Below are positions 1 through 64,000 of a DNA stretch of 64,000 bases, in pieces (positions within the stretch are counted from its first letter, which is position 1; every line of letters begins with the position of its first letter). The translations under genes were made by a program, and so were the position numbers. Origin of the DNA: an uncultured Poribacteria bacterium (GTDB lineage: Bacteria; Poribacteria; WGA-4E; PCPOR2b); contig OY282444.1 in NCBI GenBank assembly GCA_958296125.1, forward strand, positions 4,063,623 through 4,127,622. The letters are read 5' to 3'. The notes beneath the pieces were generated by a model. That model was not told where the DNA came from. It saw only the letters and a list, made by a program, of their open reading frames with translations, and made no database searches.

Positions 1-2
1 TG

Positions 3-1163
3 GAAGGTTGCTGGCACTGCATCCACCCCGATTTTCTGACCGACCAGTGGACGCGTAGCACCAATCGATTGGGGTTGGAAACGATTGATGTTTACCTGCT
101 ACACAACCCGGAATACTTCATGGTTGATGCCAAAAACCGATCCTCCCAATCTAGCTGGGACGTAATTGGGGATACCTTCTATGATCGTATCTACCGCGCC
201 TTTGTGCAAATGGAACAGTTCGTGGTTGATGGCAAGATTCGCTACTACGGTATTTCGTCAAATACCTTTCCTGCCCCACAAACTGACTTTGAGCATGTCT
301 CCCTCAATCGCGTTTATGAAGCGGCTGCCAAAGCGGCAGAGACTGTGTATGGAGAACATGCGGTGAGCCACTTCAAGGTGATTCAACTCCCATACAACCT
401 GCTGGAATCCGAGGCATTGACAGCAGCGAATAACGAGATTGACGGAAAACGCATCGCCGTCCTTGAGGCAGCAAAATCCCTTGGACTCGGCGTTCTCGTG
501 AATCGTCCCCTGAATGCTTTCAAGAACAATCGGATGACCCGCTTAGCACAATATGAACACCATCCAAACGCCGATTATCCTCGGATGATGTCCTTAGCAG
601 AAGGCACATTAACCCAAATCGAAACCACGATGGAGCAGACACTAAAAGGTTGGGGAATTTTCGATTCGGTACAAAATCAGGTGAATGTCCATCTCTTTTA
701 CGATGTTGCCCAACAACTGGGCGAATTTATGTCGCGTGTCCAGGATCGCAATCAATGGGAACAAATCTTACAGCAGCACCTGATTCCACAGATTAATGCC
801 TATCTGCGGCAGACCGGGATTGCTTGTCTGAATCAACACCAAACAGAATGGGAAGGCTTGCTCGCTCAATATGTAGATGCCCTGAACTCGCTGTTCGCAA
901 CGATAACGGAAATCTTTAACCGTGTGGATGCGGAGAAGGTTGAACCCATCTCTCAGGCTTTGAACCTACATCTCTCCGATGTTCAGGGGGCGTTAACCCT
1001 CTCTCAGCGGGCGTTGAACTTTGTGACTTCATCGCCGGGGGTGTCCGTTGTGCTGAATGGGATGAAACACGAAGTGTATGTTGAAGATTCGATGCAGATT
1101 ATGGAGGTGCCTGATTTTCCACAACCACTTGCGCTCGTCGAAAGCCTAGCGAGTGAAACATAA
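3..1163 (+). CDS. Aldo/keto reductase family protein, 5' end cut by window
   Basis: Open from the left edge, so the N-terminus with the catalytic Asp/Tyr/Lys part is missing; 386 residues are visible. The reading frame upstream of the first possible TTG (69) continues through a 'TDQWTRSTNRLGLETIDVY' segment, and the following LLHNPEYF is the usual aldo/keto reductase strand after helix 3. A later GKIRYYGISSN matches the family's 'GKIRxxGxS' strand, and the end (LNFVTSSPGVSVVLNGM) matches the family's cofactor-side 'PGV..VLxGM' segment. Between them lies a longer than usual helical insert (roughly visible residues 200-300). These enzymes reduce carbonyls with NADPH; the substrate cannot be told. 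Family assignment is firm, function is not. Confidence 0.85.
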   Translation, partial: EGCWHCIHPDFLTDQWTRSTNRLGLETIDVYLLHNPEYFMVDAKNRSSQSSWDVIGDTFYDRIYRAFVQMEQFVVDGKIRYYGISSNTFPAPQTDFEHVSLNRVYEAAAKAAETVYGEHAVSHFKVIQLPYNLLESEALTAANNEIDGKRIAVLEAAKSLGLGVLVNRPLNAFKNNRMTRLAQYEHHPNADYPRMMSLAEGTLTQIETTMEQTLKGWGIFDSVQNQVNVHLFYDVAQQLGEFMSRVQDRNQWEQILQQHLIPQINAYLRQTGIACLNQHQTEWEGLLAQYVDALNSLFATITEIFNRVDAEKVEPISQALNLHLSDVQGALTLSQRALNFVTSSPGVSVVLNGMKHEVYVEDSMQIMEVPDFPQPLALVESLASET

Positions 1164-1201
1164 GCGTTTTTACATCTCACGCACGTATTAATCGGTGTTA
1201 C

Positions 1202-1999
1202 CTACTGAGGGGTGTAATTCCTATTTGGTTTGAGCGCCCCTACCTTAATACTCGCAACCTCTGCCTTTCCAATTTTGGCGTAAGCAGATTTGCTGAACAC
1301 CTGAATTTCCTCTAATCCTGCCCGACGGATTGCGTCCAGATATTGGGCTTCGGGCAGTGCCCCGGAAATACAATTCGCCCAGTTGCTAATCATTGATCTC
1401 ACCCGCTTGGGTAGATGGTTCGCGACGATGTCCGACACCAATAACTTCCCGCCCGGCTTGAGGACGCGATGCGCTTCCCGAAAAACCGAATCTTTGTCCG
1501 GGGCGAGGTTAATCACGCAGTTAGAGATAATCCAATCAACGCCTTCACTTTCAATCGGCATTGACTCAATCTCGCCTAACCGGAATTCAACATTTTTTGC
1601 ATCCGCCGCCTCGGCATTCTTTCGTGCTTTTTTGATCATCTCCGGTGTCATGTCGATGCCAATCGCCCGCCCACTTTCGCCGACGAGTTGTGCCGCAAGC
1701 AGCACATCAATGCCCGATCCTGACCCAAGGTCAAGGACGACATCGCCCTCACAAATGTCAGCGTACATCAGTGGATTTCCACAACCGAAGGAATTTTCAA
1801 CAGCATCGGCAGGGATACTGGAAAGCTGCACATCGGTATATTGGTTCTGATTTGCAAACTCCCCTTTGAGGGAGGTTTCAATATTGATTTCTGTGTCGCA
1901 GCAGTTAGAAGATGAACAACAAACTTCATCGCTTTTTACTAAACCTGTGTAATGTTCACGGACAGCTGCTTTGATCTGCTCTGCGTTGTGGGTTGTCAT
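1202..1999 (-). CDS. arsM: Arsenite S-adenosylmethyltransferase (ArsM-like)
   Basis: 265 residues from the ATG at 1999, chosen because an AGGGA stretch precedes it; a longer ATG at 2065 adds 22 unconserved residues. The SAM-binding Rossmann motif VLDLGSGSGIDVLLAAQLVG is followed by GIDMTPEMIKKAR. Three cysteine contexts typical of ArsM are present: NSFGCGNP, SNCVINLAPDK and NCISGAL. There is also an N-terminal cysteine cluster CCSSSNCC. Known role of the family: stepwise methylation of As(III) in the cytoplasm, giving volatile or less toxic species. No arsR, arsB or arsC lies beside it, so it looks like a stand-alone gene. It ends just before, and converges on, the aldo/keto reductase gene. 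Confidence 0.88.
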   Translation of the reverse strand: MTTHNAEQIKAAVREHYTGLVKSDEVCCSSSNCCDTEINIETSLKGEFANQNQYTDVQLSSIPADAVENSFGCGNPLMYADICEGDVVLDLGSGSGIDVLLAAQLVGESGRAIGIDMTPEMIKKARKNAEAADAKNVEFRLGEIESMPIESEGVDWIISNCVINLAPDKDSVFREAHRVLKPGGKLLVSDIVANHLPKRVRSMISNWANCISGALPEAQYLDAIRRAGLEEIQVFSKSAYAKIGKAEVASIKVGALKPNRNYTPQ

Positions 2000-2089
2000 A
2001 TTAGGTCCCTTTGTATTGAATTGAGTTCTGTTGATATTATGTGAGGTGTATCCGTAATTCGCCAATAAGTGCTCAATCGTGGGTAATGG

Positions 2090-2872
2090 TCAATGCGGTA
2101 GATCCACGCAAAAATCCAGCAGATTAATCAGCAGGGGACGCATCTCCCTCCGTTGAACAATCCGGTCGATCATCCCATGTTCCAACAAAAACTCTGCCTT
2201 CTGGAAATTCTCAGGGAGTTGCTGTTTAATGCTTGCAGTCGCGAGGGGCCCGGCAAAGCCAATCCGGGCACCCGGTTCTGCGAGAATGATATGCGCCAAC
2301 GAGGCATAGCTCGCGGTTGATCCGCCAAAGGTTGGGTCGGTCATCACGGAGATGTAGGGTAGCCCTGCTTCGGTGTGCTTAACACAGACCGCTGAAGTTT
2401 TCGCCATTTGCATCAGCGATAGTGTCCCTTCTTGCATTCGCATGCCGCCGCTTCGGGAGACGATGATCAGGGGCAATCTCTCCTGCGTGGCGTATTCAAT
2501 ATTACGAGTGACTTTTTCTCCGACGACTGCCCCCATCGTACCGCCTCTGACTCCAAAATCACTAATCGTAATTGCGACAGGTTGTCCACCGATTTTCGCT
2601 TCGCCGGTAAGAATCTCCGACTTGAGTCCCGTTTTTGCGTAATCCCGTGCGAGTTGCTCTTCGTAGCCTGGGAAATCTAAAGGGTTAGTCGAATACAGAC
2701 CGGCATCCTGTTCATCGAAACTGTCCTCATCAACGAGAAGTTCGAGCCGCTCGTAGGCAGTCATGGGGTAGTGGTAGCCGCATTCTGGACAGACCCGATG
2801 TGTATCTAAAAATGTTTCCTCAGAAATTTCTGCGCTGCAACTTTGACAGGTTATTGCCGCTGAAGTTGCCAT
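2090..2872 (-). CDS. accD: Acetyl-CoA carboxylase carboxyltransferase subunit beta
   Basis: Catalyses, with AccA, transfer of the carboxyl group from biotin on AccB to acetyl-CoA, giving malonyl-CoA for fatty acid synthesis. The N-terminal zinc ribbon is visible as CQSC ... CPEC. The carboxyltransferase core has TISDFGVRGGTMGAVVGEK, RSGGMRMQEGTLSLMQMAK and TDPTFGGSTASYASL (oxyanion-hole glycine motifs), and the end has QKAEFLLEHGMIDRIVQRRE. The ATG at 2872 is preferred because GGAG lies nine bases before it; an ATG at 2887 would add five residues. Length (260 aa) is slightly short for the family. Same strand as arsM, about 90 bases upstream of it. accA is not in the window. Confidence 0.93.
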   Translation of the reverse strand: MATSAAITCQSCSAEISEETFLDTHRVCPECGYHYPMTAYERLELLVDEDSFDEQDAGLYSTNPLDFPGYEEQLARDYAKTGLKSEILTGEAKIGGQPVAITISDFGVRGGTMGAVVGEKVTRNIEYATQERLPLIIVSRSGGMRMQEGTLSLMQMAKTSAVCVKHTEAGLPYISVMTDPTFGGSTASYASLAHIILAEPGARIGFAGPLATASIKQQLPENFQKAEFLLEHGMIDRIVQRREMRPLLINLLDFCVDLPH

Positions 2873-3128
2873 GTCTGTATGCTCCATCTTTGTGTGGGGA
2901 ATGATTTTATGGAGTTACCGGGGAGTTACTGATTTGTATCCATGCACATGATACCTTTGGGGGGAGCGTTTGTCAAGCCCAAATACGGAATTCGATTCAT
3001 GTGAGTTGTAGCTATCGTTGCGCCGCGTCCTATTGGAAATAGAACGAAATTCATCCTTGAAGAACGTAACCATTTGTGATATTATTTTGCGGTTCTGTTT
3101 TGAGATGTGAGTGGAATCAGATTTCGCT

Positions 3129-3144
3129 GTTGCAAAATTGCAAC
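3129..3144. promoter_or_regulatory. Palindrome, possible operator
   Basis: GTTGCAA-AA-TTGCAAC, perfect seven-base arms, in the accD/lipoprotein spacer. Regulator unknown; role is inferred only from symmetry and position. Confidence 0.3.
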
Positions 3145-3326
3145 GATAGGGTATCAAAAAACACCCAGTTGAACCGGGGTAATGGCGGTTGAAACTTTTT
3201 AAATTCCCTAGATGTTCAGTGGCGACCTCAAAACCTTCATAGGAGTGAAACGCTACGATGTCACGGTTATTTTGTAGGTATGCTTTGCTCTCTCTATACA
3301 TTGACCGACTTTCATCCTTCTAAAAC

Positions 3327-3343
3327 TGGCACAAAGTTTGCCA
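3327..3343 (+). promoter_or_regulatory. Sigma-54-like -24/-12 promoter element
   Basis: TGGCAC-N5-TTGCC, where the GG and GC doublets have the ten-base offset required by RpoN (consensus TGGCAC-N5-TTGCW). It lies about 115 bases upstream of the FnIII lipoprotein start. It is also an inverted repeat (TGGCA/TGCCA), so a binding site for another protein is an alternative reading. Confidence 0.35.
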
Positions 3344-3459
3344 TGGAATCTTGATGTAATGGTTGTTAATTTCAGAAAACCTCAAAATCGGTCCTTCAAA
3401 AACGCTCCCGTTGGATTGCAAGGCTTTGAAAACGACTGATAATTAGAAGGAGAAAGCTC

Positions 3460-4290
3460 ATGTTTATGCAAATACACCGATCCTTCACCGCGTCTCTTTT
3501 TGTAATAATACTGTTTGGCTTGATTTTAGGTTGTGGTTCTAGTGACGATGGTCCAGTTAGTCCAGTTCAGGTGGACACCGAACCACCGGCGATACCGCGG
3601 GGCGTGAGGAGCATCACCGGCGACGATTGGGTGATGGTTGAATGGTTCCCGAATGGCGAAGCCGATCTCGCTGGGTATAAAATCTGGCGTGACGACAATG
3701 GTGACGAAGAATTTGACCTGCTTGGGGAGGTTTCACCAGATTCCTCTTCGGATGTGGGGAGGTTTAGCTTTGTGGATGAGGGGGTCATCAATGGGCGTAC
3801 CTACTCTTATGCTGTCTCCGCTGTAGATTACGATGGCAATGAAAGCGAATTAAGCCCAGAGCAGGTCTTTGATACACCACGTCCATCGGGCAATAACGTT
3901 ACCCTGAATGACTTTAACCTGATTCCGGACCGAAGTGGATTTGACTTCTCGCAACCGGCACGGGGTGCCATTACTTGGGATTTACCTGCTACCGATGTCT
4001 ATTTTGGGTTTGATGCGGCGGTCAGCGTTCCTTATCTCTATTCGGATAACTTGACAGAACTACAGGACATGGGCTACCATGAATACTTTGATGAGGTAGA
4101 TGTTTCGCCCGTGCGAGGCTTCACGACTGAATTCGTCGAGCTTATTGCGGGGCATGTGTATACTTTATTGACTCCCGACAGAAACTTTGCTAAGATTCAT
4201 GTCATTGTTGTTTCCGAGACCGCGATCACTTTTGATTGGGCATACCAAATAGATCCGGATAACCCACAGCTCGCACCCCGCCGCCCGTGA
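3460..4290 (+). CDS. Lipoprotein with fibronectin type III domain
   Basis: 276 residues. A hydrophobic signal segment ends in the lipobox LILGC (Cys about residue 25), so it should be lipidated and anchored to a membrane. After a short acidic linker, residues about 40-140 look like a fibronectin type III fold (PPAIPRGVRSITGDDWVMV ... GYKIWRD ... TYSYAVSAVDYDGNESELS). The remaining half is beta-rich and I do not recognise it. AGAAGGAG precedes the ATG; a second ATG three codons in is possible. It opens a run of plus-strand genes. Probable structural or binding role at the cell envelope; no enzyme motif is visible. Confidence 0.8.
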   Translation: MFMQIHRSFTASLFVIILFGLILGCGSSDDGPVSPVQVDTEPPAIPRGVRSITGDDWVMVEWFPNGEADLAGYKIWRDDNGDEEFDLLGEVSPDSSSDVGRFSFVDEGVINGRTYSYAVSAVDYDGNESELSPEQVFDTPRPSGNNVTLNDFNLIPDRSGFDFSQPARGAITWDLPATDVYFGFDAAVSVPYLYSDNLTELQDMGYHEYFDEVDVSPVRGFTTEFVELIAGHVYTLLTPDRNFAKIHVIVVSETAITFDWAYQIDPDNPQLAPRRP

Positions 4291-4326
4291 AACCAACAAG
4301 CTAAGTAGATAGGGAAACTAACAGAA

Positions 4327-4989
4327 ATGAAAAATCACCTTTTTATGCTTATTGCCTTTGTCAGCTTTACAACAAGTTGGAATATTGGATTGGCAGAATC
4401 GACTGATGATGATACAACCGTGATCAAATTGGGGACGCAAGTGCGCGCGGATACCGAAGATTCGCCAACCTCCCCGACTTTGACAGGAAGCGTCCTTCCT
4501 CGCGACCCGAATCGCCAAACGGAATCGCCGAATTATCCCCTCTTCCGGTCACACGCGCCAAAGTATTATCCCCGGAAAACCGCTCGAACAGCGATACTTC
4601 TGTCAGCGACGTTGCCCGGTTTAGGACAGACCTATTCCGGTCGGCCCGGCAGAGGATTAGCCTTTCTGGCTGCCGGGCTTGGATTGATAGCGGCGGGGGG
4701 ATTCAATTTGGATCGTGCTGTCAATTACAGTGACCTCTCGGATCGCTTCAACACGGGATTTTACGACCCGCATGGCGACGGCTTTTTGACAGCAGATCAA
4801 GGGCGTGTCAAGTCGCGAGGTCATGTCCAATTTGGGGTGCTCTTTCTGGCGAGTGGAATTGGTGTCTATATCTGGAATATTTTTGATGCAGCCAAAATAG
4901 TTGACCAATATAATGAGCGAAGATTTCCGGTGCAGGCGCAACAAAATGTCTATGGAGATACCTATCTAACAGTCAATCGCCGCTTTTAG
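4327..4989 (+). CDS. DUF5683-like small membrane protein
   Basis: 220 residues with an N-terminal signal peptide (MKNHLFMLIAFVSF...LAES), an acidic linker, then RKTARTAILLSATLPGLGQ, the 'xLPGLGQxYxG' signature I associate with DUF5683 membrane proteins. Two hydrophobic segments follow: GRGLAFLAAGLGLIAAGGF and QFGVLFLASGIGVYIWNIF. The function of this family is unknown to me. It starts 36 bases after the preceding lipoprotein and is probably cotranscribed with it. Confidence 0.7.
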   Translation: MKNHLFMLIAFVSFTTSWNIGLAESTDDDTTVIKLGTQVRADTEDSPTSPTLTGSVLPRDPNRQTESPNYPLFRSHAPKYYPRKTARTAILLSATLPGLGQTYSGRPGRGLAFLAAGLGLIAAGGFNLDRAVNYSDLSDRFNTGFYDPHGDGFLTADQGRVKSRGHVQFGVLFLASGIGVYIWNIFDAAKIVDQYNERRFPVQAQQNVYGDTYLTVNRRF

Positions 4990-5097
4990 TGGGTGTATAA
5001 AAGGGGTCAGGTGATAACCTTCGGCGGAGAATCTACTTGGTAATCTGTGATTTTTTGATGGTAAACCCATCCATTTGTCGCGCATCTTAAACCTCAG

Positions 5098-5892
5098 GTG
5101 AACCTTCCGAAGGTTTCATTGAGCAAGGAAATCTGTATCGTGCGAGTTATCCAAATTCTGTTTGTGAGTTGTTTCATCTTTCTGACCGTCTCTCTAGCAA
5201 TTTCGCTAACCTATTCGTTGCTTGACACTAAAAATCTCGATCAGAATCCTATTCAGAGTGGCGAGGTCCTGACCTACAGCATCAAAATTAAGGGTTTGCC
5301 TGCTGGGACACAGGTGACACAGGTCGTTGAAAAAACGATGTTGGCAGATCAGCCGGTCTATCGTTTCAGATCGGAAAGAAAGACCGGGAGTCTTCTTGGA
5401 AAACTTTACCATTTCTACGATCAGACAGAAAGTTACGTGACAACCGATCAGCTATACCCACTGAGATATGTTAGAAATTTAGAAGATCAGAAATATCGAG
5501 CGCGTGTTGAAATTGATTTTGACCATGGCGGGGGTGCAGCGCAATACACCAAAAATCTGAGTAGCAAGGCTCTGGACATCCCAATCGGCACACAGGATGA
5601 TCTGTCAATGGTTTACTTCCTGCGTTCAAAGGAGTTGCAGGTCGGTCGCACCTACGGATTTCCAGTGATAGTCAAGGATAAATGCGAGCGTGTTACCCTT
5701 GAAATCCAGCGTCGTGAAGTGGTAAAAACCAAAGCATTAGGGCGTGTGGAAGCATTGGTGCTACGTACCTCGCACGGTTATCTGATGTGGCTCACGAATG
5801 ATGAGCGCCGTATCCCTGTCAGAATTGAAGCCGAAACACCAGGTCTCGGCAAACTAATTGGGGTATTAGAGAAAGTTGATTTTCTGGATTAG
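5098..5892 (+). CDS. DUF3108-like exported or membrane-anchored protein
   Basis: Up to 264 residues. The N-terminal hydrophobic stretch (VIQILFVSCFIFLTVSLAIS) is an anchor or signal. The body has the DUF3108 pattern: GEVLTYSIKIKGLPAG, a 'YRFRSE...' strand, SYVTTDQLYPLRY, then TQDDLSMVYFLR and a C-terminal block ending in RIPVRIEAETPGLGKL. The first GTG (5098) has no clear ribosome site. A GTG at 5140 has AAGGAA about nine bases upstream and would start exactly before the hydrophobic segment, so it may be the real start. The family is periplasmic and poorly characterised. Ten bases separate it from mfd, so both are probably on one transcript. Confidence 0.75.
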   Translation: MNLPKVSLSKEICIVRVIQILFVSCFIFLTVSLAISLTYSLLDTKNLDQNPIQSGEVLTYSIKIKGLPAGTQVTQVVEKTMLADQPVYRFRSERKTGSLLGKLYHFYDQTESYVTTDQLYPLRYVRNLEDQKYRARVEIDFDHGGGAAQYTKNLSSKALDIPIGTQDDLSMVYFLRSKELQVGRTYGFPVIVKDKCERVTLEIQRREVVKTKALGRVEALVLRTSHGYLMWLTNDERRIPVRIEAETPGLGKLIGVLEKVDFLD

Positions 5893-5901
5893 AGAAAGAA
5901 C

Positions 5902-8900
5902 GTGATAGATCTTCTGCGGCAGTCAAACACCTATCAATTGCTTGTTGAAACCCTGACCGCTCAGTTTTCAGGGTCGAAGTGTGCCCTGACCTCGTCAAAT
6001 CAGCGAATAGATCTTCCCAAACCTTGGTTGCGCGGTCTGCATGGCGCATCTACGGCTTATTTGCTCAGTGCATTGGCAGCCGATTTTGCCGACCAATCTT
6101 TTCTCGTCGTCCTTCCGACGCAGCCTGAAGCTGAGAAAATCATCCAAGATTTACCCGCCTATCACTTTGAGGGGGCCCATCTCTTTCCGCAATGGCAGAA
6201 TTTCCTTTACGACGGTATTTCCCCAACAAAAAATGTCGTTGCAGAACGACTCATCTGTTTGTATCAACTGTTGAAGGGAGACCGCACGTTTGTTGTCACA
6301 TCAATCCATGCGTTGATGCACAAAATTCTGCCCCAATCGGTTGTAGAATCCGCCTTCCTGACCCTCCGCATCGGTGATGAGATTGCTCCCGACGAAGTGG
6401 TTGAACAGCTTCTGTGCAACGGTTATCAGCGCGTAGATCTCGTAGAAGTCAAGGGAGAGTTAGCCCGTCGTGGCGACATTCTGGACGTTTACCCGTTGAC
6501 CACTGACGCGCCCATCCGAATTGAGTTCTTTGGCGATGAGATCGACGCTATTCGATCTTTCGATCCCGCCTCACAGCGCTCTGTTTCCGATGGGGGTGAT
6601 GATGAACCGGGGGCAATTACACTGTGTCCGGTTCGAGAAATCATCTTGTCCCCTGAAACTCTCGATCTGTGGAAGACCCGCGCAGAGATATTGATTCAAA
6701 AAAACGAGTCGCCCAAGTACCGAAACGCGATCAACGAGATTACACACCGTCTCGAAACGGAAACGGATCCGGCAGGGTTGGAAGCCTTGCTTCCGATGTT
6801 ATACGAAGATACCAGTACCCTCACGAATTATCTATCCCCGCAGACTGTCGTTCTCTTGATTGAGCCGACCTGGATGGCGCGTGAGGGGACTCAACTCATC
6901 GAAAATACGAAGGATCTTTATGAACGAAAACTAGCATTTGATCAGTTTATGGTGTCACCGGATGAGACGTTTGTGCCGTTTGAATCAGTAATCTCCGCTT
7001 TGCAGACGCATCCCCTTGTTCGCACGTCGTTGACTCCACCTGCACTCAATACGGAGGAACAGGTTGAGGAAATTGCTTTCGGTATGCGTCCGCTCGGTCT
7101 TCCACGTAGTAATTATCGGCTGGTCATGGATCAGATCAAGGAGTGGACTGATGAAGGCTATTTCGTTAATTTCCTCTGTGATAATCTAAAGAGCGCAGAT
7201 CGGCTAAACAACATCTTGGCAGATCGAGACTTACCTGCAGCCCAGACGGCGGTGAAAATCGGCAGTATCAGCGAGGGGTTTATCAGTGAAACCCTTAAGT
7301 TCATCACGCTGTCTGAAGATGAGTTGTTTGGACGCGAACACCGTCGCCACCGCAAGACCTCCTTCAAAGAGGGGACCCCTATCCTGAGTTTGATTGATCT
7401 CAAGGAAGGGGATTATGTGGTGCATGTCTCACACGGAATCGGTCTCTACGCGGGGATTCGCCGCCTTGATATCGATGGAAAGCCACAGGACTTTCTCGTG
7501 CTAGACTATGCGGACGGGGGTAGGCTGTATGTTCCGACCTATCAAATCGATCTCGTGCAGAAGTATATTGGCGGGCAAGAGGACAGAAAGTTACGGCTGG
7601 ATAAACTCGGTGGAACATCATGGGAGCGGGTCAAAGCCAAAGTAAAAGCCTCCATAGAGCAGATGGCGGGGGAATTACTGGAACTGTATGCTATTCGTGA
7701 ATCCCGCGAGGGCCATGCCTTTCCAGCGGATACCCCTTGGCAGAAAGAGTTTGATGTGCTATTTCCTTATGAAGAGACCCCAGATCAGCAGAAGGCGATT
7801 GAGGAGGTCAAGCGGGATATGGAACGCCTTCGGCCCATGGATCGGCTAATCTGCGGAGACGTTGGATACGGAAAAACAGAGGTTGCGCTCCGTGCGGCGT
7901 TCAAATCAGTGATGGCAGGCAAACAGGTTGCTCTTCTCGCTCCAACCACAATTCTCACGCTGCAACACTTTAATACGTTCCAGCAGCGGTTCGCCCCTTT
8001 TCCCGTTCAGGTCGAAATGCTGAATCGCTTCCGAACGGATAAAGAAGCGAAGGGGGTTGTGGAGGGGTTGGCAAATGGCACGGTTGATATCGTTATCGGC
8101 ACCCACGCTTTGCTTTCAAAAAACATTAAATTCCGCGAGCTCGGTTTGCTTGTGGTTGATGAGGAACATCGTTTCGGGGTGAAGCACAAAGAGAAGGTTA
8201 AACAGCTGAAGCAGACGGTTGATGTATTAACCTTGACAGCGACACCGATTCCGCGTACACTCCACATGTCCCTTGTAGGCATCCGTGACTTCAGCATAAT
8301 CAATACGCCTCCGGAAAATCGGCTGCCGATTGAGACCTATGTGATTGAGTATAATCCCGATGTGGTTCGAGATGCGATTTTGCGCGAGATGGAACGGGGT
8401 GGACAGATCTTCTTTGTTCACAACCGTGTCCAGAGTATCGCGAGCATCGCGGCTGCAATCCAGGACCTTGTGCCGCTCGCTCGAGTCTGCATGGCACACG
8501 GGCAAATGCCTGAACGTCAACTAGAAAAGGTGATGATGGAGTTCATCAACCACAAATACGATGTTTTGGTGTGCACCATGATTATCGAGTCCGGTGTGGA
8601 TATCCCAACTGTCAACACCATTCTGATTAATCGGGCAGACGCGTTTGGGTTAGCCCAACTTTACCAGTTACGCGGGCGAGTCGGTCGCGATCAGTATCAG
8701 GCTTACGGTTACCTTTTCTACCCACAAGGACGGGCGATTACAGAGGGTGCTCAAAAACGTTTGCGGGTCATCGAAGAGTTCACCGACCTGGGCTCCGGGT
8801 TCAAGATTGCCCTCCGCGACCTTGAGATTCGGGGCACCGGCAACATTCTCGGTTCAGAGCAGCACGGCCATATCACCGCTGTGGGTTACGACATGTACTG

Positions 8901-9390
8901 CAAACTCCTTGAGGAAGCGGTACAAAAACTGAAGGGTGAGGAGGTTGAAGAAACGGTCGAAACGCGGATCAACCTTCCTATTGAAGCCTATTTGCCCGAT
9001 GAATATGTCCCGGACAGCCGACAGAAGGTCGCGCTTTACAAAAAGATTGCTGCCTTGGAAACGGAGGTCGATCGGCAGAAACTTGAGGAGGAGATGGTTG
9101 ACCGATATGGAAAAATCCCCAAGCCAGTTGAGATGCTCCTCGATATTGCCGACTTAAAACAGCTCAGTCAACAGTTGGGGGTTGATGGAATCGCCGCAGG
9201 CTTGGAAAGCATCAAGGTCACATTTGACGCAGCAAAAACAAGCCTTGACCCTCGTAAGCTGATCCGACTTATCGAGCAGGATCGGCGGGTCTCGATAACA
9301 CCCCCTGCGCGTATGACGATCCGTATGAAGGGCTTGGAGGGGAAAACGCTCTTGCTTGTGCTCAAGGGTATCCTTGGGAAATTAATGTGA
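5902..9390 (+). CDS. mfd: Transcription-repair coupling factor Mfd
   Basis: 1162 residues, close to the family's usual 1150. Mfd removes stalled RNA polymerase from DNA lesions and recruits UvrA. Visible parts in order: N-terminal UvrB-like region, the RNA polymerase interaction domain (EGDYVVHVSHGIGLYAGI ... YADGGRLYVP), then the RecG-like translocase with Walker A GDVGYGKTE, the DEEH box (VVDEEHRFGVKHKE), TLTATPIPRTL, and motif VI QLRGRVGRDQYQAYGY. The C-terminal TRCF domain (IEAYLPDEYVPDSRQKVALY) is present. The start is GTG with AGAAAG before it. It is followed a few genes later by uvrA, its partner in transcription-coupled repair. Confidence 0.97.
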   Translation: MIDLLRQSNTYQLLVETLTAQFSGSKCALTSSNQRIDLPKPWLRGLHGASTAYLLSALAADFADQSFLVVLPTQPEAEKIIQDLPAYHFEGAHLFPQWQNFLYDGISPTKNVVAERLICLYQLLKGDRTFVVTSIHALMHKILPQSVVESAFLTLRIGDEIAPDEVVEQLLCNGYQRVDLVEVKGELARRGDILDVYPLTTDAPIRIEFFGDEIDAIRSFDPASQRSVSDGGDDEPGAITLCPVREIILSPETLDLWKTRAEILIQKNESPKYRNAINEITHRLETETDPAGLEALLPMLYEDTSTLTNYLSPQTVVLLIEPTWMAREGTQLIENTKDLYERKLAFDQFMVSPDETFVPFESVISALQTHPLVRTSLTPPALNTEEQVEEIAFGMRPLGLPRSNYRLVMDQIKEWTDEGYFVNFLCDNLKSADRLNNILADRDLPAAQTAVKIGSISEGFISETLKFITLSEDELFGREHRRHRKTSFKEGTPILSLIDLKEGDYVVHVSHGIGLYAGIRRLDIDGKPQDFLVLDYADGGRLYVPTYQIDLVQKYIGGQEDRKLRLDKLGGTSWERVKAKVKASIEQMAGELLELYAIRESREGHAFPADTPWQKEFDVLFPYEETPDQQKAIEEVKRDMERLRPMDRLICGDVGYGKTEVALRAAFKSVMAGKQVALLAPTTILTLQHFNTFQQRFAPFPVQVEMLNRFRTDKEAKGVVEGLANGTVDIVIGTHALLSKNIKFRELGLLVVDEEHRFGVKHKEKVKQLKQTVDVLTLTATPIPRTLHMSLVGIRDFSIINTPPENRLPIETYVIEYNPDVVRDAILREMERGGQIFFVHNRVQSIASIAAAIQDLVPLARVCMAHGQMPERQLEKVMMEFINHKYDVLVCTMIIESGVDIPTVNTILINRADAFGLAQLYQLRGRVGRDQYQAYGYLFYPQGRAITEGAQKRLRVIEEFTDLGSGFKIALRDLEIRGTGNILGSEQHGHITAVGYDMYCKLLEEAVQKLKGEEVEETVETRINLPIEAYLPDEYVPDSRQKVALYKKIAALETEVDRQKLEEEMVDRYGKIPKPVEMLLDIADLKQLSQQLGVDGIAAGLESIKVTFDAAKTSLDPRKLIRLIEQDRRVSITPPARMTIRMKGLEGKTLLLVLKGILGKLM

Positions 9391-9462
9391 GGCGTGAAAC
9401 GTGATGTGTATTGCCTCACAGTGTTTGTGGGGCATGCGTATTTTTTAAGCAATATGAGTATA

Positions 9463-9484
9463 CCACCAACCGAGAGGATGGTGG
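9463..9484 (+). other. Small hairpin upstream of the first parvulin-like gene
   Basis: CCACCA and TGGTGG form a six-base stem around a ten-base loop, about 40 bases before the ATG of the next gene. No T-run follows, so it is not a classical terminator; it may shape the leader. Confidence 0.25.
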
Positions 9485-9522
9485 CTTCGCATTCTATGTC
9501 AATCAGAAAGGAGCTATACACA

Positions 9523-10560
9523 ATGAAAAAAATAGTAATAATTTTCGTCGTTATTGCGGCGATCGGTTTGAGCAGTGAGCAAATTGTCAAGGCGCAAAAC
9601 GTCGCTGGACCGATGGATGAGAGCCAGATTATTGTGGCTCGATACGAATGGAACAGCACACACGAAATTTCGCTTGCAATGCTTAATGCGGAAATTGCAG
9701 CACTACCGGAACATAAACAGAAAGGCTATCAGTCCAAAGCTGGTAAGCTCATATTTCTGGAAGATTTCATCAGCCAACAGCTAAAACTCCTCGCGGCTGC
9801 TGATAAAGGATTCGACAAAAAAGAGGAGTTTCACAAAAAAGGGGACGATTATAAGCATCAGTTGATGGTCGAACTCTTGACCGAAATTGAAGTCGATGAA
9901 AAAATTGTCATCACTGAGGAAAAGCTGCAGCAGTATTACGAAGAAAATAAAGATGCCTATGTGGACAAGGAACAGGTGCGGGCAACTTGCATTACGGTAG
10001 CCGATAAAGAACTTGCACAGACAACGCTAGAGGCGATTCAGGCTGGCGAGGACATTTTTGATGCGGTGAAAGAACTTGCAGAAGAAGAGGTATTGATCGG
10101 CCCAGGTTCAAATCCGAGCGATCCTGGTGACACCGGCTTCTTTACACGAGATATTTCTGCCCGTGCACAGGCTTTCGTTGACACGGTCTTTGCGATGGAA
10201 GTCGGCGAAATGACTGAGGAAGTTTTTGAGCAGGAGGTCGAAGAGGACATCTATTATATGATTTTCCGAAAGGAAGAGCATCAGCCAGAACGTCAGCAGA
10301 CCTTTGAAGAGGTCAAGCCTCGACTTGAGTATCCCCTAAAACGCGAGATGAAGCGGACGCGTATCCTAGAATGGTTGGAAGTGCTTACTGCACAGAGTAA
10401 ACTGAAAACGTATCCAGACCTCCTTCCTCCACCCGTGATGCCAGAAGAGGAAGAAGATCCGGAAAATGAAACATCTGACCTGCCAGAGCCAGAGGAGGCA
10501 GTAGAAAGTGAATCCCTCGATGAGGGTGATGCCCCCGCCGATCCTGAAACAGAGCCTTAG
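9523..10560 (+). CDS. Exported parvulin-like (PpiC/SurA-type) protein, copy A
   Basis: 345 residues from the ATG at 9523, chosen because AAAGGAG precedes it and a signal peptide (MKKIVIIFVVIAAIG...VKAQ) begins there; an upstream GTG frame has no support. The middle follows the SurA/PpiC plan: a helical N-part, LQQYYEENKDAYVDKEQVR, then a parvulin-like domain (about residues 155-255) with GDTGFFTRD and MEVGEMTEEVF. The parvulin signature 'RHILV' reads RATCITV, so the conserved His is Cys. That suggests weak or no prolyl isomerase activity and a chaperone role. The tail is acidic low-complexity (DLPEPEEAVESESLDEGD). It is a tandem paralogue of the next gene and sits in the SurA/LptD cluster. 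Confidence 0.75.
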   Translation: MKKIVIIFVVIAAIGLSSEQIVKAQNVAGPMDESQIIVARYEWNSTHEISLAMLNAEIAALPEHKQKGYQSKAGKLIFLEDFISQQLKLLAAADKGFDKKEEFHKKGDDYKHQLMVELLTEIEVDEKIVITEEKLQQYYEENKDAYVDKEQVRATCITVADKELAQTTLEAIQAGEDIFDAVKELAEEEVLIGPGSNPSDPGDTGFFTRDISARAQAFVDTVFAMEVGEMTEEVFEQEVEEDIYYMIFRKEEHQPERQQTFEEVKPRLEYPLKREMKRTRILEWLEVLTAQSKLKTYPDLLPPPVMPEEEEDPENETSDLPEPEEAVESESLDEGDAPADPETEP

Positions 10561-10582
10561 AGCCTGAAGCTGTGAATTAAGG
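10477..10582 (+). repeat. Tail repeat, copy 1 (106 bp)
   Basis: The end of parvulin copy A plus its stop and about 20 bases downstream (TAGAGCCTGAAGCTGTGAATTAAGG region) is nearly identical to 11602-11725. Copy 1 lacks an in-frame 18-base DEGESP unit found in copy 2. Confidence 0.85.
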
Positions 10583-10692
10583 CAGTAGTGGAGCACAAAA
10601 TAGGGTGGATTCGTCGTGTTTAGAAATTGGCTGATAGAGGGCTGTCAAAGTTGAACAACTGTATATCACGCAAAATTTAAGGAGGTATAACT

Positions 10693-11703
10693 GTGAGATT
10701 ATTGGGAATTATCGGTTTTATCTTAATCGGTGCCGTTGCTGTTAGCATTTCTTTGAACGGTTGTGGGGGAAAAGCCGGGGCTGAAGGCACTGTGATTGCT
10801 GAGTTTGAATGGAATGGGAAACACCACATCACGCTTGAAGAGATGCTACAGGAGATAAGTGAACTCCCTACCTACAAACAACACCAGTACCAAGAAGCAG
10901 AAGGCGGGTTTGAGGAATATATGAACCTGATGGCGGAGAGCCGTCTCATACTTTGCCTTGCCAAAGATCGAAAGCTTGATGAGGATGCTGGGATTCTGAA
11001 AAAAGTGCAAGACTATTACCATGAATTGCTCGTTGACAGCATTACAGAAGTCGAAGTGGATCAGAAACTTAAACTGACCGAAGAAGACTACCTGCTTTAT
11101 TATGAAGAGAATAAGGGTGACTATGTTGATCCAGAACAGGTGCGACTCACCTGCATAACCCTTACAAGCGAGGATCGAGCGAAGGAGGTCTTCCAACGAA
11201 TCAAGGATGGGGAAGATATCGTTACCGTTGCCGCAGAACTATCTGCAGATGGGGAGTTAGTCGGACCCGGCACAAATACTGAAAGCCCCGGTGACACCGA
11301 ATTTTTCGATCGCCAGACCTATTCACGACGTGCGAAAGCCTTCAGCGATATGGCATTTGAACTGGAAGTCGGTCAAATGAACGAGGACATTCTTCATATC
11401 GAACTGGATGAGGATAACTATTACCTAATCTTCCGCAAGGAGGAATCCCAGCCGGAGCGCCAACAAACGCTTGACGAAAAAAGTGTAAGACGCAATGTGG
11501 AAAGACAGGTAGAGAATCAGAAGCGTGAAGGACTTATGACCGATTGGCTCATCCGGCTCCATGAACAGGCACAGGTCAAGACCTTTGCAGATCGAATCCC
11601 CGACCTGCCAGAGCCAGAGGAGGCAGTAGAAAGTGAACCGTTAGATGAGGGTGAATCCCCCGATGAGGGTGATGCCCCCGCCGATCCTGAAATAGAGCCT
11701 TAG
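10693..11703 (+). CDS. Parvulin-like lipoprotein, copy B
   Basis: 336 residues starting at GTG 10693, directly after a strong AAGGAGGT. The signal segment ends in a lipobox-like SLNGC (Cys24), so this copy is predicted to be lipidated, unlike copy A. Layout matches copy A: EEDYLLYYEENKGDYVDPEQ, a parvulin-like domain with GDTEFFDRQ and LEVGQMNEDIL, and an acidic tail (LPEPEEAVESEPLDEGESP). Again the parvulin His position is Cys (RLTCITL). The ortholog class is uncertain; PrsA/PpiC-like chaperones that hold unfolded envelope proteins are the closest described functions. It lies 34 bases upstream of the surA-like gene and is likely cotranscribed with it. Confidence 0.75.
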   Translation: MRLLGIIGFILIGAVAVSISLNGCGGKAGAEGTVIAEFEWNGKHHITLEEMLQEISELPTYKQHQYQEAEGGFEEYMNLMAESRLILCLAKDRKLDEDAGILKKVQDYYHELLVDSITEVEVDQKLKLTEEDYLLYYEENKGDYVDPEQVRLTCITLTSEDRAKEVFQRIKDGEDIVTVAAELSADGELVGPGTNTESPGDTEFFDRQTYSRRAKAFSDMAFELEVGQMNEDILHIELDEDNYYLIFRKEESQPERQQTLDEKSVRRNVERQVENQKREGLMTDWLIRLHEQAQVKTFADRIPDLPEPEEAVESEPLDEGESPDEGDAPADPEIEP

Positions 11704-11725
11704 AGCCTGAAGCCGTGAATTAAGG
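11602..11725 (+). repeat. Tail repeat, copy 2 (124 bp)
   Basis: Second copy of the tail found at 10477-10582. Here the repeated downstream piece continues into AAGGAGGT, which serves as ribosome site of the surA-like gene; in copy 1 the same place reads AAGGCAGT. This marks a tandem duplication of the gene with its downstream leader. Confidence 0.85.
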
Positions 11726-11737
11726 AGGTATGCCCAA

Positions 11738-13030
11738 ATGAAAACATTTCGTTTCTTTACCCTGATCCTATTCACTATTCATTTTGGAATCAATCCTGCT
11801 GCTGCGCGACGGTTCGATCAAATTATCGCTTATGTCAACGGGGACGTGATCACTAGATGGGAGCTCAACAGCGTTGTGAATCAAAAAGCGTTGGAACTCC
11901 AGCAAATTTACCGGTTCAGTGAGCGTGAAGCGCTGCAAAAGGCGGAGCAGGAACGGGCTGCGCTCCTGGACCAGTTGATACGCCAGATGCTTCTCGTCGA
12001 AACGGCATTAACGCTAAAAATTGAAATCACAGAGGTTGAAGTGGAGCAATATCTGCAAAGCTTCAAGGACCAGTACAAGATCGAGACTGAAGCAGAGTTT
12101 GCTCAAGCGTTAAAGAAAGAAGGATATACCCTGATGTCTTTCCGTGAACAAGCCAAACGCAATCTGATGGCGGAACGACTCGTAATGCAACGTATCCTCC
12201 CTAGACTCCAAATCCGGGACTCGGACGTGCAGCAGTTTTTTGAAGAAAACCGCTCGCAGTTGCCAACTAAAACGGACAGTGTTTACCTTAGGCATATCTT
12301 TGTTGCTTTCAAGCCGAGCGAGGCGGATCGCAAGCTAGCCCTTGACGAGATTGACACAATTCTTCAGGAATTAAAGGCTGGGAAAGATTTTGAGAAACTC
12401 GCGCAACGGTATGCTAACGATGAGCATAGAAAGGCGGGAATTGGGGCATTAAACGAACTGCCGATTGCGGAGGTGGACAATCTATCTGCTACCTTCCGTG
12501 ATGCGCTCGCGGGGCTCAATACCGGCGCAACTAGTGAGCCGATCGAAGGCAATGATGGGTTTTATCTTTTCAAAGTTGAGCGCAAGGATGATCAGGGCAT
12601 AGCGTTTCGGCATTTGGTTGTCGGTCTGAAGCCGAGCGAAGCGGCGATGGAAGCTGCTTATGAACGCGCAGATAGTCTCCTGCAGCGGTTAAACCAGGGT
12701 GAGGATTTCAACACGCTTGCCCGACAATACTCCGACGACTCACAGACGAAAGCCAATAGTGGGGCTCTCGGGATTCGTTCACTCAGCGAGCTAAATCCCG
12801 AAACTCGGAAAATTATCGAAGGGCTTGCTATCGGAGCGCATAGCACGCCGGTCAAAACGACGTATGGCATGCATATTTTCAAGATTGATAGCCGTGCTGC
12901 CCCTGGGTTGAGCGATGCGGAAAAAGACCAGATCCGAACGATGCTACGTCAGCAAAAATTTCAAGAGGAATGGCAAATTTACACGGATTTGCTCAAGGAA
13001 AATTCCTTCATAAAAATTAAATTGGACTAA
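11738..13030 (+). CDS. surA: SurA-like periplasmic chaperone with two parvulin domains
   Basis: 430 residues, the size of E. coli SurA. Signal peptide, then the SurA N-domain (FDQIIAYVNGDVITRWEL, ALLDQLIRQMLLVE, the 'VNxxvIt..el' pattern), then two parvulin domains: about residues 180-280 (VYLRHIFVAF ... GALNELP) and 290-390 (AFRHLVVGLKPSEA ... GALGIRSLSEL ... TTYGMHIFKI). Both keep the His of the RHI/RHL strand, unlike the two preceding paralogues. Known role of SurA: escort of unfolded outer-membrane proteins, LptD being a classic client. A strong AAGGAGGT precedes the ATG. It lies directly upstream of an LptD gene, so chaperone and client are adjacent. Confidence 0.9.
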   Translation: MKTFRFFTLILFTIHFGINPAAARRFDQIIAYVNGDVITRWELNSVVNQKALELQQIYRFSEREALQKAEQERAALLDQLIRQMLLVETALTLKIEITEVEVEQYLQSFKDQYKIETEAEFAQALKKEGYTLMSFREQAKRNLMAERLVMQRILPRLQIRDSDVQQFFEENRSQLPTKTDSVYLRHIFVAFKPSEADRKLALDEIDTILQELKAGKDFEKLAQRYANDEHRKAGIGALNELPIAEVDNLSATFRDALAGLNTGATSEPIEGNDGFYLFKVERKDDQGIAFRHLVVGLKPSEAAMEAAYERADSLLQRLNQGEDFNTLARQYSDDSQTKANSGALGIRSLSELNPETRKIIEGLAIGAHSTPVKTTYGMHIFKIDSRAAPGLSDAEKDQIRTMLRQQKFQEEWQIYTDLLKENSFIKIKLD

Positions 13031-13152
13031 GTTGTGCTTTCCTATCAGAGTCACTTGACCGACAGTGAGGAGGGAAGTAGAGGGATCCGATTCTCGGACA
13101 GACTCTACTGCTTTTAAATCGTTGATTTTACGTGTAGCAGAGGAAAGGTAGG

Positions 13153-16100
13153 ATGGAAAGGAGGGAAAAACACAAATGGCAGAAAATAGCAGGCAGTGGA
13201 AGACAATCAATTTTCCAGTTTCCCAACCCTCTTTGTCCCCAGTTGCTTAATCCCTTTTTGGGATTCACGCTTCAGGTCCTATCACTCGCGATTCTCACGC
13301 TTTACTTAATTTCGCCCGCGGGCGAATTAGCCGCCCAAACCGACCCGCCGCCGGCTACCGATGCGGATGTTTCCGACGGACAGCCTGACGCGTCATCAGA
13401 AAGCTCTTCAGCGACAGATTCACCTTCACCAGAAGAATCTACGGGCGAGGAGTCCCCTACAGATGATGATACGTCTGTCATACCGCCTGACGAGACATTA
13501 GAAACCCTACCAGCGACAGATTCGCCTTCACCAGAAGCCCCTACCCAAGCTAGTCGAAAGCTCAATCCGGAGAATATGTCACCCGAAGAGGGGGACCTTC
13601 TTGCAAAGGGCGATGATCTAACCTTTCATAATAACCTGATCCAGATTCACGGCAACGGACTGATTAAATACGACGACGTTGTGCTCTATGCTGACCATAT
13701 CTGGGCGAATTTCGACGAAAATGTGATGCGGGCAGCAGGAAATGTGCACCTGCTCGTCGGAAACGAAGAAACTTTTGCAAATGAACTCATTTACAACCTT
13801 GAAACGAAAAAAGGGATTATTCGCGAAGGGTTCACTTTCAGTGACCCATGGTATTACCGCGGCACTGAAATCTTCAAGGTTGAAGATGATGAATCCTACA
13901 TCCGTGGTGGTGCTTTGACGACATGCTCTCTCAAGCATCCCCATTTCTACTTCAGCGCATCGCAGATTATCGTCAAGATAGGCAAAGAGTTGATTGCCAA
14001 GAATATTGTGCTGAGGGTCGGGGGGATTCCGCTCTTCTATTTTCCTGCCTACCGTCGTGATCTTCGCCAAGAAGATAAAATTGCCAAGATAATTGTCAAA
14101 GTTGGAACAGATAGCTATCAAGGGGTTTTCCTCAGCGTTATCTTGCCGCTTGCGCGTCGTTATCGATATGACGGTGCCCTGCTGTTTGATCACTCTGGCC
14201 GCCGGGGAAGTGGGGGTGGCTTTGAGGGAAAATATCGTGTAAACGATGTCAAGTTTCAAGAAATTATTGTTCCCTTACCTCCCAATGCAACGCCGAGTGA
14301 GCGGACAAAACTAGAAGAGAAAGCGCAGGAGTTAGCGGACAGGTTGGAGGGTGAGTATGACCGGTATAAGCTGCGCCAACTGTTTCTGGAATATAAGATT
14401 TCTGAAGAAGACATCGCCGCTGCCCGCGAAAAGGTGGAGAACATCTATGCTCAACTACAAGAGGCGGACGCAGATTTCGCAAAGATTGCACAAAATCAAT
14501 CGACCCATCAGGAAACATCCTATCAGGGTGGCGACATGGGGTTTTTGGTGCGCGGAGAGCGGGACGAGGAGGATGAACTTCGACTGGATCCAATCCTCGA
14601 AGAGGTGGTTTTTCAACTGGAACCGGGGGAAATTACACCGATCCTCAGGACAGAATCTGGCTTCCATATTTTAACGATTGAGCGTGTGCTTGATGTATAT
14701 GGCGAACGAGAGCTCCAGATCCGCCGAATAGATGTAGCGATAGAACCAAGCGAAGACACCCGTAACACAATTCAGGGGACAGCAAGGGAAATCCAGGAGC
14801 GTGCAACTGCGGGAGAAGCGCTCGAACAATTAGTTGGGGAATATGAAGATGTTGAAATTGCTGAAGCCAATGAAGGGGCAGGGTTTCTGTTAAATGAAAT
14901 GGATCGGCGGTGGAAACACCCCGTAAGCCGACTAGCGGCACCCGGGGAAGTAACTTGGCCCGTGAATACCGAGCGAGGCGTTTACATCTTTGAGTTAATC
15001 GAAAAGGAGGCAACCCCGACCTTTGAAGAAATTGCACGTCGATTTGAAGCGGAGTGGGAGACGATTGAAGCGGAATTAGGGGAAGCTGCAACGACAGGAG
15101 ATGGTGAAGGGGAACAACCGGAAGAAGGAACGGAGGGGCGGGGTGATAAGGAAATAAACGGGCATGAGGAAAGAAGCGAAGGGGAAGGCGATATAAGGAC
15201 ACAGGAAGATAATACGCAAGCTGCTTTGAATCCCGATAAAATCGGGGCCGATGAGATGACAAATCCCCCGGAAGAAGGAGCGGAACCGGAGAAGTTGCAG
15301 GTCTACCAACAATACGATTATCGGGGACGGTGGGAGACACCGAACACCATCTACTCACAAGCGCAGCGGCTCTACAGCGGTGAGCACACCGGGATAATCA
15401 AGACTCGTAAAGGGTATCGTTTAATTAAGGTCGATAAAAGGCGCACTTATAGGGGAGACCTTTACTTCTATACCAACGATGAATTTTCTTACGATCGTCG
15501 AAAGCCGTTCAAAACTGGGAGACGATGGAATCTCCGGTGGGGGCACCGGCACGCTTTCTATACCCCATGGGACAGCCGAGCGAAAGGACGAAGACCTGTG
15601 AGTTTTGTGGGACGTGTGGCGTGGCGAGCAAAGGAATTTGAAGAAGAGGGATTTGGAATCAATGAATCTGCGGTTAATTCTTTTGGTATGTTCACATGGG
15701 GAACCGCTTTTAATTCGTTGAATTATGCCGATAGAGATGAAGACGGAAACTTAAGATTTTCTTACAAGACAATTGGGGAGTTCTTGGGGAGGTTACAGGT
15801 TAATCATACCTTAGACTTCACGGGTGAAGGGACCACAAACTTGCAAAAGCTGCCCACGCTCGATCTTTCACTTAGACGCATGCAATTAAATCGGTTGCCT
15901 GTTTTCAAAACTATCAATTCGGGGCTAACCAAAGTCGCGGATCAGTTACACACCGATCTTCCAATCCTTTCAATGTTCGCTTTTCCAACGCTTGAAAACA
16001 TTAGCTTTGATCTGGAGACGAATCTTGGTAATTTTTTCCGTGAACGGTATCGAGAGGAAGAGGATGTCTACTTGCAAGCGGTGGATATCGGTTTCGATCT

Positions 16101-17112
16101 TCGTAAGCAGTCAGTGCTGCAAATAATCCCGAATCGAGAGTTGCGCGTTGACATGGATTTCGACACGAACCTTATCTGGCATGACAAGGACCGGGAAGGA
16201 AATCGAAACATTTTCCGAAGTATATACAGCACGCGGTTAGCTGCCAGCAATCTACTGTTTCGGATTTATGACATCAGTTTTATTCCGGGGGCGCGTCGCA
16301 TGCGCCACCAAATCAACTCAAGGGTATCATTTGATTACGCGCCACCTGTCGACAGAGAAGATGCTCCCGAACTCTATCCTTTTGGTCCAAGTGTCTACTT
16401 CTTTGAAAGGAAAACCCTCGCTTACAACTTAGATACCAGCATTGAAGTTAAGACCCGCGGCAGCAGATCTGCGCTCCGCGTGCTTCATTTTAATACACGA
16501 ATATCGGCGGATTTCACGAGATTTGAGGCGTTGGGGGAACGTCGATATGTACCGATTGAAAGCAGACTGACAATAGTTCCACTGGCGAGTCGAAACCTGA
16601 ATATCAGGTTCACATCGACACATGATCCGAATGAATCGCCCCTCGATGGAAAACGACTCAAACAGATTGGTTTCCGATCCAACATCAGTTACCGCCGTGA
16701 CAAATGGAATATAACAGTCGGAAACGCCTTTACCAAAAGGACGCAACGCGCCTCTCGAAGCCTCACGGGCAGTTTCCGATTTCGTCCAAGTCGATTACTT
16801 GAATTGAATCTCAGTGTTAATTATGACTGGATCGAGAAACAGTTCTACTCGCAGAGTGTAACGCTGCGGCGCAACTTGCATAATTGGAATATGACGATTA
16901 GATGGCACCGCATCGGGATTAAGCGGGAACCTCCCTTCGATAATGTGCGACAAGATTTCACTTTTCAGATTAACCTGATTGCAGAGCCCGCTGCCTCAGT
17001 TGGGGTTGGCTATGATGCCACAACGGATACATGGGGATTCCGTACCCTGCCTGCCGGCGTGCCTTACGATGCCTTCGGGGTTGGAAACTCACTTGGACGA
17101 TCTTACTTCTAA
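13153..17112 (+). CDS. lptD: LptD-like outer-membrane LPS assembly protein with embedded parvulin-like domains
   Basis: 1319 residues against about 780 for E. coli LptD. A long signal region and a Ser/Pro/Glu-rich linker (ATDSPSPE twice) come first. Residues about 153-370 are the OstA/LptD periplasmic beta-domain, with the hallmark GGALTTCSLKHPHFYF (Cys258) and KNIVLRVGGIPLFYFPAYRR. Then come inserts: about 404-512 parvulin-like (DFAKIAQNQS, YQGGDMGFLVRGE, LEPGEITPILRTESGFHI); about 521-617 a second, degenerate one; an acidic linker to about 715; and a third partial unit (YSGEHTGIIKTRKGYRLIKV). From about 770 a beta-barrel follows and ends in Phe, as a BAM signal should. The conserved parvulin His is replaced (RQLFL, RRIDV). 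The frame is unbroken. Family role: inserting lipopolysaccharide into the outer leaflet. Confidence 0.85.
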   Translation: MERREKHKWQKIAGSGRQSIFQFPNPLCPQLLNPFLGFTLQVLSLAILTLYLISPAGELAAQTDPPPATDADVSDGQPDASSESSSATDSPSPEESTGEESPTDDDTSVIPPDETLETLPATDSPSPEAPTQASRKLNPENMSPEEGDLLAKGDDLTFHNNLIQIHGNGLIKYDDVVLYADHIWANFDENVMRAAGNVHLLVGNEETFANELIYNLETKKGIIREGFTFSDPWYYRGTEIFKVEDDESYIRGGALTTCSLKHPHFYFSASQIIVKIGKELIAKNIVLRVGGIPLFYFPAYRRDLRQEDKIAKIIVKVGTDSYQGVFLSVILPLARRYRYDGALLFDHSGRRGSGGGFEGKYRVNDVKFQEIIVPLPPNATPSERTKLEEKAQELADRLEGEYDRYKLRQLFLEYKISEEDIAAAREKVENIYAQLQEADADFAKIAQNQSTHQETSYQGGDMGFLVRGERDEEDELRLDPILEEVVFQLEPGEITPILRTESGFHILTIERVLDVYGERELQIRRIDVAIEPSEDTRNTIQGTAREIQERATAGEALEQLVGEYEDVEIAEANEGAGFLLNEMDRRWKHPVSRLAAPGEVTWPVNTERGVYIFELIEKEATPTFEEIARRFEAEWETIEAELGEAATTGDGEGEQPEEGTEGRGDKEINGHEERSEGEGDIRTQEDNTQAALNPDKIGADEMTNPPEEGAEPEKLQVYQQYDYRGRWETPNTIYSQAQRLYSGEHTGIIKTRKGYRLIKVDKRRTYRGDLYFYTNDEFSYDRRKPFKTGRRWNLRWGHRHAFYTPWDSRAKGRRPVSFVGRVAWRAKEFEEEGFGINESAVNSFGMFTWGTAFNSLNYADRDEDGNLRFSYKTIGEFLGRLQVNHTLDFTGEGTTNLQKLPTLDLSLRRMQLNRLPVFKTINSGLTKVADQLHTDLPILSMFAFPTLENISFDLETNLGNFFRERYREEEDVYLQAVDIGFDLRKQSVLQIIPNRELRVDMDFDTNLIWHDKDREGNRNIFRSIYSTRLAASNLLFRIYDISFIPGARRMRHQINSRVSFDYAPPVDREDAPELYPFGPSVYFFERKTLAYNLDTSIEVKTRGSRSALRVLHFNTRISADFTRFEALGERRYVPIESRLTIVPLASRNLNIRFTSTHDPNESPLDGKRLKQIGFRSNISYRRDKWNITVGNAFTKRTQRASRSLTGSFRFRPSRLLELNLSVNYDWIEKQFYSQSVTLRRNLHNWNMTIRWHRIGIKREPPFDNVRQDFTFQINLIAEPAASVGVGYDATTDTWGFRTLPAGVPYDAFGVGNSLGRSYF

Positions 17113-17323
17113 CACCAAATCTACAGTGCGAAAAGCAACTAAATCTTCTGCTTAGTGGCGGCCCTTCGCGTTGATTGAGGGCAGGTCTGTTTTTCTCACG
17201 TAGAAATATGGTAAAATGCGACTCATTGATGGTTCAATTTGAGAATATATTAGGATACAGAATCTCATTAAATGAATGGAATCGCTGGTCATTACGGAAA
17301 GGCCTTCAGCCAAAGGAAAATTT

Positions 17324-20300
17324 ATGCCGGAAGAATTCATCGACATCCGCGGCGCACGCGAACATAATCTCAGAAACATCGATCTCAAGCTCCCCAAAGA
17401 CAAGCTCATCGTCTTCACCGGTGTCAGCGGTTCTGGGAAATCATCGCTGGCATTCGATACCGTCTACGCTGAAGGACAACGCCGCTACATCGAATCCCTC
17501 TCCGCTTATGCTCGTCAGTTCCTTGGACAGTTGGAAAAACCCGACGTTGATTTCATCGGGGGTCTCTCCCCAGCCATCTCAATTGATCAGAAATCGGGCG
17601 GGAACAATCCTCGCTCAACGGTCGCAACGATCACAGAAATCTATGACTACCTGCGCGTCCTGTTTGCGCGTGTGGGCACACCGCACTGCCTCAAGTGCGG
17701 TGCCCCGGTGGGTGCCCAAACGGCAACGGCGATCATCAACCAGATTGTAAACTTACCGCAGCGGACTCGTATCTTAATCCTTGCACCAATTGTCAGTGGG
17801 CGTCGCGGCGAGTATCGGGACGATCTTGAGGACGCGCTCAAGACAGGGTTTGTCCGTGCCCGAATTGATGGACAAATCTATGACCTACCGGCTGAAATTC
17901 AGCTTGATCGGAATCAGCGGCATCACATTGAAATCGTCGTGGATCGGATCATTATCAAACCCGATATCCGCAGCCGCGTCGCGGAAGCAGTTGAAACCGC
18001 GCTACGTATGGGGGAGGGCCGCCTAATTGTGAACATCGTCGGAGGGGAACCGGAGGCGGGCGACCTCTTGTTCGGGGTGGACTACACCTGCGTGCACTGC
18101 AACATCAGCTATGAACCCCCCGCCCCACGAAATTTCTCCTTCAACAGTCCTGCGGGGATGTGCCCAACCTGTAAGGGACTCGGAACGCTAACGAAGATGG
18201 ACCCCGATCTGGTTGTCCCCGATCCAACTCTATCGATTTGGAACGGAGCGATTGTCTTTTGGGGGCGGCTTGACACGCTACAGACACGACACTACGCCGA
18301 GAGTTTGGCAGCGCACTTCGGCTTCAGTCTCGATACACCGTGGGAACAGTTGAACGATGTGCATCAGCAAGCTATCCTTTATGGCACTGGCAAAGAGGAG
18401 ATTCCCTTCGTCTATCGCTCCCATCGTAATCGCCGCTATAAGTACCGGGCCGCGTTTGAAGGCGTGATTCCGCCCGGAGAACGAAAGTATTTCCAAGCAA
18501 CCTCGGAGCTTGTGAAGCGTTACTACGGAAAATACATGGTTTCTGGTCCCTGTCCAGATTGTAACGGGACACGACTCAAGCCAGAGGTCAAGGCTGTGAC
18601 AATCGACGGAAAATCCATCCTTGATGTCGTTGAAATGGCGGTTAGGGATTGTTTTACTTTCTTTGAAAAACTCCAACTGCCAGCGCGTGAGGCGTTCATT
18701 GCGACCGATTTGCTGAAAGAGATTCAGGGCCGCCTCTGGTTCTTAATGAATGTTGGGCTGCACTACCTCACCTTGGATCGCACCGCACCGACGCTTTCCG
18801 GCGGCGAATCGCAACGGATTCGGTTAGCCAGCCAAATCGGGGCGGGCTTGCGAGGGGTGGTCTACGTCCTTGACGAGCCCAGTATTGGTTTGCACCCGCG
18901 TGATAACCAGCACCTCCTCACGACGCTCAAACATCTCCGGGATCAGGGCAACACCGTAATTGTTGTCGAACATGACGAAGATACAATGTGGGCGGGGGAT
19001 ATGATTGTTGATTTCGGGCCCGGACCGGGAATCAAGGGGGGTGAGATTGCGGCAATCGGTGCGCCGCAAGAGATTGCTGAAGGTTCAACCTCTCTGACAG
19101 CGCAATATCTCCGTGGCGAACAACAAATCGACATACCCACCGAACGCCGTTCAATTGGAAATCAATGGATCGAGATCTGTGGGGCACGTCATAACAATCT
19201 TAAAGACGTTGATGTGCGAATTCCGATCGGGATTTTCACCTCCGTGACGGGTGTCAGCGGCTCTGGCAAAAGTTCGCTTATCAATGATATTCTATACGAG
19301 GCACTTGCCCGCGATCTGATGAAGGCACACGCTCAGCCGGGGGAGTATGATCGAATACGAGCAGGCACTACAGAGGGCGATCCTCCGCCCGATCATACGC
19401 AAGCCACATTTTCAGCTCCAATTGACGAAGTCCTCGATAAAGTCATTGATATTGATCAGTCGCCGATTGGGCGGACACCGCGATCGAATCCTGCCACGTA
19501 CACCAAAGTGTTTGATCAGATCCGTGCCCTTTACGCCGAGATGTCAGAGTCCAAAGTGCGCGGTTACAAACCGGGACGTTTCAGCTTCAATGTCAAAGGC
19601 GGTCGATGCGAAGCCTGTGAAGGCAATGGCTCAAAGCGGATCGAAATGCACTTTATTGCCGATGTTTGGGTGAAGTGTAATATTTGTCAGGGAAAACGAT
19701 ATGATGACGAAACGCTACAGGTCGAATACAGGGGCGCGCATATCTCCGATGTGCTCAACATGGACGTGCAAGAGGCTTTAGAGCACTTTGCGAACGTGCC
19801 GAAAATTGCAAAGATTCTACAAACCCTGCATGATGTCGGTCTGGACTACATCAAGCTTGGTCAGTCGGCACCAACCCTCTCCGGCGGCGAGGCACAACGG
19901 ATTAAGTTGGCGCGGGAGCTGGCTAAACGTAGTACGGGCAAAACCCTCTATATTCTTGACGAGCCGACGACTGGGTTGCACTTCGACGATGTGAAGAAAC
20001 TCCTCAAAGTGTTGCACCAACTCGTTGATGTGGGCAATACCGTTGTCGTCATCGAGCACAACTTGGAAGTAGTAAAGACAGCGGACTATCTTATTGACCT
20101 CGGGCCCGAAGGGGGTGAAGAGGGGGGCTATGTCGTTGCGACGGGGACACCGGAGGAAGTGGCAGCGGTTGAGGAGTCGTATACGGGGATGGCATTGAAG
20201 CTGGCATTGGAGCCGAGAAGGATGGAAGCATCTTCGATTAACTATACACAATATGCGATACATAATGCACCGCACGTCCTACAAGAATCAACAACCTCTT

Positions 20301-22834
20301 ATGAATTAGCTGGCACGAATGAGCAGAAATACATCTCCGTGCATGGGGCACATGAGCACAATCTGAAAAACATCAATGTAGACATCCCCCATCGGAAGTT
20401 CACCACATTCACCGGCGTGAGTGGTTCAGGAAAATCGTCGCTGGCGTTGGACACAATCTATGCAGAAGGGCAGCGGCGCTACATCGAATCCCTTTCAGCG
20501 TATGCGCGGCAATTTTTAGGGCAATTAGAGAAGCCGAAGGTCGAGAAGATTGAGGGGCTCTCGCCGGCAATAGCGATCGAACAGAAAGCACCAAGCAAGA
20601 ATCCGCGGTCTACGGTCGGGACAGTCACAGAAATTTACGACTACCTGCGGGTGCTTTATGCACGAGTCGGAATCGCCTACTGCTCGCAGTGCGGGTCGGA
20701 AATCAGCGTCCAATCCGTGCAGCAGATTGTTGACAAGATCATCGCATTGCCGAGTGGAACACAGCTTTATGTCCTGTCTCCGCTAGTGCTGCGCCCTAAT
20801 GAGGATTATCCCGATGCCTTCCGCCGTCTACAGCGTGAGGGCTATGCTCGCATCAAGATTAACGGGGAGGTTTACCCAATCGATCAAGCCCCGAATATTA
20901 GAAAGAGCATCCGGCACGATGTCAAAATTGTCGTCGATCGCCTCACCCTTGAACCTGATGAACGTGGACGTTTAACCGAAGCTGTTGAAACCTCAACGCA
21001 GCAGAGCGGTGGGATTGTGGCGGTGGGAGTCATGACTGAAGGAAAACAGGCGAGCGAGGGAGCAGGGATCACGCATCATGTTTTCAGCGAGCACTTCGCT
21101 TGCATCCCGTGTGGTTTGAGTTTTCCCGAACTGACACCGCGTCACTTCTCATTCAACAGTTCTATCGGTCAGTGTCCGGCGTGTGAAGGCATTGGGACAA
21201 TCGGTCATCGGTTATACACTTGTCAGGAGTGCAAAGGCACGCGAATTCAGCCATTGGCAAGAGGCGTAACGTTGGGTCGGACAACCATCGCTGAGGTGAC
21301 AGCGATGCCGATTGGAAGGGCTGCTCATTTTTTCGACCGCCTCGATCTGCCAGCATATCAGATGGAGATTGGCGGAGAATTGCTCAAGGAGATCCGACAA
21401 CGACTTCGATTCCTTGTTGATATTGGACTACACTACCTGACGCTAGACCGGCCGGCACCAAGTCTCTCAGGGGGGGAGATGCAGCGCATCCGTCTGGCAA
21501 GCCAACTTGGCAGCGGCCTCACAGGGGTGACATACATCCTTGATGAACCGAGTATCGGATTGCACCAGCGGGATCAGGAGCGACTCTTGAACGCATTGAA
21601 AGGGCTTCGCGATCTTGGCAACAGTGTCTTGGTTGTCGAACACGATTTGGAAACGATGCTGGCATCAGATTACATTCTTGATTTTGGTCCCCGCGCTGGG
21701 AAGTTCGGCGGTGAGATTGTCGTCGCCGGTTCTCCAACTGAAATCCAGCAGAGCGAAAATTCGCTGACGGGCGGTTATCTCACAGGGACGCTCAAGATTG
21801 AGGTCCCTCCGCAAAGGCGCCAAGGCAAAGGGGAGTGGCTTGAGATGGTGGGCATCCGAACCAATAACTTGCAGAATATCGATGTTGAAATCCCGCTGGG
21901 GACGCTGACATGCGTGACAGGTGTTTCCGGATCAGGAAAGAGTTCGCTGATTGAGGAGACGCTGTATCCTGTGCTCGTCTCTAATCTGAATCGAACGCGG
22001 ATGCGGGCGGGGAAGTATCGAATGATTCGTGGGTTGGAATATCTTGACAAAGTAATCAACATCGATCAACAGCCAATCGGCGACACCCCCCGATCGAATC
22101 CGGCCACCTACACTGACCTATTCACCAAGATTCGTTATCTCTTTGCCGATCTGCCGGATGCTAAGGTCCACGGTTTCGATTCCCGTCGATTCAGTTTTAA
22201 CCAGAAGACGGGACAGTGCGAAACATGTCGTGGGCATGGCTTCAATAAGGTTGAGATGCACTTTCTCGCGGATGTGTGGGTCAAGTGTGAGACCTGCAGC
22301 GGCACCGGCTATAACCACGAAACGTTGCAGATCCGCTATAAGGGCAAAAGCATCGCCGATATTCTGGGGATGACAGTGCAGGAAGCGCTAGCCCATTTCC
22401 ACAGCGTGCCACCTATCCATAGACCCTTGCAGATGTTATACGATGTTGGTCTGGATTACATTGAACTCGGTCAGGTGGCGACAACGCTCTCTGGTGGTGA
22501 ATCTCAACGTGTCAAGCTGGCGCGTGAGCTCTCGAAGCGGAGCACTGGCAAAACCATCTACATCATGGATGAACCGACAACGGGCCTACATTTTGATGAT
22601 GTGCAGAAGTTACTGATGGTGCTCAACCGCTTGGTGGACAAGGGCAACACGATTGTCATCATTGAACACAACATGGACGTGATCAAATCCGCCGATTGGA
22701 TTATTGACTTGGGCCCCGAGGGCGGGGCGGAAGGTGGGGAGGTTGTCGCTATGGGGATGCCAGAGGAGGTGGTGGCTGTGGAGAAATCGGATACCGGACG
22801 GTTTTTGCGAAAGGCACTCACGCTGCCAGTCTGA
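17324..22834 (+). CDS. uvrA: Double-length UvrA (two UvrA copies in one polypeptide)
   Basis: 1836 residues from the ATG at 17324, preceded by AAAGGA; an ATG at 17276 is the alternative. UvrA is the damage-sensing ABC ATPase of nucleotide excision repair. Two complete UvrA-like halves meet near residue 1000. All four nucleotide sites look intact: Walker A (GVSGSGKSS) near 33, 643, 1031 and 1533, and signatures (LSGGExQR) near 491, 852, 1381 and 1722, each with a DEPSIGLH or DEPTTGLH Walker B. Zinc motifs are present ([32 protein letters not shown]). The second half lacks about 108 residues between CPACEGIG and CQECKGTR that the first half has. Chlamydia also has a double UvrA; how the halves share work is unknown. 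Confidence 0.95.
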
Positions 22835-22887
22835 GAGCTTGTGATGATTCTTACCGCTGATATTCAAAATTTTAGGAGGCAGCACAT

Positions 22888-22974
22888 TTGGAATCCAAAC
22901 TTCAAGAACTCAAAACACACCTAATGGAGATTAACGACTTGGGGTCAGCAGCTTCGGTCCTTCACTGGGATTAG
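22888..22974 (+). pseudogene. Stub of an M32 (Taq-type) metallocarboxypeptidase gene
   Basis: AGGAGG and a TTG start open a 28-codon frame reading ESKLQELKTHLMEINDLGSA then ASVLHWD and a TAG stop. The 'L..A..LLHWDQ.tYMP' start is typical of carboxypeptidase Taq; the stop falls exactly where the Q would be, and no continuation (YMPPGG, HEXXH) occurs in any frame downstream. It therefore looks like the 5' end of a gene whose remainder was deleted. Identification rests on the short N-terminal pattern only. Confidence 0.55.
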
Positions 22975-23062
22975 ATTGAGATTCACTCGTTTAGAAGTTA
23001 CCCTACTGTCCCACAAAATGGGTGTATCTGGAAGCTCAAATAGGACGATGCAGGAGGACGCA

Positions 23063-24109
23063 GTGATAATCAAGACGGCAGACGAACTTCATGAATTGGT
23101 CAAGAACGCTCTATTGGCCGCAGGTGCCGACGAGCAAAATGCGGAGGATGTGGCGGAGCATTTGGTTTTAGCAAATCTCAGTGGTGTTGACACACATGGC
23201 ATCTGGCATTTGCCGCGTTACGTGGATTCCGCCAAATCCGGTGAAATTGTGGCGACAGCCCACCCTGAAATCCTAAACGAAACCGCCACGAGTGCCCAAG
23301 TTACAGGGAATTGGACTTTCGGTCAGGTCGCTGCCAAATATGCAATACAAGTCGCCATAACAAAGGCGAAAGAGAATGACATCGCCGTGGTTGGGCTCGT
23401 TCAGGCAGACCATATCGGAAGACTAGGTCACTACGTGGAGATGGCTGCATCTGAAAGGCTAATCGCGATGGTCTGGGCGGGGGGATACTCTGAAGAAGAG
23501 CCGGCGACCGTTCCCTACGGTGGCAGGAAAAAGGTTCTCCATACCAATCCATTAGCGATGGGTTTCCCGTCCGACGATGCACCGCGAATGATGTTCGACT
23601 TTGCAACAGCAGCGGTTTCCGGTGTCAAAGTTCTCAACGCCCAGCGCAGAGGGGAGCCGTTGCCACCTAACTGCATTGTTGACACAGATGGAAATCCCAG
23701 CACGGATGCGAACGATTTCGTTAATGGAGGCGGGCATGTCCCGTTTGGCGGGCACAAAGGTTATGCCTTGATGATGGCGACAGAGTTCCTGGGGCGAATC
23801 TTCACAGGAGCGGATGCCTTTGTTGACCCAAAGCACGGTGGTCCGATTATGCGGCACCAAGGCGTAACAATGATTGCCTTCAAAGCAGACCTGTTCCAAC
23901 CTTTCTCGGATTATGCGAACCGAGCTGATGAAATGGGGCATCGAGTCAGATCGATTCCACCGGCACCCGGCTTTGATGAGGTGCTTATGCCCGGTGATCC
24001 GGAACTTCGGACCCGCGCCGTCCGTCAGCGCGATGGCATCCCCATTGCCGAGGATGTTTGGCAGTCCGTCACTGAAATGGTGACATCGCTGGGCGTGGAA
24101 GTTCCCTAG
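23063..24109 (+). CDS. Malate/L-lactate dehydrogenase family (Ldh_2) oxidoreductase
   Basis: 348 residues from GTG 23063, chosen because AGGAGG lies five bases before it; the frame is open further up but begins in relic sequence. Family marks are VDTHGIWHLPRYV, the core AVVGLVQADHIGRLGHYVEM, TNPLAMGFPSDD, and the GGHKGYALMMATEFL helix. Members reduce 2-oxo acids with NAD(P)H (malate, lactate, ureidoglycolate, 2,3-diketo-L-gulonate); the substrate is not evident. The usual catalytic-loop 'NSNHFG' reads QADHIG. The gene opens the accessory zone rich in sugar-type oxidoreductases, which hints at, but does not prove, a sugar-acid substrate. Confidence 0.85.
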   Translation: MIIKTADELHELVKNALLAAGADEQNAEDVAEHLVLANLSGVDTHGIWHLPRYVDSAKSGEIVATAHPEILNETATSAQVTGNWTFGQVAAKYAIQVAITKAKENDIAVVGLVQADHIGRLGHYVEMAASERLIAMVWAGGYSEEEPATVPYGGRKKVLHTNPLAMGFPSDDAPRMMFDFATAAVSGVKVLNAQRRGEPLPPNCIVDTDGNPSTDANDFVNGGGHVPFGGHKGYALMMATEFLGRIFTGADAFVDPKHGGPIMRHQGVTMIAFKADLFQPFSDYANRADEMGHRVRSIPPAPGFDEVLMPGDPELRTRAVRQRDGIPIAEDVWQSVTEMVTSLGVEVP

Positions 24110-24300
24110 GTAAGTCGTTATTGGATTGACTGTTTGACAGAAGTCGGCTATTTTGATGCGCCGGGGTTGGTAGAAGTTTGATAGCTGCCTGCTGCATAAA
24201 AGTAGGATAACATCGTATCATAATCTCATGCCACGTATCACCTATTATTGGTTCTGATTTTAATGGAAATCCCCAAATTCTGAGGCACCTAGGAGGCAAT

Positions 24301-25380
24301 ATGAACAACGGTTCTCGTCCATTGCGTGTCGGTGTCGTCGGCTGCGGCTCTTTTGGACACCACGCATACTCAGACAATGTGGTCAATCACCCAGATGCCA
24401 ATTTAAGCGCAGTATGCGATGTCGATGCGGAACGCGCTGAAACAGTTGCTCGCGAGCTGTTTGATGTCCACCCACAGCGACCGCGCGCGGCAACTTACAC
24501 GGATTATCAAAAGATGCTTGACCAAGAATCCCTTGATGTCGTTATGGTTGCTACGATGGCAGATGTCCGCCCGACCGTTACTATTGCTGCACTTAACAGC
24601 GGTGCCCATGTGTTGGCAGCCAAGCCGATGGCACCCTCACTCGCCAAAGCGGAAGCGATGCTTCAAGCAGCGGAGCAGGCAGACCGGTTGCTGATGGTTG
24701 GTTATAATTTTCGCTTTCGTAAGGATGCACAGGCGGTGCATAACTTTATCCGTAGTGGCGGATTGGGAACGCCGCGCTTTGCACGGACTTGGATACATGC
24801 GGGCAGCGTTCCAGTCTGGGGACCACACTATATCAAGTCCCGGTCTGGCGGTGGTTCACTCGCAAGCACCGGTGTGCATACGCTGGATCTGGGGGTGTGG
24901 TTCCTCGGTTGTCCCCCTCTCCGCTCCGTAGCAGGTCGGGCGAGCACCCGTTTTGCTGCCCTCTCTACGCTGCCCCCTGATTTGGAAGCGGTCCGAGATA
25001 CCTACGATGTTGAGGATTTGGTGACCGGCTATGCCAGCTTTGCTGATGATGTGACATTGTCGGTTGAGAGTATGTGGTTGGCACCCCCACAAATTGGGGA
25101 TAATGGCGTTGATGTGTGGGGAACGGAGGGCTACGCTTCGCTCTCTCCGTTTCAGTTGTTGACGTGGCGGGATGGCGATTATGTAGATGTGACTGAGGAA
25201 GTAGCACCCGGCATCGCTGGCACATTCCAAGATAACCCTAGGGTAAGAACCCGCACCGAAGCACTTCATTTTATTGATTGTGCACTCGGCAAAAAGTTGC
25301 CGCTCATCACGCCGCAAGAGATGTGGACAGATCAGGCTATTGTTGATGGCATATATGCCGGCGGGCGAACATTTTTATGA
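24301..25380 (+). CDS. Gfo/Idh/MocA family oxidoreductase 1
   Basis: 359 residues after AGGAGGCAAT. N-terminal Rossmann motif VGVVGCGSFGHHA, then the dinucleotide-contact region with VVMVATMADVRP and the 'EKP' site as AAKPMAPS: the catalytic Lys is kept, Glu is Ala. The C-terminal half has the alpha/beta substrate domain, with GGSLASTGVHTLDLGVWFLG carrying the usual D-x-x-x-H-like helix. Members oxidise or reduce sugars and polyols with NAD(P). Convergent with the BNR gene downstream. It is one of four family members in the window. Confidence 0.9.
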   Translation: MNNGSRPLRVGVVGCGSFGHHAYSDNVVNHPDANLSAVCDVDAERAETVARELFDVHPQRPRAATYTDYQKMLDQESLDVVMVATMADVRPTVTIAALNSGAHVLAAKPMAPSLAKAEAMLQAAEQADRLLMVGYNFRFRKDAQAVHNFIRSGGLGTPRFARTWIHAGSVPVWGPHYIKSRSGGGSLASTGVHTLDLGVWFLGCPPLRSVAGRASTRFAALSTLPPDLEAVRDTYDVEDLVTGYASFADDVTLSVESMWLAPPQIGDNGVDVWGTEGYASLSPFQLLTWRDGDYVDVTEEVAPGIAGTFQDNPRVRTRTEALHFIDCALGKKLPLITPQEMWTDQAIVDGIYAGGRTFL

Positions 25381-25493
25381 GCAATACCATGCGGATACCA
25401 GGTCCCTTGCTGCGGACAACAGGTGTTTGAGGTAGGAATTTTGTTTTTGTGCGAGCTTCTCACCCGTTTTAATAATAGCACACTCTGCCAACC

Positions 25494-26609
25494 TTAACTG
25501 ACCGCAAGGCGTATCCAGCGGATGTTGTAGACCTCCTCCTCGTGACACCAAAACGCAACCAATACGTCACCATCGGGCAATAAGGCGAGATTAGGGCAGC
25601 CGAGCTTCAGTGAGCGTAGTTCATCCGTCGCGGTTGCCTCCCCGAACATTCTCGTGAGCCTCTCTCCCTGCCACAGGACCCGCGGCTCGTCGTGTCGCCA
25701 TTGCGCCCCGTCAAGATGGACGATGGTGCCGCACAACCCCGGTGGGTCAATGCCGCGGTAAGCACAAACAACGCGCCCATCTGGCAATGCCAAGAGTTTA
25801 CTGGTCTCTCCGCTCAAACCCGTCGGACGCGGCGGGGTCGAAAACGTCTGGCAATCGTGACTAAGTGCGTAGTTGACGGCTTGGGTCTTGCCGCTACGTT
25901 CATCGAATGCCCAACCGACGGCGAGTAGGCGCTCATCTGCCAACTGCACAACCGACTGCTCAAAATGGACGATACCGTTGACGGAATCATCAAGGATGTC
26001 AATATACGTCGGCCAGGTCTGTCCCTTATCGGCGGAAACCATTGCGATAACCTTCAAGCCGTTGGGAGCTCCACCGTCCCAACACCGTAGGCATGACACC
26101 GGAGCCAGCCACCGCCCGTTTGCTAACTCGACAATGGTATGACAGATTTCAAAGGGTTGTCCCACCAGCGGCGGTGTGATGCACTGGAGTTGTTGCCATG
26201 TCCAACCGTCATCAGGGCTCCGCGTTACCATCAGATCCATTTCAACCACGCCTGTCGTGTCTGGATTCCAGATGCCCTGTTCGGGATTGTCTCGGTAAAA
26301 GCGGGCGGTGAATGCGACTAGTTCGCCATCTGACATTCGGCTTGGTCGCGCGATGTGCGTGGTGCGTCGAGTCGGATGCTGGATCAGATGATTAGGAAAC
26401 ATTGTCACCGGCGCGTCCCAAGTCTGGCCACCGTCATGGCTGCGGCTGATATAAGTACGGTAATCCAAGCTCTCAACCGCCTCGCCGATGTCGAATGCGG
26501 CGATTAGTTCGTTTTGGTTGATGACCACCAATGTCGGGTGCCACGCATGTCGAGCGCGAAGATGGGGCTTCGGGTTGCGGTAGATGTGGCCGGTGCCGCG
26601 AATCTCAAT
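25494..26609 (-). CDS. BNR-repeat sialidase-like protein 1
   Basis: 371 residues from the ATG at 26609 (GGGGTGAG upstream); a TTG at 26693 overlaps the hflX stop and is less likely. Asp-box motifs (S-x-D-x-G-x-T-W) are seen three times: SRSHDGGQTWDA, TRSPDDGWTWQQ and VSADKGQTWPT, as in six-bladed sialidase propellers. No signal peptide is visible from this start, so the protein may be cytoplasmic. The active-site arginine triad and Tyr/Glu pair cannot be fixed by eye, so sialic acid cleavage is unproven; relatives act on other glycans. It lies 80 bases downstream of hflX on the same strand. Confidence 0.8.
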   Translation of the reverse strand: MEIRGTGHIYRNPKPHLRARHAWHPTLVVINQNELIAAFDIGEAVESLDYRTYISRSHDGGQTWDAPVTMFPNHLIQHPTRRTTHIARPSRMSDGELVAFTARFYRDNPEQGIWNPDTTGVVEMDLMVTRSPDDGWTWQQLQCITPPLVGQPFEICHTIVELANGRWLAPVSCLRCWDGGAPNGLKVIAMVSADKGQTWPTYIDILDDSVNGIVHFEQSVVQLADERLLAVGWAFDERSGKTQAVNYALSHDCQTFSTPPRPTGLSGETSKLLALPDGRVVCAYRGIDPPGLCGTIVHLDGAQWRHDEPRVLWQGERLTRMFGEATATDELRSLKLGCPNLALLPDGDVLVAFWCHEEEVYNIRWIRLAVS

Positions 26610-26689
26610 CATCGGTTTGCTCACCCCTATTTGTGCAATGGGTTTAGCCGTTGAGGGAAAATCAGAGTGGATTATATACGACAGGGAAA

Positions 26690-28021
26690 TCAATTTAGTA
26701 TTACAGAGGTCGAATTCGTCGTGAGGCGGTCCAAAGTCTTCAAGTGACGTTGTGGAAGCCTCGCTTTGACCCGAATTGACTCACCTTGATAGTCCGTATT
26801 GAACACCTCACCATGCTTATACAGGTAATCTAACGCCTTTCCATCTTGATAAGAAAGGACAAGCGACACATCTACGTCGTGAGTTGAGAACCGTTCAGCG
26901 AGCAGGTCTTTTAGCACTTCCAATCCCGTGCCATTCTGCGCTGATAGTGCAAGGCTATCGGGATATTTACTCTGGAATAGTTGGATATGCCCTTCCCCCT
27001 CTAGCAGATCAATTTTGTTGAACAACATGAGCGTCGGTCGATCAAGGGCACCCAACTCTTTAAGCACCTCATCAACAGCATTAATCTGGCTCTCCGCTTC
27101 GGGATGGCACACATCAACGACATGGAGAAGCAAATCTGCCTCTGCAACTTCCTCTAGCGTTGCCTTGAATGCAGCCACTAGATGATGCGGCAGCTTTTTG
27201 AGAAAACCGACTGTATCACTCAATAGCACGCGTTGGTTATCCGGCAAATCAAGCAGGCGGGTGGTTGGATCTAATGTCGCAAACAGCCTATCTTCAGCCA
27301 ACCGATTTTCGCTCGTCAAAGCGTTAAAGATTGTTGATTTTCCTGCATTGGTGTAACCGATAAGTGAGACATTAATCATCTCCTGACGTTGCTTTCGCTG
27401 TACCCGGCGATGCTTCTCAACTTTCTGGAGTGCTTTTTTTACACGCGAAATTTGTGAGCGCACCAATCGCCGGTCAATCTGAAGTTGGGTTTCACCCGGC
27501 CCACGCACTGCGCCACCGGCACGCCCAACGCTTACCCCGGCTGTGCCTCCTGCACCTGTACCAAGTCGAGAGAGATGCGTCCACATTCGCGTCAAACGGG
27601 GTAACGCATATTGCAGTTGCGCAAGGTCCACCTGTAATTTGGCAGCTTTGGTCTGTGCGCGTTGTGCGAAAATCTGTAGAATCAGGCTTGTTCGATCGAC
27701 AACGATGATATCAAGGACTTTTTCCAAGTTACGAGTTTGTGCCGGTGTGAGGTCGTTATCAAAGATTACCGCTTCCACTTGGAGCTCACCGACCATCGCC
27801 TCCAATTCCTCTAACTTTCCCCGTCCGATAAAATAGGTGGGATTGGGCGTTTCTTTCGACTGTATGATTTCGGCGAGCACTTCCATCCCCGCCGTTTCTG
27901 CAAGCCGTCTCAATTCTTCCAGCGAACTTTCCGCATCACTCTGCAATTCACCTTTCAACTTGACCCCAACAAGGAACGCCCGCGTTGGGGACGCTGTCAT
28001 GGTATCATGTATTTCGTGCAT
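26690..28021 (-). CDS. hflX: GTPase HflX
   Basis: 443 residues, normal for HflX, a ribosome-associated GTPase that can split stalled or heat-damaged ribosomes. The N-terminal HflX domain shows PNPTYFIGRGKLEELE and VIFDNDLTPAQTRNLE, then a basic coiled-coil with GAGGTAGVSVGRAGGAVRGP. The G-domain has G1 GYTNAGKSTIFNAL, G3 DTVGFLKKLPHHLV and G4 FNKIDLL. AAAGGAAA precedes the ATG. hfq, its frequent neighbour, is not here. Confidence 0.95.
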   Translation of the reverse strand: MHEIHDTMTASPTRAFLVGVKLKGELQSDAESSLEELRRLAETAGMEVLAEIIQSKETPNPTYFIGRGKLEELEAMVGELQVEAVIFDNDLTPAQTRNLEKVLDIIVVDRTSLILQIFAQRAQTKAAKLQVDLAQLQYALPRLTRMWTHLSRLGTGAGGTAGVSVGRAGGAVRGPGETQLQIDRRLVRSQISRVKKALQKVEKHRRVQRKQRQEMINVSLIGYTNAGKSTIFNALTSENRLAEDRLFATLDPTTRLLDLPDNQRVLLSDTVGFLKKLPHHLVAAFKATLEEVAEADLLLHVVDVCHPEAESQINAVDEVLKELGALDRPTLMLFNKIDLLEGEGHIQLFQSKYPDSLALSAQNGTGLEVLKDLLAERFSTHDVDVSLVLSYQDGKALDYLYKHGEVFNTDYQGESIRVKARLPQRHLKTLDRLTTNSTSVILN

Positions 28022-28235
28022 ATTGTTTCCTTTCGGCGATAATGTGCATCAGTCAGCACAGATTTCAGGAGTCAAACTTAATCCGTTAAATCTAGATGCC
28101 GGATATTTCTTCGCAATTCTTCTAATCAACCCCTTGAAAGTTCACGAATAATTACTTCTTCGCGCGATGAGATTGTAGATGTAACAGATAGCAGTAGAAA
28201 GGAAGTTCATTTGATGCCACTGAAAGGGCTTAATT

Positions 28236-29183
28236 TCATTTTAACTTTTTCATACGACCTTCTATCTCAGGTATAAGTTTTTGTAGGTCAGGATTGGTGC
28301 GAGCGAGATGAAGAGCTTGCTTGTACTGAGTCATAGCATCCCCATCGTTGCCTCGGTCAGCATAGATGATACCCAAATTGTAATATGCTGTTGCATCACT
28401 CGGATTGATGTTTGCTGCTCTCTCGAACGCAGCAACAGCTTCATCAAATCTGCCTTGTGCTTTGTAGGCATTTCCTAGGTTGTTGTGTAGATTTGCCAAG
28501 TTTGGGCTAATGCGAGCTGCCGCTTTGAAGTGGGTTATAGCTTCATCGAACCGATTCTGATTAGAAAGAGAGATTCCTAGATTATGATGTGATAAAGCGT
28601 CGTATGGGTTTATCGCAACAGCCTTTTTGAACACAGCGATGGCTTGGTTGAGTTCGCCCTGCGCTTTGTAGGAATTTCCGAGATAGTAGTAAGCTAGTGC
28701 ACTATTCGGATTGAGTTGAATTGCTTGCTCGAACGCAACAATAGCACTCTCAAAGTTACTTTGCTCCATGTAGGCGCGCCCCAGATGATTATGGGCTTGT
28801 GCATTGTCCGGAGCGATGCTGACCGCCTCTTTGAGCTCGACTATCGCATCCTCATTGTTGCCTTGTATACGATAGACAAGTCCTAAGCTGTTACGCGCCT
28901 CCACGAAATCTGGATGGATACGGATCGCCTGTTTGTACGCTAGCACCGCTTCATCAATTTGCCCTTGGCGATAGTAGGCGTTTCCCAAGTTATAATGCGC
29001 TTCTGCAAAGTTGGGGTCTATCTCAATCGCCTTTTTGTACGCTAGAATCGCTTCGTTAAATCTGCCTTCTTCCTGATAGGCATTTCCCCGATTATAGTGT
29101 GCTGCGATTTCTTCATCATGACAGGCAATGAAAAAAGTACTTGCCCCAATCAGGCAAATCGCAAGGGCGTATTTCATTCTCAA
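28236..29183 (-). CDS. TPR-repeat lipoprotein
   Basis: 315 residues. The signal sequence ends in FFIAC (lipobox, Cys about 21). Eight consecutive 34-residue TPR units fill residues about 28-300, each with the pattern 'A.yNLGnaY..qG..deAi..ykkAi.i.P'. The solenoid makes a protein-binding surface; partners are unknown. AGGAG lies before the first ATG. It is divergent from the hydantoinase gene, with about 290 bases between. Confidence 0.9.
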   Translation of the reverse strand: MRMKYALAICLIGASTFFIACHDEEIAAHYNRGNAYQEEGRFNEAILAYKKAIEIDPNFAEAHYNLGNAYYRQGQIDEAVLAYKQAIRIHPDFVEARNSLGLVYRIQGNNEDAIVELKEAVSIAPDNAQAHNHLGRAYMEQSNFESAIVAFEQAIQLNPNSALAYYYLGNSYKAQGELNQAIAVFKKAVAINPYDALSHHNLGISLSNQNRFDEAITHFKAAARISPNLANLHNNLGNAYKAQGRFDEAVAAFERAANINPSDATAYYNLGIIYADRGNDGDAMTQYKQALHLARTNPDLQKLIPEIEGRMKKLK

Positions 29184-29470
29184 CTCTCCTCATCTTGTAA
29201 AGTCCTGAACGGGTTTGTCACTGTTAACAGATGGTAAAGCGGACCCTATGATAGGCTAACCGAAACTTCACCTGCAAAGAAACTGCTCCCGGTCAATCCA
29301 ATTTTCAGCTTGATTTCTCTCTGATTTTACGGTACAGTGTAGCACTATTAGGGTGCGATGTCAATAGAGAAAGATTCCCTCTCTCGTCAGATTGCCAAAC
29401 CCAAAGGGAGCAGGAAATCTCTACCAAGTCTCAAACCTATCCTTGATAAACGATAAAAAGAAAAGATGAA
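29184..29470. other. Divergent spacer, TPR lipoprotein / hydantoinase B
   Basis: About 290 bases that must carry promoters for both flanking genes. I see no consensus -35/-10 pair, riboswitch or RNA gene in it. Confidence 0.4.
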
Positions 29471-31222
29471 ATGAACGATATGGCAACTTCCCTGGATCCT
29501 ATTACATCGGAACTGATTAAAAATGCACTAGATGCGCTGGTAGATGAGATGGCACTGACGCTGGTGCGGACAGCGTATTCATCCAATCTGAAAAACGCGA
29601 TGGATTTGTCCGCAGCGGTGTGTGATGGAGAGGGGCAACTTATCGCGCAAGGCCTGACGTTGCCGCTGCATCTCGGCTCCGTACCCGAATTTATGCGTGC
29701 AATCATCGCTAAGCTCGGCGGGAAGATGCGTGACGGTGACATCTACATCACCAACGACCCGTATGAGGGCGGCTCCCACCTACCTGACATGTATCTGTGC
29801 AAACCCATTTTTCTCGACGATTCGACACCTATTGCCTTCGTCGTTTGCATCGCGCATCACACCGACATCGGGGGCAAAACGCCGGGTGGAAATGGCTGTG
29901 ATGCCACAGAACTTTATCAGGAAGGCTTGTGCATCCCGCTGCTCAAACTCTACGACGAAGGTGAAGCGAATCAAACTGTCTTTGAGTTCATCGCTCGCAA
30001 CGTCCGCATCCCGCGCCAGGTCCTTGGCGATTTACGGGCAGAATTGGCATGTCTGCATGTCGGTCAGGAGGGAGTCCGGGCGTTATTTGAGAAATACGGT
30101 GCAGTGCAACTCTCAGCCTATTTCGCAGCGTTGCTCAACTATGCCGAGCGAACCGCGAAAGCAGAAATTGACGGGCTGCCTGATGGTGTGTATTCATTTA
30201 CTGACTATCTTGACGATGATGGTATCGATCCTGACCCAATTCCGATTGTGGTCACCATTACCATTACGGGCGATCGCATGATCGTTGACTTCACAGGCTC
30301 ATCGCCACAGGTCAGAGGCGGCATCAACTGTCCACTCTCATTTACGGAATCGACCGCCTATGCCTGCGTGCGCTGCTTGATGGGAGCGGATGTTCCGAAC
30401 AATGGTGGCTACTTCCGCCCAATTACGGTCATAGCACCAGAGGGCACGATTGTCAATCCGCTGGCACCGGGGCCTGTGGCTGCACGCGGCTTGACCGGTT
30501 TTCGTATCGCTAACGTCGTCTTTGGTGCACTCGCCCAAGCTGCGCCGGATCGGGTTCCCGCTTGCGAAATCGGAGGCGATACCGGTGTCAGCATCGGCGG
30601 TTATGAGCGTGTCGTGCAAGACGGAAAAACGGAATTGCGCGGGTTCGTATTCCTCGAATTTCTCTACGGTTCGTGGGGAGGACGCTTGGATAAGGATGGG
30701 ATTGACGGTGTGGCGAGTAGTGTGGTCAATTTTTCCAACAATCCCGCCGAAGTCTTGGAAGCTGAGCTGCCCCTCCGTATTGAGGGTTACAGCTATCTTC
30801 CGGATACCGGCGGCGCGGGGATCCACCGCGGGGGGCTAAGTCTGGTCCGAGACTTTCGTTTGCTAGCTGAAGAAGCGACACTGCAAATTCGGGCAGACCG
30901 TACAAAATATCAGCCCTACGGTTTGCAAGGAGGGGGTGCAGGTGCTCCGTCACAAAATATCTTGAACCCTGAGGGCGAGGCTCGTGAACTTCCCCCCAAA
31001 CCCACGCTAACCATCCAACGCGGCGATGTCTTCCGTCATATTGCCGCGGGAGCAGGCGGATGGGGAAATCCCTTCGAGCGCGACCCGCAATCGGTGCTGA
31101 GAGATGTCATCGAAGAAAAAGTTACGATTGCACACGCCCACGATGCCTACGGGGTGGTCATTAACCCGCAGACATACGAGGTGGATGAGGTTGCTACACA
31201 GCAGTTGCGAGCAGCAGAGTAG
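29471..31222 (+). CDS. hyuB: Hydantoinase B/oxoprolinase family protein
   Basis: 583 residues, the usual HyuB size. Hallmarks are DPITSELIKNALDALVDEMA, TAYSSNLKNAMDLSAAVCD, GDIYITNDPYEGGSHLPDM and AHHTDIGGKTPGG, followed by a glycine-rich C-terminus (GGAGIHRGGLS, HIAAGAGGWGNPFERDP). HyuB normally works with HyuA in ATP-dependent opening of hydantoins, 5-oxoproline or related rings, or in acetone/acetophenone carboxylases. No hyuA is adjacent or in the window, so the partner must be elsewhere or this copy works differently. The start may be nine bases later (second ATG). It is followed 39 bases on by a Gfo/Idh oxidoreductase. Confidence 0.9.
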   Translation: MNDMATSLDPITSELIKNALDALVDEMALTLVRTAYSSNLKNAMDLSAAVCDGEGQLIAQGLTLPLHLGSVPEFMRAIIAKLGGKMRDGDIYITNDPYEGGSHLPDMYLCKPIFLDDSTPIAFVVCIAHHTDIGGKTPGGNGCDATELYQEGLCIPLLKLYDEGEANQTVFEFIARNVRIPRQVLGDLRAELACLHVGQEGVRALFEKYGAVQLSAYFAALLNYAERTAKAEIDGLPDGVYSFTDYLDDDGIDPDPIPIVVTITITGDRMIVDFTGSSPQVRGGINCPLSFTESTAYACVRCLMGADVPNNGGYFRPITVIAPEGTIVNPLAPGPVAARGLTGFRIANVVFGALAQAAPDRVPACEIGGDTGVSIGGYERVVQDGKTELRGFVFLEFLYGSWGGRLDKDGIDGVASSVVNFSNNPAEVLEAELPLRIEGYSYLPDTGGAGIHRGGLSLVRDFRLLAEEATLQIRADRTKYQPYGLQGGGAGAPSQNILNPEGEARELPPKPTLTIQRGDVFRHIAAGAGGWGNPFERDPQSVLRDVIEEKVTIAHAHDAYGVVINPQTYEVDEVATQQLRAAE

Positions 31223-31261
31223 TTTAACAATGGCAAGATTATTCCACGAAAGGAGTACGTG

Positions 31262-32317
31262 ATGGCAAAACAATATCGTGCATGTTTAATTGGATGCGGC
31301 CGCATGGGTGCCACAATTGACGACGAAATGGCGGGACGTCCGGAGCGTTTTCTCTGGATTCCCTACTCCCATGCAGCGGCAGCCGTGGCGTGCGATCGAA
31401 CAGATCTGGTGGCGGTATCGGACGTGATCGCCGAAAAAGCGGAAACCGCGCGCCAACGTTATGGAGCGCAACACGCCTATACCGATTACCGCGAAATGAT
31501 TGAAAAGGAACAGCCGGACATCGTGTGCGTCGCGACCCGTCCGCCGCAACGTGCGGAAGTAGCAATCTTCGCCGCTGAACACGGCGTGAAAGGTATCTAC
31601 GCCGAAAAACCGCTCTGTTGCTCAATGGAGGAAGCCGACGCAATGGTAGATGCTGTTGAACGAAATGGCACCAAGTTCAACTACGGGACACAACGGCGCT
31701 TCATGCCGTTTTATCGTAAGATGCGTGAATTAATCGACGCGGGCGAGATTGGCGATGTTCAATGCGTCATCGCCCAATATGGTGCCACTTCTGCGTTGTG
31801 GGGGCTGACCCATGCCGCCGATATGCTGCTATATCTTGCGGGCGATGTAGAGATTGACTTTGTTCAAGGCTCAATTATTTGCGACACCGAAGATTGGGAC
31901 GGAAATCGTCTCAATACTGACCCCGCCATCGCCGGTGGCTATGTCCGTTTTTCCAACGGAGTCCACGGCTACAACACAGCAGGCACCGGTCCTGAGTTTG
32001 AGGTGTGCGGTACAAAGGGAAAAATGCGCACCATTAACAACGGGATGACCTGTCAGTTTCGCAAAGCGTCGGAATCCGCTCGTATTTTAGAGGAGATGCC
32101 CTTTCCAGAAGTAGCTCGTGAGAGTGGCACGGAGATGGGGATTAAGAACCTCGCAGAAGCATTGGACACCGGAGACGAGACGCAGGGGCCGATTCAACTT
32201 GCACGTCGCAGCCAAGAAATGCTGATGGGGATGATCGAATCCGACCGTCTGGGCGGTATGCGCGTGTCGCTACCAATGGTCAACCGCGGACTCTATGTCG
32301 GTCGGCCGGATTGGTAG
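31262..32317 (+). CDS. Gfo/Idh/MocA family oxidoreductase 2
   Basis: 351 residues from the ATG at 31262 (GAAAGGAG upstream; the GTG three bases earlier is less likely). The Rossmann start is LIGCGRMGATIDDE and a canonical EKP site is present (YAEKPLCCSMEEADAMVDA). It has the C-terminal alpha/beta domain and a conserved-looking end (VSLPMVNRGLYVG). It shares GCGRMG(A/S)TIDDE and the TRPxxRAEV segment with the gene at 44331, so those two are closer to each other than to the other two copies. It is followed after 12 bases by a PhyH dioxygenase, suggesting one transcript and consecutive steps on an unknown substrate. Confidence 0.92.
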   Translation: MAKQYRACLIGCGRMGATIDDEMAGRPERFLWIPYSHAAAAVACDRTDLVAVSDVIAEKAETARQRYGAQHAYTDYREMIEKEQPDIVCVATRPPQRAEVAIFAAEHGVKGIYAEKPLCCSMEEADAMVDAVERNGTKFNYGTQRRFMPFYRKMRELIDAGEIGDVQCVIAQYGATSALWGLTHAADMLLYLAGDVEIDFVQGSIICDTEDWDGNRLNTDPAIAGGYVRFSNGVHGYNTAGTGPEFEVCGTKGKMRTINNGMTCQFRKASESARILEEMPFPEVARESGTEMGIKNLAEALDTGDETQGPIQLARRSQEMLMGMIESDRLGGMRVSLPMVNRGLYVGRPDW

Positions 32318-32329
32318 GAGGCAACCACT

Positions 32330-33136
32330 ATGAGCTTGGATCAAGCGCTGCAACACCTGAAAATTGATGGGTGGTATGTTATGGAAGGCATTATCCCAGC
32401 AAACGAGGTTGATGCCGTGCGCGAGAGTGTCGAACAGGTGACCGTTGTGCATCGTAATCCCAATGCGCCTGACGGTATCGGTCATGTGCCGGGGTTTATC
32501 CGCTACGACCAATCAATCGCCCCTTACTTGGCTGACCAGCGCATGCTTGCCCTTGTCGAAGCTCTGTTAGGTCCCCATGTGCGGGTATCGTTTACGACCG
32601 GCACGATTAACTATCCGGGAAACGAGCGCGGGGGATGGCACAGCGATTGGCCCTTTAATCAGAACAACGCCGGTCACATCCCTGCCCCCTACCCCGACGC
32701 GATGATGCACATTACGACGCTGTGGATGCTATCACCGTTCACCTGTGAAAACGGGGGCACCCTTATTGTCCCCGGCAGCCATCGGTCAAACAACAACCCA
32801 ACCGGAAATAATGGCATAGCTCCAGATAGTCCCTACCCAACCGAAATGCAGGCGACCGGACGCGCCGGCAGTGTGCTCGTGATGGACAGCCGTATGTGGC
32901 ATGCCACCGCTCCGAATCGCACTGGCCAACCCCGGACTTCGGTGGTGGTGCGCTACGCGCCGTGGTGGCTCAATCTGGATGTGCTGATGGCCGGTTCAGA
33001 TGAGCGTGCCCGCATTGTAGACGAGGCTGGTGGAACGGAGAACAAGGTCCCGCCCATCCCGCCGGACGTTTACGACGCTTTCCCCAACGATGTAAAACCG
33101 TTGTTCCGGCATTGGGTGAGAGAGGACACGCTATAA
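32330..33136 (+). CDS. Phytanoyl-CoA dioxygenase (PhyH) family protein
   Basis: 268 residues with AGGAGG before the start. This is an Fe(II)/2-oxoglutarate-dependent oxygenase fold: iron ligands HSD in GGWHSDWPFNQ and the distal His in DSRMWHATAPNRTGQPR, with Arg for 2-oxoglutarate nearby. LIVPGSHRSNNNP is the family's 'PGSH' motif. Members hydroxylate unactivated carbons. It sits directly behind a Gfo/Idh oxidoreductase and before a BNR protein, consistent with modification of a sugar or secondary metabolite, but the substrate is unknown. Confidence 0.9.
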   Translation: MSLDQALQHLKIDGWYVMEGIIPANEVDAVRESVEQVTVVHRNPNAPDGIGHVPGFIRYDQSIAPYLADQRMLALVEALLGPHVRVSFTTGTINYPGNERGGWHSDWPFNQNNAGHIPAPYPDAMMHITTLWMLSPFTCENGGTLIVPGSHRSNNNPTGNNGIAPDSPYPTEMQATGRAGSVLVMDSRMWHATAPNRTGQPRTSVVVRYAPWWLNLDVLMAGSDERARIVDEAGGTENKVPPIPPDVYDAFPNDVKPLFRHWVREDTL

Positions 33137-33235
33137 ACCTACTCTGTAGGCGATCCACGGAGGTGGGGCTAAGAACCAATTGTGTTCACGTTTCACGCTC
33201 TCAGCACTTTTGATGGTGACGAAAGTTTGATTTTC

Positions 33236-33244
33236 TGCTATAAC
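33236..33244 (+). promoter_or_regulatory. Extended -10 promoter candidate
   Basis: TGCTATAAC, an extended -10 (TGn-TATAAT type) about 50 bases before the ATG of the next BNR gene. No matching -35 box; moderate to low confidence. Confidence 0.3.
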
Positions 33245-33296
33245 ATGGTTCTATCAACCTGTTTTTGATCATCGATAACTTTTTGAGGAGGCGGAT

Positions 33297-34358
33297 ATGC
33301 CACAATTCCACCGTGAAAGTCGCGTCGTTGTCTGGGAGGGTCATGTCGCCACACCCGGCGGAGAGCGATTGCAGAATGGCGATATCCTCATTACTGCGCG
33401 TTATCCAGATCCCCATGCAAAACAGCCACGAACCATCTCAGGGATGAAGCGTTCCCGTGACGGTGGCAAAACGTGGGAGGGCTCCATCCATCAATTTATT
33501 CCGTCGCGTTCTGACCATCCAACGTCATTTCTAGCTTATCATGGCATTGCGGAGCTTAGCGATGGAACGATATTGTTACCCATTTCTGGCATAGGAGGCC
33601 CCCATCAGGGTGTATATCTGTGCCGGTCTACAGATGCCGGCGAATCTTGGTCAGAGCCTGAGCGTGTCGGCGCAAAGATTGCCGACTTTGATTGGTCCGA
33701 CGTGCATACCTACGGCAAGATCCGCGAGTTGTCCGACGGCACATTGCTCATGCCGGTGTGGGGACGCTTTCGAGGTGAACGGGTTGCAGCCAGTGCTCAG
33801 CTACGGTCGATTGACGGTGGCCGGACTTGGGATGAAGGAGTCATCCTCTGCCGCGGTGTCATCGCCCAAAACGAGGTAATCGAACTACCCGATGGCAGAC
33901 TGATGGCAATGGTCGCAAGTGACGACTCCCCCGCAGGGCACGGCATGATGCCCCTCTATTGGACCTTCTCAGAAGACAAAGGACGCACATGGTCTGACTT
34001 GGAACTGACCATGTATCCCATCTATGGACACTCACCGACGTTATTTCTCACCCGTAAAGGCACACTGCTTTGCTCATACCGCTGGGTTGGCGATTTGGAT
34101 CAAGGCTGGTGCGGCGTTGGCTTCAGCGACTACTCTCACGAAGGCGACTGGAATGGGACATGGCGCAACTCACCGACACTGGTGTGGTCAACCCGCTCTG
34201 TCCACGAACCAGTAACCCTTGGCCGCACAATCGGCGGCTATTCCAGCATTATCCCACTGAATGATGACCGTTTTATGATTCTCTACTTCATGTCTTGGGG
34301 AGGCAACCAGGACTCGGAGACACGCGACATTGAAGGCGTAGTATATGCGGAGGAGTAA
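33297..34358 (+). CDS. BNR-repeat sialidase-like protein 2
   Basis: 353 residues, GAGGAGG before the ATG. Asp boxes occur four times: SRDGGKTWEGS, CRSTDAGESWSEP, RSIDGGRTWDEG and FSEDKGRTWSDL, spaced as in a beta-propeller. Motifs between blades such as HGIAELSDGTILLPISG and IRELSDGTLLMPVWG are typical of exo-alpha-sialidase (GH33-like) relatives in environmental bacteria. No signal peptide is visible. Sialic acid specificity is not shown. It may be the last gene of the oxidoreductase/PhyH/BNR cluster. Confidence 0.85.
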   Translation: MPQFHRESRVVVWEGHVATPGGERLQNGDILITARYPDPHAKQPRTISGMKRSRDGGKTWEGSIHQFIPSRSDHPTSFLAYHGIAELSDGTILLPISGIGGPHQGVYLCRSTDAGESWSEPERVGAKIADFDWSDVHTYGKIRELSDGTLLMPVWGRFRGERVAASAQLRSIDGGRTWDEGVILCRGVIAQNEVIELPDGRLMAMVASDDSPAGHGMMPLYWTFSEDKGRTWSDLELTMYPIYGHSPTLFLTRKGTLLCSYRWVGDLDQGWCGVGFSDYSHEGDWNGTWRNSPTLVWSTRSVHEPVTLGRTIGGYSSIIPLNDDRFMILYFMSWGGNQDSETRDIEGVVYAEE

Positions 34359-34417
34359 TCCTTGAATTGGGAGTGAAATCCGTGGTCGGAGGATTCACCG
34401 GGGAGGTAACCACCGCA

Positions 34418-35010
34418 ATGCACACAGTTCCATACGATGCCATTATTGTTAGTGGGGGACACAATGGGTTGGAGGTGCTGGTCTTAGAACGAAGGCGCGG
34501 GGTGGGTGATGCTTGCACGACCGAGTAAATTTTCCCGACTCTCACATCTCTGCCTGTTCATTCATTGTTCACACTACAGGCACTTGATCCAGAGCGATTT
34601 TTCCCATTACCTGATAATCGTTATCTACTGTATTGGGGGATACTGAGCGCACCTGCCGGGAGATAGAGACATTCTCCGAGCGAGATGCTGCTGGCTATCG
34701 CAAATGGATTAACTTTTGGAAATGGGCGGGTAGGCTATTCAATGAATACTTCCTGACTGAGCCGCCGACGATCACCGAGCTGTACGAGCGCGTAAGAAGT
34801 ACCAAGGATGAAGCGTTACTTAATCACCTGCTCAATTAGAGTCCAGCATCGTCCAAGCAATCACCCAACTAGACACTGACTTTGGCACGTTGAAATTTCA
34901 CGCAGCAGTCAGTGAACTATCTGACTTCAGTCGCCACCTCGGCACCGATTACGACCCACACTATGTTGCTTCAATACGCATCTGTCCATCCACGGACTAC
35001 TATCGAAATT
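34418..35010 (+). pseudogene. Decayed phytoene-desaturase-like FAD oxidoreductase (three frames)
   Basis: Three fragments of one protein lie in three frames. The N-piece (34418, after GGGGAGGT) reads VPYDAIIVSGGHNGLEVLVL with ERRRGVGDACTTE and a stop, the FAD-binding GxGxxG start with about ten residues deleted after GHNGL. The middle piece (about 34590-34839) reads FPLPDNRYLLYWGDTERTCR and FSERDAAGYRKW. The C-piece (34845-35010) reads KFHAAVSELSDFSRHLGTDY and IRICPSTDYY, matching the 'LSELPDF..LPGt' and 'iCPSldY' region of COG1233 proteins. Most of the middle of the gene is missing. A dead relic. Confidence 0.7.
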
Positions 35011-35156
35011 TCACTTCGTTCAGCCTAGGGAGATTCGCAAAACTCTGAAGGCTCAGATCTGTTTATTTGCTTAATTACTCATTCGCATATTCCTGCAAAC
35101 CGATCGCAAAACTCTGACCTATCCAAGGTGAGGAGAAAAACCGAAGGAAAACAATC

Positions 35157-36701
35157 ATGAAAAGACTACCGATCCTGTTTGTTGTAATGTTGGTGATGTG
35201 TCAATCAACTATAACCTACACCGAAGAAGTCAAACTGATCGCCGGTGATGCGGCGGAGGATGACAATTTCAGCACTTCTGTCTCTATCAACGGAAACTAC
35301 GCCATTGTCGGTGCTCCGGGTAACGATGATGATGGAGACCGATCTGGTTCGGCCTATATTTTCGCGCTTGATGGAGGGATTTGGGCCCAGCAGGCGAAGC
35401 TCACTGCCAAAGATGGGGCGGGAGGAGACTTCTTTGGTCGTTCCGTCTCCATCAACGGCGACTGGGCGATCGTTAGTTCTCATCATGATGATGTGTGGTC
35501 TGGTTCAGCCTATATCTACCAGCGCGACGGAAAAAATTGGAAAGAGCAGGGCAAAGTCAATGCCAAGGATGGGGAAGCCAATGACAGTTTCGGCTTTTCT
35601 GTCGACATCAGCGGAGACACCATCATTGCCGGAGTCCCCCAAGACGATGATAAAGGAGCTGACTCCGGCTCAGTGTTTGTCTTCGTACGCGTTGGGGACA
35701 AATGGGTAGAGCAACAAAAATTTACACCCCGCGACGCGGAGGCAGGGGACATCTTTGGTTCTTCCGTCTCCATCGACGGTGACTACGCTATCATCGGGTC
35801 TCTTTGGGACGATGATAAAGGAAGTCGGTCCGGTTCGGCGTATATCTACAGGCGCAGCAAGAGGGTTTGGAAAGAGGAGGCGAAGCTCGTTGCTAGCGAC
35901 GGAGCAAGGGGCTCCGAGTTTGGCTTTTCCGTTCACATCAGTGGAAACTATGCTATCGTCGGGGCGAATTCGCACAATAGCGGTGCTGGTGCGGCGTATG
36001 TCTTTGTGCGCAACGGAGAAACTTGGACCGAAGAGGCGAAACTTACAGCTAGTGACGGGAAAGCAAAGGACAACTTCGGAATTTCTGTCTCCATCAATGC
36101 AACCACCGGAAACGTTGCTGCCCTCGTGGGATCTTACCGGCACGATGGTAAAGGAAACAATTCCGGGGCAGTCTATTCTTTTTTACGTAAGGGTAAAGCT
36201 TGGATTGAAAGGGCGAGGGTGACTGCTAGCGACGTAGAGGCAGGGGATAGATTCGGCGGGTCCGTCTCCATCAGTGCCAATCATGCCCTCACTGGTTCTA
36301 GCTTGAAGAATGGCGGTACGGGTTCAGCCTATATCTATAATGTCTTCGACGATTTGGCACTTTCAGTCGAACCCTTCGGAAAGCAGGTTGTTTTGTGGGG
36401 GCAAATACGCAAAAATGCCCTGTACCAAAACTTCCCAAATCCGTTCAATCCCGATACGTGGATCCCTTACCAGTTGGCAGAAGATGCCTGGGTCACTTTG
36501 ACCATTTCTGATTTGACAGGTTACGTTGTCCGCACATTCAAAGTCGGACATCAACCTGCTGCTATGTATACATCAAAAGAGAGAGCAATTTACTGGGATG
36601 GTCGTAACGACATAGGTGAACCTGTATCCAGCGGTATCTATTTTTATCACCTGCAAGCAGGCAACTTTGCCACAACGAAGAAGATGATAATCATCAAATA
36701 G
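35157..36701 (+). CDS. Secreted FG-GAP propeller protein with FlgD/T9SS-like C-terminal domain
   Basis: 514 residues. Signal peptide (MKRLPILFVVMLVMCQS), then seven FG-GAP-like repeats of about 50 residues, each with 'D.FG.SVSI.G.YAIVG...DD..G..SGSAYIY', which should fold as a seven-bladed propeller. Near residue 395 comes SVEPFGKQVVLWGQI, then ALYQNFPNPFNPDTWIPYQL and a FlgD-like Ig domain ending in GIYFYHLQAGNFATTKKMII. This C-terminal type is used as a sorting or anchoring domain in some secreted proteins. The same WGxIK-type motif ends the three LamG proteins of this window. A cell-surface or secreted adhesion role is inferred. Confidence 0.85.
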   Translation: MKRLPILFVVMLVMCQSTITYTEEVKLIAGDAAEDDNFSTSVSINGNYAIVGAPGNDDDGDRSGSAYIFALDGGIWAQQAKLTAKDGAGGDFFGRSVSINGDWAIVSSHHDDVWSGSAYIYQRDGKNWKEQGKVNAKDGEANDSFGFSVDISGDTIIAGVPQDDDKGADSGSVFVFVRVGDKWVEQQKFTPRDAEAGDIFGSSVSIDGDYAIIGSLWDDDKGSRSGSAYIYRRSKRVWKEEAKLVASDGARGSEFGFSVHISGNYAIVGANSHNSGAGAAYVFVRNGETWTEEAKLTASDGKAKDNFGISVSINATTGNVAALVGSYRHDGKGNNSGAVYSFLRKGKAWIERARVTASDVEAGDRFGGSVSISANHALTGSSLKNGGTGSAYIYNVFDDLALSVEPFGKQVVLWGQIRKNALYQNFPNPFNPDTWIPYQLAEDAWVTLTISDLTGYVVRTFKVGHQPAAMYTSKERAIYWDGRNDIGEPVSSGIYFYHLQAGNFATTKKMIIIK

Positions 36702-36720
36702 TATCAAATAGTATCAAATG
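36692..36720 (+). repeat. Short tandem repeat at gene end
   Basis: Three copies of a ten-base unit (ATCAAATAGT, the last imperfect) begin at the stop codon of the FG-GAP gene; slippage-type repeat of no evident function. Confidence 0.6.
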
Positions 36721-36820
36721 ACTATATGATGGCTGTAATACCGATGTCTATTGACTTTGAGCCATCACCCATGAGCGGGTTGGCTTGGTGAGTCTATCCA
36801 TCAAGCAATTGATACAAATC

Positions 36821-36887
36821 TCCCACGAAAACCAAGACAGGTCTACCCTATTTCACCTACAAAGCCAAACATTTTTTGACTCACTAC
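36821..36887 (+). repeat. 67-bp dispersed repeat, copy 1
   Basis: Matches 48172-48238 at the same length with six mismatches by eye, same orientation. It contains GTCTACCCTATTTCACCTAC and ends TTTTGACTCACTAC. No coding frame or terminal inverted repeat is clear; family unknown. Confidence 0.8.
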
Positions 36888-36936
36888 TGTTTGCCGATCT
36901 GCCTTACAAACACGGGGTCCCTTTTTCGGTGAAGCT

Positions 36937-38874
36937 ATGAACTCAAAACGTTCATCAGTCGCTTCTTTGCCATCAATCATTTCTACACGCGCTGTATGGT
37001 TGGCTCTGGTTTTAATCCCCATCAATGCCTATTGGCTGGTGATTTCTCGACAGCCCTACCAGTATCAATCCGTTCCCACAATTATATCACCTTTCTTTAA
37101 TGTCATTTTCATTATCGGCGTGCTGCTATTTCTTAACTTCCCTTTGAAGCGATTTGTCCCCCAGCTGGCTCTGACCCAGGGGGAATTGATAACAATCTAT
37201 ATTCTATTAAGCTTGACCTCTGCGATTCAATCGTTCCAAATGATGCAAACGCTTACCACCATCATGGAGACCCCCTTCCGGCACGCCACGCCCGAAAATG
37301 AGTGGAGAGAGTTGTTTTGGCGGCATATTCCGTCATGGCTTTCGGTGAGCGATAGAAATATACTAGATACGTATTATAAGGGAGATTCAACCCTCTATAT
37401 TGGCAAACATATTAACAGCTGGCTGATGCCTTGTCTGTGGTGGTCAGCTTTCGTCGTCGTACTAGTTTTTGTGATGATCTGTATCAATGTAATTGTCAGA
37501 AGGGCATGGGTTGAAAATGAGAAGCTATCCTATCCGATTATTCAACTCCCCCTAGAGATGACAGATTCGACGTTCGCAATCTTCAGAAATAGGGGATTGT
37601 GGCTTGGGGTTGGCATTTCGGGCGGAGTGGCACTGATTAATGGTTTGGGTTGGATTTTTCCGACCATTCCGTCCATTAAATGGAGCCCTTACTATCATAA
37701 CTTGGGCAGCTACTTCACAGCCAAACCGTGGAGTGCAATGGGATGGATACCAACCGGCATTATCTTGCCGATGGTTGGTTTGTCTTTCTTTATGCCGTTA
37801 GAGATGTCCTTTTCTTGCTGGATTTTCTATTGGTTCTGGAAGATTCAGAAAGTGATTGTTGTGGCAATGGGCCTTCAGTTCGTTGCGGGTTCCTATGTGG
37901 TTGTTCAGATTCAGCAATCATTTGGCGCGCTCCTCGGTATTGTATTGGTGGCATTGTGGTCAAACCGGAAACACCTCAGCGCGATTGTTAAGCGTATACT
38001 AGGCGACAACACGTTGGACGATTCTCATGAACCAATGCGCTATAGCACCGCGCTCATCGGTATCATCGGAGGCATCGGCTTTCTGACGCTTTTTCTCTGG
38101 CGGGCAGGACTCGCTGTTTGGATTGGTATCACCTTTTTTGTGCTCTATTACCTTGTATCACTTGGTGTGACGCGAATTCGAGCCGAATTCGGTGCTCCGT
38201 TTCACGATTTTGTTTTTACGGGGCCCGATCAAATATTGCCCGATATTTTGGGATCTCGTCGTTTTGGTGCTCGGAACTTAACAGTGTTGACAATGCTTAA
38301 TTTTTTTAACTTTACTTACCGCGCGCACCCGATGCCCCATCAAATCGAAGGATTCGCTTTAGCTAATCGAACAAGGAGAGGTACTAGCGGGTTGGTTTTG
38401 GCTATGACCCTCGCTTTAATTGTAGGAACCCTCAGCTTCTTCTGGGTCTATTTGCATATCGCTTTCGAGTCCGGGGGCAGCTCCCTTGAACGATTTGCAA
38501 ATGCCGGATATGTGCGCTTACAGAACTGGATGCTTAATCCGTCTGAATTTGACTATACCGGGGCAGGGGCTGTAGGTGTTGGTTTTGTGTTTGTCCTCTT
38601 CTTCACTGTGATGCGAAGGTTATTTTTATGGTTTCCGTTTCACCCGGTGGGATATGCCATTTCAAATAGTCATGACATTAATGTCTTCTGGTTCTCTGTT
38701 CTTATCGGTTTTTTGGCTAAATGGATTGTCCTCAAATATGGCGGGCTCAAGCTTCATCGACAGGCGCGCCCGTTCTTTCTTGGATTGATTTTGGGGGGGT
38801 ATATGGTTGGGGGCTTCTGGACGATCGTCGGTGACATTATCCATATGCGCATCTTCTTTGGTGGCTCAAGGTAG
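36937..38874 (+). CDS. DUF6785-like polytopic membrane protein
   Basis: 645 residues with many hydrophobic segments (more than ten) from residue 25 to the end, for example AVWLALVLIPINAYWLVI, FFNVIFIIGVLLFLNF, SAFVVVLVFVMICINVIV and IGILGG-like stretches. Landmarks are LTQGELITIYILLSL near residue 90, RRAWVENEKLSYPIIQLPLE near 190, RIRAEFGAPFHDFVF near 415, and a final conserved block with HPVGYAISNSHDINVFWFSV and FFLGLILGGYMVGGFWTI. I associate this layout with the DUF6785/DUF6784 family seen in Planctomycetes-type and poribacterial genomes, distantly like OPT transporters. Transport of a solute is likely; the substrate is unknown. An alcohol dehydrogenase follows after 77 bases. Confidence 0.75.
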   Translation: MNSKRSSVASLPSIISTRAVWLALVLIPINAYWLVISRQPYQYQSVPTIISPFFNVIFIIGVLLFLNFPLKRFVPQLALTQGELITIYILLSLTSAIQSFQMMQTLTTIMETPFRHATPENEWRELFWRHIPSWLSVSDRNILDTYYKGDSTLYIGKHINSWLMPCLWWSAFVVVLVFVMICINVIVRRAWVENEKLSYPIIQLPLEMTDSTFAIFRNRGLWLGVGISGGVALINGLGWIFPTIPSIKWSPYYHNLGSYFTAKPWSAMGWIPTGIILPMVGLSFFMPLEMSFSCWIFYWFWKIQKVIVVAMGLQFVAGSYVVVQIQQSFGALLGIVLVALWSNRKHLSAIVKRILGDNTLDDSHEPMRYSTALIGIIGGIGFLTLFLWRAGLAVWIGITFFVLYYLVSLGVTRIRAEFGAPFHDFVFTGPDQILPDILGSRRFGARNLTVLTMLNFFNFTYRAHPMPHQIEGFALANRTRRGTSGLVLAMTLALIVGTLSFFWVYLHIAFESGGSSLERFANAGYVRLQNWMLNPSEFDYTGAGAVGVGFVFVLFFTVMRRLFLWFPFHPVGYAISNSHDINVFWFSVLIGFLAKWIVLKYGGLKLHRQARPFFLGLILGGYMVGGFWTIVGDIIHMRIFFGGSR

Positions 38875-38951
38875 ATGCTGGGGGTATACTTTACTCGCTG
38901 TTACAAATGAGGAAAGGTTGAGAAATAGCTTAACTACTGGAGGAAAAAATT

Positions 38952-40043
38952 ATGAAAGCTGCTGTTTTATATGGACTGAACCAACCGGTTGTCGTCGAAG
39001 ATATTGAGATGGAAGGACCCAAAGCGGGGGAAATTGTTGTCAAAGTTGCAGCGACCGGGGTTTGTCATAGCTGTTACCATGCGATCACCGGCATGTTGAG
39101 TATCCCGTTCCCTGTGGTGTTGGGGGATGAAGGTGCAGGTATCGTTGAAGAGGTCGGCGCGGGCGTTACGTTAGTGAAACCGGGTGATCATGTGATTCTT
39201 TCATGGGTTCCGTCGTGCGGCCACTGTAGCTATTGCACGCAGGGGTATGGCAACCTTTGCATGACATCGAGGCAGGGGGGACGTGGAAACCTGCTTGATG
39301 GGACAACACGTTACAAAAAGAATGGGGTGCCCATCCACCATTTTGGAATGGTGGCTTCCTTTGCGGAGTATAGCGTGATTCCGCAAGAATGCGCTATTCC
39401 GCTTGATGATGACATCCCGCTGGATAAGGCTGCGCTGATCGGTTGTAGTGTCACAACGGGGGTTTGTGCTGCCACCAATACCGCTCAAGTCCGTCCGGGG
39501 AGTAGTGTTGTGCTTTTTGGTGCCGGCGGCATCGGCTTAAACGTTGTTCAGGGTGCTGTCATCGCCGGTGCTGAGCGAATTATTGTGGTCGATCTGGTGG
39601 ACTCAAAGCTGGAAATGGCACGTCAGTTTGGTGCCACCCATACAATCAACGCCAGCGCAGTCGATCCGATTCCAGAGATCCAAGCCTTGACGGATGGATT
39701 GGGCGCAGATTATGCGTTTGAGGCAATCGGCACACGCACCACGTATGAACAAACAGTGCGCGCCATACGAAATCGAGGAAAAGCAATCTGGGTTGGTGCT
39801 CCACCTCTCGAACCGCTGTCCCTCGACGCGGCAATTGTGTTCTGGGGTGAAAAAACGATAATGGGCTGTAACTACGGTTCGGCGCGTCCACGGTATGATA
39901 TGCCACGTCTACTGGCACTGTATCGCGCTGGTATACTCAAGTTGGATGAACTGATTACTCGAACCTATCAATTAGAAGAGGTGAATGAAGCGTTTAGTGA
40001 CATGCTGAACGGGGAAGTTGCACGTGGACTCATTCGTTTCTAA
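38952..40043 (+). CDS. Zinc-type alcohol dehydrogenase (MDR family) with altered zinc ligand
   Basis: 363 residues; GGAGG precedes the ATG. The medium-chain fold is clear: the structural-zinc lobe CGHCSYCTQGYGNLC, the Rossmann motif VVLFGAGGIGLNVVQGA and D-V/L-VDSKLEMA after strand 2. The catalytic-zinc set is unusual. Cys38 (GVCHSCYH) and Cys165 (GCSVTTG) are present, but the family's 'GHEGAG' reads GDEGAG, so the His ligand is Asp59. Also the common CHTD is CHSC. It may still bind zinc through Asp, or act on an unusual substrate. Closest described relatives are class III/NDMA-type alcohol dehydrogenases. It probably forms a unit with the DUF6785 gene. Confidence 0.85.
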   Translation: MKAAVLYGLNQPVVVEDIEMEGPKAGEIVVKVAATGVCHSCYHAITGMLSIPFPVVLGDEGAGIVEEVGAGVTLVKPGDHVILSWVPSCGHCSYCTQGYGNLCMTSRQGGRGNLLDGTTRYKKNGVPIHHFGMVASFAEYSVIPQECAIPLDDDIPLDKAALIGCSVTTGVCAATNTAQVRPGSSVVLFGAGGIGLNVVQGAVIAGAERIIVVDLVDSKLEMARQFGATHTINASAVDPIPEIQALTDGLGADYAFEAIGTRTTYEQTVRAIRNRGKAIWVGAPPLEPLSLDAAIVFWGEKTIMGCNYGSARPRYDMPRLLALYRAGILKLDELITRTYQLEEVNEAFSDMLNGEVARGLIRF

Positions 40044-40101
40044 TCCGGTGTATCACCTCTCTTTTGATTTAGGCAAGGACGTTTGGGCTTGTAGTTAGGG
40101 T

Positions 40102-40256
40102 CATTTAGTTTTCGGCTTTCTGTCGGTTCTGTAGGAGAGGTCTCTATCGGGAAGTCGCTCCCCGATAGATTGGGATGCAAGTTGAAAACTCTCGGAACGG
40201 AGCACCTATGGTGGGGTGTCGGGATTCGGAAATCCCTCCTACAGAAGAATTAAATG
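40102..40256 (+). mobile_element. MITE-like element, copy 1 (155 bp)
   Basis: Bounded by CATTTAGTTTTCGGCTTTC on the left and by the reverse complement of a CATTTAATTCTTCTGTAGGAG-type end on the right. It carries a 25-base block (40218-40242) that is the exact reverse complement of 41577-41601. An inner hairpin CTATCGGG/CCCGATAG lies at 40144-40168. No gene inside. It lies between the alcohol dehydrogenase and the LamG gene. Confidence 0.55.
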
Positions 40257-40287
40257 GCCCTAGGCTTGCAGTATACCAGAATCCCTA

Positions 40288-41115
40288 TCACTTTCGCCAC
40301 GCTTTAATCTGTCCCCAAGCTGTGGTTAGCTGCCCGGCCGGAGAAACGCTCAGAAGTGGACCAATCCCCAGCTGCATGTTGTCTGAGATTTCATTCACGG
40401 GCAGCGCGCGATTCCAAATACGAACCTCATCAATGATACCCTGAAAATTTCTGAGACCGGCGAAAGTCCCGCCGATTCGCAGGTCGTTCCTCTTATCTTC
40501 CACTGGAAACGTCAGATCCGGTGCCTTATGTTCATTTACCAACTTCCCATTGAGGTAAACACGATGCTCGCCCTTCTTCCAAGTCCCGGCGGCGTGATAC
40601 CAGACATTGAAATCTACACCCGCCTCCTTTTTCTCTTTATTGATTTCCTGTGATCCTTCTTCCACGCTGAGCTGGATGTTAAATTTAGAATACTTTTGAA
40701 GCCGGAGCGTATAACCGCCTCGCCCATGCGTGACGACCCAGTCGTTAGTCACTGATTCTTTGGCAATGAGTCGAGGGAGATTTGCGTTTCCTTCTCCTTT
40801 CATCATAAACCAACACTCCAGTGTACCGTCTGATCCTTCCATCTGGAGTTCCTTAGAATTTTTCGTTTCGATAATCACAACATCATCTTCTCCATCAAAC
40901 TCTAGTGCCTTGCCAAACTTGCCTGGAACCCATTGTGGTGTATCTAACTCACCGTGGTGGCCAAATCTGGATCTATCAAAGGCTGTATCCCCTTCCCCTT
41001 CATTAAATGGGAGGTATAGGATTAAAGATTCATCATTTGCATATTTCTGTGCAGGAGTTAAAGACAGAAGCATTAACAGACTAGCTATTGCCAAAACGAG
41101 AAACAGTATCTTCAT
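40288..41115 (-). CDS. Secreted LamG-domain protein 1
   Basis: 275 residues. Signal peptide (MKILFLVLAIASLLMLLSLT), then a LamG/concanavalin-like domain, residues about 30-245: DESLILYLPFNEGEGDTAFD, GKALEFDGEDDVVII, GTLECWFMMKG, VWYHAAGTWKKGEHRVYLNG and NFQGIIDEVRIWNRALPVNE. The end SVSPAGQLTTAWGQIK is a motif shared with three other proteins here. LamG domains bind glycans or proteins; no enzyme motif is seen. It is an inverted paralogue of the gene at 41996, including its leader (GTTAAAAATTA...AGGAG-ATAAGGT). GGAGAATAAGGTT precedes the ATG. Confidence 0.88.
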   Translation of the reverse strand: MKILFLVLAIASLLMLLSLTPAQKYANDESLILYLPFNEGEGDTAFDRSRFGHHGELDTPQWVPGKFGKALEFDGEDDVVIIETKNSKELQMEGSDGTLECWFMMKGEGNANLPRLIAKESVTNDWVVTHGRGGYTLRLQKYSKFNIQLSVEEGSQEINKEKKEAGVDFNVWYHAAGTWKKGEHRVYLNGKLVNEHKAPDLTFPVEDKRNDLRIGGTFAGLRNFQGIIDEVRIWNRALPVNEISDNMQLGIGPLLSVSPAGQLTTAWGQIKAWRK

Positions 41116-41562
41116 AACCTTATTCTCCTATTGATTATTTGACGGTAATTTTTAACCTTTACCTTCTACAACTGATCCACGAAATTAGTTTGGACATGCA
41201 TCACAGCATCTTGATTATGCCGAGAACAGGCTCTGCTACTCGCTAGTTCATGTCTTCGATGTTACGGTTTGAATAGGCTAGTAGCACCGCTCTTTTTAAT
41301 CTTTCCAAAATCAAAATATACACACAATCCACTATGAAACGGGGAAAATATCACCCCAAAACCGTTGAACAATCTCCAATCGTACTCTTAGACTAGAATA
41401 ATCGGTATTATAGCACAGATTCAAAAGAATTACAAAAAATGCTGTTTCGTGTTTTGCATCGTGTTCTGTTTATCAATCCCGATCGGCTTGGATAGACATA
41501 TCCGAGCCATCTGTGCACGTTTGCAGTGGATTTGTCAAGCCCCTGCGAGCGGTGATTCGGGG

Positions 41563-41643
41563 CATTTAGTTCTTCCGTAGGAGGGATTTCCGAATCCCGA
41601 CTTCCTACTCAGTCAGATAGGAAGAAAACCGAAAACTATATAG
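41563..41643 (-). mobile_element. MITE-like element, copy 2 (81 bp)
   Basis: Opposite orientation to the copy at 40102. It starts CATTTAGTTCTTCCGTAGGAG and ends near AAACCGAAAACTATATAG. The 25 bases 41577-41601 are the exact reverse complement of 40218-40242. Together the two copies bracket the LamG 1 gene. Confidence 0.55.
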
Positions 41644-41686
41644 CTCGGTCAAATGCTCAGTTTATGTTCTCTTTTTTAGGGATTTG

Positions 41687-41695
41687 TGCTATAAT
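41687..41695 (+). promoter_or_regulatory. Extended -10 promoter candidate upstream of LamG 2
   Basis: TGCTATAAT: a perfect TATAAT with the TGn extension, about 300 bases before the LamG 2 start. No good -35 box, as is allowed for extended -10 promoters. Confidence 0.4.
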
Positions 41696-41995
41696 ATTAC
41701 TTAAGTTTGAGCGATTTGTTTCCAATTCAGGCAGCTTTATCAAGGGTACTATCCAGAGTGGGGTTAGAAATTGTTTAGGACTGACAACCAAATAAGTCAG
41801 TCACTAACCTGCTCTGACTCCTCCTTCGCAAAAGGAAGAGTTGTTCCTTACAAAGGGGTAATTAGGAAGAGTCGGTCGAAACGTATCAGTGGTTAAATTC
41901 TCATTCCTTAGCCGTTTTGGGGTATGTCTCCCTCATTTTGTCGTAGAGCGTGAAAGTTAAAAATTAACCGAAATTAGGAATAGGAGGATAAGGTC

Positions 41996-42826
41996 ATGAG
42001 GACATTTCTTCTCGCTTTGACGATAGTCAGCCTTTTGATGCTTTCATCTTTGACCCACGCGCAGAAATATGCAAATGATGACTCTCTGATCCTGTACCTT
42101 CCGTTTAATGAAGGAGAGGGCGATACAGCCCTTGATCGGTCTAGACTTGGCAACCATGGTAAACTGGAAGGCCCCCCACAATGGGTTCCAGGCAAGCATG
42201 GTAAGGCACTAGAGTTTGATGGAGATGACGATGTTGTGATTATCGAAACGAAGGATTCCAAGGAACTCCAACTGCATAAATCCGAAGGCACAGCGGAGTG
42301 TTGGTTCTTGATGAAAGGGGAGGGAATTTCTACCGCCCCTCGACTCATTGCGAAGGAGTCAATTACTAACGATCATTGTGACTGCGACCCGTTGCGGGGC
42401 GGTTTTGCACTCAAGTTTAGAAGGCACGGAAAATTTAACATCCAACTCAGCGTGGAGAAAGGGTCAAGGAAAAACAATGATCCGAATCCGGACGCTGCTG
42501 TAGATAATGATGTCTGGTATCACGCCGCCGGGACTTGGAAGGAAGGTGAGCATCGCGTTTACCTCAATGGGAAATTGGTGTTCGAGGATAAAGGAAACGA
42601 GGCACTTCCATTGGAAGATGTAGACAACGACCTGCGAATCGGCGGGACTTTTGCCGGTCTCAGAAACTTCCAAGGCATTATTGATGAAGTTCGCATTTGG
42701 AATCGTGCGCTGCCTGTGAATGAAATCTCAGACAACATGAAGTTGGGATTCGGCCCACTTCTGGGTGTTTCTCCCGATGGAATGTTAACCACAACTTGGG
42801 GACAGATCAAAGAGCGATTTGAGTAA
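41996..42826 (+). CDS. Secreted LamG-domain protein 2
   Basis: 276 residues, clearly paralogous to LamG 1: same signal peptide type, the same start (AQKYANDDSLILYLPFNEGE) and DDVVIIETKDSKELQ, and the same fold end (NFQGIIDEVRIWNRALPVNE). It differs by an insert with three cysteine/aspartate-rich residues (NDHCDCDPLRGG) and by a longer loop (RKNNDPNPDAAVDND). The C-terminus GVSPDGMLTTTWGQIK carries the shared motif. AGGAGGATAAGGTC precedes the ATG. A surface or secreted glycan-binding role is inferred. Confidence 0.88.
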   Translation: MRTFLLALTIVSLLMLSSLTHAQKYANDDSLILYLPFNEGEGDTALDRSRLGNHGKLEGPPQWVPGKHGKALEFDGDDDVVIIETKDSKELQLHKSEGTAECWFLMKGEGISTAPRLIAKESITNDHCDCDPLRGGFALKFRRHGKFNIQLSVEKGSRKNNDPNPDAAVDNDVWYHAAGTWKEGEHRVYLNGKLVFEDKGNEALPLEDVDNDLRIGGTFAGLRNFQGIIDEVRIWNRALPVNEISDNMKLGFGPLLGVSPDGMLTTTWGQIKERFE

Positions 42827-43394
42827 TCGGGTGGATAGCATTGACTGGCAAAGTGTTCCCGATGGTACTTGCTATCTTGTAATAGATTCGGACTCAACAT
42901 CCTACAAATCTCAATAGAACCAAGCTAACACACTTTTTTAGAAATCTCGATATTTGAATTGATATTGATAATGTTGAATTTCAATGGTATCATCTCTATC
43001 GAAGTTTGCGCTCTCAAAAGCGTAGTCTTAAGAAAACTCCTTTAGGGACTAACTATAGTCCCGATTCTGTTGCGTTGGGATAACGTTTACAGAATCGTGG
43101 ATTCACGGTTTGGTAGGTATCAGTGCGATGCAATCAAACCGGAGGTAAATAACGTTTCGTAGATAATATGGTTTGTAATCACTAGGGATAAAAACCGGGA
43201 TTACAATGTTTTATTGTAAATGTGGGCGAAACATCGTCCATGGCACGCTTCTCAGTCACAACCTTGCATCGGGGAGGTGCTGTCAAACTACCTTTGAATA
43301 GCAAATGTTATCGATAACAGAATCTCACTAACGAACGGATTTGGAAGAATCTGAATCCTTAAGGTTTGAGAATATGTCAAAGGAGGAATAACTG
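42827..43394. other. Intergenic region upstream of LamG 3
   Basis: 568 bases without a gene. It holds a 19-base hairpin (TTACAAT-GTTTT-ATTGTAA, 43201-43219) and the cre-like palindrome at 43306. Nothing else recognised. Confidence 0.5.
43306..43319. promoter_or_regulatory. LacI-family/cre-like operator candidate
   Basis: TGTTATCGATAACA is a perfect 14-base palindrome with central CG and fits the TGWNANCGNTNWCA consensus of LacI/CcpA-type regulators exactly. It lies about 75 bases before LamG 3. Regulator not in the window. Confidence 0.45.
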
Positions 43395-44192
43395 ATGTTT
43401 AACTATGTCATTGCAGCATTGTTAGTCATTGTCCTTGTGTTAATTCCCATCGTGGGACACACCGCGGCAGACATTGACGGCTTGATTATCTACCTTCCAA
43501 TGGATGAGGGGAAGGGAAATGTGGCAGAAGATGTGAGTCCCTTGGGGGTAAACGAAGGAAAGTTAGTTAAGGATGCCAAGTTTGTTCCCAACGGAAAATA
43601 TGGTGGCGCACTTGAACTGGATGGTAAAGGCGGCAGCTATGTGGACATACCTTGGCATGACTCCATGGATGTTGGGGCTGATGACTTCTCCACAGAGATT
43701 TGGTTCAATTATGACGAAGGAGCGAATGCTGGAAGTTTAATATGGGGATTCAATGTGGGTGGCGGCGAACCGCAATTCTGGATTAGAACGCACCCCCCAA
43801 ATAATATTACATGTCTCTTCTGGGATGGCGTAGAACCTAATGGTCCCATCGTGGAAACACCAAAGGCGTATAACGATGGTCAGTGGCACCATTACGCTTT
43901 TGTCCGCAGAGGTGCTACACTCGACATATATATTGATGGCAGGAAGGTGGGCTCAGGTAAGGGCGATGAAGCTTCTGTCACCAGAAATCAGGCTTTCGGC
44001 ATTCATCTCGGACAACGCGTTGACGGGAACAACGCATACAAAGGCCTCCTTGACGAATTTCGCTTCTGGGAGCGGCAGCTGAGTGAGGAAGAGATTAATG
44101 CAAATATGCTGACAGGACAAGACGACTTCTTAGCCGTCAATCCTGCCAACAGTCTGACTACAACATGGGGAAAAATCAAAGCCTCACACTAA
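43395..44192 (+). CDS. Secreted LamG-domain protein 3
   Basis: 265 residues; AAAGGAGG before the ATG. Signal peptide (MFNYVIAALLVIVLVLIPIV), then a LamG/concanavalin-like domain: DGLIIYLPMDEGKGNVAED, YGGALELDGKGGSYVDI, DFSTEIWFNYDEG, WHHYAFVRRGATLDIYIDG and LLDEFRFWERQLSEEEI. The end AVNPANSLTTTWGKIK carries the motif common to the other LamG proteins and the FG-GAP protein. It is more distant from LamG 1 and 2 than they are from each other. Probable extracellular carbohydrate or protein binding. The next gene is a Gfo/Idh oxidoreductase. Confidence 0.88.
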   Translation: MFNYVIAALLVIVLVLIPIVGHTAADIDGLIIYLPMDEGKGNVAEDVSPLGVNEGKLVKDAKFVPNGKYGGALELDGKGGSYVDIPWHDSMDVGADDFSTEIWFNYDEGANAGSLIWGFNVGGGEPQFWIRTHPPNNITCLFWDGVEPNGPIVETPKAYNDGQWHHYAFVRRGATLDIYIDGRKVGSGKGDEASVTRNQAFGIHLGQRVDGNNAYKGLLDEFRFWERQLSEEEINANMLTGQDDFLAVNPANSLTTTWGKIKASH

Positions 44193-44252
44193 CCACGGGA
44201 TAGTTTATTCCGCCTGTGAAATCAGAGTAGAAATCTAAGAGGGTGGTCTCCT

Positions 44253-44268
44253 TGTTATTGCGGTAACA
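44253..44268. promoter_or_regulatory. Palindromic operator candidate
   Basis: TGTTATTGCGGTAACA: arms TGTTA/TAACA with central GC, like the site at 43306 but two bases wider. It lies about 60 bases before the third Gfo/Idh gene. Confidence 0.3.
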
Positions 44269-44330
44269 GTCCGTCACTGCAGAAAGGGGATTGCCCTCTT
44301 TGTTTTTCAAATCAGGAAGGGGAAAATCGC

Positions 44331-45413
44331 ATGGCTCAACCTATAGGTGAAGCATTTCGAGTTATCAATGAAAGTGAGCCCAAAGGTGCCTACCGCGGGG
44401 CCGTTGTTGGGTGTGGCAGGATGGGCAGCACCATTGACGATGAAGTAATCGGTAATCCACACTATCCTTGGCCATTTGCCCATGCACCGGGGATGCTTGA
44501 GGCAAGGAACGTCGATCTGATTGCCGCTGCGGATGTTGACCGATCAAAACTTGATGATTTCAAGCGGCGTTGGGGGGTCGAAGCCCTTTACACCGACTAT
44601 CGGGAGATGGTCGAAAAAGAGCACCCTGATATTGTTTCCGTGACAACCCGTCCCGCGGAACGGGCAGAGGTAACCATAGGCTTGGCAGAGCTGGGGGTCA
44701 AAGCAATCTTTGCTACCAAGCCAATGTGTCCTAGCCTTGCCGAAGCGGATGCGATGATTGAAGCGTGTCGGAAGCACGGCACAATTCTGGCAATTGCCTG
44801 TCACCTCAACTGGTACAACTGGTACACCAACGCACGACAGGCGATCGCTGACGGAGCAGTTGGTGAACTGCGATCGATGATTTGTCACAGCACCTCCAGT
44901 CTGTCAAACCTGCACAGCCATACCTTTGCCCTCCTCCGTCTCTTTGCCGGTGCACCTGCCAAGTGGGTTTTCGGTGTAATGGATAGTGACGAAGCGGCAG
45001 CAGCCGATCAGGATCTTTCCGGATCTGGATACATCGTCTACGAGAACGGTGTGCGTGCATACATGAACAGCCGAGCTGACACTTCAAGCTATGGGTGGAC
45101 GCTGGAATTTCTCGGTGACAAAGGCCGCATCATCTCGCGCAATGCCCACGCACAGTTTGAACTCTGGAGTACGCATCCGGGAGATGGCGGACCTATTCAG
45201 TGTCAATTCCCCAATCCTTGGTATCCACGAAGTTCACTGGTGGACGCGATGGAAGGGGTTTGCAAATCTATTGAGCTCGGGGAAGAGCGGATCTGTCCGG
45301 GAGAGTTTGGCAGAGAAGCTTTGGAGATTGCCATCGGTATGCGCGAATCCCATCGACGCGGTAATGTGCGAGTAGACCTGCCACTAGAAGACCGGGGTCT
45401 ACGGATAGGGTGA
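44331..45413 (+). CDS. Gfo/Idh/MocA family oxidoreductase 3
   Basis: 360 residues; GAAGGGG precedes the ATG. About 20 extra residues precede the Rossmann motif GAVVGCGRMGSTIDDE. The EKP site reads FATKPMCPSLAEADAMIEA (Lys kept, Glu changed to Thr). It is the close paralogue of the gene at 31262 (same GCGRMGxTIDDE, TRPAERAEVTI and EADAMI stretches). The C-terminal domain ends in VDLPLEDRGLRIG. Substrate unknown; the location beside LamG 3 and behind a cre-like site fits sugar metabolism. Confidence 0.92.
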   Translation: MAQPIGEAFRVINESEPKGAYRGAVVGCGRMGSTIDDEVIGNPHYPWPFAHAPGMLEARNVDLIAAADVDRSKLDDFKRRWGVEALYTDYREMVEKEHPDIVSVTTRPAERAEVTIGLAELGVKAIFATKPMCPSLAEADAMIEACRKHGTILAIACHLNWYNWYTNARQAIADGAVGELRSMICHSTSSLSNLHSHTFALLRLFAGAPAKWVFGVMDSDEAAAADQDLSGSGYIVYENGVRAYMNSRADTSSYGWTLEFLGDKGRIISRNAHAQFELWSTHPGDGGPIQCQFPNPWYPRSSLVDAMEGVCKSIELGEERICPGEFGREALEIAIGMRESHRRGNVRVDLPLEDRGLRIG

Positions 45414-45464
45414 AGGTGTAGCAAACAAGCAATTCACTCCGTTTTTTTTATCGGCAATAAAAAA

Positions 45465-45538
45465 AGGAAGGTAAAAGGCCCTCCAGTCTGTTACTATAGA
45501 TGAACTTGATAATCCATCCAAAACTAGAGGCTAACAAT
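45465..45538 (+). mobile_element. Left-end fragment of an insertion sequence (relic)
   Basis: 67 bases (45472-45538) match 57628-57694 with five mismatches; similarity extends a few bases left (GGAAGGTAAAAGGCC). In the other copy this stretch is the leader of a transposase-like frame. Here the match stops at the start codon and the outer terminal repeat is missing, so it is a truncated end. Confidence 0.6.
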
Positions 45539-45646
45539 GTGTGGATTGGATTGCATGTTGGTTTTCACTCTATCTATCTACACAACAGTATCGTTGAAAA
45601 GTAGAATTTTGGTTTACCTTTGAGAAAAAGCGAGAAGGAGGCCTTC

Positions 45647-46735
45647 ATGGCTGAACCCAAATATACCGTTGCAATTATTGGTTGCGGCCGCCTTGGTCAG
45701 CACTACGCGGAGGTGTATCAGACACTGCCCAATACCGAGTTGGTCGCCATCGCCGAATACAACCCAGAGCGGCGGCGCGCTGTCGGTGAGCGTTTCGGCA
45801 TCAAAGCACTCTACTCGGATGCCGCAGCTATGTATCGGGAAATCGTCCCTGACATTGCCGCTGTCGTTTTGCCCGGCAAGTACATAAAAGAAGCGGTGAT
45901 TGCGAGTGCCGAAGCAGGTGTCAAAGGTGTGTCCACCGACAAGCCGATCGGGGCGTGTCTAGCGGATGTTGACGAAATGGTTGATGTATGTGCGGAACGC
46001 GATGTCATTTTTGCCGGGGGCAACCTCCAGCGAGCACTTTCGGAAGTTCAAGAGGTGGCCGGTTGGCTCCGCGCTGGCAACTACGGCGAACTGCGCGGTG
46101 CCAGTGTCCACCGTTGGGGCGGCGAGATATCGGGCGGTGGGTGCCAGCATATCGCTGTGCTGCGACTGCTGGCACAGGCAGAGGTGACCGAAGTAATCGC
46201 CTGGGGCACACCCGACGCAGCGCTCCAAAGCGACAACGACGAGGGCTTAATCATTAATGGACATTTTCGCCTGAGCAACGGTCTCATCTGTCCGGTTTTC
46301 GGCGAGGAGACCCCTCACCGAGGCGTTGACGTATGGACTGACGATGCGCTCATTCGATGGAATTGGGCACCACCCGAAATCTATCATGGCTTCGATCAGA
46401 ACGGGGCGCGGATCAGGGTGGAAACCTCCTACACACCGATACAATATCCCCGTTTCTCTTATATGGCAACGTCGATTATGTCTTTCCTCGACGTAGTGTC
46501 AAACGGAGGGGAACTGGCTATCTCCGGGCACGACCTACGGCAGTCCCTCGAAGTGGCGGTTGCCGCCAAGTATTCCGCCCTGTGGGGCAGTGTCGCGCTG
46601 AAGCTGCCGCTGGAAGACCGGTCACTAACGCTCTATCCGAGGCCGTATCGATGGCTCGGCGGTGACCAGTCCGGACGCTTCCAAACCTATCAGGAAGCTC
46701 TGGTGGCCCCACTATTCCCTAAGTCTGATGGATAG
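45647..46735 (+). CDS. Gfo/Idh/MocA family oxidoreductase 4
   Basis: 362 residues from the ATG at 45647, directly after AAGGAGG; an upstream TTG is in the leader. The Rossmann motif is VAIIGCGRLGQHYAEV; the EKP site is VSTDKPIGACLADVDEM (Glu changed to Asp). A C-terminal domain with GGEISGGGCQHIAVLRLLAQ supplies the catalytic-His helix. The end (LKLPLEDRSLTLYPRP) resembles that of copy 3. It converges on the PhyH-Nudix gene, leaving about 50 bases between. Confidence 0.92.
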   Translation: MAEPKYTVAIIGCGRLGQHYAEVYQTLPNTELVAIAEYNPERRRAVGERFGIKALYSDAAAMYREIVPDIAAVVLPGKYIKEAVIASAEAGVKGVSTDKPIGACLADVDEMVDVCAERDVIFAGGNLQRALSEVQEVAGWLRAGNYGELRGASVHRWGGEISGGGCQHIAVLRLLAQAEVTEVIAWGTPDAALQSDNDEGLIINGHFRLSNGLICPVFGEETPHRGVDVWTDDALIRWNWAPPEIYHGFDQNGARIRVETSYTPIQYPRFSYMATSIMSFLDVVSNGGELAISGHDLRQSLEVAVAAKYSALWGSVALKLPLEDRSLTLYPRPYRWLGGDQSGRFQTYQEALVAPLFPKSDG

Positions 46736-46785
46736 TGGATCACACCTCGTATCGTGAGATTACGCCGGCTGCTTCTGACACGGAT

Positions 46786-47994
46786 TTAGGTGAATTGCTC
46801 CTTACTTTGACAACATGCTTTGCCTTTGCCCCGAATAATGTCCGCTCGGTGCCATGTGTGAATGGCGTGACAGATATAGTCGCTATCACCAAGCATCTGT
46901 CCTACGCGGTCTTTTGTAAACCAGTCGTAGTGACCGTTGGTCAGCGGTTTAGATACCAACGACTCATCTGAGTAGCCGTACACACGACAGACACCGTCTG
47001 CTTTTTCAACATCTTCAATATAAGACATCCATGGAATGCCCAATCCGAGCTGTGTTTTTGTGAGTGCTTGCAGAGAACCGATACGTGCGCCGATGTCCCA
47101 ACCGACCAAGTCCTCTTCTTCCCAGCCTTCCCCACCGGGCAATTCCCAACGGTCATTTTCGTCGTCGTGTAGAAGCAGGTATTTCGATTCGTTGCTCGAC
47201 GGGCACTCAATGAGCAAGCGTGTCGTCGTGATAGGCTTGTCGAAACAGACGGGGATAAGGCGTTTACCGGCATCGCTCAATGCGCCAAGAGCCGCGGGAT
47301 TGTATGGATAGTAGCCTGCGGAAGGGGGTGCGTTGACCGCGCAATATTTGTGGAAAATACCGCAACGGTCTTCCGTAGCCGTGCCGGCGGGTGCTTTATG
47401 CCACGTATGCTGGTTTGTAATCAGTAAATCACCTGCCTTGAGTTCCGGATCTATAAAAGGATTGAGTTGGGTCGGGTCGGGACGGGTGAGATCCAAGATA
47501 TGTGCTTCCTCGTCGATAACCTGAACCAACTTATGAGATCCGGGGGACACCAGAAAGGGACCATACTCCTCATCGAAATCGGTCAAGGGAATAATAGCAA
47601 ACACCCAGTTCATGGATGATCCGACCGGTCGCCAACGTTTGTAGTCACAGTGCCCTCCAGAGCCCCGATCGCCTGGGCTCCGTAGATACGCCACGAAGGC
47701 GGTCAGATGCGCCGGCTGACCGAGCGCGCCCTCAACGGCATCCACAACGGTCGGATGCTCAACAATGGAGGCGAGGCTTGACTCAGCCATCTTATTGCCG
47801 CTGATTGTGTACTTCCCCGGCTCAGGATATTTCAGTGAAGCCGGGTATGAATTGTATGGGGCTTGTTGTTGGACGATATGACGAAATTTATCCGCTTCGT
47901 CAGAGGACAATACATTGCGAACAATCGCATAGCCGTTTTCATGGTAGTCAGCTATCTGTTGATCGCTGAGAACCGGAGTGTTAATCGTAGTCAT
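46786..47994 (-). CDS. PhyH dioxygenase fused to a degenerate Nudix-like domain
   Basis: 402 residues; GAGGTG lies six bases before the ATG. Residues 1 to about 240 are a PhyH Fe(II)/2-oxoglutarate oxygenase: ligands in GGHCDYKRWRPVG, LVSPGSHKLVQV, and the distal His in TNQHTWHKAPAG. From about 255 a Nudix-like fold follows: TTTRLLIECPSSNESKYLLL, WELPGGEGWEEE, then LQALTKTQLGLG where the Nudix helix 'REL.EE.G' should be. The catalytic Glu pair is Thr-Gln, so hydrolase activity is doubtful and the domain may only bind a nucleotide-like ligand. I know of no described enzyme with this architecture. The frame is continuous, so it is not a sequencing join. Confidence 0.82.
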   Translation of the reverse strand: MTTINTPVLSDQQIADYHENGYAIVRNVLSSDEADKFRHIVQQQAPYNSYPASLKYPEPGKYTISGNKMAESSLASIVEHPTVVDAVEGALGQPAHLTAFVAYLRSPGDRGSGGHCDYKRWRPVGSSMNWVFAIIPLTDFDEEYGPFLVSPGSHKLVQVIDEEAHILDLTRPDPTQLNPFIDPELKAGDLLITNQHTWHKAPAGTATEDRCGIFHKYCAVNAPPSAGYYPYNPAALGALSDAGKRLIPVCFDKPITTTRLLIECPSSNESKYLLLHDDENDRWELPGGEGWEEEDLVGWDIGARIGSLQALTKTQLGLGIPWMSYIEDVEKADGVCRVYGYSDESLVSKPLTNGHYDWFTKDRVGQMLGDSDYICHAIHTWHRADIIRGKGKACCQSKEQFT

Positions 47995-48026
47995 AATGGC
48001 ACCTCACAACAAATCACGGTTACTGT

Positions 48027-48062
48027 GTCCGTTCCGTGACCAGGGTCCGTTCCGTGACCAGG
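48027..48062 (+). repeat. 18-bp unit, two exact copies
   Basis: GTCCGTTCCGTGACCAGG occurs twice in a row, just upstream (5') of the PhyH-Nudix gene on the minus strand. Function unknown. Confidence 0.9.
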
Positions 48063-48171
48063 GATGGTTATACATTTTGAACTGATAGGTTTTCATGGGA
48101 TTCAGCTTTCTGGCTTTCATATCCTGTAGGGTATGATGGGGGAGACACCGCCAAGCGACGGTGTGCGACTC

Positions 48172-48238
48172 TCCTACGAAAGCCAAGGCAAGTCTACCCT
48201 ATTTCACCTACAAAGTCAAACATGTTTTGACTCACTAC
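48172..48238 (+). repeat. 67-bp dispersed repeat, copy 2
   Basis: Second copy of the repeat at 36821-36887, same orientation, about 91% identical by eye. A small hairpin ACACCG/CGGTGT (48145-48164) lies just before it. Confidence 0.8.
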
Positions 48239-48331
48239 CGGAAGATTACGATAAACTGAGGTGACGTGATTCTCGTTGCGAATACTTAAAAGCCCGTTAT
48301 GACTGGTGCAAATATACGCCCATAAAAAGTA

Positions 48332-48360
48332 TTGACAAATCGCCCATCAACCTGTATACT
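48332..48360 (+). promoter_or_regulatory. Sigma-70 promoter
   Basis: TTGACA, a 17-base spacer, TATACT: one mismatch from the full consensus. Transcription would start near 48367, giving a leader of about 200 bases before the TIG/LysM lipoprotein. No other feature was seen in the 47995-48564 spacer apart from the repeats listed. Confidence 0.65.
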
Positions 48361-48564
48361 AGAGAAAGTTGTCACTTAATTTATCTTTTATGTTAAGGGT
48401 TTTGAATTTCAGCTCATACTACAATGTCAGCCCCCACGCAGTGAAAATTCTCACAACGGCGCGATTCTCTGTTTCGCTGAGAATTGCAGCTTGAGTTTTG
48501 ACTGTCATCCAGCATTTCAACAGACGACTTGATATTGTAGTCCAAACGTTCAGGAGAATGACCT

Positions 48565-49476
48565 ATGAAAACACTCAGAAATATCTCAACAGTTATTGCA
48601 TTTGCATTTATATTGGCAGGGATCTCCGGATGCAGCGGCTGCAATCCGCCCCCTGAGCCGGCACGCTTCACCCCAACGGAAGGCCCCGAGATCGGTGGGA
48701 CAACCATCCGAATTACGGGCGACAAGTTCGATATGAAAAATGGCGTTACGGTGAAATTGGGTGGGAAGAATGCCACAAGCGTAAATGTCCCAAGCAAAAT
48801 GGAGATTACGGCAGTGACACCGCCGGGGATGGCAGGAGAATCGGTTTCAGTCGTTGTAACTAACAATGGCAACACGAAGCCGGAGGGCACGGTAACAATG
48901 AGCCAGCAATTCACCTACACCGATGCAACGCCACCAACAATCACGGGAGTTAGTCCCGCAGATGGAACGGTCATATCGGAGTATGAAGACTCGTTGAGTG
49001 TGAATGTTCCTATCTCAATCACTTTCAGCGAAGGTGTTGACAGTGTATCTGGTTCTTTAACAGTTTCTGTTGAGTCAACGCCGGATTCGGGTACGCAACA
49101 ATCTGGCGAGATTGCCGGGACTGTTTCTGGCAGCGGAAACACAATTACATTTACCCCCAACGAACCGTATCGGTCAGCCCGTAAGTATACTGTCAATATA
49201 TCGGGTGTCAAAGATACCGCCGCCGCTGGCAACACCCTTGCTTCGGGTCGCAGCTTTAGCTTTACAATTTCTTCCCCGGAGAAGGTCAACCGATACCTCG
49301 TGCGGGCAGGAGATACGCTTCCAATCATTGCTTCACGTCCAGAAATATACGACAACGCCGAGCTTTGGCCCAGGCTTGTCGAAGCGAATCAGGACGACTA
49401 CGACTTCGATCGCCAGCGACTCTATCCAGGCCAGCAATGGTTGTGGGTGCCGCGCGGCTCCGCATGGAGAGATTAA
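48565..49476 (+). CDS. Lipoprotein with TIG, bacterial Ig-like and LysM-like domains
   Basis: 303 residues; the lipobox GISGC puts the lipid-bearing Cys near residue 23. Residues about 33-118 form an IPT/TIG domain (FTPTEGPEIGGTTIRITGDK), 121-250 a Big_5/SbsA-type Ig domain (PPTITGVSPADGTVI ... ITFSEGVDSVSG ... KYTVNISGVKDTA). The last 50 residues resemble LysM: NRYLVRAGDTLPIIASRPEI, NAELWPRLVEANQDD and YPGQQWLWVP. LysM binds peptidoglycan, so the protein may tether an envelope layer to the wall. It is followed after about 50 bases by a second lipoprotein, probably in one transcript from the promoter at 48332. Confidence 0.85.
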   Translation: MKTLRNISTVIAFAFILAGISGCSGCNPPPEPARFTPTEGPEIGGTTIRITGDKFDMKNGVTVKLGGKNATSVNVPSKMEITAVTPPGMAGESVSVVVTNNGNTKPEGTVTMSQQFTYTDATPPTITGVSPADGTVISEYEDSLSVNVPISITFSEGVDSVSGSLTVSVESTPDSGTQQSGEIAGTVSGSGNTITFTPNEPYRSARKYTVNISGVKDTAAAGNTLASGRSFSFTISSPEKVNRYLVRAGDTLPIIASRPEIYDNAELWPRLVEANQDDYDFDRQRLYPGQQWLWVPRGSAWRD

Positions 49477-49524
49477 ACCCGTCGTTGAAACGAGGCAGCA
49501 GATCCAACGAAATAGGGGGCTATC

Positions 49525-50076
49525 ATGAAACCTTGTTATCTAGTCCACGCTGTGTTGGTGATTTCACTTACGGCCATGTTGTTGGCGGGATGCAGCATCC
49601 GCACAGTTCCTCTTGAAGAGGAGCAGATGGTCTATGAGGATGAGGTGGATATTTATGATAGCCTCCCACCAAGCTTCTTTTATGAGGCGTGGCAGCTGTC
49701 CCAGTATCGTCAATATTACGGCGACGCGCCTGAATTGGGGTATCCACCGCCCTTTCGGATGAATTTCGATCCGAATCCGAATGATAGCTATCGTGCAGAT
49801 GAGAAACCTGTTCAACGTGCTCCCGTTCAAACGTCAATCCAAGGGACAACCCCCAATCGCCGCGTTGGAGAGCGTCAGGATCGCGCCCCAATTCAACGGA
49901 CGGTCAACCGAAGCAGGCACACTCGCTCGAATCGTCTAGCGGATAACTCTCCAGACGACAGGAGCCGTGTGCGGGAACAGTTACAACAACGTCCCCGTCA
50001 ACGGCCGACAAATGCGGTGGAGGATGACGATCGCGAGGCTCAACGGCGAATCACCCGCCGCCGTGTCAGACGCTAG
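49525..50076 (+). CDS. Small lipoprotein with long basic disordered tail
   Basis: 183 residues. Lipobox MLLAGC (Cys about 23), then an acidic stretch (EEEQMVYEDEVDIYDSL), a Tyr/Pro-rich middle (YGDAPELGYPPPFRMNFDP) and, from about residue 90, a disordered Arg/Gln-rich tail ending RRITRRRVRR. No known domain. The charge layout suggests binding to an acidic polymer or nucleic acid, but that is only inference. AGGGGGC lies before the ATG. Confidence 0.7.
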   Translation: MKPCYLVHAVLVISLTAMLLAGCSIRTVPLEEEQMVYEDEVDIYDSLPPSFFYEAWQLSQYRQYYGDAPELGYPPPFRMNFDPNPNDSYRADEKPVQRAPVQTSIQGTTPNRRVGERQDRAPIQRTVNRSRHTRSNRLADNSPDDRSRVREQLQQRPRQRPTNAVEDDDREAQRRITRRRVRR

Positions 50077-50120
50077 TCCTTGCAGATTTTGAAAGAAGTT
50101 CATGCAACTAAAAAAGCCAT

Positions 50121-50134
50121 GTAGAACGTTCTAC
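50121..50134. promoter_or_regulatory. Palindrome, possible operator
   Basis: GTAGAACGTTCTAC, a perfect 14-base palindrome about 55 bases upstream of the A-rich orphan gene. Possible repressor site; regulator unknown. Confidence 0.3.
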
Positions 50135-50188
50135 TGGGAGAATTAAAAGACGCTAACAAGTCCCATAATCATAGAGGAGAAAAATCAT

Positions 50189-50695
50189 ATGGAAAACACA
50201 ACAATAACAAAAACAACAAAAGGCACAAAAATCAGAATAAACAGCAGAGAAGACTTACCAATCCGAAACAGAAGTGACATAGCATCACTAGCACAAAACA
50301 AACAACTTATAGAATACGAAACAAGCGAGGAGTTCACAGAAGCATTTCCAAAAAACAAGCAACAATTCCTAATAGCACAAGAAAAAGATGAAATCTTACG
50401 AAAGAAAGAAATAGATTTAGAGACAGAACTAGATGCAACAGAACCAATCATTAACACAGCCATAGGGATACCAACCCCATACATGGAAATGGAAACGGTA
50501 GAAAAACTAAAAAAACTACAACGACACAAAAAATACTACATACTAAAAGCGGGATCAGAATCAGAATGTAAGAAACATAAAAGAAAAATAAATCAAAAAC
50601 GACATAGAAACGAGAAGGTACGTGAAAGAATATGGACATTTATCGTAAGACTAGCAACAGCGATAATAACATTAATATTCAGAAAACTATTATAG
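50189..50695 (+). CDS. Orphan A-rich gene, tail-anchored-type protein, probably foreign
   Basis: 168 residues with a good GAGGAG ribosome site. Unrecognised. The protein is highly charged (Lys/Glu/Arg), with TNAIGIPTPYMEMETVEKL-type middle and a single C-terminal hydrophobic segment (WTFIVRLATAIITLIFRKLL), as in tail-anchored proteins. The coding strand is extremely rich in A and poor in T, and codons ending in A (ACA, ATA, AAA, GAA, CTA, AGA) dominate, unlike the balanced codons of all neighbours. This points to recent transfer or an unusual selective regime. It lies between a palindrome and a MITE. Confidence 0.6.
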   Translation: MENTTITKTTKGTKIRINSREDLPIRNRSDIASLAQNKQLIEYETSEEFTEAFPKNKQQFLIAQEKDEILRKKEIDLETELDATEPIINTAIGIPTPYMEMETVEKLKKLQRHKKYYILKAGSESECKKHKRKINQKRHRNEKVRERIWTFIVRLATAIITLIFRKLL

Positions 50696-50786
50696 ATTTA
50701 CTCGGTTAGAGCCTTCCTTTACTCCCCCGTATAAATCGTGCTTTGCTCACCACCACACTTCGGATAGCTAGTTGCTTCCTTGTTAA

Positions 50787-50925
50787 TAGGACTTACGCAC
50801 TCCAGATTGTAGGGAACGCAGATCTGCGTTCCCTCCTGACTTACTTGCCCCATAGAAAGGGACACAGGCGTAAGCGGATGAATCGCTATTACGAGACATT
50901 AAGGCATTCAGCTGCGTAAGTCCTA
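50787..50925. mobile_element. MITE-like element (139 bp) with 13-bp terminal inverted repeats
   Basis: Ends are TAGGACTTACGCA and TGCGTAAGTCCTA, exact inverted repeats of 13 bases. Inside, 50811-50834 is a perfect 24-base palindrome with half AGGGAACGCAGA. No coding frame. The right end lies three bases from the stop codon of the HicB-like gene. Looks like a non-autonomous element needing a transposase from elsewhere. Confidence 0.75.
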
Positions 50926-50928
50926 AGT

Positions 50929-51513
50929 TTAACAAAAACGGTCGAAATCGTCCAGTTCAAGATAATTTTCTGAGAGCTTATATTCTACATGAAAATACAG
51001 CGGGCGGAATTTCAGATTTATCTCCAGATCAATTTTCGCTAACCGTTTAATTCGATCCACAGACTCTTCTGCAAGTATGATTACGACATCTGCGTTATTA
51101 TTATCAATTTTTATGTAACCTTCTTGGACATAAGAGATCGCTTCCAATTTCTCTTTATAAAGCTGTTTCAACTCTTGCCAAGCCGGGGGTTCAACTTCCT
51201 CAATAATGCGTTTAAGGAATGTATGTTCCTGAGACTTTGCAGGGCTTTCCCCCAACTCCTCATAACGGGCAACAATTTTCGCACATAAGTCTGATATTGC
51301 CGCTTTCGCGTTGTCGCCGGTGCCACATAGTTCGGCATCATCGTAGGTGGCGGTTACAGCATCGCCCGCTCTTTCAATTGAGATCGGAATTGGCTGGCGC
51401 AGGTGGTAAGAGGGATGTCGAAGATTTTGGATCCAGCGGGTTTCAGGAAGTTGGCGAAACTCCGAACGAATTATTTCCTTCATTTGTAAAGGCTTCAAAT
51501 TCTCAAGTGTCAC
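50929..51513 (-). CDS. HicB-like domain protein
   Basis: 194 residues. Residues about 35-90 (SYHLRQPIPISIERAGDAVT, ATYDDAELCGTGDNAKAAI, LCAKIVARYEEL) follow the HicB/RNase H-like antitoxin plan: beta strands around 'gtGdt..eAi..l'. The C-terminal half (DVVIILAEESVDRIKRLAKI, DLEINLKFRPLYFHVEY) is not recognised. HicB proteins usually neutralise a HicA RNase toxin; no hicA is adjacent. The gene is last in a minus-strand series after ppdK and the restriction-methyltransferase. Its stop abuts a MITE, so the C-terminus may have been altered by insertion. Confidence 0.5.
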   Translation of the reverse strand: MTLENLKPLQMKEIIRSEFRQLPETRWIQNLRHPSYHLRQPIPISIERAGDAVTATYDDAELCGTGDNAKAAISDLCAKIVARYEELGESPAKSQEHTFLKRIIEEVEPPAWQELKQLYKEKLEAISYVQEGYIKIDNNNADVVIILAEESVDRIKRLAKIDLEINLKFRPLYFHVEYKLSENYLELDDFDRFC

Positions 51514-51630
51514 TGTTTTCTCCTAGTTATGATTCGACTCGCTGCTGTAATCGGCTTTCACAGCTTTAAGGTGGAGATTATGGTTAATTTTATTTCGCTT
51601 TTTGTTTAGACGTTTCTTTTTGTCTTGCGT

Positions 51631-54600
51631 TTAATGAGAAGGCACCCCCAACTCTGGCAGCCCCTCCACAATCCCAACCGTCTCCAAGCTAACTGTGATC
51701 ACCTTCCCGATTAGCTTGACGATGTATTGTGGATCATCTGCACGGTTCGGGTCGTTGACGATGCCGCTGCGTTTGTCTGTCTTGACGCAATACTGATTTA
51801 TCACCCATTCTAACGCCGACCGATTCCCAAGCCGATATCCAAATACCTTCGCGGGTATCCTGTCGAGGGTCAGGAAATTGTTATACACCAGCTGCGTTTT
51901 GTCTTTGGATAGTTTCATCTTTTCCACACGCCATAGCCCCCTGCCCCGCGATCGGGTAGAAAGATTGATCGGCCCTTCACGGTTTTCGATGAAATGTAGG
52001 GGATATTCGGGCACATCCTCATAGCTGATGTGGATTTCCCCCAACTGTTGACCCGCTTTGGCAAACCCCCAGAAGTCGGGCGCATACGGCAGGTGCGGCA
52101 GATCCCGCTTGAGATTCGCTTGATACCGCTCTCGATAATCGGGGTGATGTAGGAGAGCGTAGGCGTAATGGAAGATGTCCCATTTGGTGATTGCCGCGTC
52201 TCGGTAATGGGTGCGGAATTGTGCTAATGCCCAATCGGTGATGTTCTCGCGGCGGTTTGTTCCCTCCTCGTCGTAGGTATAAAAAGGGAAGCATTGATTT
52301 TTTTCAAAGGCTAAATCCAAGGAAGGAATCATATTTGTTATAAGACAACCAAAGTCTTTTCTATTACCAATTCCAGCAACACAAATCACCCGATTCCCCG
52401 CTTCTGTCTCAGGTGTGGAGAGGATGGAGGGAAAGAGGGATACAACATCATTCATCATTCTGTCAAAATAAAGGTTTGACTTCGTAAACGGGCGATAGAG
52501 GGCTGTTCTTACTTTGTGGGCGGCATATTTAGTGGTTCGCTCTCGTTTCAGTTTCACTTTTAGGTCCCGACTCCAACTAATTTTCACGTCGTCATAGTTC
52601 ACAAAATCATCAACGTTTGTCTCCCGATTTTCTCGATGCTGCCACTTGAACACCTGCTCATTATAGGTATCAATCATCCTGCTTATGTTCTTATTCAAGG
52701 CGTTCTGGTCGAAGTTATATGTCCACGCATCGCGATTAGTCTGAACGCCGTTACTGTAAGTCTGAAAAATCACATCCACTGCTTCACCTTTTGCTGCCTT
52801 CGCTTTCTTAGTTCCCATTGGGATGAAGGTCTCAAACTCAGGGTGGAGCCCTTCGGTCAGCCATGTATAGCGTGCGTCGGGACGAATGGCCCGCCAATCT
52901 ATATTGCCGATATGTCCGCATTCATTTAGAAAATCGAACTTCTGTTTTTTGTTCCACAAGTCATCGGTGCGATAGTAAAATATACGGGGTGGGACAGAAC
53001 CTCCCTCGTTTGTAGCGGGGTGATTTATTGTCCCTCCAGTTTTCACAAATAGGTTGATGCTCACGCCGACCTGTATCCCGAATACACTGGCATCCGAGAC
53101 CTTCAATCCCTTCCGGGCATTCCCGCCTAAGTCCAGAATGTAAATCGTGTCGAAATCGTCTGCAAGGTGTTTCCGCATCCCGTCAAGTGCCACACCATCG
53201 AGAAAACTATTGTTCGTTACCAAGGCGACGACCCCCTCCTCCCCAATCCGATCCGATGCCCACCGAATCGCCTTCACATACGGATCATAGAGCGCGTTTT
53301 TGAGCGTCGCTGTGGAGTCTCTTGCATAGGTCTCCTTAACCCGCGCATCCATCGTTGGATATTTCCGATTTTTGTTGTTGTCATTTTCGTTGACCTGACC
53401 GACATTATAGGGCGGGTTGCCGATAATCACAAACATCGGTGTCCCCTTTTGACTCTCAACGCGGCGGGTATTCTCAGGCGCGAATAGTGGCAACTGTCGA
53501 TCCTCTGCCAGTTCAAACGTATCCACGAGGCAGATGCCCTCAAAGGGACGATACGCCCCCATTGTCTCATAAAATTCATGTTCGATGTTCATTGAGGCGA
53601 TGTAGTATGGCAACAACATCACCTCGTTGCAGTGGAGTTCTGTTGTGTATTTATCTGCAAGCGCGGTTAGACGAATCTCGCGCATTGTCCGCACGATGAA
53701 ATTGCCGGTTCCTACAAACGGGTCAATGATGTGGACATCCGGGGAGGATAAGGAACGCAGTCCCTCGTTCCCTACACCCTCAAATTCGGTCTTTAATAGC
53801 TGATCCACACTTCTCACCATGAAATCGACAATCGGTTGCGGCGTATAGACCACCCCATGTGTATCGGCAACCTCCACCGAAAAGCCTTGAAAAAACTGCT
53901 CGTAAACCGTGTTGAGAAACCCCTGTTTTTGGGAAAAGTCGTTGATGGTTGCGGCTGCCCGTTCGATTGCGAGGTAGAAACGATCCAGACTACGCAGAAA
54001 ATCATCACGGCTAAACGCCTGCTCTGTGAGTGCCTTGATGACGGTCTCAATCTCGCGGGCAATGACATTGCGGTCGGTGAAATCGGGGTTGCTAAACACG
54101 GTTCGGAAAATCCGCTCGGTCAACAGATGTTGGATCAGCATTTCCTCAACTGCTGCTTCGGAGAGGTTGGGGTTGATCGATTGACGACATTTCTTGTAAA
54201 AATCCTCAAACGCGGCAGTAAAGTGGGGGTTGGCAGCCCGTTCATTTTGGATTAGGATTGCCAAGCTGTTCCCAAGCGCGGGGACTTTGTCTTTGAATTG
54301 TGCGATCGCCTCCTCCCATTCGGTGTATTCTTGCGGACGGTGGGAAAAGAAGGTTTCGAGGACTCCGATCAGTTGCGTTGGGTCATTCAGATCGACATCA
54401 AGCGTCTGCTGAGCGTTCTGCCAAAGGATGGCACGTTGTGGGGTTTGGAAGAGGATGTTGTCGCGGGGGTAGCCTTTCTCAAATTTGCGGAGCACTTCGG
54501 CTGGTAGGTCATCGTGTATATCTTTCGCCTCCCAATAGCCGTGGGGCAGCTGGAAATCGTCGATCAACGCACCGTCAAGCACAATCCGCTTGTTTCGATG

Positions 54601-54798
54601 GCCCCCCTTAAGGGAGGTTATTGAATGTTCAGGCACCAGGGTCAAGTTAAACTGCCGTGCACAGTATTCAAGCAGGGATTGAAATGCCGATCGGACAGCG
54701 GTTTCGTGCGTAACGCCGAGTCGATCGAATTGCTTGAGTGCGGCGTAGTAGGCTTTGATCGGTTTGTGGGTGGGTTTGAGGGTGAGGGATGATGGCAT
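51631..54798 (-). CDS. Single-chain restriction-modification enzyme (type IIG/ISP-like N6-adenine methyltransferase)
   Basis: 1055 residues from the ATG at 54798; the longer frame would run into ppdK. An N-terminal nuclease-like region (about 30-110) shows LDGALID ... PHGYWEAKDIHDDL, a PD-(D/E)xK-type D...ExK pair. A helical part follows, then the N6-adenine methyltransferase: VVYTPQPIVDFMVRSVD, motif I IIDPFVGTGNFIVRTM and motif IV IGNPPYNVGQ. The C-terminal 500 residues (with FPFYTYDEEGTNRRENITDW and PYAPDFWGFAKAGQQLGE) resemble the target-recognition part of type ISP enzymes. The helicase of full ISP enzymes is missing. Predicted to methylate adenine and cut foreign DNA alone. Confidence 0.85.
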   Translation of the reverse strand: MPSSLTLKPTHKPIKAYYAALKQFDRLGVTHETAVRSAFQSLLEYCARQFNLTLVPEHSITSLKGGHRNKRIVLDGALIDDFQLPHGYWEAKDIHDDLPAEVLRKFEKGYPRDNILFQTPQRAILWQNAQQTLDVDLNDPTQLIGVLETFFSHRPQEYTEWEEAIAQFKDKVPALGNSLAILIQNERAANPHFTAAFEDFYKKCRQSINPNLSEAAVEEMLIQHLLTERIFRTVFSNPDFTDRNVIAREIETVIKALTEQAFSRDDFLRSLDRFYLAIERAAATINDFSQKQGFLNTVYEQFFQGFSVEVADTHGVVYTPQPIVDFMVRSVDQLLKTEFEGVGNEGLRSLSSPDVHIIDPFVGTGNFIVRTMREIRLTALADKYTTELHCNEVMLLPYYIASMNIEHEFYETMGAYRPFEGICLVDTFELAEDRQLPLFAPENTRRVESQKGTPMFVIIGNPPYNVGQVNENDNNKNRKYPTMDARVKETYARDSTATLKNALYDPYVKAIRWASDRIGEEGVVALVTNNSFLDGVALDGMRKHLADDFDTIYILDLGGNARKGLKVSDASVFGIQVGVSINLFVKTGGTINHPATNEGGSVPPRIFYYRTDDLWNKKQKFDFLNECGHIGNIDWRAIRPDARYTWLTEGLHPEFETFIPMGTKKAKAAKGEAVDVIFQTYSNGVQTNRDAWTYNFDQNALNKNISRMIDTYNEQVFKWQHRENRETNVDDFVNYDDVKISWSRDLKVKLKRERTTKYAAHKVRTALYRPFTKSNLYFDRMMNDVVSLFPSILSTPETEAGNRVICVAGIGNRKDFGCLITNMIPSLDLAFEKNQCFPFYTYDEEGTNRRENITDWALAQFRTHYRDAAITKWDIFHYAYALLHHPDYRERYQANLKRDLPHLPYAPDFWGFAKAGQQLGEIHISYEDVPEYPLHFIENREGPINLSTRSRGRGLWRVEKMKLSKDKTQLVYNNFLTLDRIPAKVFGYRLGNRSALEWVINQYCVKTDKRSGIVNDPNRADDPQYIVKLIGKVITVSLETVGIVEGLPELGVPSH

Positions 54799-54833
54799 GG
54801 TATCGTTAATCTCTTTCGTCTCTGTAGATGAAT

Positions 54834-54854
54834 GGGCGGGTTTAAAACCCGCCC
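54834..54854. repeat. GC-rich hairpin between ppdK and the R-M gene
   Basis: GGGCGGGTTT-A-AAACCCGCCC, a perfect ten-base stem. It lies 27 bases after the ppdK stop on that strand. No T-tract follows, so it may be a REP-like repeat or an mRNA 3'-end stabiliser rather than an intrinsic terminator. Confidence 0.5.
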
Positions 54855-54880
54855 TTATACAGTGAATTGTCCCAACCATC

Positions 54881-57517
<2,637 letters not shown>

Positions 57518-57900
57518 TCAAGACCTCCTTAATATTTTGGGAACGCAATAAGCCTCTGTAGACTTTTTCTTTTTTGTGCCCCAGAAGAATCATACTTGAC
57601 ATGTAGTAGGGACTTATGCTAGGAAGTTAAAAGGCCCTCCGGTCTGTTACTATAGATGCACTTGATAATCGATCTAAAACTGGAGGCTAACAATATGATA
57701 ACCGATTTCGATGACTTCTGTCTATGGACTTATGTCATTGTTGATGTCCTGCGGATAAAACTCGCACCATGACTCCGGCCCCCCACCCCCTTGTAACGAT
57801 AGGGAGTGAATCGCTATGATATGGATTGCCGAATGGAAGGGAGGGGGCATCGAAACACAACTGTAGTCACTAGCATAAGGCCCTATCTGTAAATTGGTGT
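57518..57900. other. Intergenic region holding an IS relic
   Basis: 383 bases between ppdK and the transglutaminase-like gene, both minus strand. Almost all of it is the deleted insertion sequence described next; no other gene is supported. Confidence 0.6.
57607..57885 (+). mobile_element. Internally deleted insertion sequence (279 bp)
   Basis: Ends are TAGGGACTTATGCTAG (57607-57622) and its reverse complement with one mismatch (57870-57885). A leader shared with 45472-45538 is followed by an ATG (57695) and 25 codons, MITDFDDFCLWTYVIVD then unrelated residues and a stop at 57772. The start resembles N-termini I associate with IS982-like transposases; this family call is tentative. The rest of the transposase is gone. 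Confidence 0.65.
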
Positions 57901-60897
57901 CTATTTTTGGATTAACAACACCCGTTTTGTCCCTTTGTTTGAAGCCTGTCGGACAAGTGCCTTTAGGTCGAGGATTTCATTGACGGGGACTGTTGGGCGA
58001 TGGAAGCGGAGGGTCTGCTTCATCACCATTTTTCGTTTCGATTTTGTATATTTGAGTTGGATAGATCCAACACGGTTGTGAATCTCACGGTCTTCAGGCA
58101 CAGAGTCCACTGAAAAGAGAGACGATAAATTGACGATAACCTCATCCGCAAAGGTAACCGCTTTGCCGAGGGCGACAGGGTGTGTCCTGCTCTCTTCACT
58201 GAGCAACGCAGCGTAAGGGTGCTTGACAAGCGGTAATTCAAGAACATACTGCTGACCAATGGCAAAGAGGTAATCCTCACACCGCCATGTGAGAACAATC
58301 TTCAATTCGTCCTCCATGGCATCAAGTTTTGAGGTCGAAATCTTCTCTAACTTCGCGCGCTCGTCAAGCTCCATATATTCATGCAGAAATCTCGATTGCT
58401 CATCAGGGTTGATATATTTCAGTTGGCTTCGTAGTTTCGTGTTGAACGCCCCTGTTACGGTGAGCGTCTGAGTAACCTCTACTGATAAATCGGCTTCCAC
58501 CTGTATCCGTGTCTCAACATTTTTGAGGTTTGCCGCTGCTCCGATTGTTGGACTTTTCGCAAATTGGTATAATCGCTCCTGCATCTCGCCGATTCCCTCG
58601 GTATTTGAAGTCATTCTGATGGCCTTAGAGGTAAGCCCTTGAGTGGTCTCCTTCTGTTCCTTCATAAGAAAATCGGGGTTGACGATGAGTGCCCATCGAT
58701 CCTGATCACTAGCGGGGAGATCTCCAAACGCGCAGGTCTCCGCTGTCGCATCTAGCCAGATAAGTCCACCATCGTTATTTTCCTCCACAGCGAGGATCAT
58801 GTGATTAAAGTAAGCGAGCGAGGGGATTTCACGGATAACCTTGCTGGATTCACCCGCGGAAATCAACACCGGATACGACTGGATGCCCACCGCCGACAGC
58901 ATTGTGCTGAGCAGTGTCGTCTTATCCTTGCAGTCGCCATACCCTTCTTTAAAGATTTCGGGTGCCGAGTGTGGCTTTATTGCCCAGATTCCGAGTTCAA
59001 TGCCGACATAATCGATGTTTGTCGCGACGTATTCGTAGAGCCGTTTAATCTTCTCTTTTCGGCTCCACGCCCCCCTTAATAGTGCCTTCGTCTTCTGCTC
59101 GATTTCTGGCGTTACATAATCTTGCTCACGGATGAGCGTTCCATACCACTCCATGAGTTGATCCCACGAGTCAAGTGATGTGATATTGATGCTGTAGGCA
59201 AGGTCCTCGACAGCTGGCATAAACGCCTCTTTACGGAGTGGGGGGACATCACGCATTTCAAATGTATAGGTCCGTGTATAGCGGGTTTCCGTGATTGTCG
59301 GTTCCCCCCCGATGGCTTGCGGCCCGTTGGTCTGGTAATAAACCGTTTTCTTTTTTGGAGCGTGAATGGTAAAGCGGTAGTGCAGCACAGGCACTGAGGT
59401 TTGAAAGTAGACCTGATGCCAAAATTCACCGTGCATCAAATGCCCCCGATTGTTGGACGAGTAAGCGTAATCAATGATGCAGCCGTCGGACATCTCTGGC
59501 ATTGAAAAGTGCATAAGGCGAGCGTCTACAAACAGCCCTGCCTCAACCGCACTTGGCGGCGGGATATTTTTCACGATTCCGCGTTGATCGAGCTCGACAC
59601 TGCGCCCGTCGGGGGTGAGGGTTCGAGCGTGATGAATTGTGATGTCATCATTTCCGCGTGTGTAAGGGATGCTAACGTTACCAAATTTGTGTCCCGTATC
59701 ATTAAAGATTTTCACAATCCGCCGCGTCGAATAGATGTAGCTGCTGTCTTCGTTGACGTTTATTATCTCTGTTTCCCAAAGTATAACCGCACCGCTATCG
59801 GGGTAATCATCTGCCTGCGGTGTATCAGCGAGTAACGCTTCAATCTGTGCTTCATCCGCTTCTGAAACGAAATTATAGGGAATTACGACGCGTTGGGCTG
59901 GCAGGTCGTCAACCTTGTTAAATGCTTCCGTCAATTCATCATTGGGGGGATTCACGTCCGATTCGGATACCACGGAGTCAACGAGGGCTGAACGACGTTT
60001 CCCAAGGTAGGTCCTTTGAGCAAGTGTGCCGTCCGAAGCGTTTGGTAACTCTTGGCGTGAAGCAATCCCATCCCCGTTATCGTCGAGGTGGGGGTGCTCC
60101 GATTGGACAGAGCCATCGTTTTCATACCACGTTTTCACCCGCTTTTGGGTATACAGAAACGCCTCTAACAGCGAAATCGCGCCATTGGTGTCCGCATCAG
60201 CAATGCGATCAGAAAAGGCATCAATGAAGATATCCCCAAATCCTGAGCGCATGTACCCCTCACGCGCTGAGCACGCGGTGATAATTGTTCGCCCCTCCCT
60301 GCTCACTTGAGAAACAACGCGCGCGCTGTAAGGGAATCCGAAGATTAAGACCAGCTGCTCAGCGGGAATCTGATCGATGAGCGCAGCGCATTCTATGTCC
60401 GTGATATCCCGTCCGGGGGAGTTGAATTTTAGCCCGCCTCCGGTTTTGGTTGCATGGCCAACCATGAAGAGGACGAATCGATCCCCCGACTGCACCCGCG
60501 ACTGCAAATTGGCGAAAGCCGCTTCAACACCGGCTTTTGTCGATTTCCCATCAACCAGATCTGGCACCGCTCCGTCATCTTCAAATAGGAAGGTGATATG
60601 CGCTGGTTCATACCCGTATTCTGCTATCAACAGATTACGCATTCGTGAGGTCGCGTTCCAAAATTCATCGTAAAAAGATTTCTCACCGCCAACGCCGCCA
60701 ATGATAAGCGCGTAATCTTCGGCAGAGGTGTCCGATGTGGAAAACAGAACGCAGCTCAAAATCAGGCACACACAAATTGATTTGAATCCCAATTCCAAGC
60801 CAGAGATTTGAATCAAGTTTTTTATCTTAACGTTTGGACCCAAAGACGCATTTTTGTAACTTCGCGCCATTGCGCCTCTGTGTTCCTCTTTTTTCAT
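57901..60897 (-). CDS. Exported fusion of inactive caspase/legumain-like domain and DUF3857-transglutaminase-like domains
   Basis: 998 residues; AAAGGAG before the ATG. A signal or anchor segment (KSICVCLILSCVLFSTSDTS) ends near residue 58. Residues about 60-290 resemble a C13/caspase-like fold: ALIIGGVGGEKSFYDEFW, FVLFMVGHATKTGGG with the His (148), and EQLVLIFGFPYSARVVS where the catalytic Cys should be; Pro189 takes its place, so this protease domain is probably dead. A DUF3857-like domain follows (about 345-540). Then comes a transglutaminase-like domain with an intact triad: Cys656 in GYGDCKDKTTL, His699 in FNHMILAVE, Asp716 in WLDATAE. The C-terminal 200 residues look DUF3858-like. Periplasmic; substrate unknown. 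Confidence 0.82.
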   Translation of the reverse strand: MKKEEHRGAMARSYKNASLGPNVKIKNLIQISGLELGFKSICVCLILSCVLFSTSDTSAEDYALIIGGVGGEKSFYDEFWNATSRMRNLLIAEYGYEPAHITFLFEDDGAVPDLVDGKSTKAGVEAAFANLQSRVQSGDRFVLFMVGHATKTGGGLKFNSPGRDITDIECAALIDQIPAEQLVLIFGFPYSARVVSQVSREGRTIITACSAREGYMRSGFGDIFIDAFSDRIADADTNGAISLLEAFLYTQKRVKTWYENDGSVQSEHPHLDDNGDGIASRQELPNASDGTLAQRTYLGKRRSALVDSVVSESDVNPPNDELTEAFNKVDDLPAQRVVIPYNFVSEADEAQIEALLADTPQADDYPDSGAVILWETEIINVNEDSSYIYSTRRIVKIFNDTGHKFGNVSIPYTRGNDDITIHHARTLTPDGRSVELDQRGIVKNIPPPSAVEAGLFVDARLMHFSMPEMSDGCIIDYAYSSNNRGHLMHGEFWHQVYFQTSVPVLHYRFTIHAPKKKTVYYQTNGPQAIGGEPTITETRYTRTYTFEMRDVPPLRKEAFMPAVEDLAYSINITSLDSWDQLMEWYGTLIREQDYVTPEIEQKTKALLRGAWSRKEKIKRLYEYVATNIDYVGIELGIWAIKPHSAPEIFKEGYGDCKDKTTLLSTMLSAVGIQSYPVLISAGESSKVIREIPSLAYFNHMILAVEENNDGGLIWLDATAETCAFGDLPASDQDRWALIVNPDFLMKEQKETTQGLTSKAIRMTSNTEGIGEMQERLYQFAKSPTIGAAANLKNVETRIQVEADLSVEVTQTLTVTGAFNTKLRSQLKYINPDEQSRFLHEYMELDERAKLEKISTSKLDAMEDELKIVLTWRCEDYLFAIGQQYVLELPLVKHPYAALLSEESRTHPVALGKAVTFADEVIVNLSSLFSVDSVPEDREIHNRVGSIQLKYTKSKRKMVMKQTLRFHRPTVPVNEILDLKALVRQASNKGTKRVLLIQK

Positions 60898-60976
60898 CAG
60901 AAAACTCCTTTAGGTGTGGAAACCCAAGCCTCTGTGGTTGGGAGGGGACACCTGCTTTAGCCTTGTTTTTCAAAGT

Positions 60977-61480
60977 TTAGGGTTGGGTAGTTGACGATGA
61001 TAACTCCTCCCGAATAAATGTTCCACTTTTCCCGCCAGTCTTTTTGACCAATCGAATATCAGAAATCTTCATCTCCCTATCCACCGCTTTGCACATATCG
61101 TAGACCGTCAAACCGGCGACAGAAACAGCGGTCAAGGCTTCCATCTCGACACCGGTCCGCCCGACAGTCTGCACCTCCGCCTCAATTTCGACACGGTGTT
61201 CCGCTGCGTTGATTGACAGATCGACTTTGACAGAGGTCAGGGCGAGCGGATGACAGAGGGGGATGAGATCTCCGGTGCGCTTGGTCGCCATGATGCCGGC
61301 GAGGCGAGCGACTTCGAGAACATCCCCTTTTGCAAAACCACGTTCAGCGATTAACTGGAGCGTCGTCGGTTTTGCGAACACATCCGCACGTGCCACCGCA
61401 ACCCGCAGGGTTTCCGCTTTCGGCGTGACATCAACCATGCGGGCATGTCCTTTTTCGTCAAAATGTGTGAGTTTATTCAT
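60977..61480 (-). CDS. moaC: Cyclic pyranopterin monophosphate synthase MoaC
   Basis: 167 residues, family-typical. With MoaA it makes cyclic pyranopterin monophosphate, the first intermediate of molybdenum cofactor. Motifs are [68 protein letters not shown] and KKTGGKSG; active-site Lys, His and Asp are all in place. moaA and other moa/mog genes are not adjacent, so it is a lone copy. Confidence 0.97.
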
Positions 61481-61591
61481 TCGTGCCTCTTAAGAGCGGT
61501 AAGTGAAACCAAGAAACCGTTAATGATAGGCTGCCACTTGGCAACACATGAGATTGTAAACGCTCCTACTGAATTTCAGCGGCGGTTTGAC

Positions 61592-62215
61592 TTATGGTGT
61601 CAAAATACTAAACTCCTTCATTCGTTTGTCTGCAAAACTGTAAATGAAGGTAACACCAATACTGTTGTAACTCTCATGGATTGTGGTCTCAGTGTAAGTA
61701 GCATTATCGATGACTTCCCTTTTGTCGGGGAACCCAAACTCTTCCCGAACTGCATCACGATGAGTGCCGAACTTGATGTCGATTACTTCTCCGTCGGCTG
61801 TGACACATCGAAGCCCGTAATCACGAATGACTTCACGCTTGATCGATGTTGGGTCATCAATCTTTCGTTTCGGCTTGGGCCGAACATCCGCATCTTCCGG
61901 GGCGGTTGCTCGCTCTTTTATGTCAACTTCCACAATCTTTCCGTCATCAAGGTAAGTGAGAACCAAACCCCGATAACGATAACCTGCATAATTGACCCAA
62001 CGTCTTTTGGGGGTTACTTCAAGTCCCCGATCTGTATAATCAGGTTGCCCCCAAAATGCGATCACTTCGTCTATGCGATTTGCAACCCCATACCCCGGAA
62101 TCTCGACATCTTTAGACTCGACACCTTTAGAATTGACACCTTTAGAATTGTCGCAACCAATCATTAATACGATTATGGCTACTCGCAATATTGTGTATCC
62201 GCTAGTTCTTAACAT
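61592..62215 (-). CDS. Small lipoprotein of unknown function
   Basis: 207 residues; AAAAAGGT before the ATG. The signal ends in VLMIGC (lipobox, Cys about 21). Right after it lies a short tandem repeat (SKGVNSKGVESKDVE; a 15-base unit in the DNA) that may act as a spacer and could vary by slippage. The folded part has two similar-looking segments: IDEVIAFWGQPDYTDRGLEV and DGEVIDIKFGTHRDAVREEF followed by GFPDKREVIDN. The 'vi..fG.P......' pattern recalls small BamE/SmpA-like folds, but I cannot confirm that. It lies between moaC and xylB on the same strand. Confidence 0.65.
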   Translation of the reverse strand: MLRTSGYTILRVAIIVLMIGCDNSKGVNSKGVESKDVEIPGYGVANRIDEVIAFWGQPDYTDRGLEVTPKRRWVNYAGYRYRGLVLTYLDDGKIVEVDIKERATAPEDADVRPKPKRKIDDPTSIKREVIRDYGLRCVTADGEVIDIKFGTHRDAVREEFGFPDKREVIDNATYTETTIHESYNSIGVTFIYSFADKRMKEFSILTP

Positions 62216-62285
62216 TGTATTGTTACCTTTTTATCTTTTGATATCAGGAGGAATGTCTCAGTTAGGGATACCAGTTGACACCTCC

Positions 62286-63848
62286 CTAACGAAACGTCCC
62301 GGATACTGTATATCCTCCGCCCGAAACCACTGCCGTCACCCGATCAAACTGTGGCTTGAGCGCGGGATAAAGGGCGCGGTAAATCTGGTAGTGTTCCTCA
62401 TAGATTCTCACATTTTCAGGATTCGGCTGCGCCACTGACGTGATTTTGATAATTTCATCTACTGCACTCTCGACACTGTCGTAAACTCCCGTTCCGATGC
62501 CCGCGAGAATTGCTGCGCCAAATGCGGGGCCTTCGGCAATGTTAATCGTGACCAGTTCGGTGTCGTAGACATCAGCTTGAATTTGTCGCCAGAGTGAGCT
62601 CCGTGCGCCGCCGCCTGTGGCGTAGATTCGCTCAACGGGCGTTCCTAACCCACGAATAATCTCCAGCGAATCGCGTAGGGCGTAGGCAATGCCTTCCATC
62701 ACGGATCGAATCAGATGGGGCTTACCATGCCGCAATGTCATGCCGAAGAAGGTCGCTTTGGCGTTTGCATCCGCGTGGGGCGTGCGTTCGCCGGTCAGGT
62801 AGGGTAGAAAGATTAAGCCCTCGCTGCCAACAGGTGCTTCTGCTGCGCGCTGGGTCAAAATCTGATATGGATCAACGCCTGCGACTTTTGCAGCCGCGAC
62901 TTCTGGGTCACCCAAACTATCACGAAACCAACGGAATGCGCCGCCGGCTGAAAGCACTACGCCCATCAGATACCACTTGTGCGGCGCAGAGTGGCAAAAG
63001 CTGTGTGCCTGTAGGTTTGGATCCACTTTGGCTTCATCGGTATGTGCAACGATTGCTCCCGATGTCCCGATACTTGCCGAAACCCGTCCTGCCCTGACAA
63101 TCCCGTTGCCAACTGCGCTACAAGCGTTGTCCGCCCCACCTCCGACGACCGGAGTCCCCGCCGGGAGGCCCGTCAATTCGGCGACCTCAGCGGTAATCTT
63201 TCCACAGATATCGACCGACTCATACACGGGCGGCAGGAGCGATATATCGATACCGAGCTTGTGCAACACTTCCTCGGACCAGCATCGTTGCCTTACATCA
63301 AACAGGAGGGTCCCAGCTGCATCGGAAACCTCTGCGGCGATTTCTCCTGTCAAACGGAATCGGACGTAATCTTTGGGGAGCAACATTGTGGCCGTCTTTT
63401 CTATAATCTCTGGCTCGTTGTCTCTTACCCAGATCACTTTTGGCGCGGTAAAACCCTCAAGTGCAGGGTTACACGTGCGCTGCACCAGCAAATCCTCACC
63501 GACCGTTTCTGTGATGTAGTGGCACTGCTCCGTCGTCCGCCCATCACACCATAGCATTGCCGGACGCAAGACACGGTGTCTGTTGTCCATTAGTACCAAA
63601 CCGTGCATCTGACCGGAAAGCCCTAGTCCCTTGATTTCCTTAGGCGAGACCTGCGATTCGGCAAGCACCCTTTGGATGGATTTCACCGTTGCCAGCCACC
63701 AGTCCTCCGGGTTCTGTTCCGCCCATTTCGGTTGAGGTGTATACAGCGGATATTCCGCTAGGGTGCTGGCGTGCAGGCAACCCCCTTCATCAATGAGAAT
63801 TGTCTTCGCCCCTGTTGTTCCAACATCGATACCGATGAGATATGCCAT
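62286..63848 (-). CDS. xylB: Xylulokinase (FGGY carbohydrate kinase)
   Basis: 520 residues. It phosphorylates D-xylulose to xylulose 5-phosphate for the pentose phosphate pathway. The FGGY N-domain has MAYLIGIDVGTTGAKTILID, GLGLSGQMHGLVLMD and RPAMLWCDGRTTEQC. The C-domain has GGGADNACSAVGNGI, FLPYLTGERTPHADAN and ATGGGARSSLWRQIQADVYD, in the xylulokinase order and spacing. AGGAAAAG precedes the ATG. No xylose isomerase is visible, so xylulose may come from an oxidised pentitol, which would fit the many sugar dehydrogenases upstream. Another sugar substrate remains possible. Confidence 0.92.
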   Translation of the reverse strand: MAYLIGIDVGTTGAKTILIDEGGCLHASTLAEYPLYTPQPKWAEQNPEDWWLATVKSIQRVLAESQVSPKEIKGLGLSGQMHGLVLMDNRHRVLRPAMLWCDGRTTEQCHYITETVGEDLLVQRTCNPALEGFTAPKVIWVRDNEPEIIEKTATMLLPKDYVRFRLTGEIAAEVSDAAGTLLFDVRQRCWSEEVLHKLGIDISLLPPVYESVDICGKITAEVAELTGLPAGTPVVGGGADNACSAVGNGIVRAGRVSASIGTSGAIVAHTDEAKVDPNLQAHSFCHSAPHKWYLMGVVLSAGGAFRWFRDSLGDPEVAAAKVAGVDPYQILTQRAAEAPVGSEGLIFLPYLTGERTPHADANAKATFFGMTLRHGKPHLIRSVMEGIAYALRDSLEIIRGLGTPVERIYATGGGARSSLWRQIQADVYDTELVTINIAEGPAFGAAILAGIGTGVYDSVESAVDEIIKITSVAQPNPENVRIYEEHYQIYRALYPALKPQFDRVTAVVSGGGYTVSGTFR

Positions 63849-64000
63849 AAATCTTTTCCTGCGAGTTGTGAGGCACGATATGTCAGTGGGTTAAAAGCTT
63901 ATTTTGAGATTTCCCGCGTTCCCCATCCTCTATCCAACTCATTAGGGCGAATGTCGCACCACACGCCCCGGCAGTTGTCCTGTGGGGGTTCCGTCGTCAA

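Follow-up and report, generated by a model that had tools for sequence, protein, structure and literature searches.

Nested SurA-type parvulin domains within the LptD barrel of Candidatus Poribacteria

The outer-membrane protein LptD is a drug target that is essential in many Gram-negative bacteria and difficult to assemble. According to passages of PMC11366764, the core of SurA can complement by itself in E. coli, and the role of the PPIase (parvulin) domains is called elusive. The LptDs of E. coli, Shigella, Klebsiella and Neisseria (9kn3, 4q35, 5iv9, 7omm) have a beta-taco and a 26-strand barrel in common with the Poribacterial protein described here. In E. coli LptD, however, the turn between strands 4 and 5 is short and carries no parvulin domain, whereas the Poribacterial barrel is split at this very place by a parvulin cassette, of 405 residues in the protein studied. 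Folded domains between N-terminal barrel strands are also a feature of the type Vf proteins of Helicobacter pylori, although there, according to an extract of PMC9820271, the insert is an extracellular loop, whereas the Poribacterial cassette is predicted to lie at a periplasmic turn.

The window, i.e. the whole stretch of DNA that was analyzed, covers 64 kb of the single 5.16 Mb contig of a Candidatus Poribacteria genome; the phylum comprises sponge-associated and marine bacteria. The initial annotation had pointed out four successive plus-strand genes with parvulin domains, and this was confirmed by Pfam matches above the cut-off in all four gene products. The set is flanked by mfd (5902-9390) on the 5' side and by a double-length uvrA (17276-22834) on the 3' side. 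The first gene, parvA (9523..10560), encodes an exported protein with a single parvulin (Rotamase_2, 49.9 bits), and its paralogue parvB (10693..11703) a lipoprotein-like protein, again with one parvulin (Rotamase_2, 36.2 bits). The product of surA (11738..13030) combines SurA_N with two parvulin domains, P1 (12275-12586) and P2 (12596-12895), which together score 130.2 bits for Rotamase over two stretches. Finally, lptD (13153..17112) encodes a protein of 1319 aa, consisting of a signal, a linker, the beta-taco and the barrel with its cassette, the latter giving three Rotamase stretches (101.8 bits). A terminator-like hairpin between mfd and parvA (9412..9434, plus strand) is weak and matches the consensus only; 23 such sites were counted in the scanned region versus 15.2 in shuffles.

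The order mfd-parvA-parvB-surA-lptD is kept across the phylum with few exceptions. A contig search with the window LptD, for which 80 of the 91 relatives found were taken in, yielded 70 named loci, all Poribacterial. The full order DUF3108-mfd-parvA-parvB-surA-lptD is present in 50 of them, and those without it mostly lie at contig edges or contain gene fusions. As in E. coli, surA adjoins lptD, being located immediately upstream of it in 62 of the 70 loci. Two of the other eight have no LptD reading frame that passes the filter, five begin less than 400 bases from a contig end, and the remaining one (L163, from family f5) shows a stretch of 1.4 kb in which surA is missing; in G059, of the same family, lptD is likewise apart from surA. 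This synteny backs the original description of the region as a dedicated outer-membrane assembly locus; a lack of conserved gene order, named in the initial annotation among the grounds for refuting it, was not observed.

The assignment of the last gene as lptD proved correct, although PF04453, the Pfam model for LptD, matches nowhere in the genome. The NCBIfam LptD models match the window protein weakly (E 4e-4 and 2e-3), and comparison of its profile with E. coli LptD gave a short match at 'TTC..GGIPLFYFP' (E 5e-5), a conserved region that both types of LptD share. For a deep-branching relative (L081) the Pfam model LptD_2 (PF19838) scores 35.9 bits against a cut-off of 22.5, and the same reading frame holds four Rotamase stretches. 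An AlphaFold2 model of residues 141-1319, built with 53 sequences and of moderate confidence (mean pLDDT 75.2, pTM 0.60), contains an OstA-like beta-taco (residues 141-303, 13573..14061, also seen with Pfam) and 26 barrel strands, besides two further short C-terminal strands of low confidence. The top PDB matches of the predicted fold are LptD structures, with 4q35 ranked first by Foldseek (E 5.1e-21) and VIA Z-scores up to 19.9 over 632 residues, while LptA structures match the beta-taco part. Moreover, as in E. coli-type Lpt systems, LptD is accompanied by LpxC (E 3.4e-89), LptE (E 4.3e-8) and LptF/G (two proteins, E 1.7e-82 and 6.5e-74), and an LptA-like gene is likewise found in the genome. 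The Poribacterial LptD is a divergent but genuine LPS translocon barrel, for which sequence and model predict a function in export.

In the model, four barrel strands precede the cassette and 22 follow it. Strands 1-4 (residues 314-362, 14092..14238) correspond to model residues 174-180, 184-195, 199-208 and 212-234, the fourth continuing into the outer parvulin, and strands 5-26 (15454..16977) start with model residues 614-638. The ranges of the structural alignments start at model residue 174, equivalent to E. coli residue 230 (4rhb), and at model residue 627, equivalent to E. coli residue 285 (9p1u), so that the cassette replaces the E. coli SQAGAG turn that follows strand 4 (around 280-285). 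Landmarks in E. coli, the residue numbers of which were checked against the LptD sequence, agree with this count: excerpts of PMC12644819 put P231 in strand 1 and P246 in strand 2, and according to excerpts of PMC6887485, W272, N274 and F276 belong to strand 4, and the LptD4213 deletion falls in strand 7 and extracellular loop 4. With four strands before the insert, these landmarks imply that the turns from even to odd strands, including that between strands 4 and 5, are periplasmic. Based on strand parity and the published E. coli topology, the cassette therefore very probably resides in the periplasm. A surface-exposed cassette, which takes three strands before the insert, was rejected, since the E. 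coli numbering, the published assignment and the model all give four. A second insertion site, between strands 10 and 11, has the same parity and is occupied by a further parvulin in the deepest branches (L080, L081); in the window LptD this turn (15886..15999) is formed by a helix only.

The term parvulin-bearing LptD, used initially, was justified as far as the presence of parvulins is concerned, but these turned out to be three folds, one of which is split in two, lying inside the barrel and not appended to it; this architecture is almost certain. The sequence profiles revealed two full domains, D1 (14359..14688) and D2 (14704..15009), a lone C-terminal part, D3 (15007..15447, composed of 15007-15057 and 15301-15447), and a weak N-terminal part before D1, D0 (14239..14358), which supplies a first strand and helix. 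Between the two segments of D3 lies an acidic, Gly-rich loop that is predicted to be disordered (15070..15300, 24 D/E and 6 K/R in 77 residues) and that is lacking in the outgroup rows of alignment A2 (class and phylum level). A joint D0+D3 profile matches SurA P2 with an E-value of 1.4e-12, compared to 3.6e-10 for D3 alone, and it outscores D3 alone against SurA P1, P2, D1 and D2; placing D0 and D3 in reversed order gave no gain in score, and the barrel control was no match (E 0.47). A separate model of the insert has a pLDDT of about 90 outside the acidic loop, and the cassette is parvulin both by Pfam match above the cut-off and by fold (Z 10-16). Residues 9/10/11-411 of the insert model, i.e. 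D0 plus D3, are matched by several Pin1 chains, with 99-101 residues aligned at 2.6-3.3 A. The simplest reading of sequence and model is that an outer parvulin is continuous with the hairpin of strands 4 and 5, runs into strand 5 and is interrupted by two more parvulins.

SurA P1 aligns to residues 52-268 of the insert model (99 residues, 2.2 A), whereas PrsA and Pin1 chains align to residues 64-164 or thereabouts without their first strand. Judging from these alignment ranges, D1 and D2 have apparently exchanged their first strands. The tandem-parvulin PPIase of 8hm3 and 8hm4, presumably from Bacteroides, superposes on D1-D2 in order (205-206 residues, Z 15.6-16.9), so that a similar tandem exists, perhaps with the same strand exchange; it is a free chaperone, however, whereas the Poribacterial tandem resides inside a barrel. 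In the literature searched, nothing was found on BfUbb as a PPIase.

The cassette is a general property of the phylum. LptD-level matches were found in 81 of 84 genomes, the other three (G008, G074 and G077) giving weak matches only. A profile based on SurA and PpiC gave a parvulin match (E<0.01) in all 70 distinct LptD reading frames of over 1050 aa, and at least two matches in 62 of them. The insert varies in length between 317 and 515 aa, and invariant positions are present within the cassette.

The initial annotation had further proposed that SurA alone retains the active-site His and is the one active isomerase among derivatives that act only as chaperones. We evaluated two catalytic His positions, the roles of which we assume from Pin1 (where the second is H157) and PpiC, in deduplicated reading frames within length limits, leaving out fused parvAB, short SurAs and fragments. 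For the first position in the window the reported residues were right (Cys in parvA and parvB, Gln and Arg in LptD, His twice in SurA), and the restriction of this His to SurA holds. It does not hold for the second position, where the window SurA P1 has Tyr and a His is kept in D1 of 61 of the 70 LptDs (D2, 4; D3, 5). Across the phylum the first position is Gln in 60 of 70 D1 and Arg in 61 of 70 D2 domains, with His in none of the D0 and D1 domains and in a single D2; in parvA it is invariably Cys (57/57, unfused) and in parvB nearly so (59/61). In D1 and D2 of the window (Gln/His and Arg/Tyr, respectively), as in the cassette in general, the pair of catalytic His residues of an active PPIase is incomplete, and activity as an isomerase is not expected from its sequence. 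The other half of the proposal is weak. In SurA P1 the first His is common (55/64) but the second is mostly Tyr (45/64, versus 17/64 His), in P2 the second is mostly His (52/64) but the first is mostly Tyr (41/64, versus 18/64 His), and one family has a SurA without parvulins. Isomerase activity of SurA is therefore, by these residues, not assured across the phylum.

The P1 and P2 domains of SurA (1m5y, 2pv1) belong to the same fold and sequence family as the domains of the cassette. In a tree of 70 domain sequences, D1, D2 and the domain of the second site intermix with P1 and P2 of Poribacterial SurA, whereas parvA and parvB form a clade of their own (support 100). D2 joins Poribacterial SurA P1 (support 98) and D1 joins the P1 of deep-branch SurAs (support 89); support is low (51-57) at the base of the group that unites SurA and LptD, and D1 of L081 pairs oddly with SurA P1 of L092 (66). 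A natural guess, from sequence, is that the cassette was copied from the neighbouring surA. In contrast to those of free SurA, the parvulins of the cassette are part of the substrate barrel, are nested and are without the first catalytic His.

With respect to function, we tentatively favour, at somewhat less than even chances, a role in the assembly of LptD, with the cassette as an intramolecular chaperone and as a docking module, the mechanism being inferred. The beta-taco and strands 1-4 would leave the Sec channel first, then the cassette and only later strands 5-26, and because of this order the cassette could fold at once. Once folded, it would keep the growing hairpin region in order, tethered where SurA works, and it would bind, or stand in for, the parvulin domains of SurA at BAM during folding of the other 22 strands. 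Its retention would be due to a surface that binds peptides and not to isomerase activity, and the loss of catalysis together with the retention of the fold indeed points to binding. In family f7, SurA is short, and the three representatives tested all have SurA_N without Rotamase, yet LptD retains its parvulins. This is consistent with LptD having taken over the role of the parvulins, without proving it; as the f7 cassette persists without SurA parvulins it cannot simply be their partner, and it may replace them. A more far-reaching version, in which the whole phylum has a self-chaperoning LptD with a SurA-like module substituting for the SurA parvulins in BAM-dependent assembly, is possible but rather doubtful; if true, the substitution would be why one family dropped them. 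The separation of lptD from surA in family f5 counts against a role in assembly. The initial annotation envisaged instead a relay, in which parvA, parvB and SurA, the last as sole active isomerase, pass unfolded LptD along. The conserved order and close spacing of the genes and the match, albeit weak, of parvA and parvB to PrsA/PpiD-type NCBIfam models agree with it, but with catalytic residues of SurA that are not conserved, an f7 SurA devoid of parvulins, and parvA and parvB that are fused in f7 and fused or single in two deep branches, we consider such a relay very unlikely.

The main rival is that the cassette works in the translocon after assembly, regulating the gate or docking partners of the LptA/LptE type, much as LptM and LptY bind to the E. 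coli complex. Its predicted place below strands 4 and 5, beside the hinge of the beta-taco and the lateral gate, would suit such a role. So would its junction with strand 4 and its permanent presence in the protein throughout the phylum, and an excerpt of PMC12644819 reports that LptM touches the inner wall of strands 1-4 of E. coli LptD by the lateral gate. The structural relatives of the cassette are, however, chaperone and PPIase domains and not Lpt partners, and we regard this role as conceivable but improbable. Alternatively, parvulins may have reached the periplasmic turns of the ancestral LptD of the phylum by recombination and may have persisted since they fold well and are harmless. 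A donor-like surA adjoins lptD, the cassette domains mix with SurA P1 and P2 and have lost catalytic residues, an extra unit occupies a second turn in deep branches, and the acidic loop and the overall length of the insert are variable, all in line with a tolerated insertion. Nevertheless, its retention in all 70 LptDs from all families sampled, the invariant positions and the well-predicted fold make mere tolerance unlikely.

In the open literature searched, by titles and abstract openings, no description of a parvulin-bearing LptD was found. In the portions of the Poribacteria papers searched by term, lipopolysaccharide was not mentioned, nor was SurA where it was sought, and a literature search for a periplasmic operon of SurA, peptidyl-prolyl and Mfd terms returned nothing. 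An LptD with SurA-type parvulins in periplasmic turns is thus new within the literature searched. A natural, phylum-wide fusion in which catalysis was lost argues that SurA-type parvulins act by binding and not by isomerisation, and it constitutes a ready-made test of this idea. In addition, it suggests that large nested domains can be accommodated in the periplasmic turns of a barrel.

Some features of the individual proteins complete the comparison. Whereas four Cys take part in the disulfide scheme of E. coli LptD, most Poribacterial LptDs (53 of 70) contain just one Cys past the start of the taco; in the window protein it is the conserved Cys258 in the beta-taco, which corresponds in position to E. 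coli Cys173. A disulfide linking Cys258 to the Cys that is invariant in parvA/B was considered and found unsupported: the LptD residue is Ser in five of five f7 proteins checked, while fused parvAB keeps a Cys in one half (L086 and L089, read fully), and in the deep relatives L079 and L081 the Cys of LptD is present but the parvulin position is occupied by Glu. The identity of SurA follows from SurA_N plus two parvulins, with NF008038 scoring 111.5 bits, below the equivalog cut-off of 394. The fused parvAB of family f7 measures 648-739 aa. A lipoprotein nature of parvA in the relatives was rejected, as 48 of 57 sequences have Cys15 but it looks like part of a lipobox in only nine. In parvB, Cys24 is present in 61 of 61, of which 18 pass a strict lipobox pattern. 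The window parvA comprises 345 aa when read from the ATG at 9523, and 388 aa from an upstream GTG at 9394.

The single-parvulin paralogues parvA and parvB, which lie ahead of surA and lptD (window 9523-11703), carry a near-invariant cysteine exactly at the position of the first catalytic histidine of the parvulin fold. After deduplication and within the set length limits, this cysteine is found in all 57 ORFs of parvA and in 59 of the 61 of parvB. LptD has a single conserved cysteine of its own, Cys258 (window 13924-13926), at the place of Cys173 in the E. coli protein; it is kept in 63 of the 70 LptDs, usually without a partner cysteine elsewhere in the protein.

In three loci of the Poribacteria family f7 (L086, L089 and L090), SurA has been reduced to its N-domain (225-235 aa), and the short gene adjoins a fused parvA-parvB gene. 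In the deepest branches of the phylum LptD has a second parvulin insertion, in a different turn from the main one, between strands 10 and 11 (residues 749-878 of the L081 LptD and 248-378 of the L080 ORF). Its C-terminal part precedes its N-terminal part, an order that resembles a circular permutation.

In the same-genus loci L070, L078 and L093, lptD is adjoined by uvrA. The uvrA of the window (17276-22834; 1852 aa) holds two UvrA units within a single ORF, a layout known from Chlamydiae; its match to the long-UvrA model PRK00635 falls below the cut-off (1379 of 3054 bits).

Elsewhere in the window, the protein encoded at 35157-36698 combines seven stretches of FG-GAP repeats with a C-terminal FlgD-like domain. 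On the minus strand (51634-57517), a type ISP restriction-modification ORF and the ORF of a PEP-utilising enzyme overlap in different frames by approximately 200 bases, and one of the two start codons is probably wrong.

Follow-up and report, generated by a model that had tools for sequence, protein, structure and literature searches.

Poribacteria, a phylum of sponge symbionts, encode an LptD protein with three parvulin units built into its outer-membrane β-barrel. In the window, by which we mean the whole 64,000-nucleotide stretch of DNA analyzed here, this protein is P0001, and its insert of ~390 residues occupies the second periplasmic turn of the barrel, T2. The architecture, its location, and its conservation across the phylum are well supported, and we regard them as close to certain. 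LptD is the outer-membrane protein (OMP) that delivers lipopolysaccharide (LPS) to the cell surface. Most Gram-negative bacteria cannot live without it, and among OMPs it is the hardest to assemble and the most heavily checked, by SurA, BAM, LptE, LptM, BepA, and disulfide exchange. P0001 belongs to this known family by membership and has a new architecture.

Identity of P0001 and Integrity of the Gene

The lptD gene (13153..17112, + strand, as are all features described below) is a single frame whose translation is open throughout its 1319 codons, as the earlier note had read it, and it sits on one contig of 5.16 Mb that constitutes a single-contig genome. The same note had proposed that LptD and parvulins share one chain, and this is what we find: the whole chain folds as LptD, and Pfam matches Rotamase within it. 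Among the profiles named at that stage, the Rotamase/PpiC families match P0001 (PF00639 Rotamase, E 4e-29 over three stretches; Rotamase_3, 1.5e-17; Rotamase_2, 1.3e-12) and PF04453 does not. Neither the PF04453 nor the PF19838 signature is matched, and some LptDs of other phyla likewise score nothing. In the homologue L080 from a sister-class genome (G084), PF19838 LptD_2 (36 bits; cut-off 22.5 bits) and Rotamase (221 bits) each exceed their curated cut-off within one frame. The N-terminal part of P0001 aligns with Escherichia coli LptD (hhalign, E 3e-5), including the FTSC and VGPVPIFYSPY motifs, and NCBIfam LptD models match residues 151–370 (E 3.6e-4). LptDs of other phyla are retrieved by the LptD-N HMM at E 1e-28 to 1e-43 and by the barrel HMM at E values down to 1e-27.

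We obtained two AlphaFold2 models, one from a 65-row alignment (pLDDT 76, pTM 0.62) and one from a separate run whose lead sequence was a homologue with 36% identity (pLDDT 77.5, pTM 0.53); given that pTM reaches only these values, the placement of the parvulins relative to the β-taco is uncertain. Chain order is equal in both models: the β-taco, strands b1–b4, the parvulin-bearing insert, and strands b5–b26, with exactly 26 barrel strands (b1 at model residues 176–182, b26 at 1128–1137). Folded parvulin domains do appear in the predicted chain, as the earlier reading had anticipated. When the models were searched against the PDB with Foldseek, LptD came out on top each time (4q35; E 4.7e-22 for the first model and 4.4e-20 for the second), with target TM values of up to 0.61 against LptD structures. 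Next in both lists are parvulins (8hm4), PpiD, and SurA, and the chain therefore holds two folds.

An assembly join of separate genes, in which surA-like and OMP genes were merged, is excluded by 65 distinct homologues that align over their full length, several of them on single-contig genomes. Either a join or a barrel other than LptD would fit the lack of a match to PF04453; however, LptD comes first in the structure search for both models and L080 stands above the LptD_2 cut-off, and we give such misreadings a negligible probability. This complete genome encodes LpxC, LpxL, and LptA, B, C, E, F, and G, with an lpxL-lptC-lptA-lptB-rpoN-hpf cluster, two LptF/G proteins, and LptE, and we found no second LptD candidate in it. 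Given this full Lpt and lipid A pathway and the absence of another candidate, we infer from family membership and pathway content that P0001, the LptD of Poribacteria, is probably the LPS translocon, with the corresponding role in export.

Domain Map and Site of Insertion

The first 148 residues of the translation (13153..13596) comprise a signal peptide region and a low-complexity N-terminal linker of Ser, Thr, Pro, and acidic residues that is poorly conserved; homologue matches to P0001 start mostly at residues 86–150. The periplasmic β-taco follows (residues 149–312; 13597..14088), identified by hhalign, NCBIfam, the AlphaFold2 strands, and the LptD-N HMM. It carries the TTC motif (TTC258) and GGIPLFYFP, an instance of GxxPxFYxP, as expected of LptD. 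Strands b1–b4 of the barrel (residues 314–374; 14092..14274) are placed by DSSP on the AlphaFold2 model and by sequence alignment to E. coli LptD and a further 20 LptDs, and b4, at 23 residues, runs into the insert. After the insert, strands b5–b26 (residues 754–1275; 15412..16977), with a long loop L8, are supported by AlphaFold2, Foldseek, and the barrel HMM. They include the motif RRNLHNWN (residues 1239–1250; 16867..16902, from the alignment of 65 Poribacteria), which corresponds to RDLHCWE in other phyla. The tail after b26 (residues 1276–1319; 16978..17109) is strongly conserved, with a mean pairwise identity of 0.61 and a dN/dS of 0.025.

The parvulins had earlier been placed between the β-taco and the barrel; they lie instead inside the barrel, in turn T2 after strand b4. 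An empty-site alignment of E. coli LptD and 20 LptDs from other phyla gives EGKYRVND / insert / RGDLYFYTND, the insert being a short turn elsewhere. The E. coli counterpart of the site is ENEFRYLSQAGAGLMELDYLP, at residues about 273–293, with the b4–b5 link at ~281–285. The LptD barrel has 13 extracellular loops and 12 periplasmic turns (PMC4353691); in E. coli, EL3 spans Tyr291–Trp311 and EL4 spans Lys333–Thr356 (PMC12685063), and a deletion of residues 330–352 takes out part of b7 and loop 4 (PMC10567701). Taken together with the empty-site alignment, these published limits identify the b4–b5 link as periplasmic turn T2, and the E. coli sequence and the same limits rule out extracellular loop 2 as the site. 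Both sister-class genomes encode an extra parvulin in turn T5 (L080 residues 707–828; L079 residues 247–378), which is on the same side of the membrane as T2, and this points to a role at the periplasmic face.

Three Parvulin Units, One Split around the Other Two

The insert begins with the N-terminal part of a host parvulin, F3, formed by a first strand and helix a1 (residues 364–401; 14242..14355). Nested parvulin F1, which is similar to SurA P1 (residues 404–515; 14362..14697), is identified by Pfam Rotamase, by matches to SurA and PrsA in the PDB, and by AlphaFold2; nested parvulin F2, which is similar to SurA P2 (residues 518–619; 14704..15009), is identified by Pfam, PDB matches, AlphaFold2, and residue counts. 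Helix a2 of F3 and an acidic disordered linker follow (residues 620–716; 15010..15300), as judged from pLDDT and dN/dS, and the C-terminal part of F3 (residues 717–762; 15301..15438), delineated by AlphaFold2 and the parvulin HMM, ends in a strand that is continuous with b5. The long acidic linker reported before is present, and we can now describe it as disordered and variable: about residues 650–715 have pLDDT < 50 (model residues 508–575), a dN/dS of 0.37, and an occupancy of 0.80, and the linker is found in the order to which this genome belongs and is missing in deeper branches.

A third, partial parvulin had also been reported; the third unit exists, but it is a complete domain split around the P1–P2 pair. 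The C-terminal unit of F3 alone lacks the first 36 positions of the parvulin profile, and residues 364–401 after b4 supply them. Joining the two halves raises the parvulin HMM score by 6.8 bits on average and by 12.4 bits in P0001, whereas segments drawn at random from the same protein change it by −0.9 ± 0.8; thus the host parvulin is complete, with F1–F2 enclosed after its first helix and ahead of the remainder. In both AlphaFold2 models the first and last strands of F3 are continuous with b4 and b5, the joint strands being 23 and 25 residues long, and the second of these covers model residues 616–640 (residues 754–778).

By profile comparison, the insert matches SurA over SurA residues 101–366 (E 5e-15). 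This is the P1–P2 region alone; the SurA core, composed of the N-domain and the C-terminal helix, is absent from the insert, and the Pfam SurA_N families hit the free-standing surA upstream and not P0001. F1 most resembles P1 of Poribacterial SurA, and F2 its P2, with no change of order; in a domain tree F1 and F2 lie near P1 and P2 of deep-branch SurA. We considered an origin from the neighboring PpiC proteins and rejected it, as their similarity to F1 and F2 is no higher than that of shuffled sequence. These comparisons suggest that the insert parvulins derive from SurA-type parvulins; the tree is based on about 106 columns and leaves many forks without resolution, so that this origin is suggested rather than proven.

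In F1 of P0001, the N-terminal His of the catalytic pair is replaced by Gln409 and His505 is retained. Across the 65 sequences the N-terminal site is Gln in 56, with Gln, Arg, or Glu found in the set as a whole. Both His residues are absent from F2 and F3 in nearly all sequences, and both are gone from F2 of P0001. Given the loss of this pair, peptidyl-prolyl isomerase (PPIase) catalysis by the inserted parvulins is unlikely.

Conservation across the Phylum and Gene Neighborhood

The insert-bearing LptD was found in at least 81 of 85 Poribacteria genomes, and no insert-free LptD was found among the 85. A protein search places the gene in 83 of them, with a weak match in G049; a more sensitive profile search gives only weak matches within the parvulin range for G013, G049, and G057, all of which are fragmented assemblies. 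Checked domain by domain, none of 59 LptDs from other phyla contains a parvulin. This set includes all 23 LptDs with frames >1000 aa in the survey listing (1022–1789 aa), which we considered as candidates for similar inserts; in many of these large frames it is the N-terminal OstA part that is extended or repeated. Our literature search found no earlier description of an LptD with built-in parvulins, which agrees with the remark in the earlier note that none was known.

The β-taco has a within-genus dN/dS of 0.06 and the barrel one of 0.09; F1, F2, and the C-terminal half of F3 reach 0.13, 0.17, and 0.19, respectively, and the linker 0.37. Pairwise identity is 0.36–0.40 for the insert parvulins and 0.42 for the barrel. 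Judged by these substitution rates, the parvulins are under purifying selection and the insert is maintained.

The gene order mfd-ppiC-ppiC-surA-lptD is conserved across the phylum. In the window, mfd (5902..9390; Pfam TRCF, CarD_TRCF_RID, UvrB_inter) is the first conserved gene of the cluster and is followed by a PpiC-like parvulin protein (9394..10560; Rotamase_2), placed like mfd by synteny as well, and by a second PpiC-like protein with an apparent lipobox (10693..11703; Rotamase_2) that is conserved upstream of surA. The surA gene (11738..13030; Pfam SurA_N_3, SurA_N, Rotamase; phylum synteny) encodes a free SurA with an N-domain and two parvulins and is located directly upstream of lptD, as it is in almost all loci with enough upstream flank.

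The C-terminal Cysteine and the Long-Range Disulfide

Among the 59 LptDs of other phyla, 52 have both cysteines of the pair TTC...(RD)LHCW and 7 do not; given these 7, the lack of the long-range pair was not used to exclude P0001 from LptD. In the Poribacteria class to which this genome belongs, RDLHCWE has become RNLHDWN. The position of the C-terminal cysteine is Asp or Asn in 62 of the 65 Poribacteria sequences, Val in two, and Cys in one: it is replaced in all 64 main-class sequences and kept in the single sister-class row. Most Poribacterial LptDs have a single Cys, and the deep family f7 has none. The insert is older than the loss of the disulfide, and the two arose separately. In E. coli, native disulfide formation controls activation of the translocon (PMC10567701). 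One could imagine that a catalytically dead parvulin clamp in cis replaced this disulfide checkpoint, so that the exporter would be assembled and locked without thiol oxidation; given that the insert and the cysteine occur together in the sister class, the idea rests on one lineage, and we consider it rather doubtful.

Possible Roles of the Insert

We tentatively favor, at somewhat less than even odds, a role of the insert as a noncatalytic periplasmic clamp or assembly module acting in cis. The parvulin stalk replaces T2; we propose that it would stand next to the β-taco, where the barrel opens to the periplasm, and that it may bind extended or edge segments of LptD (the β-taco or late-closing N-terminal strands) or direct partners, and that it may help the barrel and the N-domain reach the right arrangement in BAM-assisted assembly. 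In the main class, given that the disulfide can no longer form, the stalk may take over part of the job of the long-range bond between N-domain and barrel.

The earlier note had raised the possibility of a self-chaperoning LPS exporter. On such a reading the built-in parvulins would do the work of SurA, so that the unfolded barrel would stay soluble and reach BAM. E. coli LptD is among the established clients of SurA, F1 and F2 are most like P1 and P2 in unchanged order, and surA is the gene directly upstream. However, the insert lacks the SurA core, the part of SurA that binds BAM and that suffices to complement a surA deletion (PMC11366764), and a free SurA is encoded beside lptD in almost all loci that reach far enough upstream; therefore a full cis-SurA is not built in. 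With the catalytic His pair also lacking, self-chaperoning is unproven, and we think it improbable. The conserved cluster would also fit a docking platform that recruits SurA, the two PpiC-like proteins, LptA, LptE, or BAM lipoproteins and so organizes OMP and LPS traffic, as would the T5 parvulin of both sister-class genomes and the finding that SurA P1 binds an aromatic peptide (PMC11366764); contact between partners does not follow from gene order, however, and we judge this role unlikely too.

The loss of catalytic residues, the greater divergence of F2 than of the barrel, and a linker free to vary are what one would expect of a near-neutral ornament, a tolerated insertion with no function beyond not blocking folding. 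Against this, the insert is kept in essentially the whole phylum with no insert-free copy found there, its dN/dS is 0.13–0.19, and its pairwise identity of 0.36–0.40 approaches the 0.42 of the barrel, and we hold this explanation to be quite improbable.

Comparison with Known Systems

The role of the PPIase domains of SurA has been described as still elusive (PMC11366764). A whole phylum with SurA-type parvulins in LptD and the disulfide partner gone offers a natural test of what parvulins do in OMP assembly, and its LptD demonstrates that the periplasmic turns of a barrel can host folded, nested domains. With LptDs of known structure (4q35, 5iv9, 7omm) P0001 shares the β-taco, the 26-strand barrel, the long inward L8, and the TTC motif, and Poribacteria share with known LptD systems LptE and a full Lpt pathway in the genome. 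P0001 differs in its T2 insert and in a score below PF04453, and main-class Poribacterial LptDs differ in having Asp or Asn in place of the C-terminal disulfide cysteine. The insert has in common with the P1–P2 pair of SurA (1m5y) two parvulins in the same order; unlike SurA, it has no core of N-domain and C-terminal helix, is predicted to be noncatalytic, and is built into an outer-membrane barrel, with the pair nested in a third, split parvulin. PrsA, PpiC, and PpiD (8hm4, 2jzv, 8zht) share the parvulin fold and, unlike the P0001 insert, are soluble or membrane-anchored foldases.

Sequence and domain variation in LptD

The LptD proteins of the sister class contain an additional parvulin in T5, a periplasmic turn of the barrel (L080:1-3642 in genome G084 and L079:1-2334 in G083). 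The C-terminal part of this domain apparently lies ahead of its N-terminal part, an arrangement that resembles a circular permutation. Many LptD proteins of other phyla reach 1000–1800 aa (loci L140–L162), a length explained by OstA-like N-terminal parts that are extended or repeated. Most other phyla share an RDLHCWE motif located ~40–60 residues from the LptD end (loci L120–L177 and L179), which pairs with TTC in the N-domain. Comparison with these loci reveals RNLHDWN at the equivalent position of Poribacteria LptD sequences (window positions 16867-16902), with the exception of the sister-class genome G084. The tail that follows the last barrel strand (16978-17109) is the most highly conserved part of the protein (dN/dS of 0.025), despite the low confidence assigned to it by the AlphaFold2 models.

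Gene neighborhoods of lptD

The surA–lptD cluster is broken in family f5 (genome G002, locus L038) because a gene encoding a sigma-70 factor, rather than surA, lies immediately upstream of lptD. In genome G004, lptD (L040:6862-10549) is split over two overlapping frames of 875 and 460 aa; the split reflects a frameshift or, alternatively, an error in the sequence data. The two PpiC-like genes of the window (9394-11703) end in a near-identical acidic tail (PEPEEAVESE.LDEG...DAPADPE.EP); this shared sequence suggests that the genes recently duplicated or underwent gene conversion. The pair appears as a single frame of ~700 aa in the deep family f7. Downstream of lptD, an 1852-aa UvrA-like protein (17276-22834) apparently comprises two UvrA units within one frame, as does the 1809-aa NCBIfam model PRK00635.
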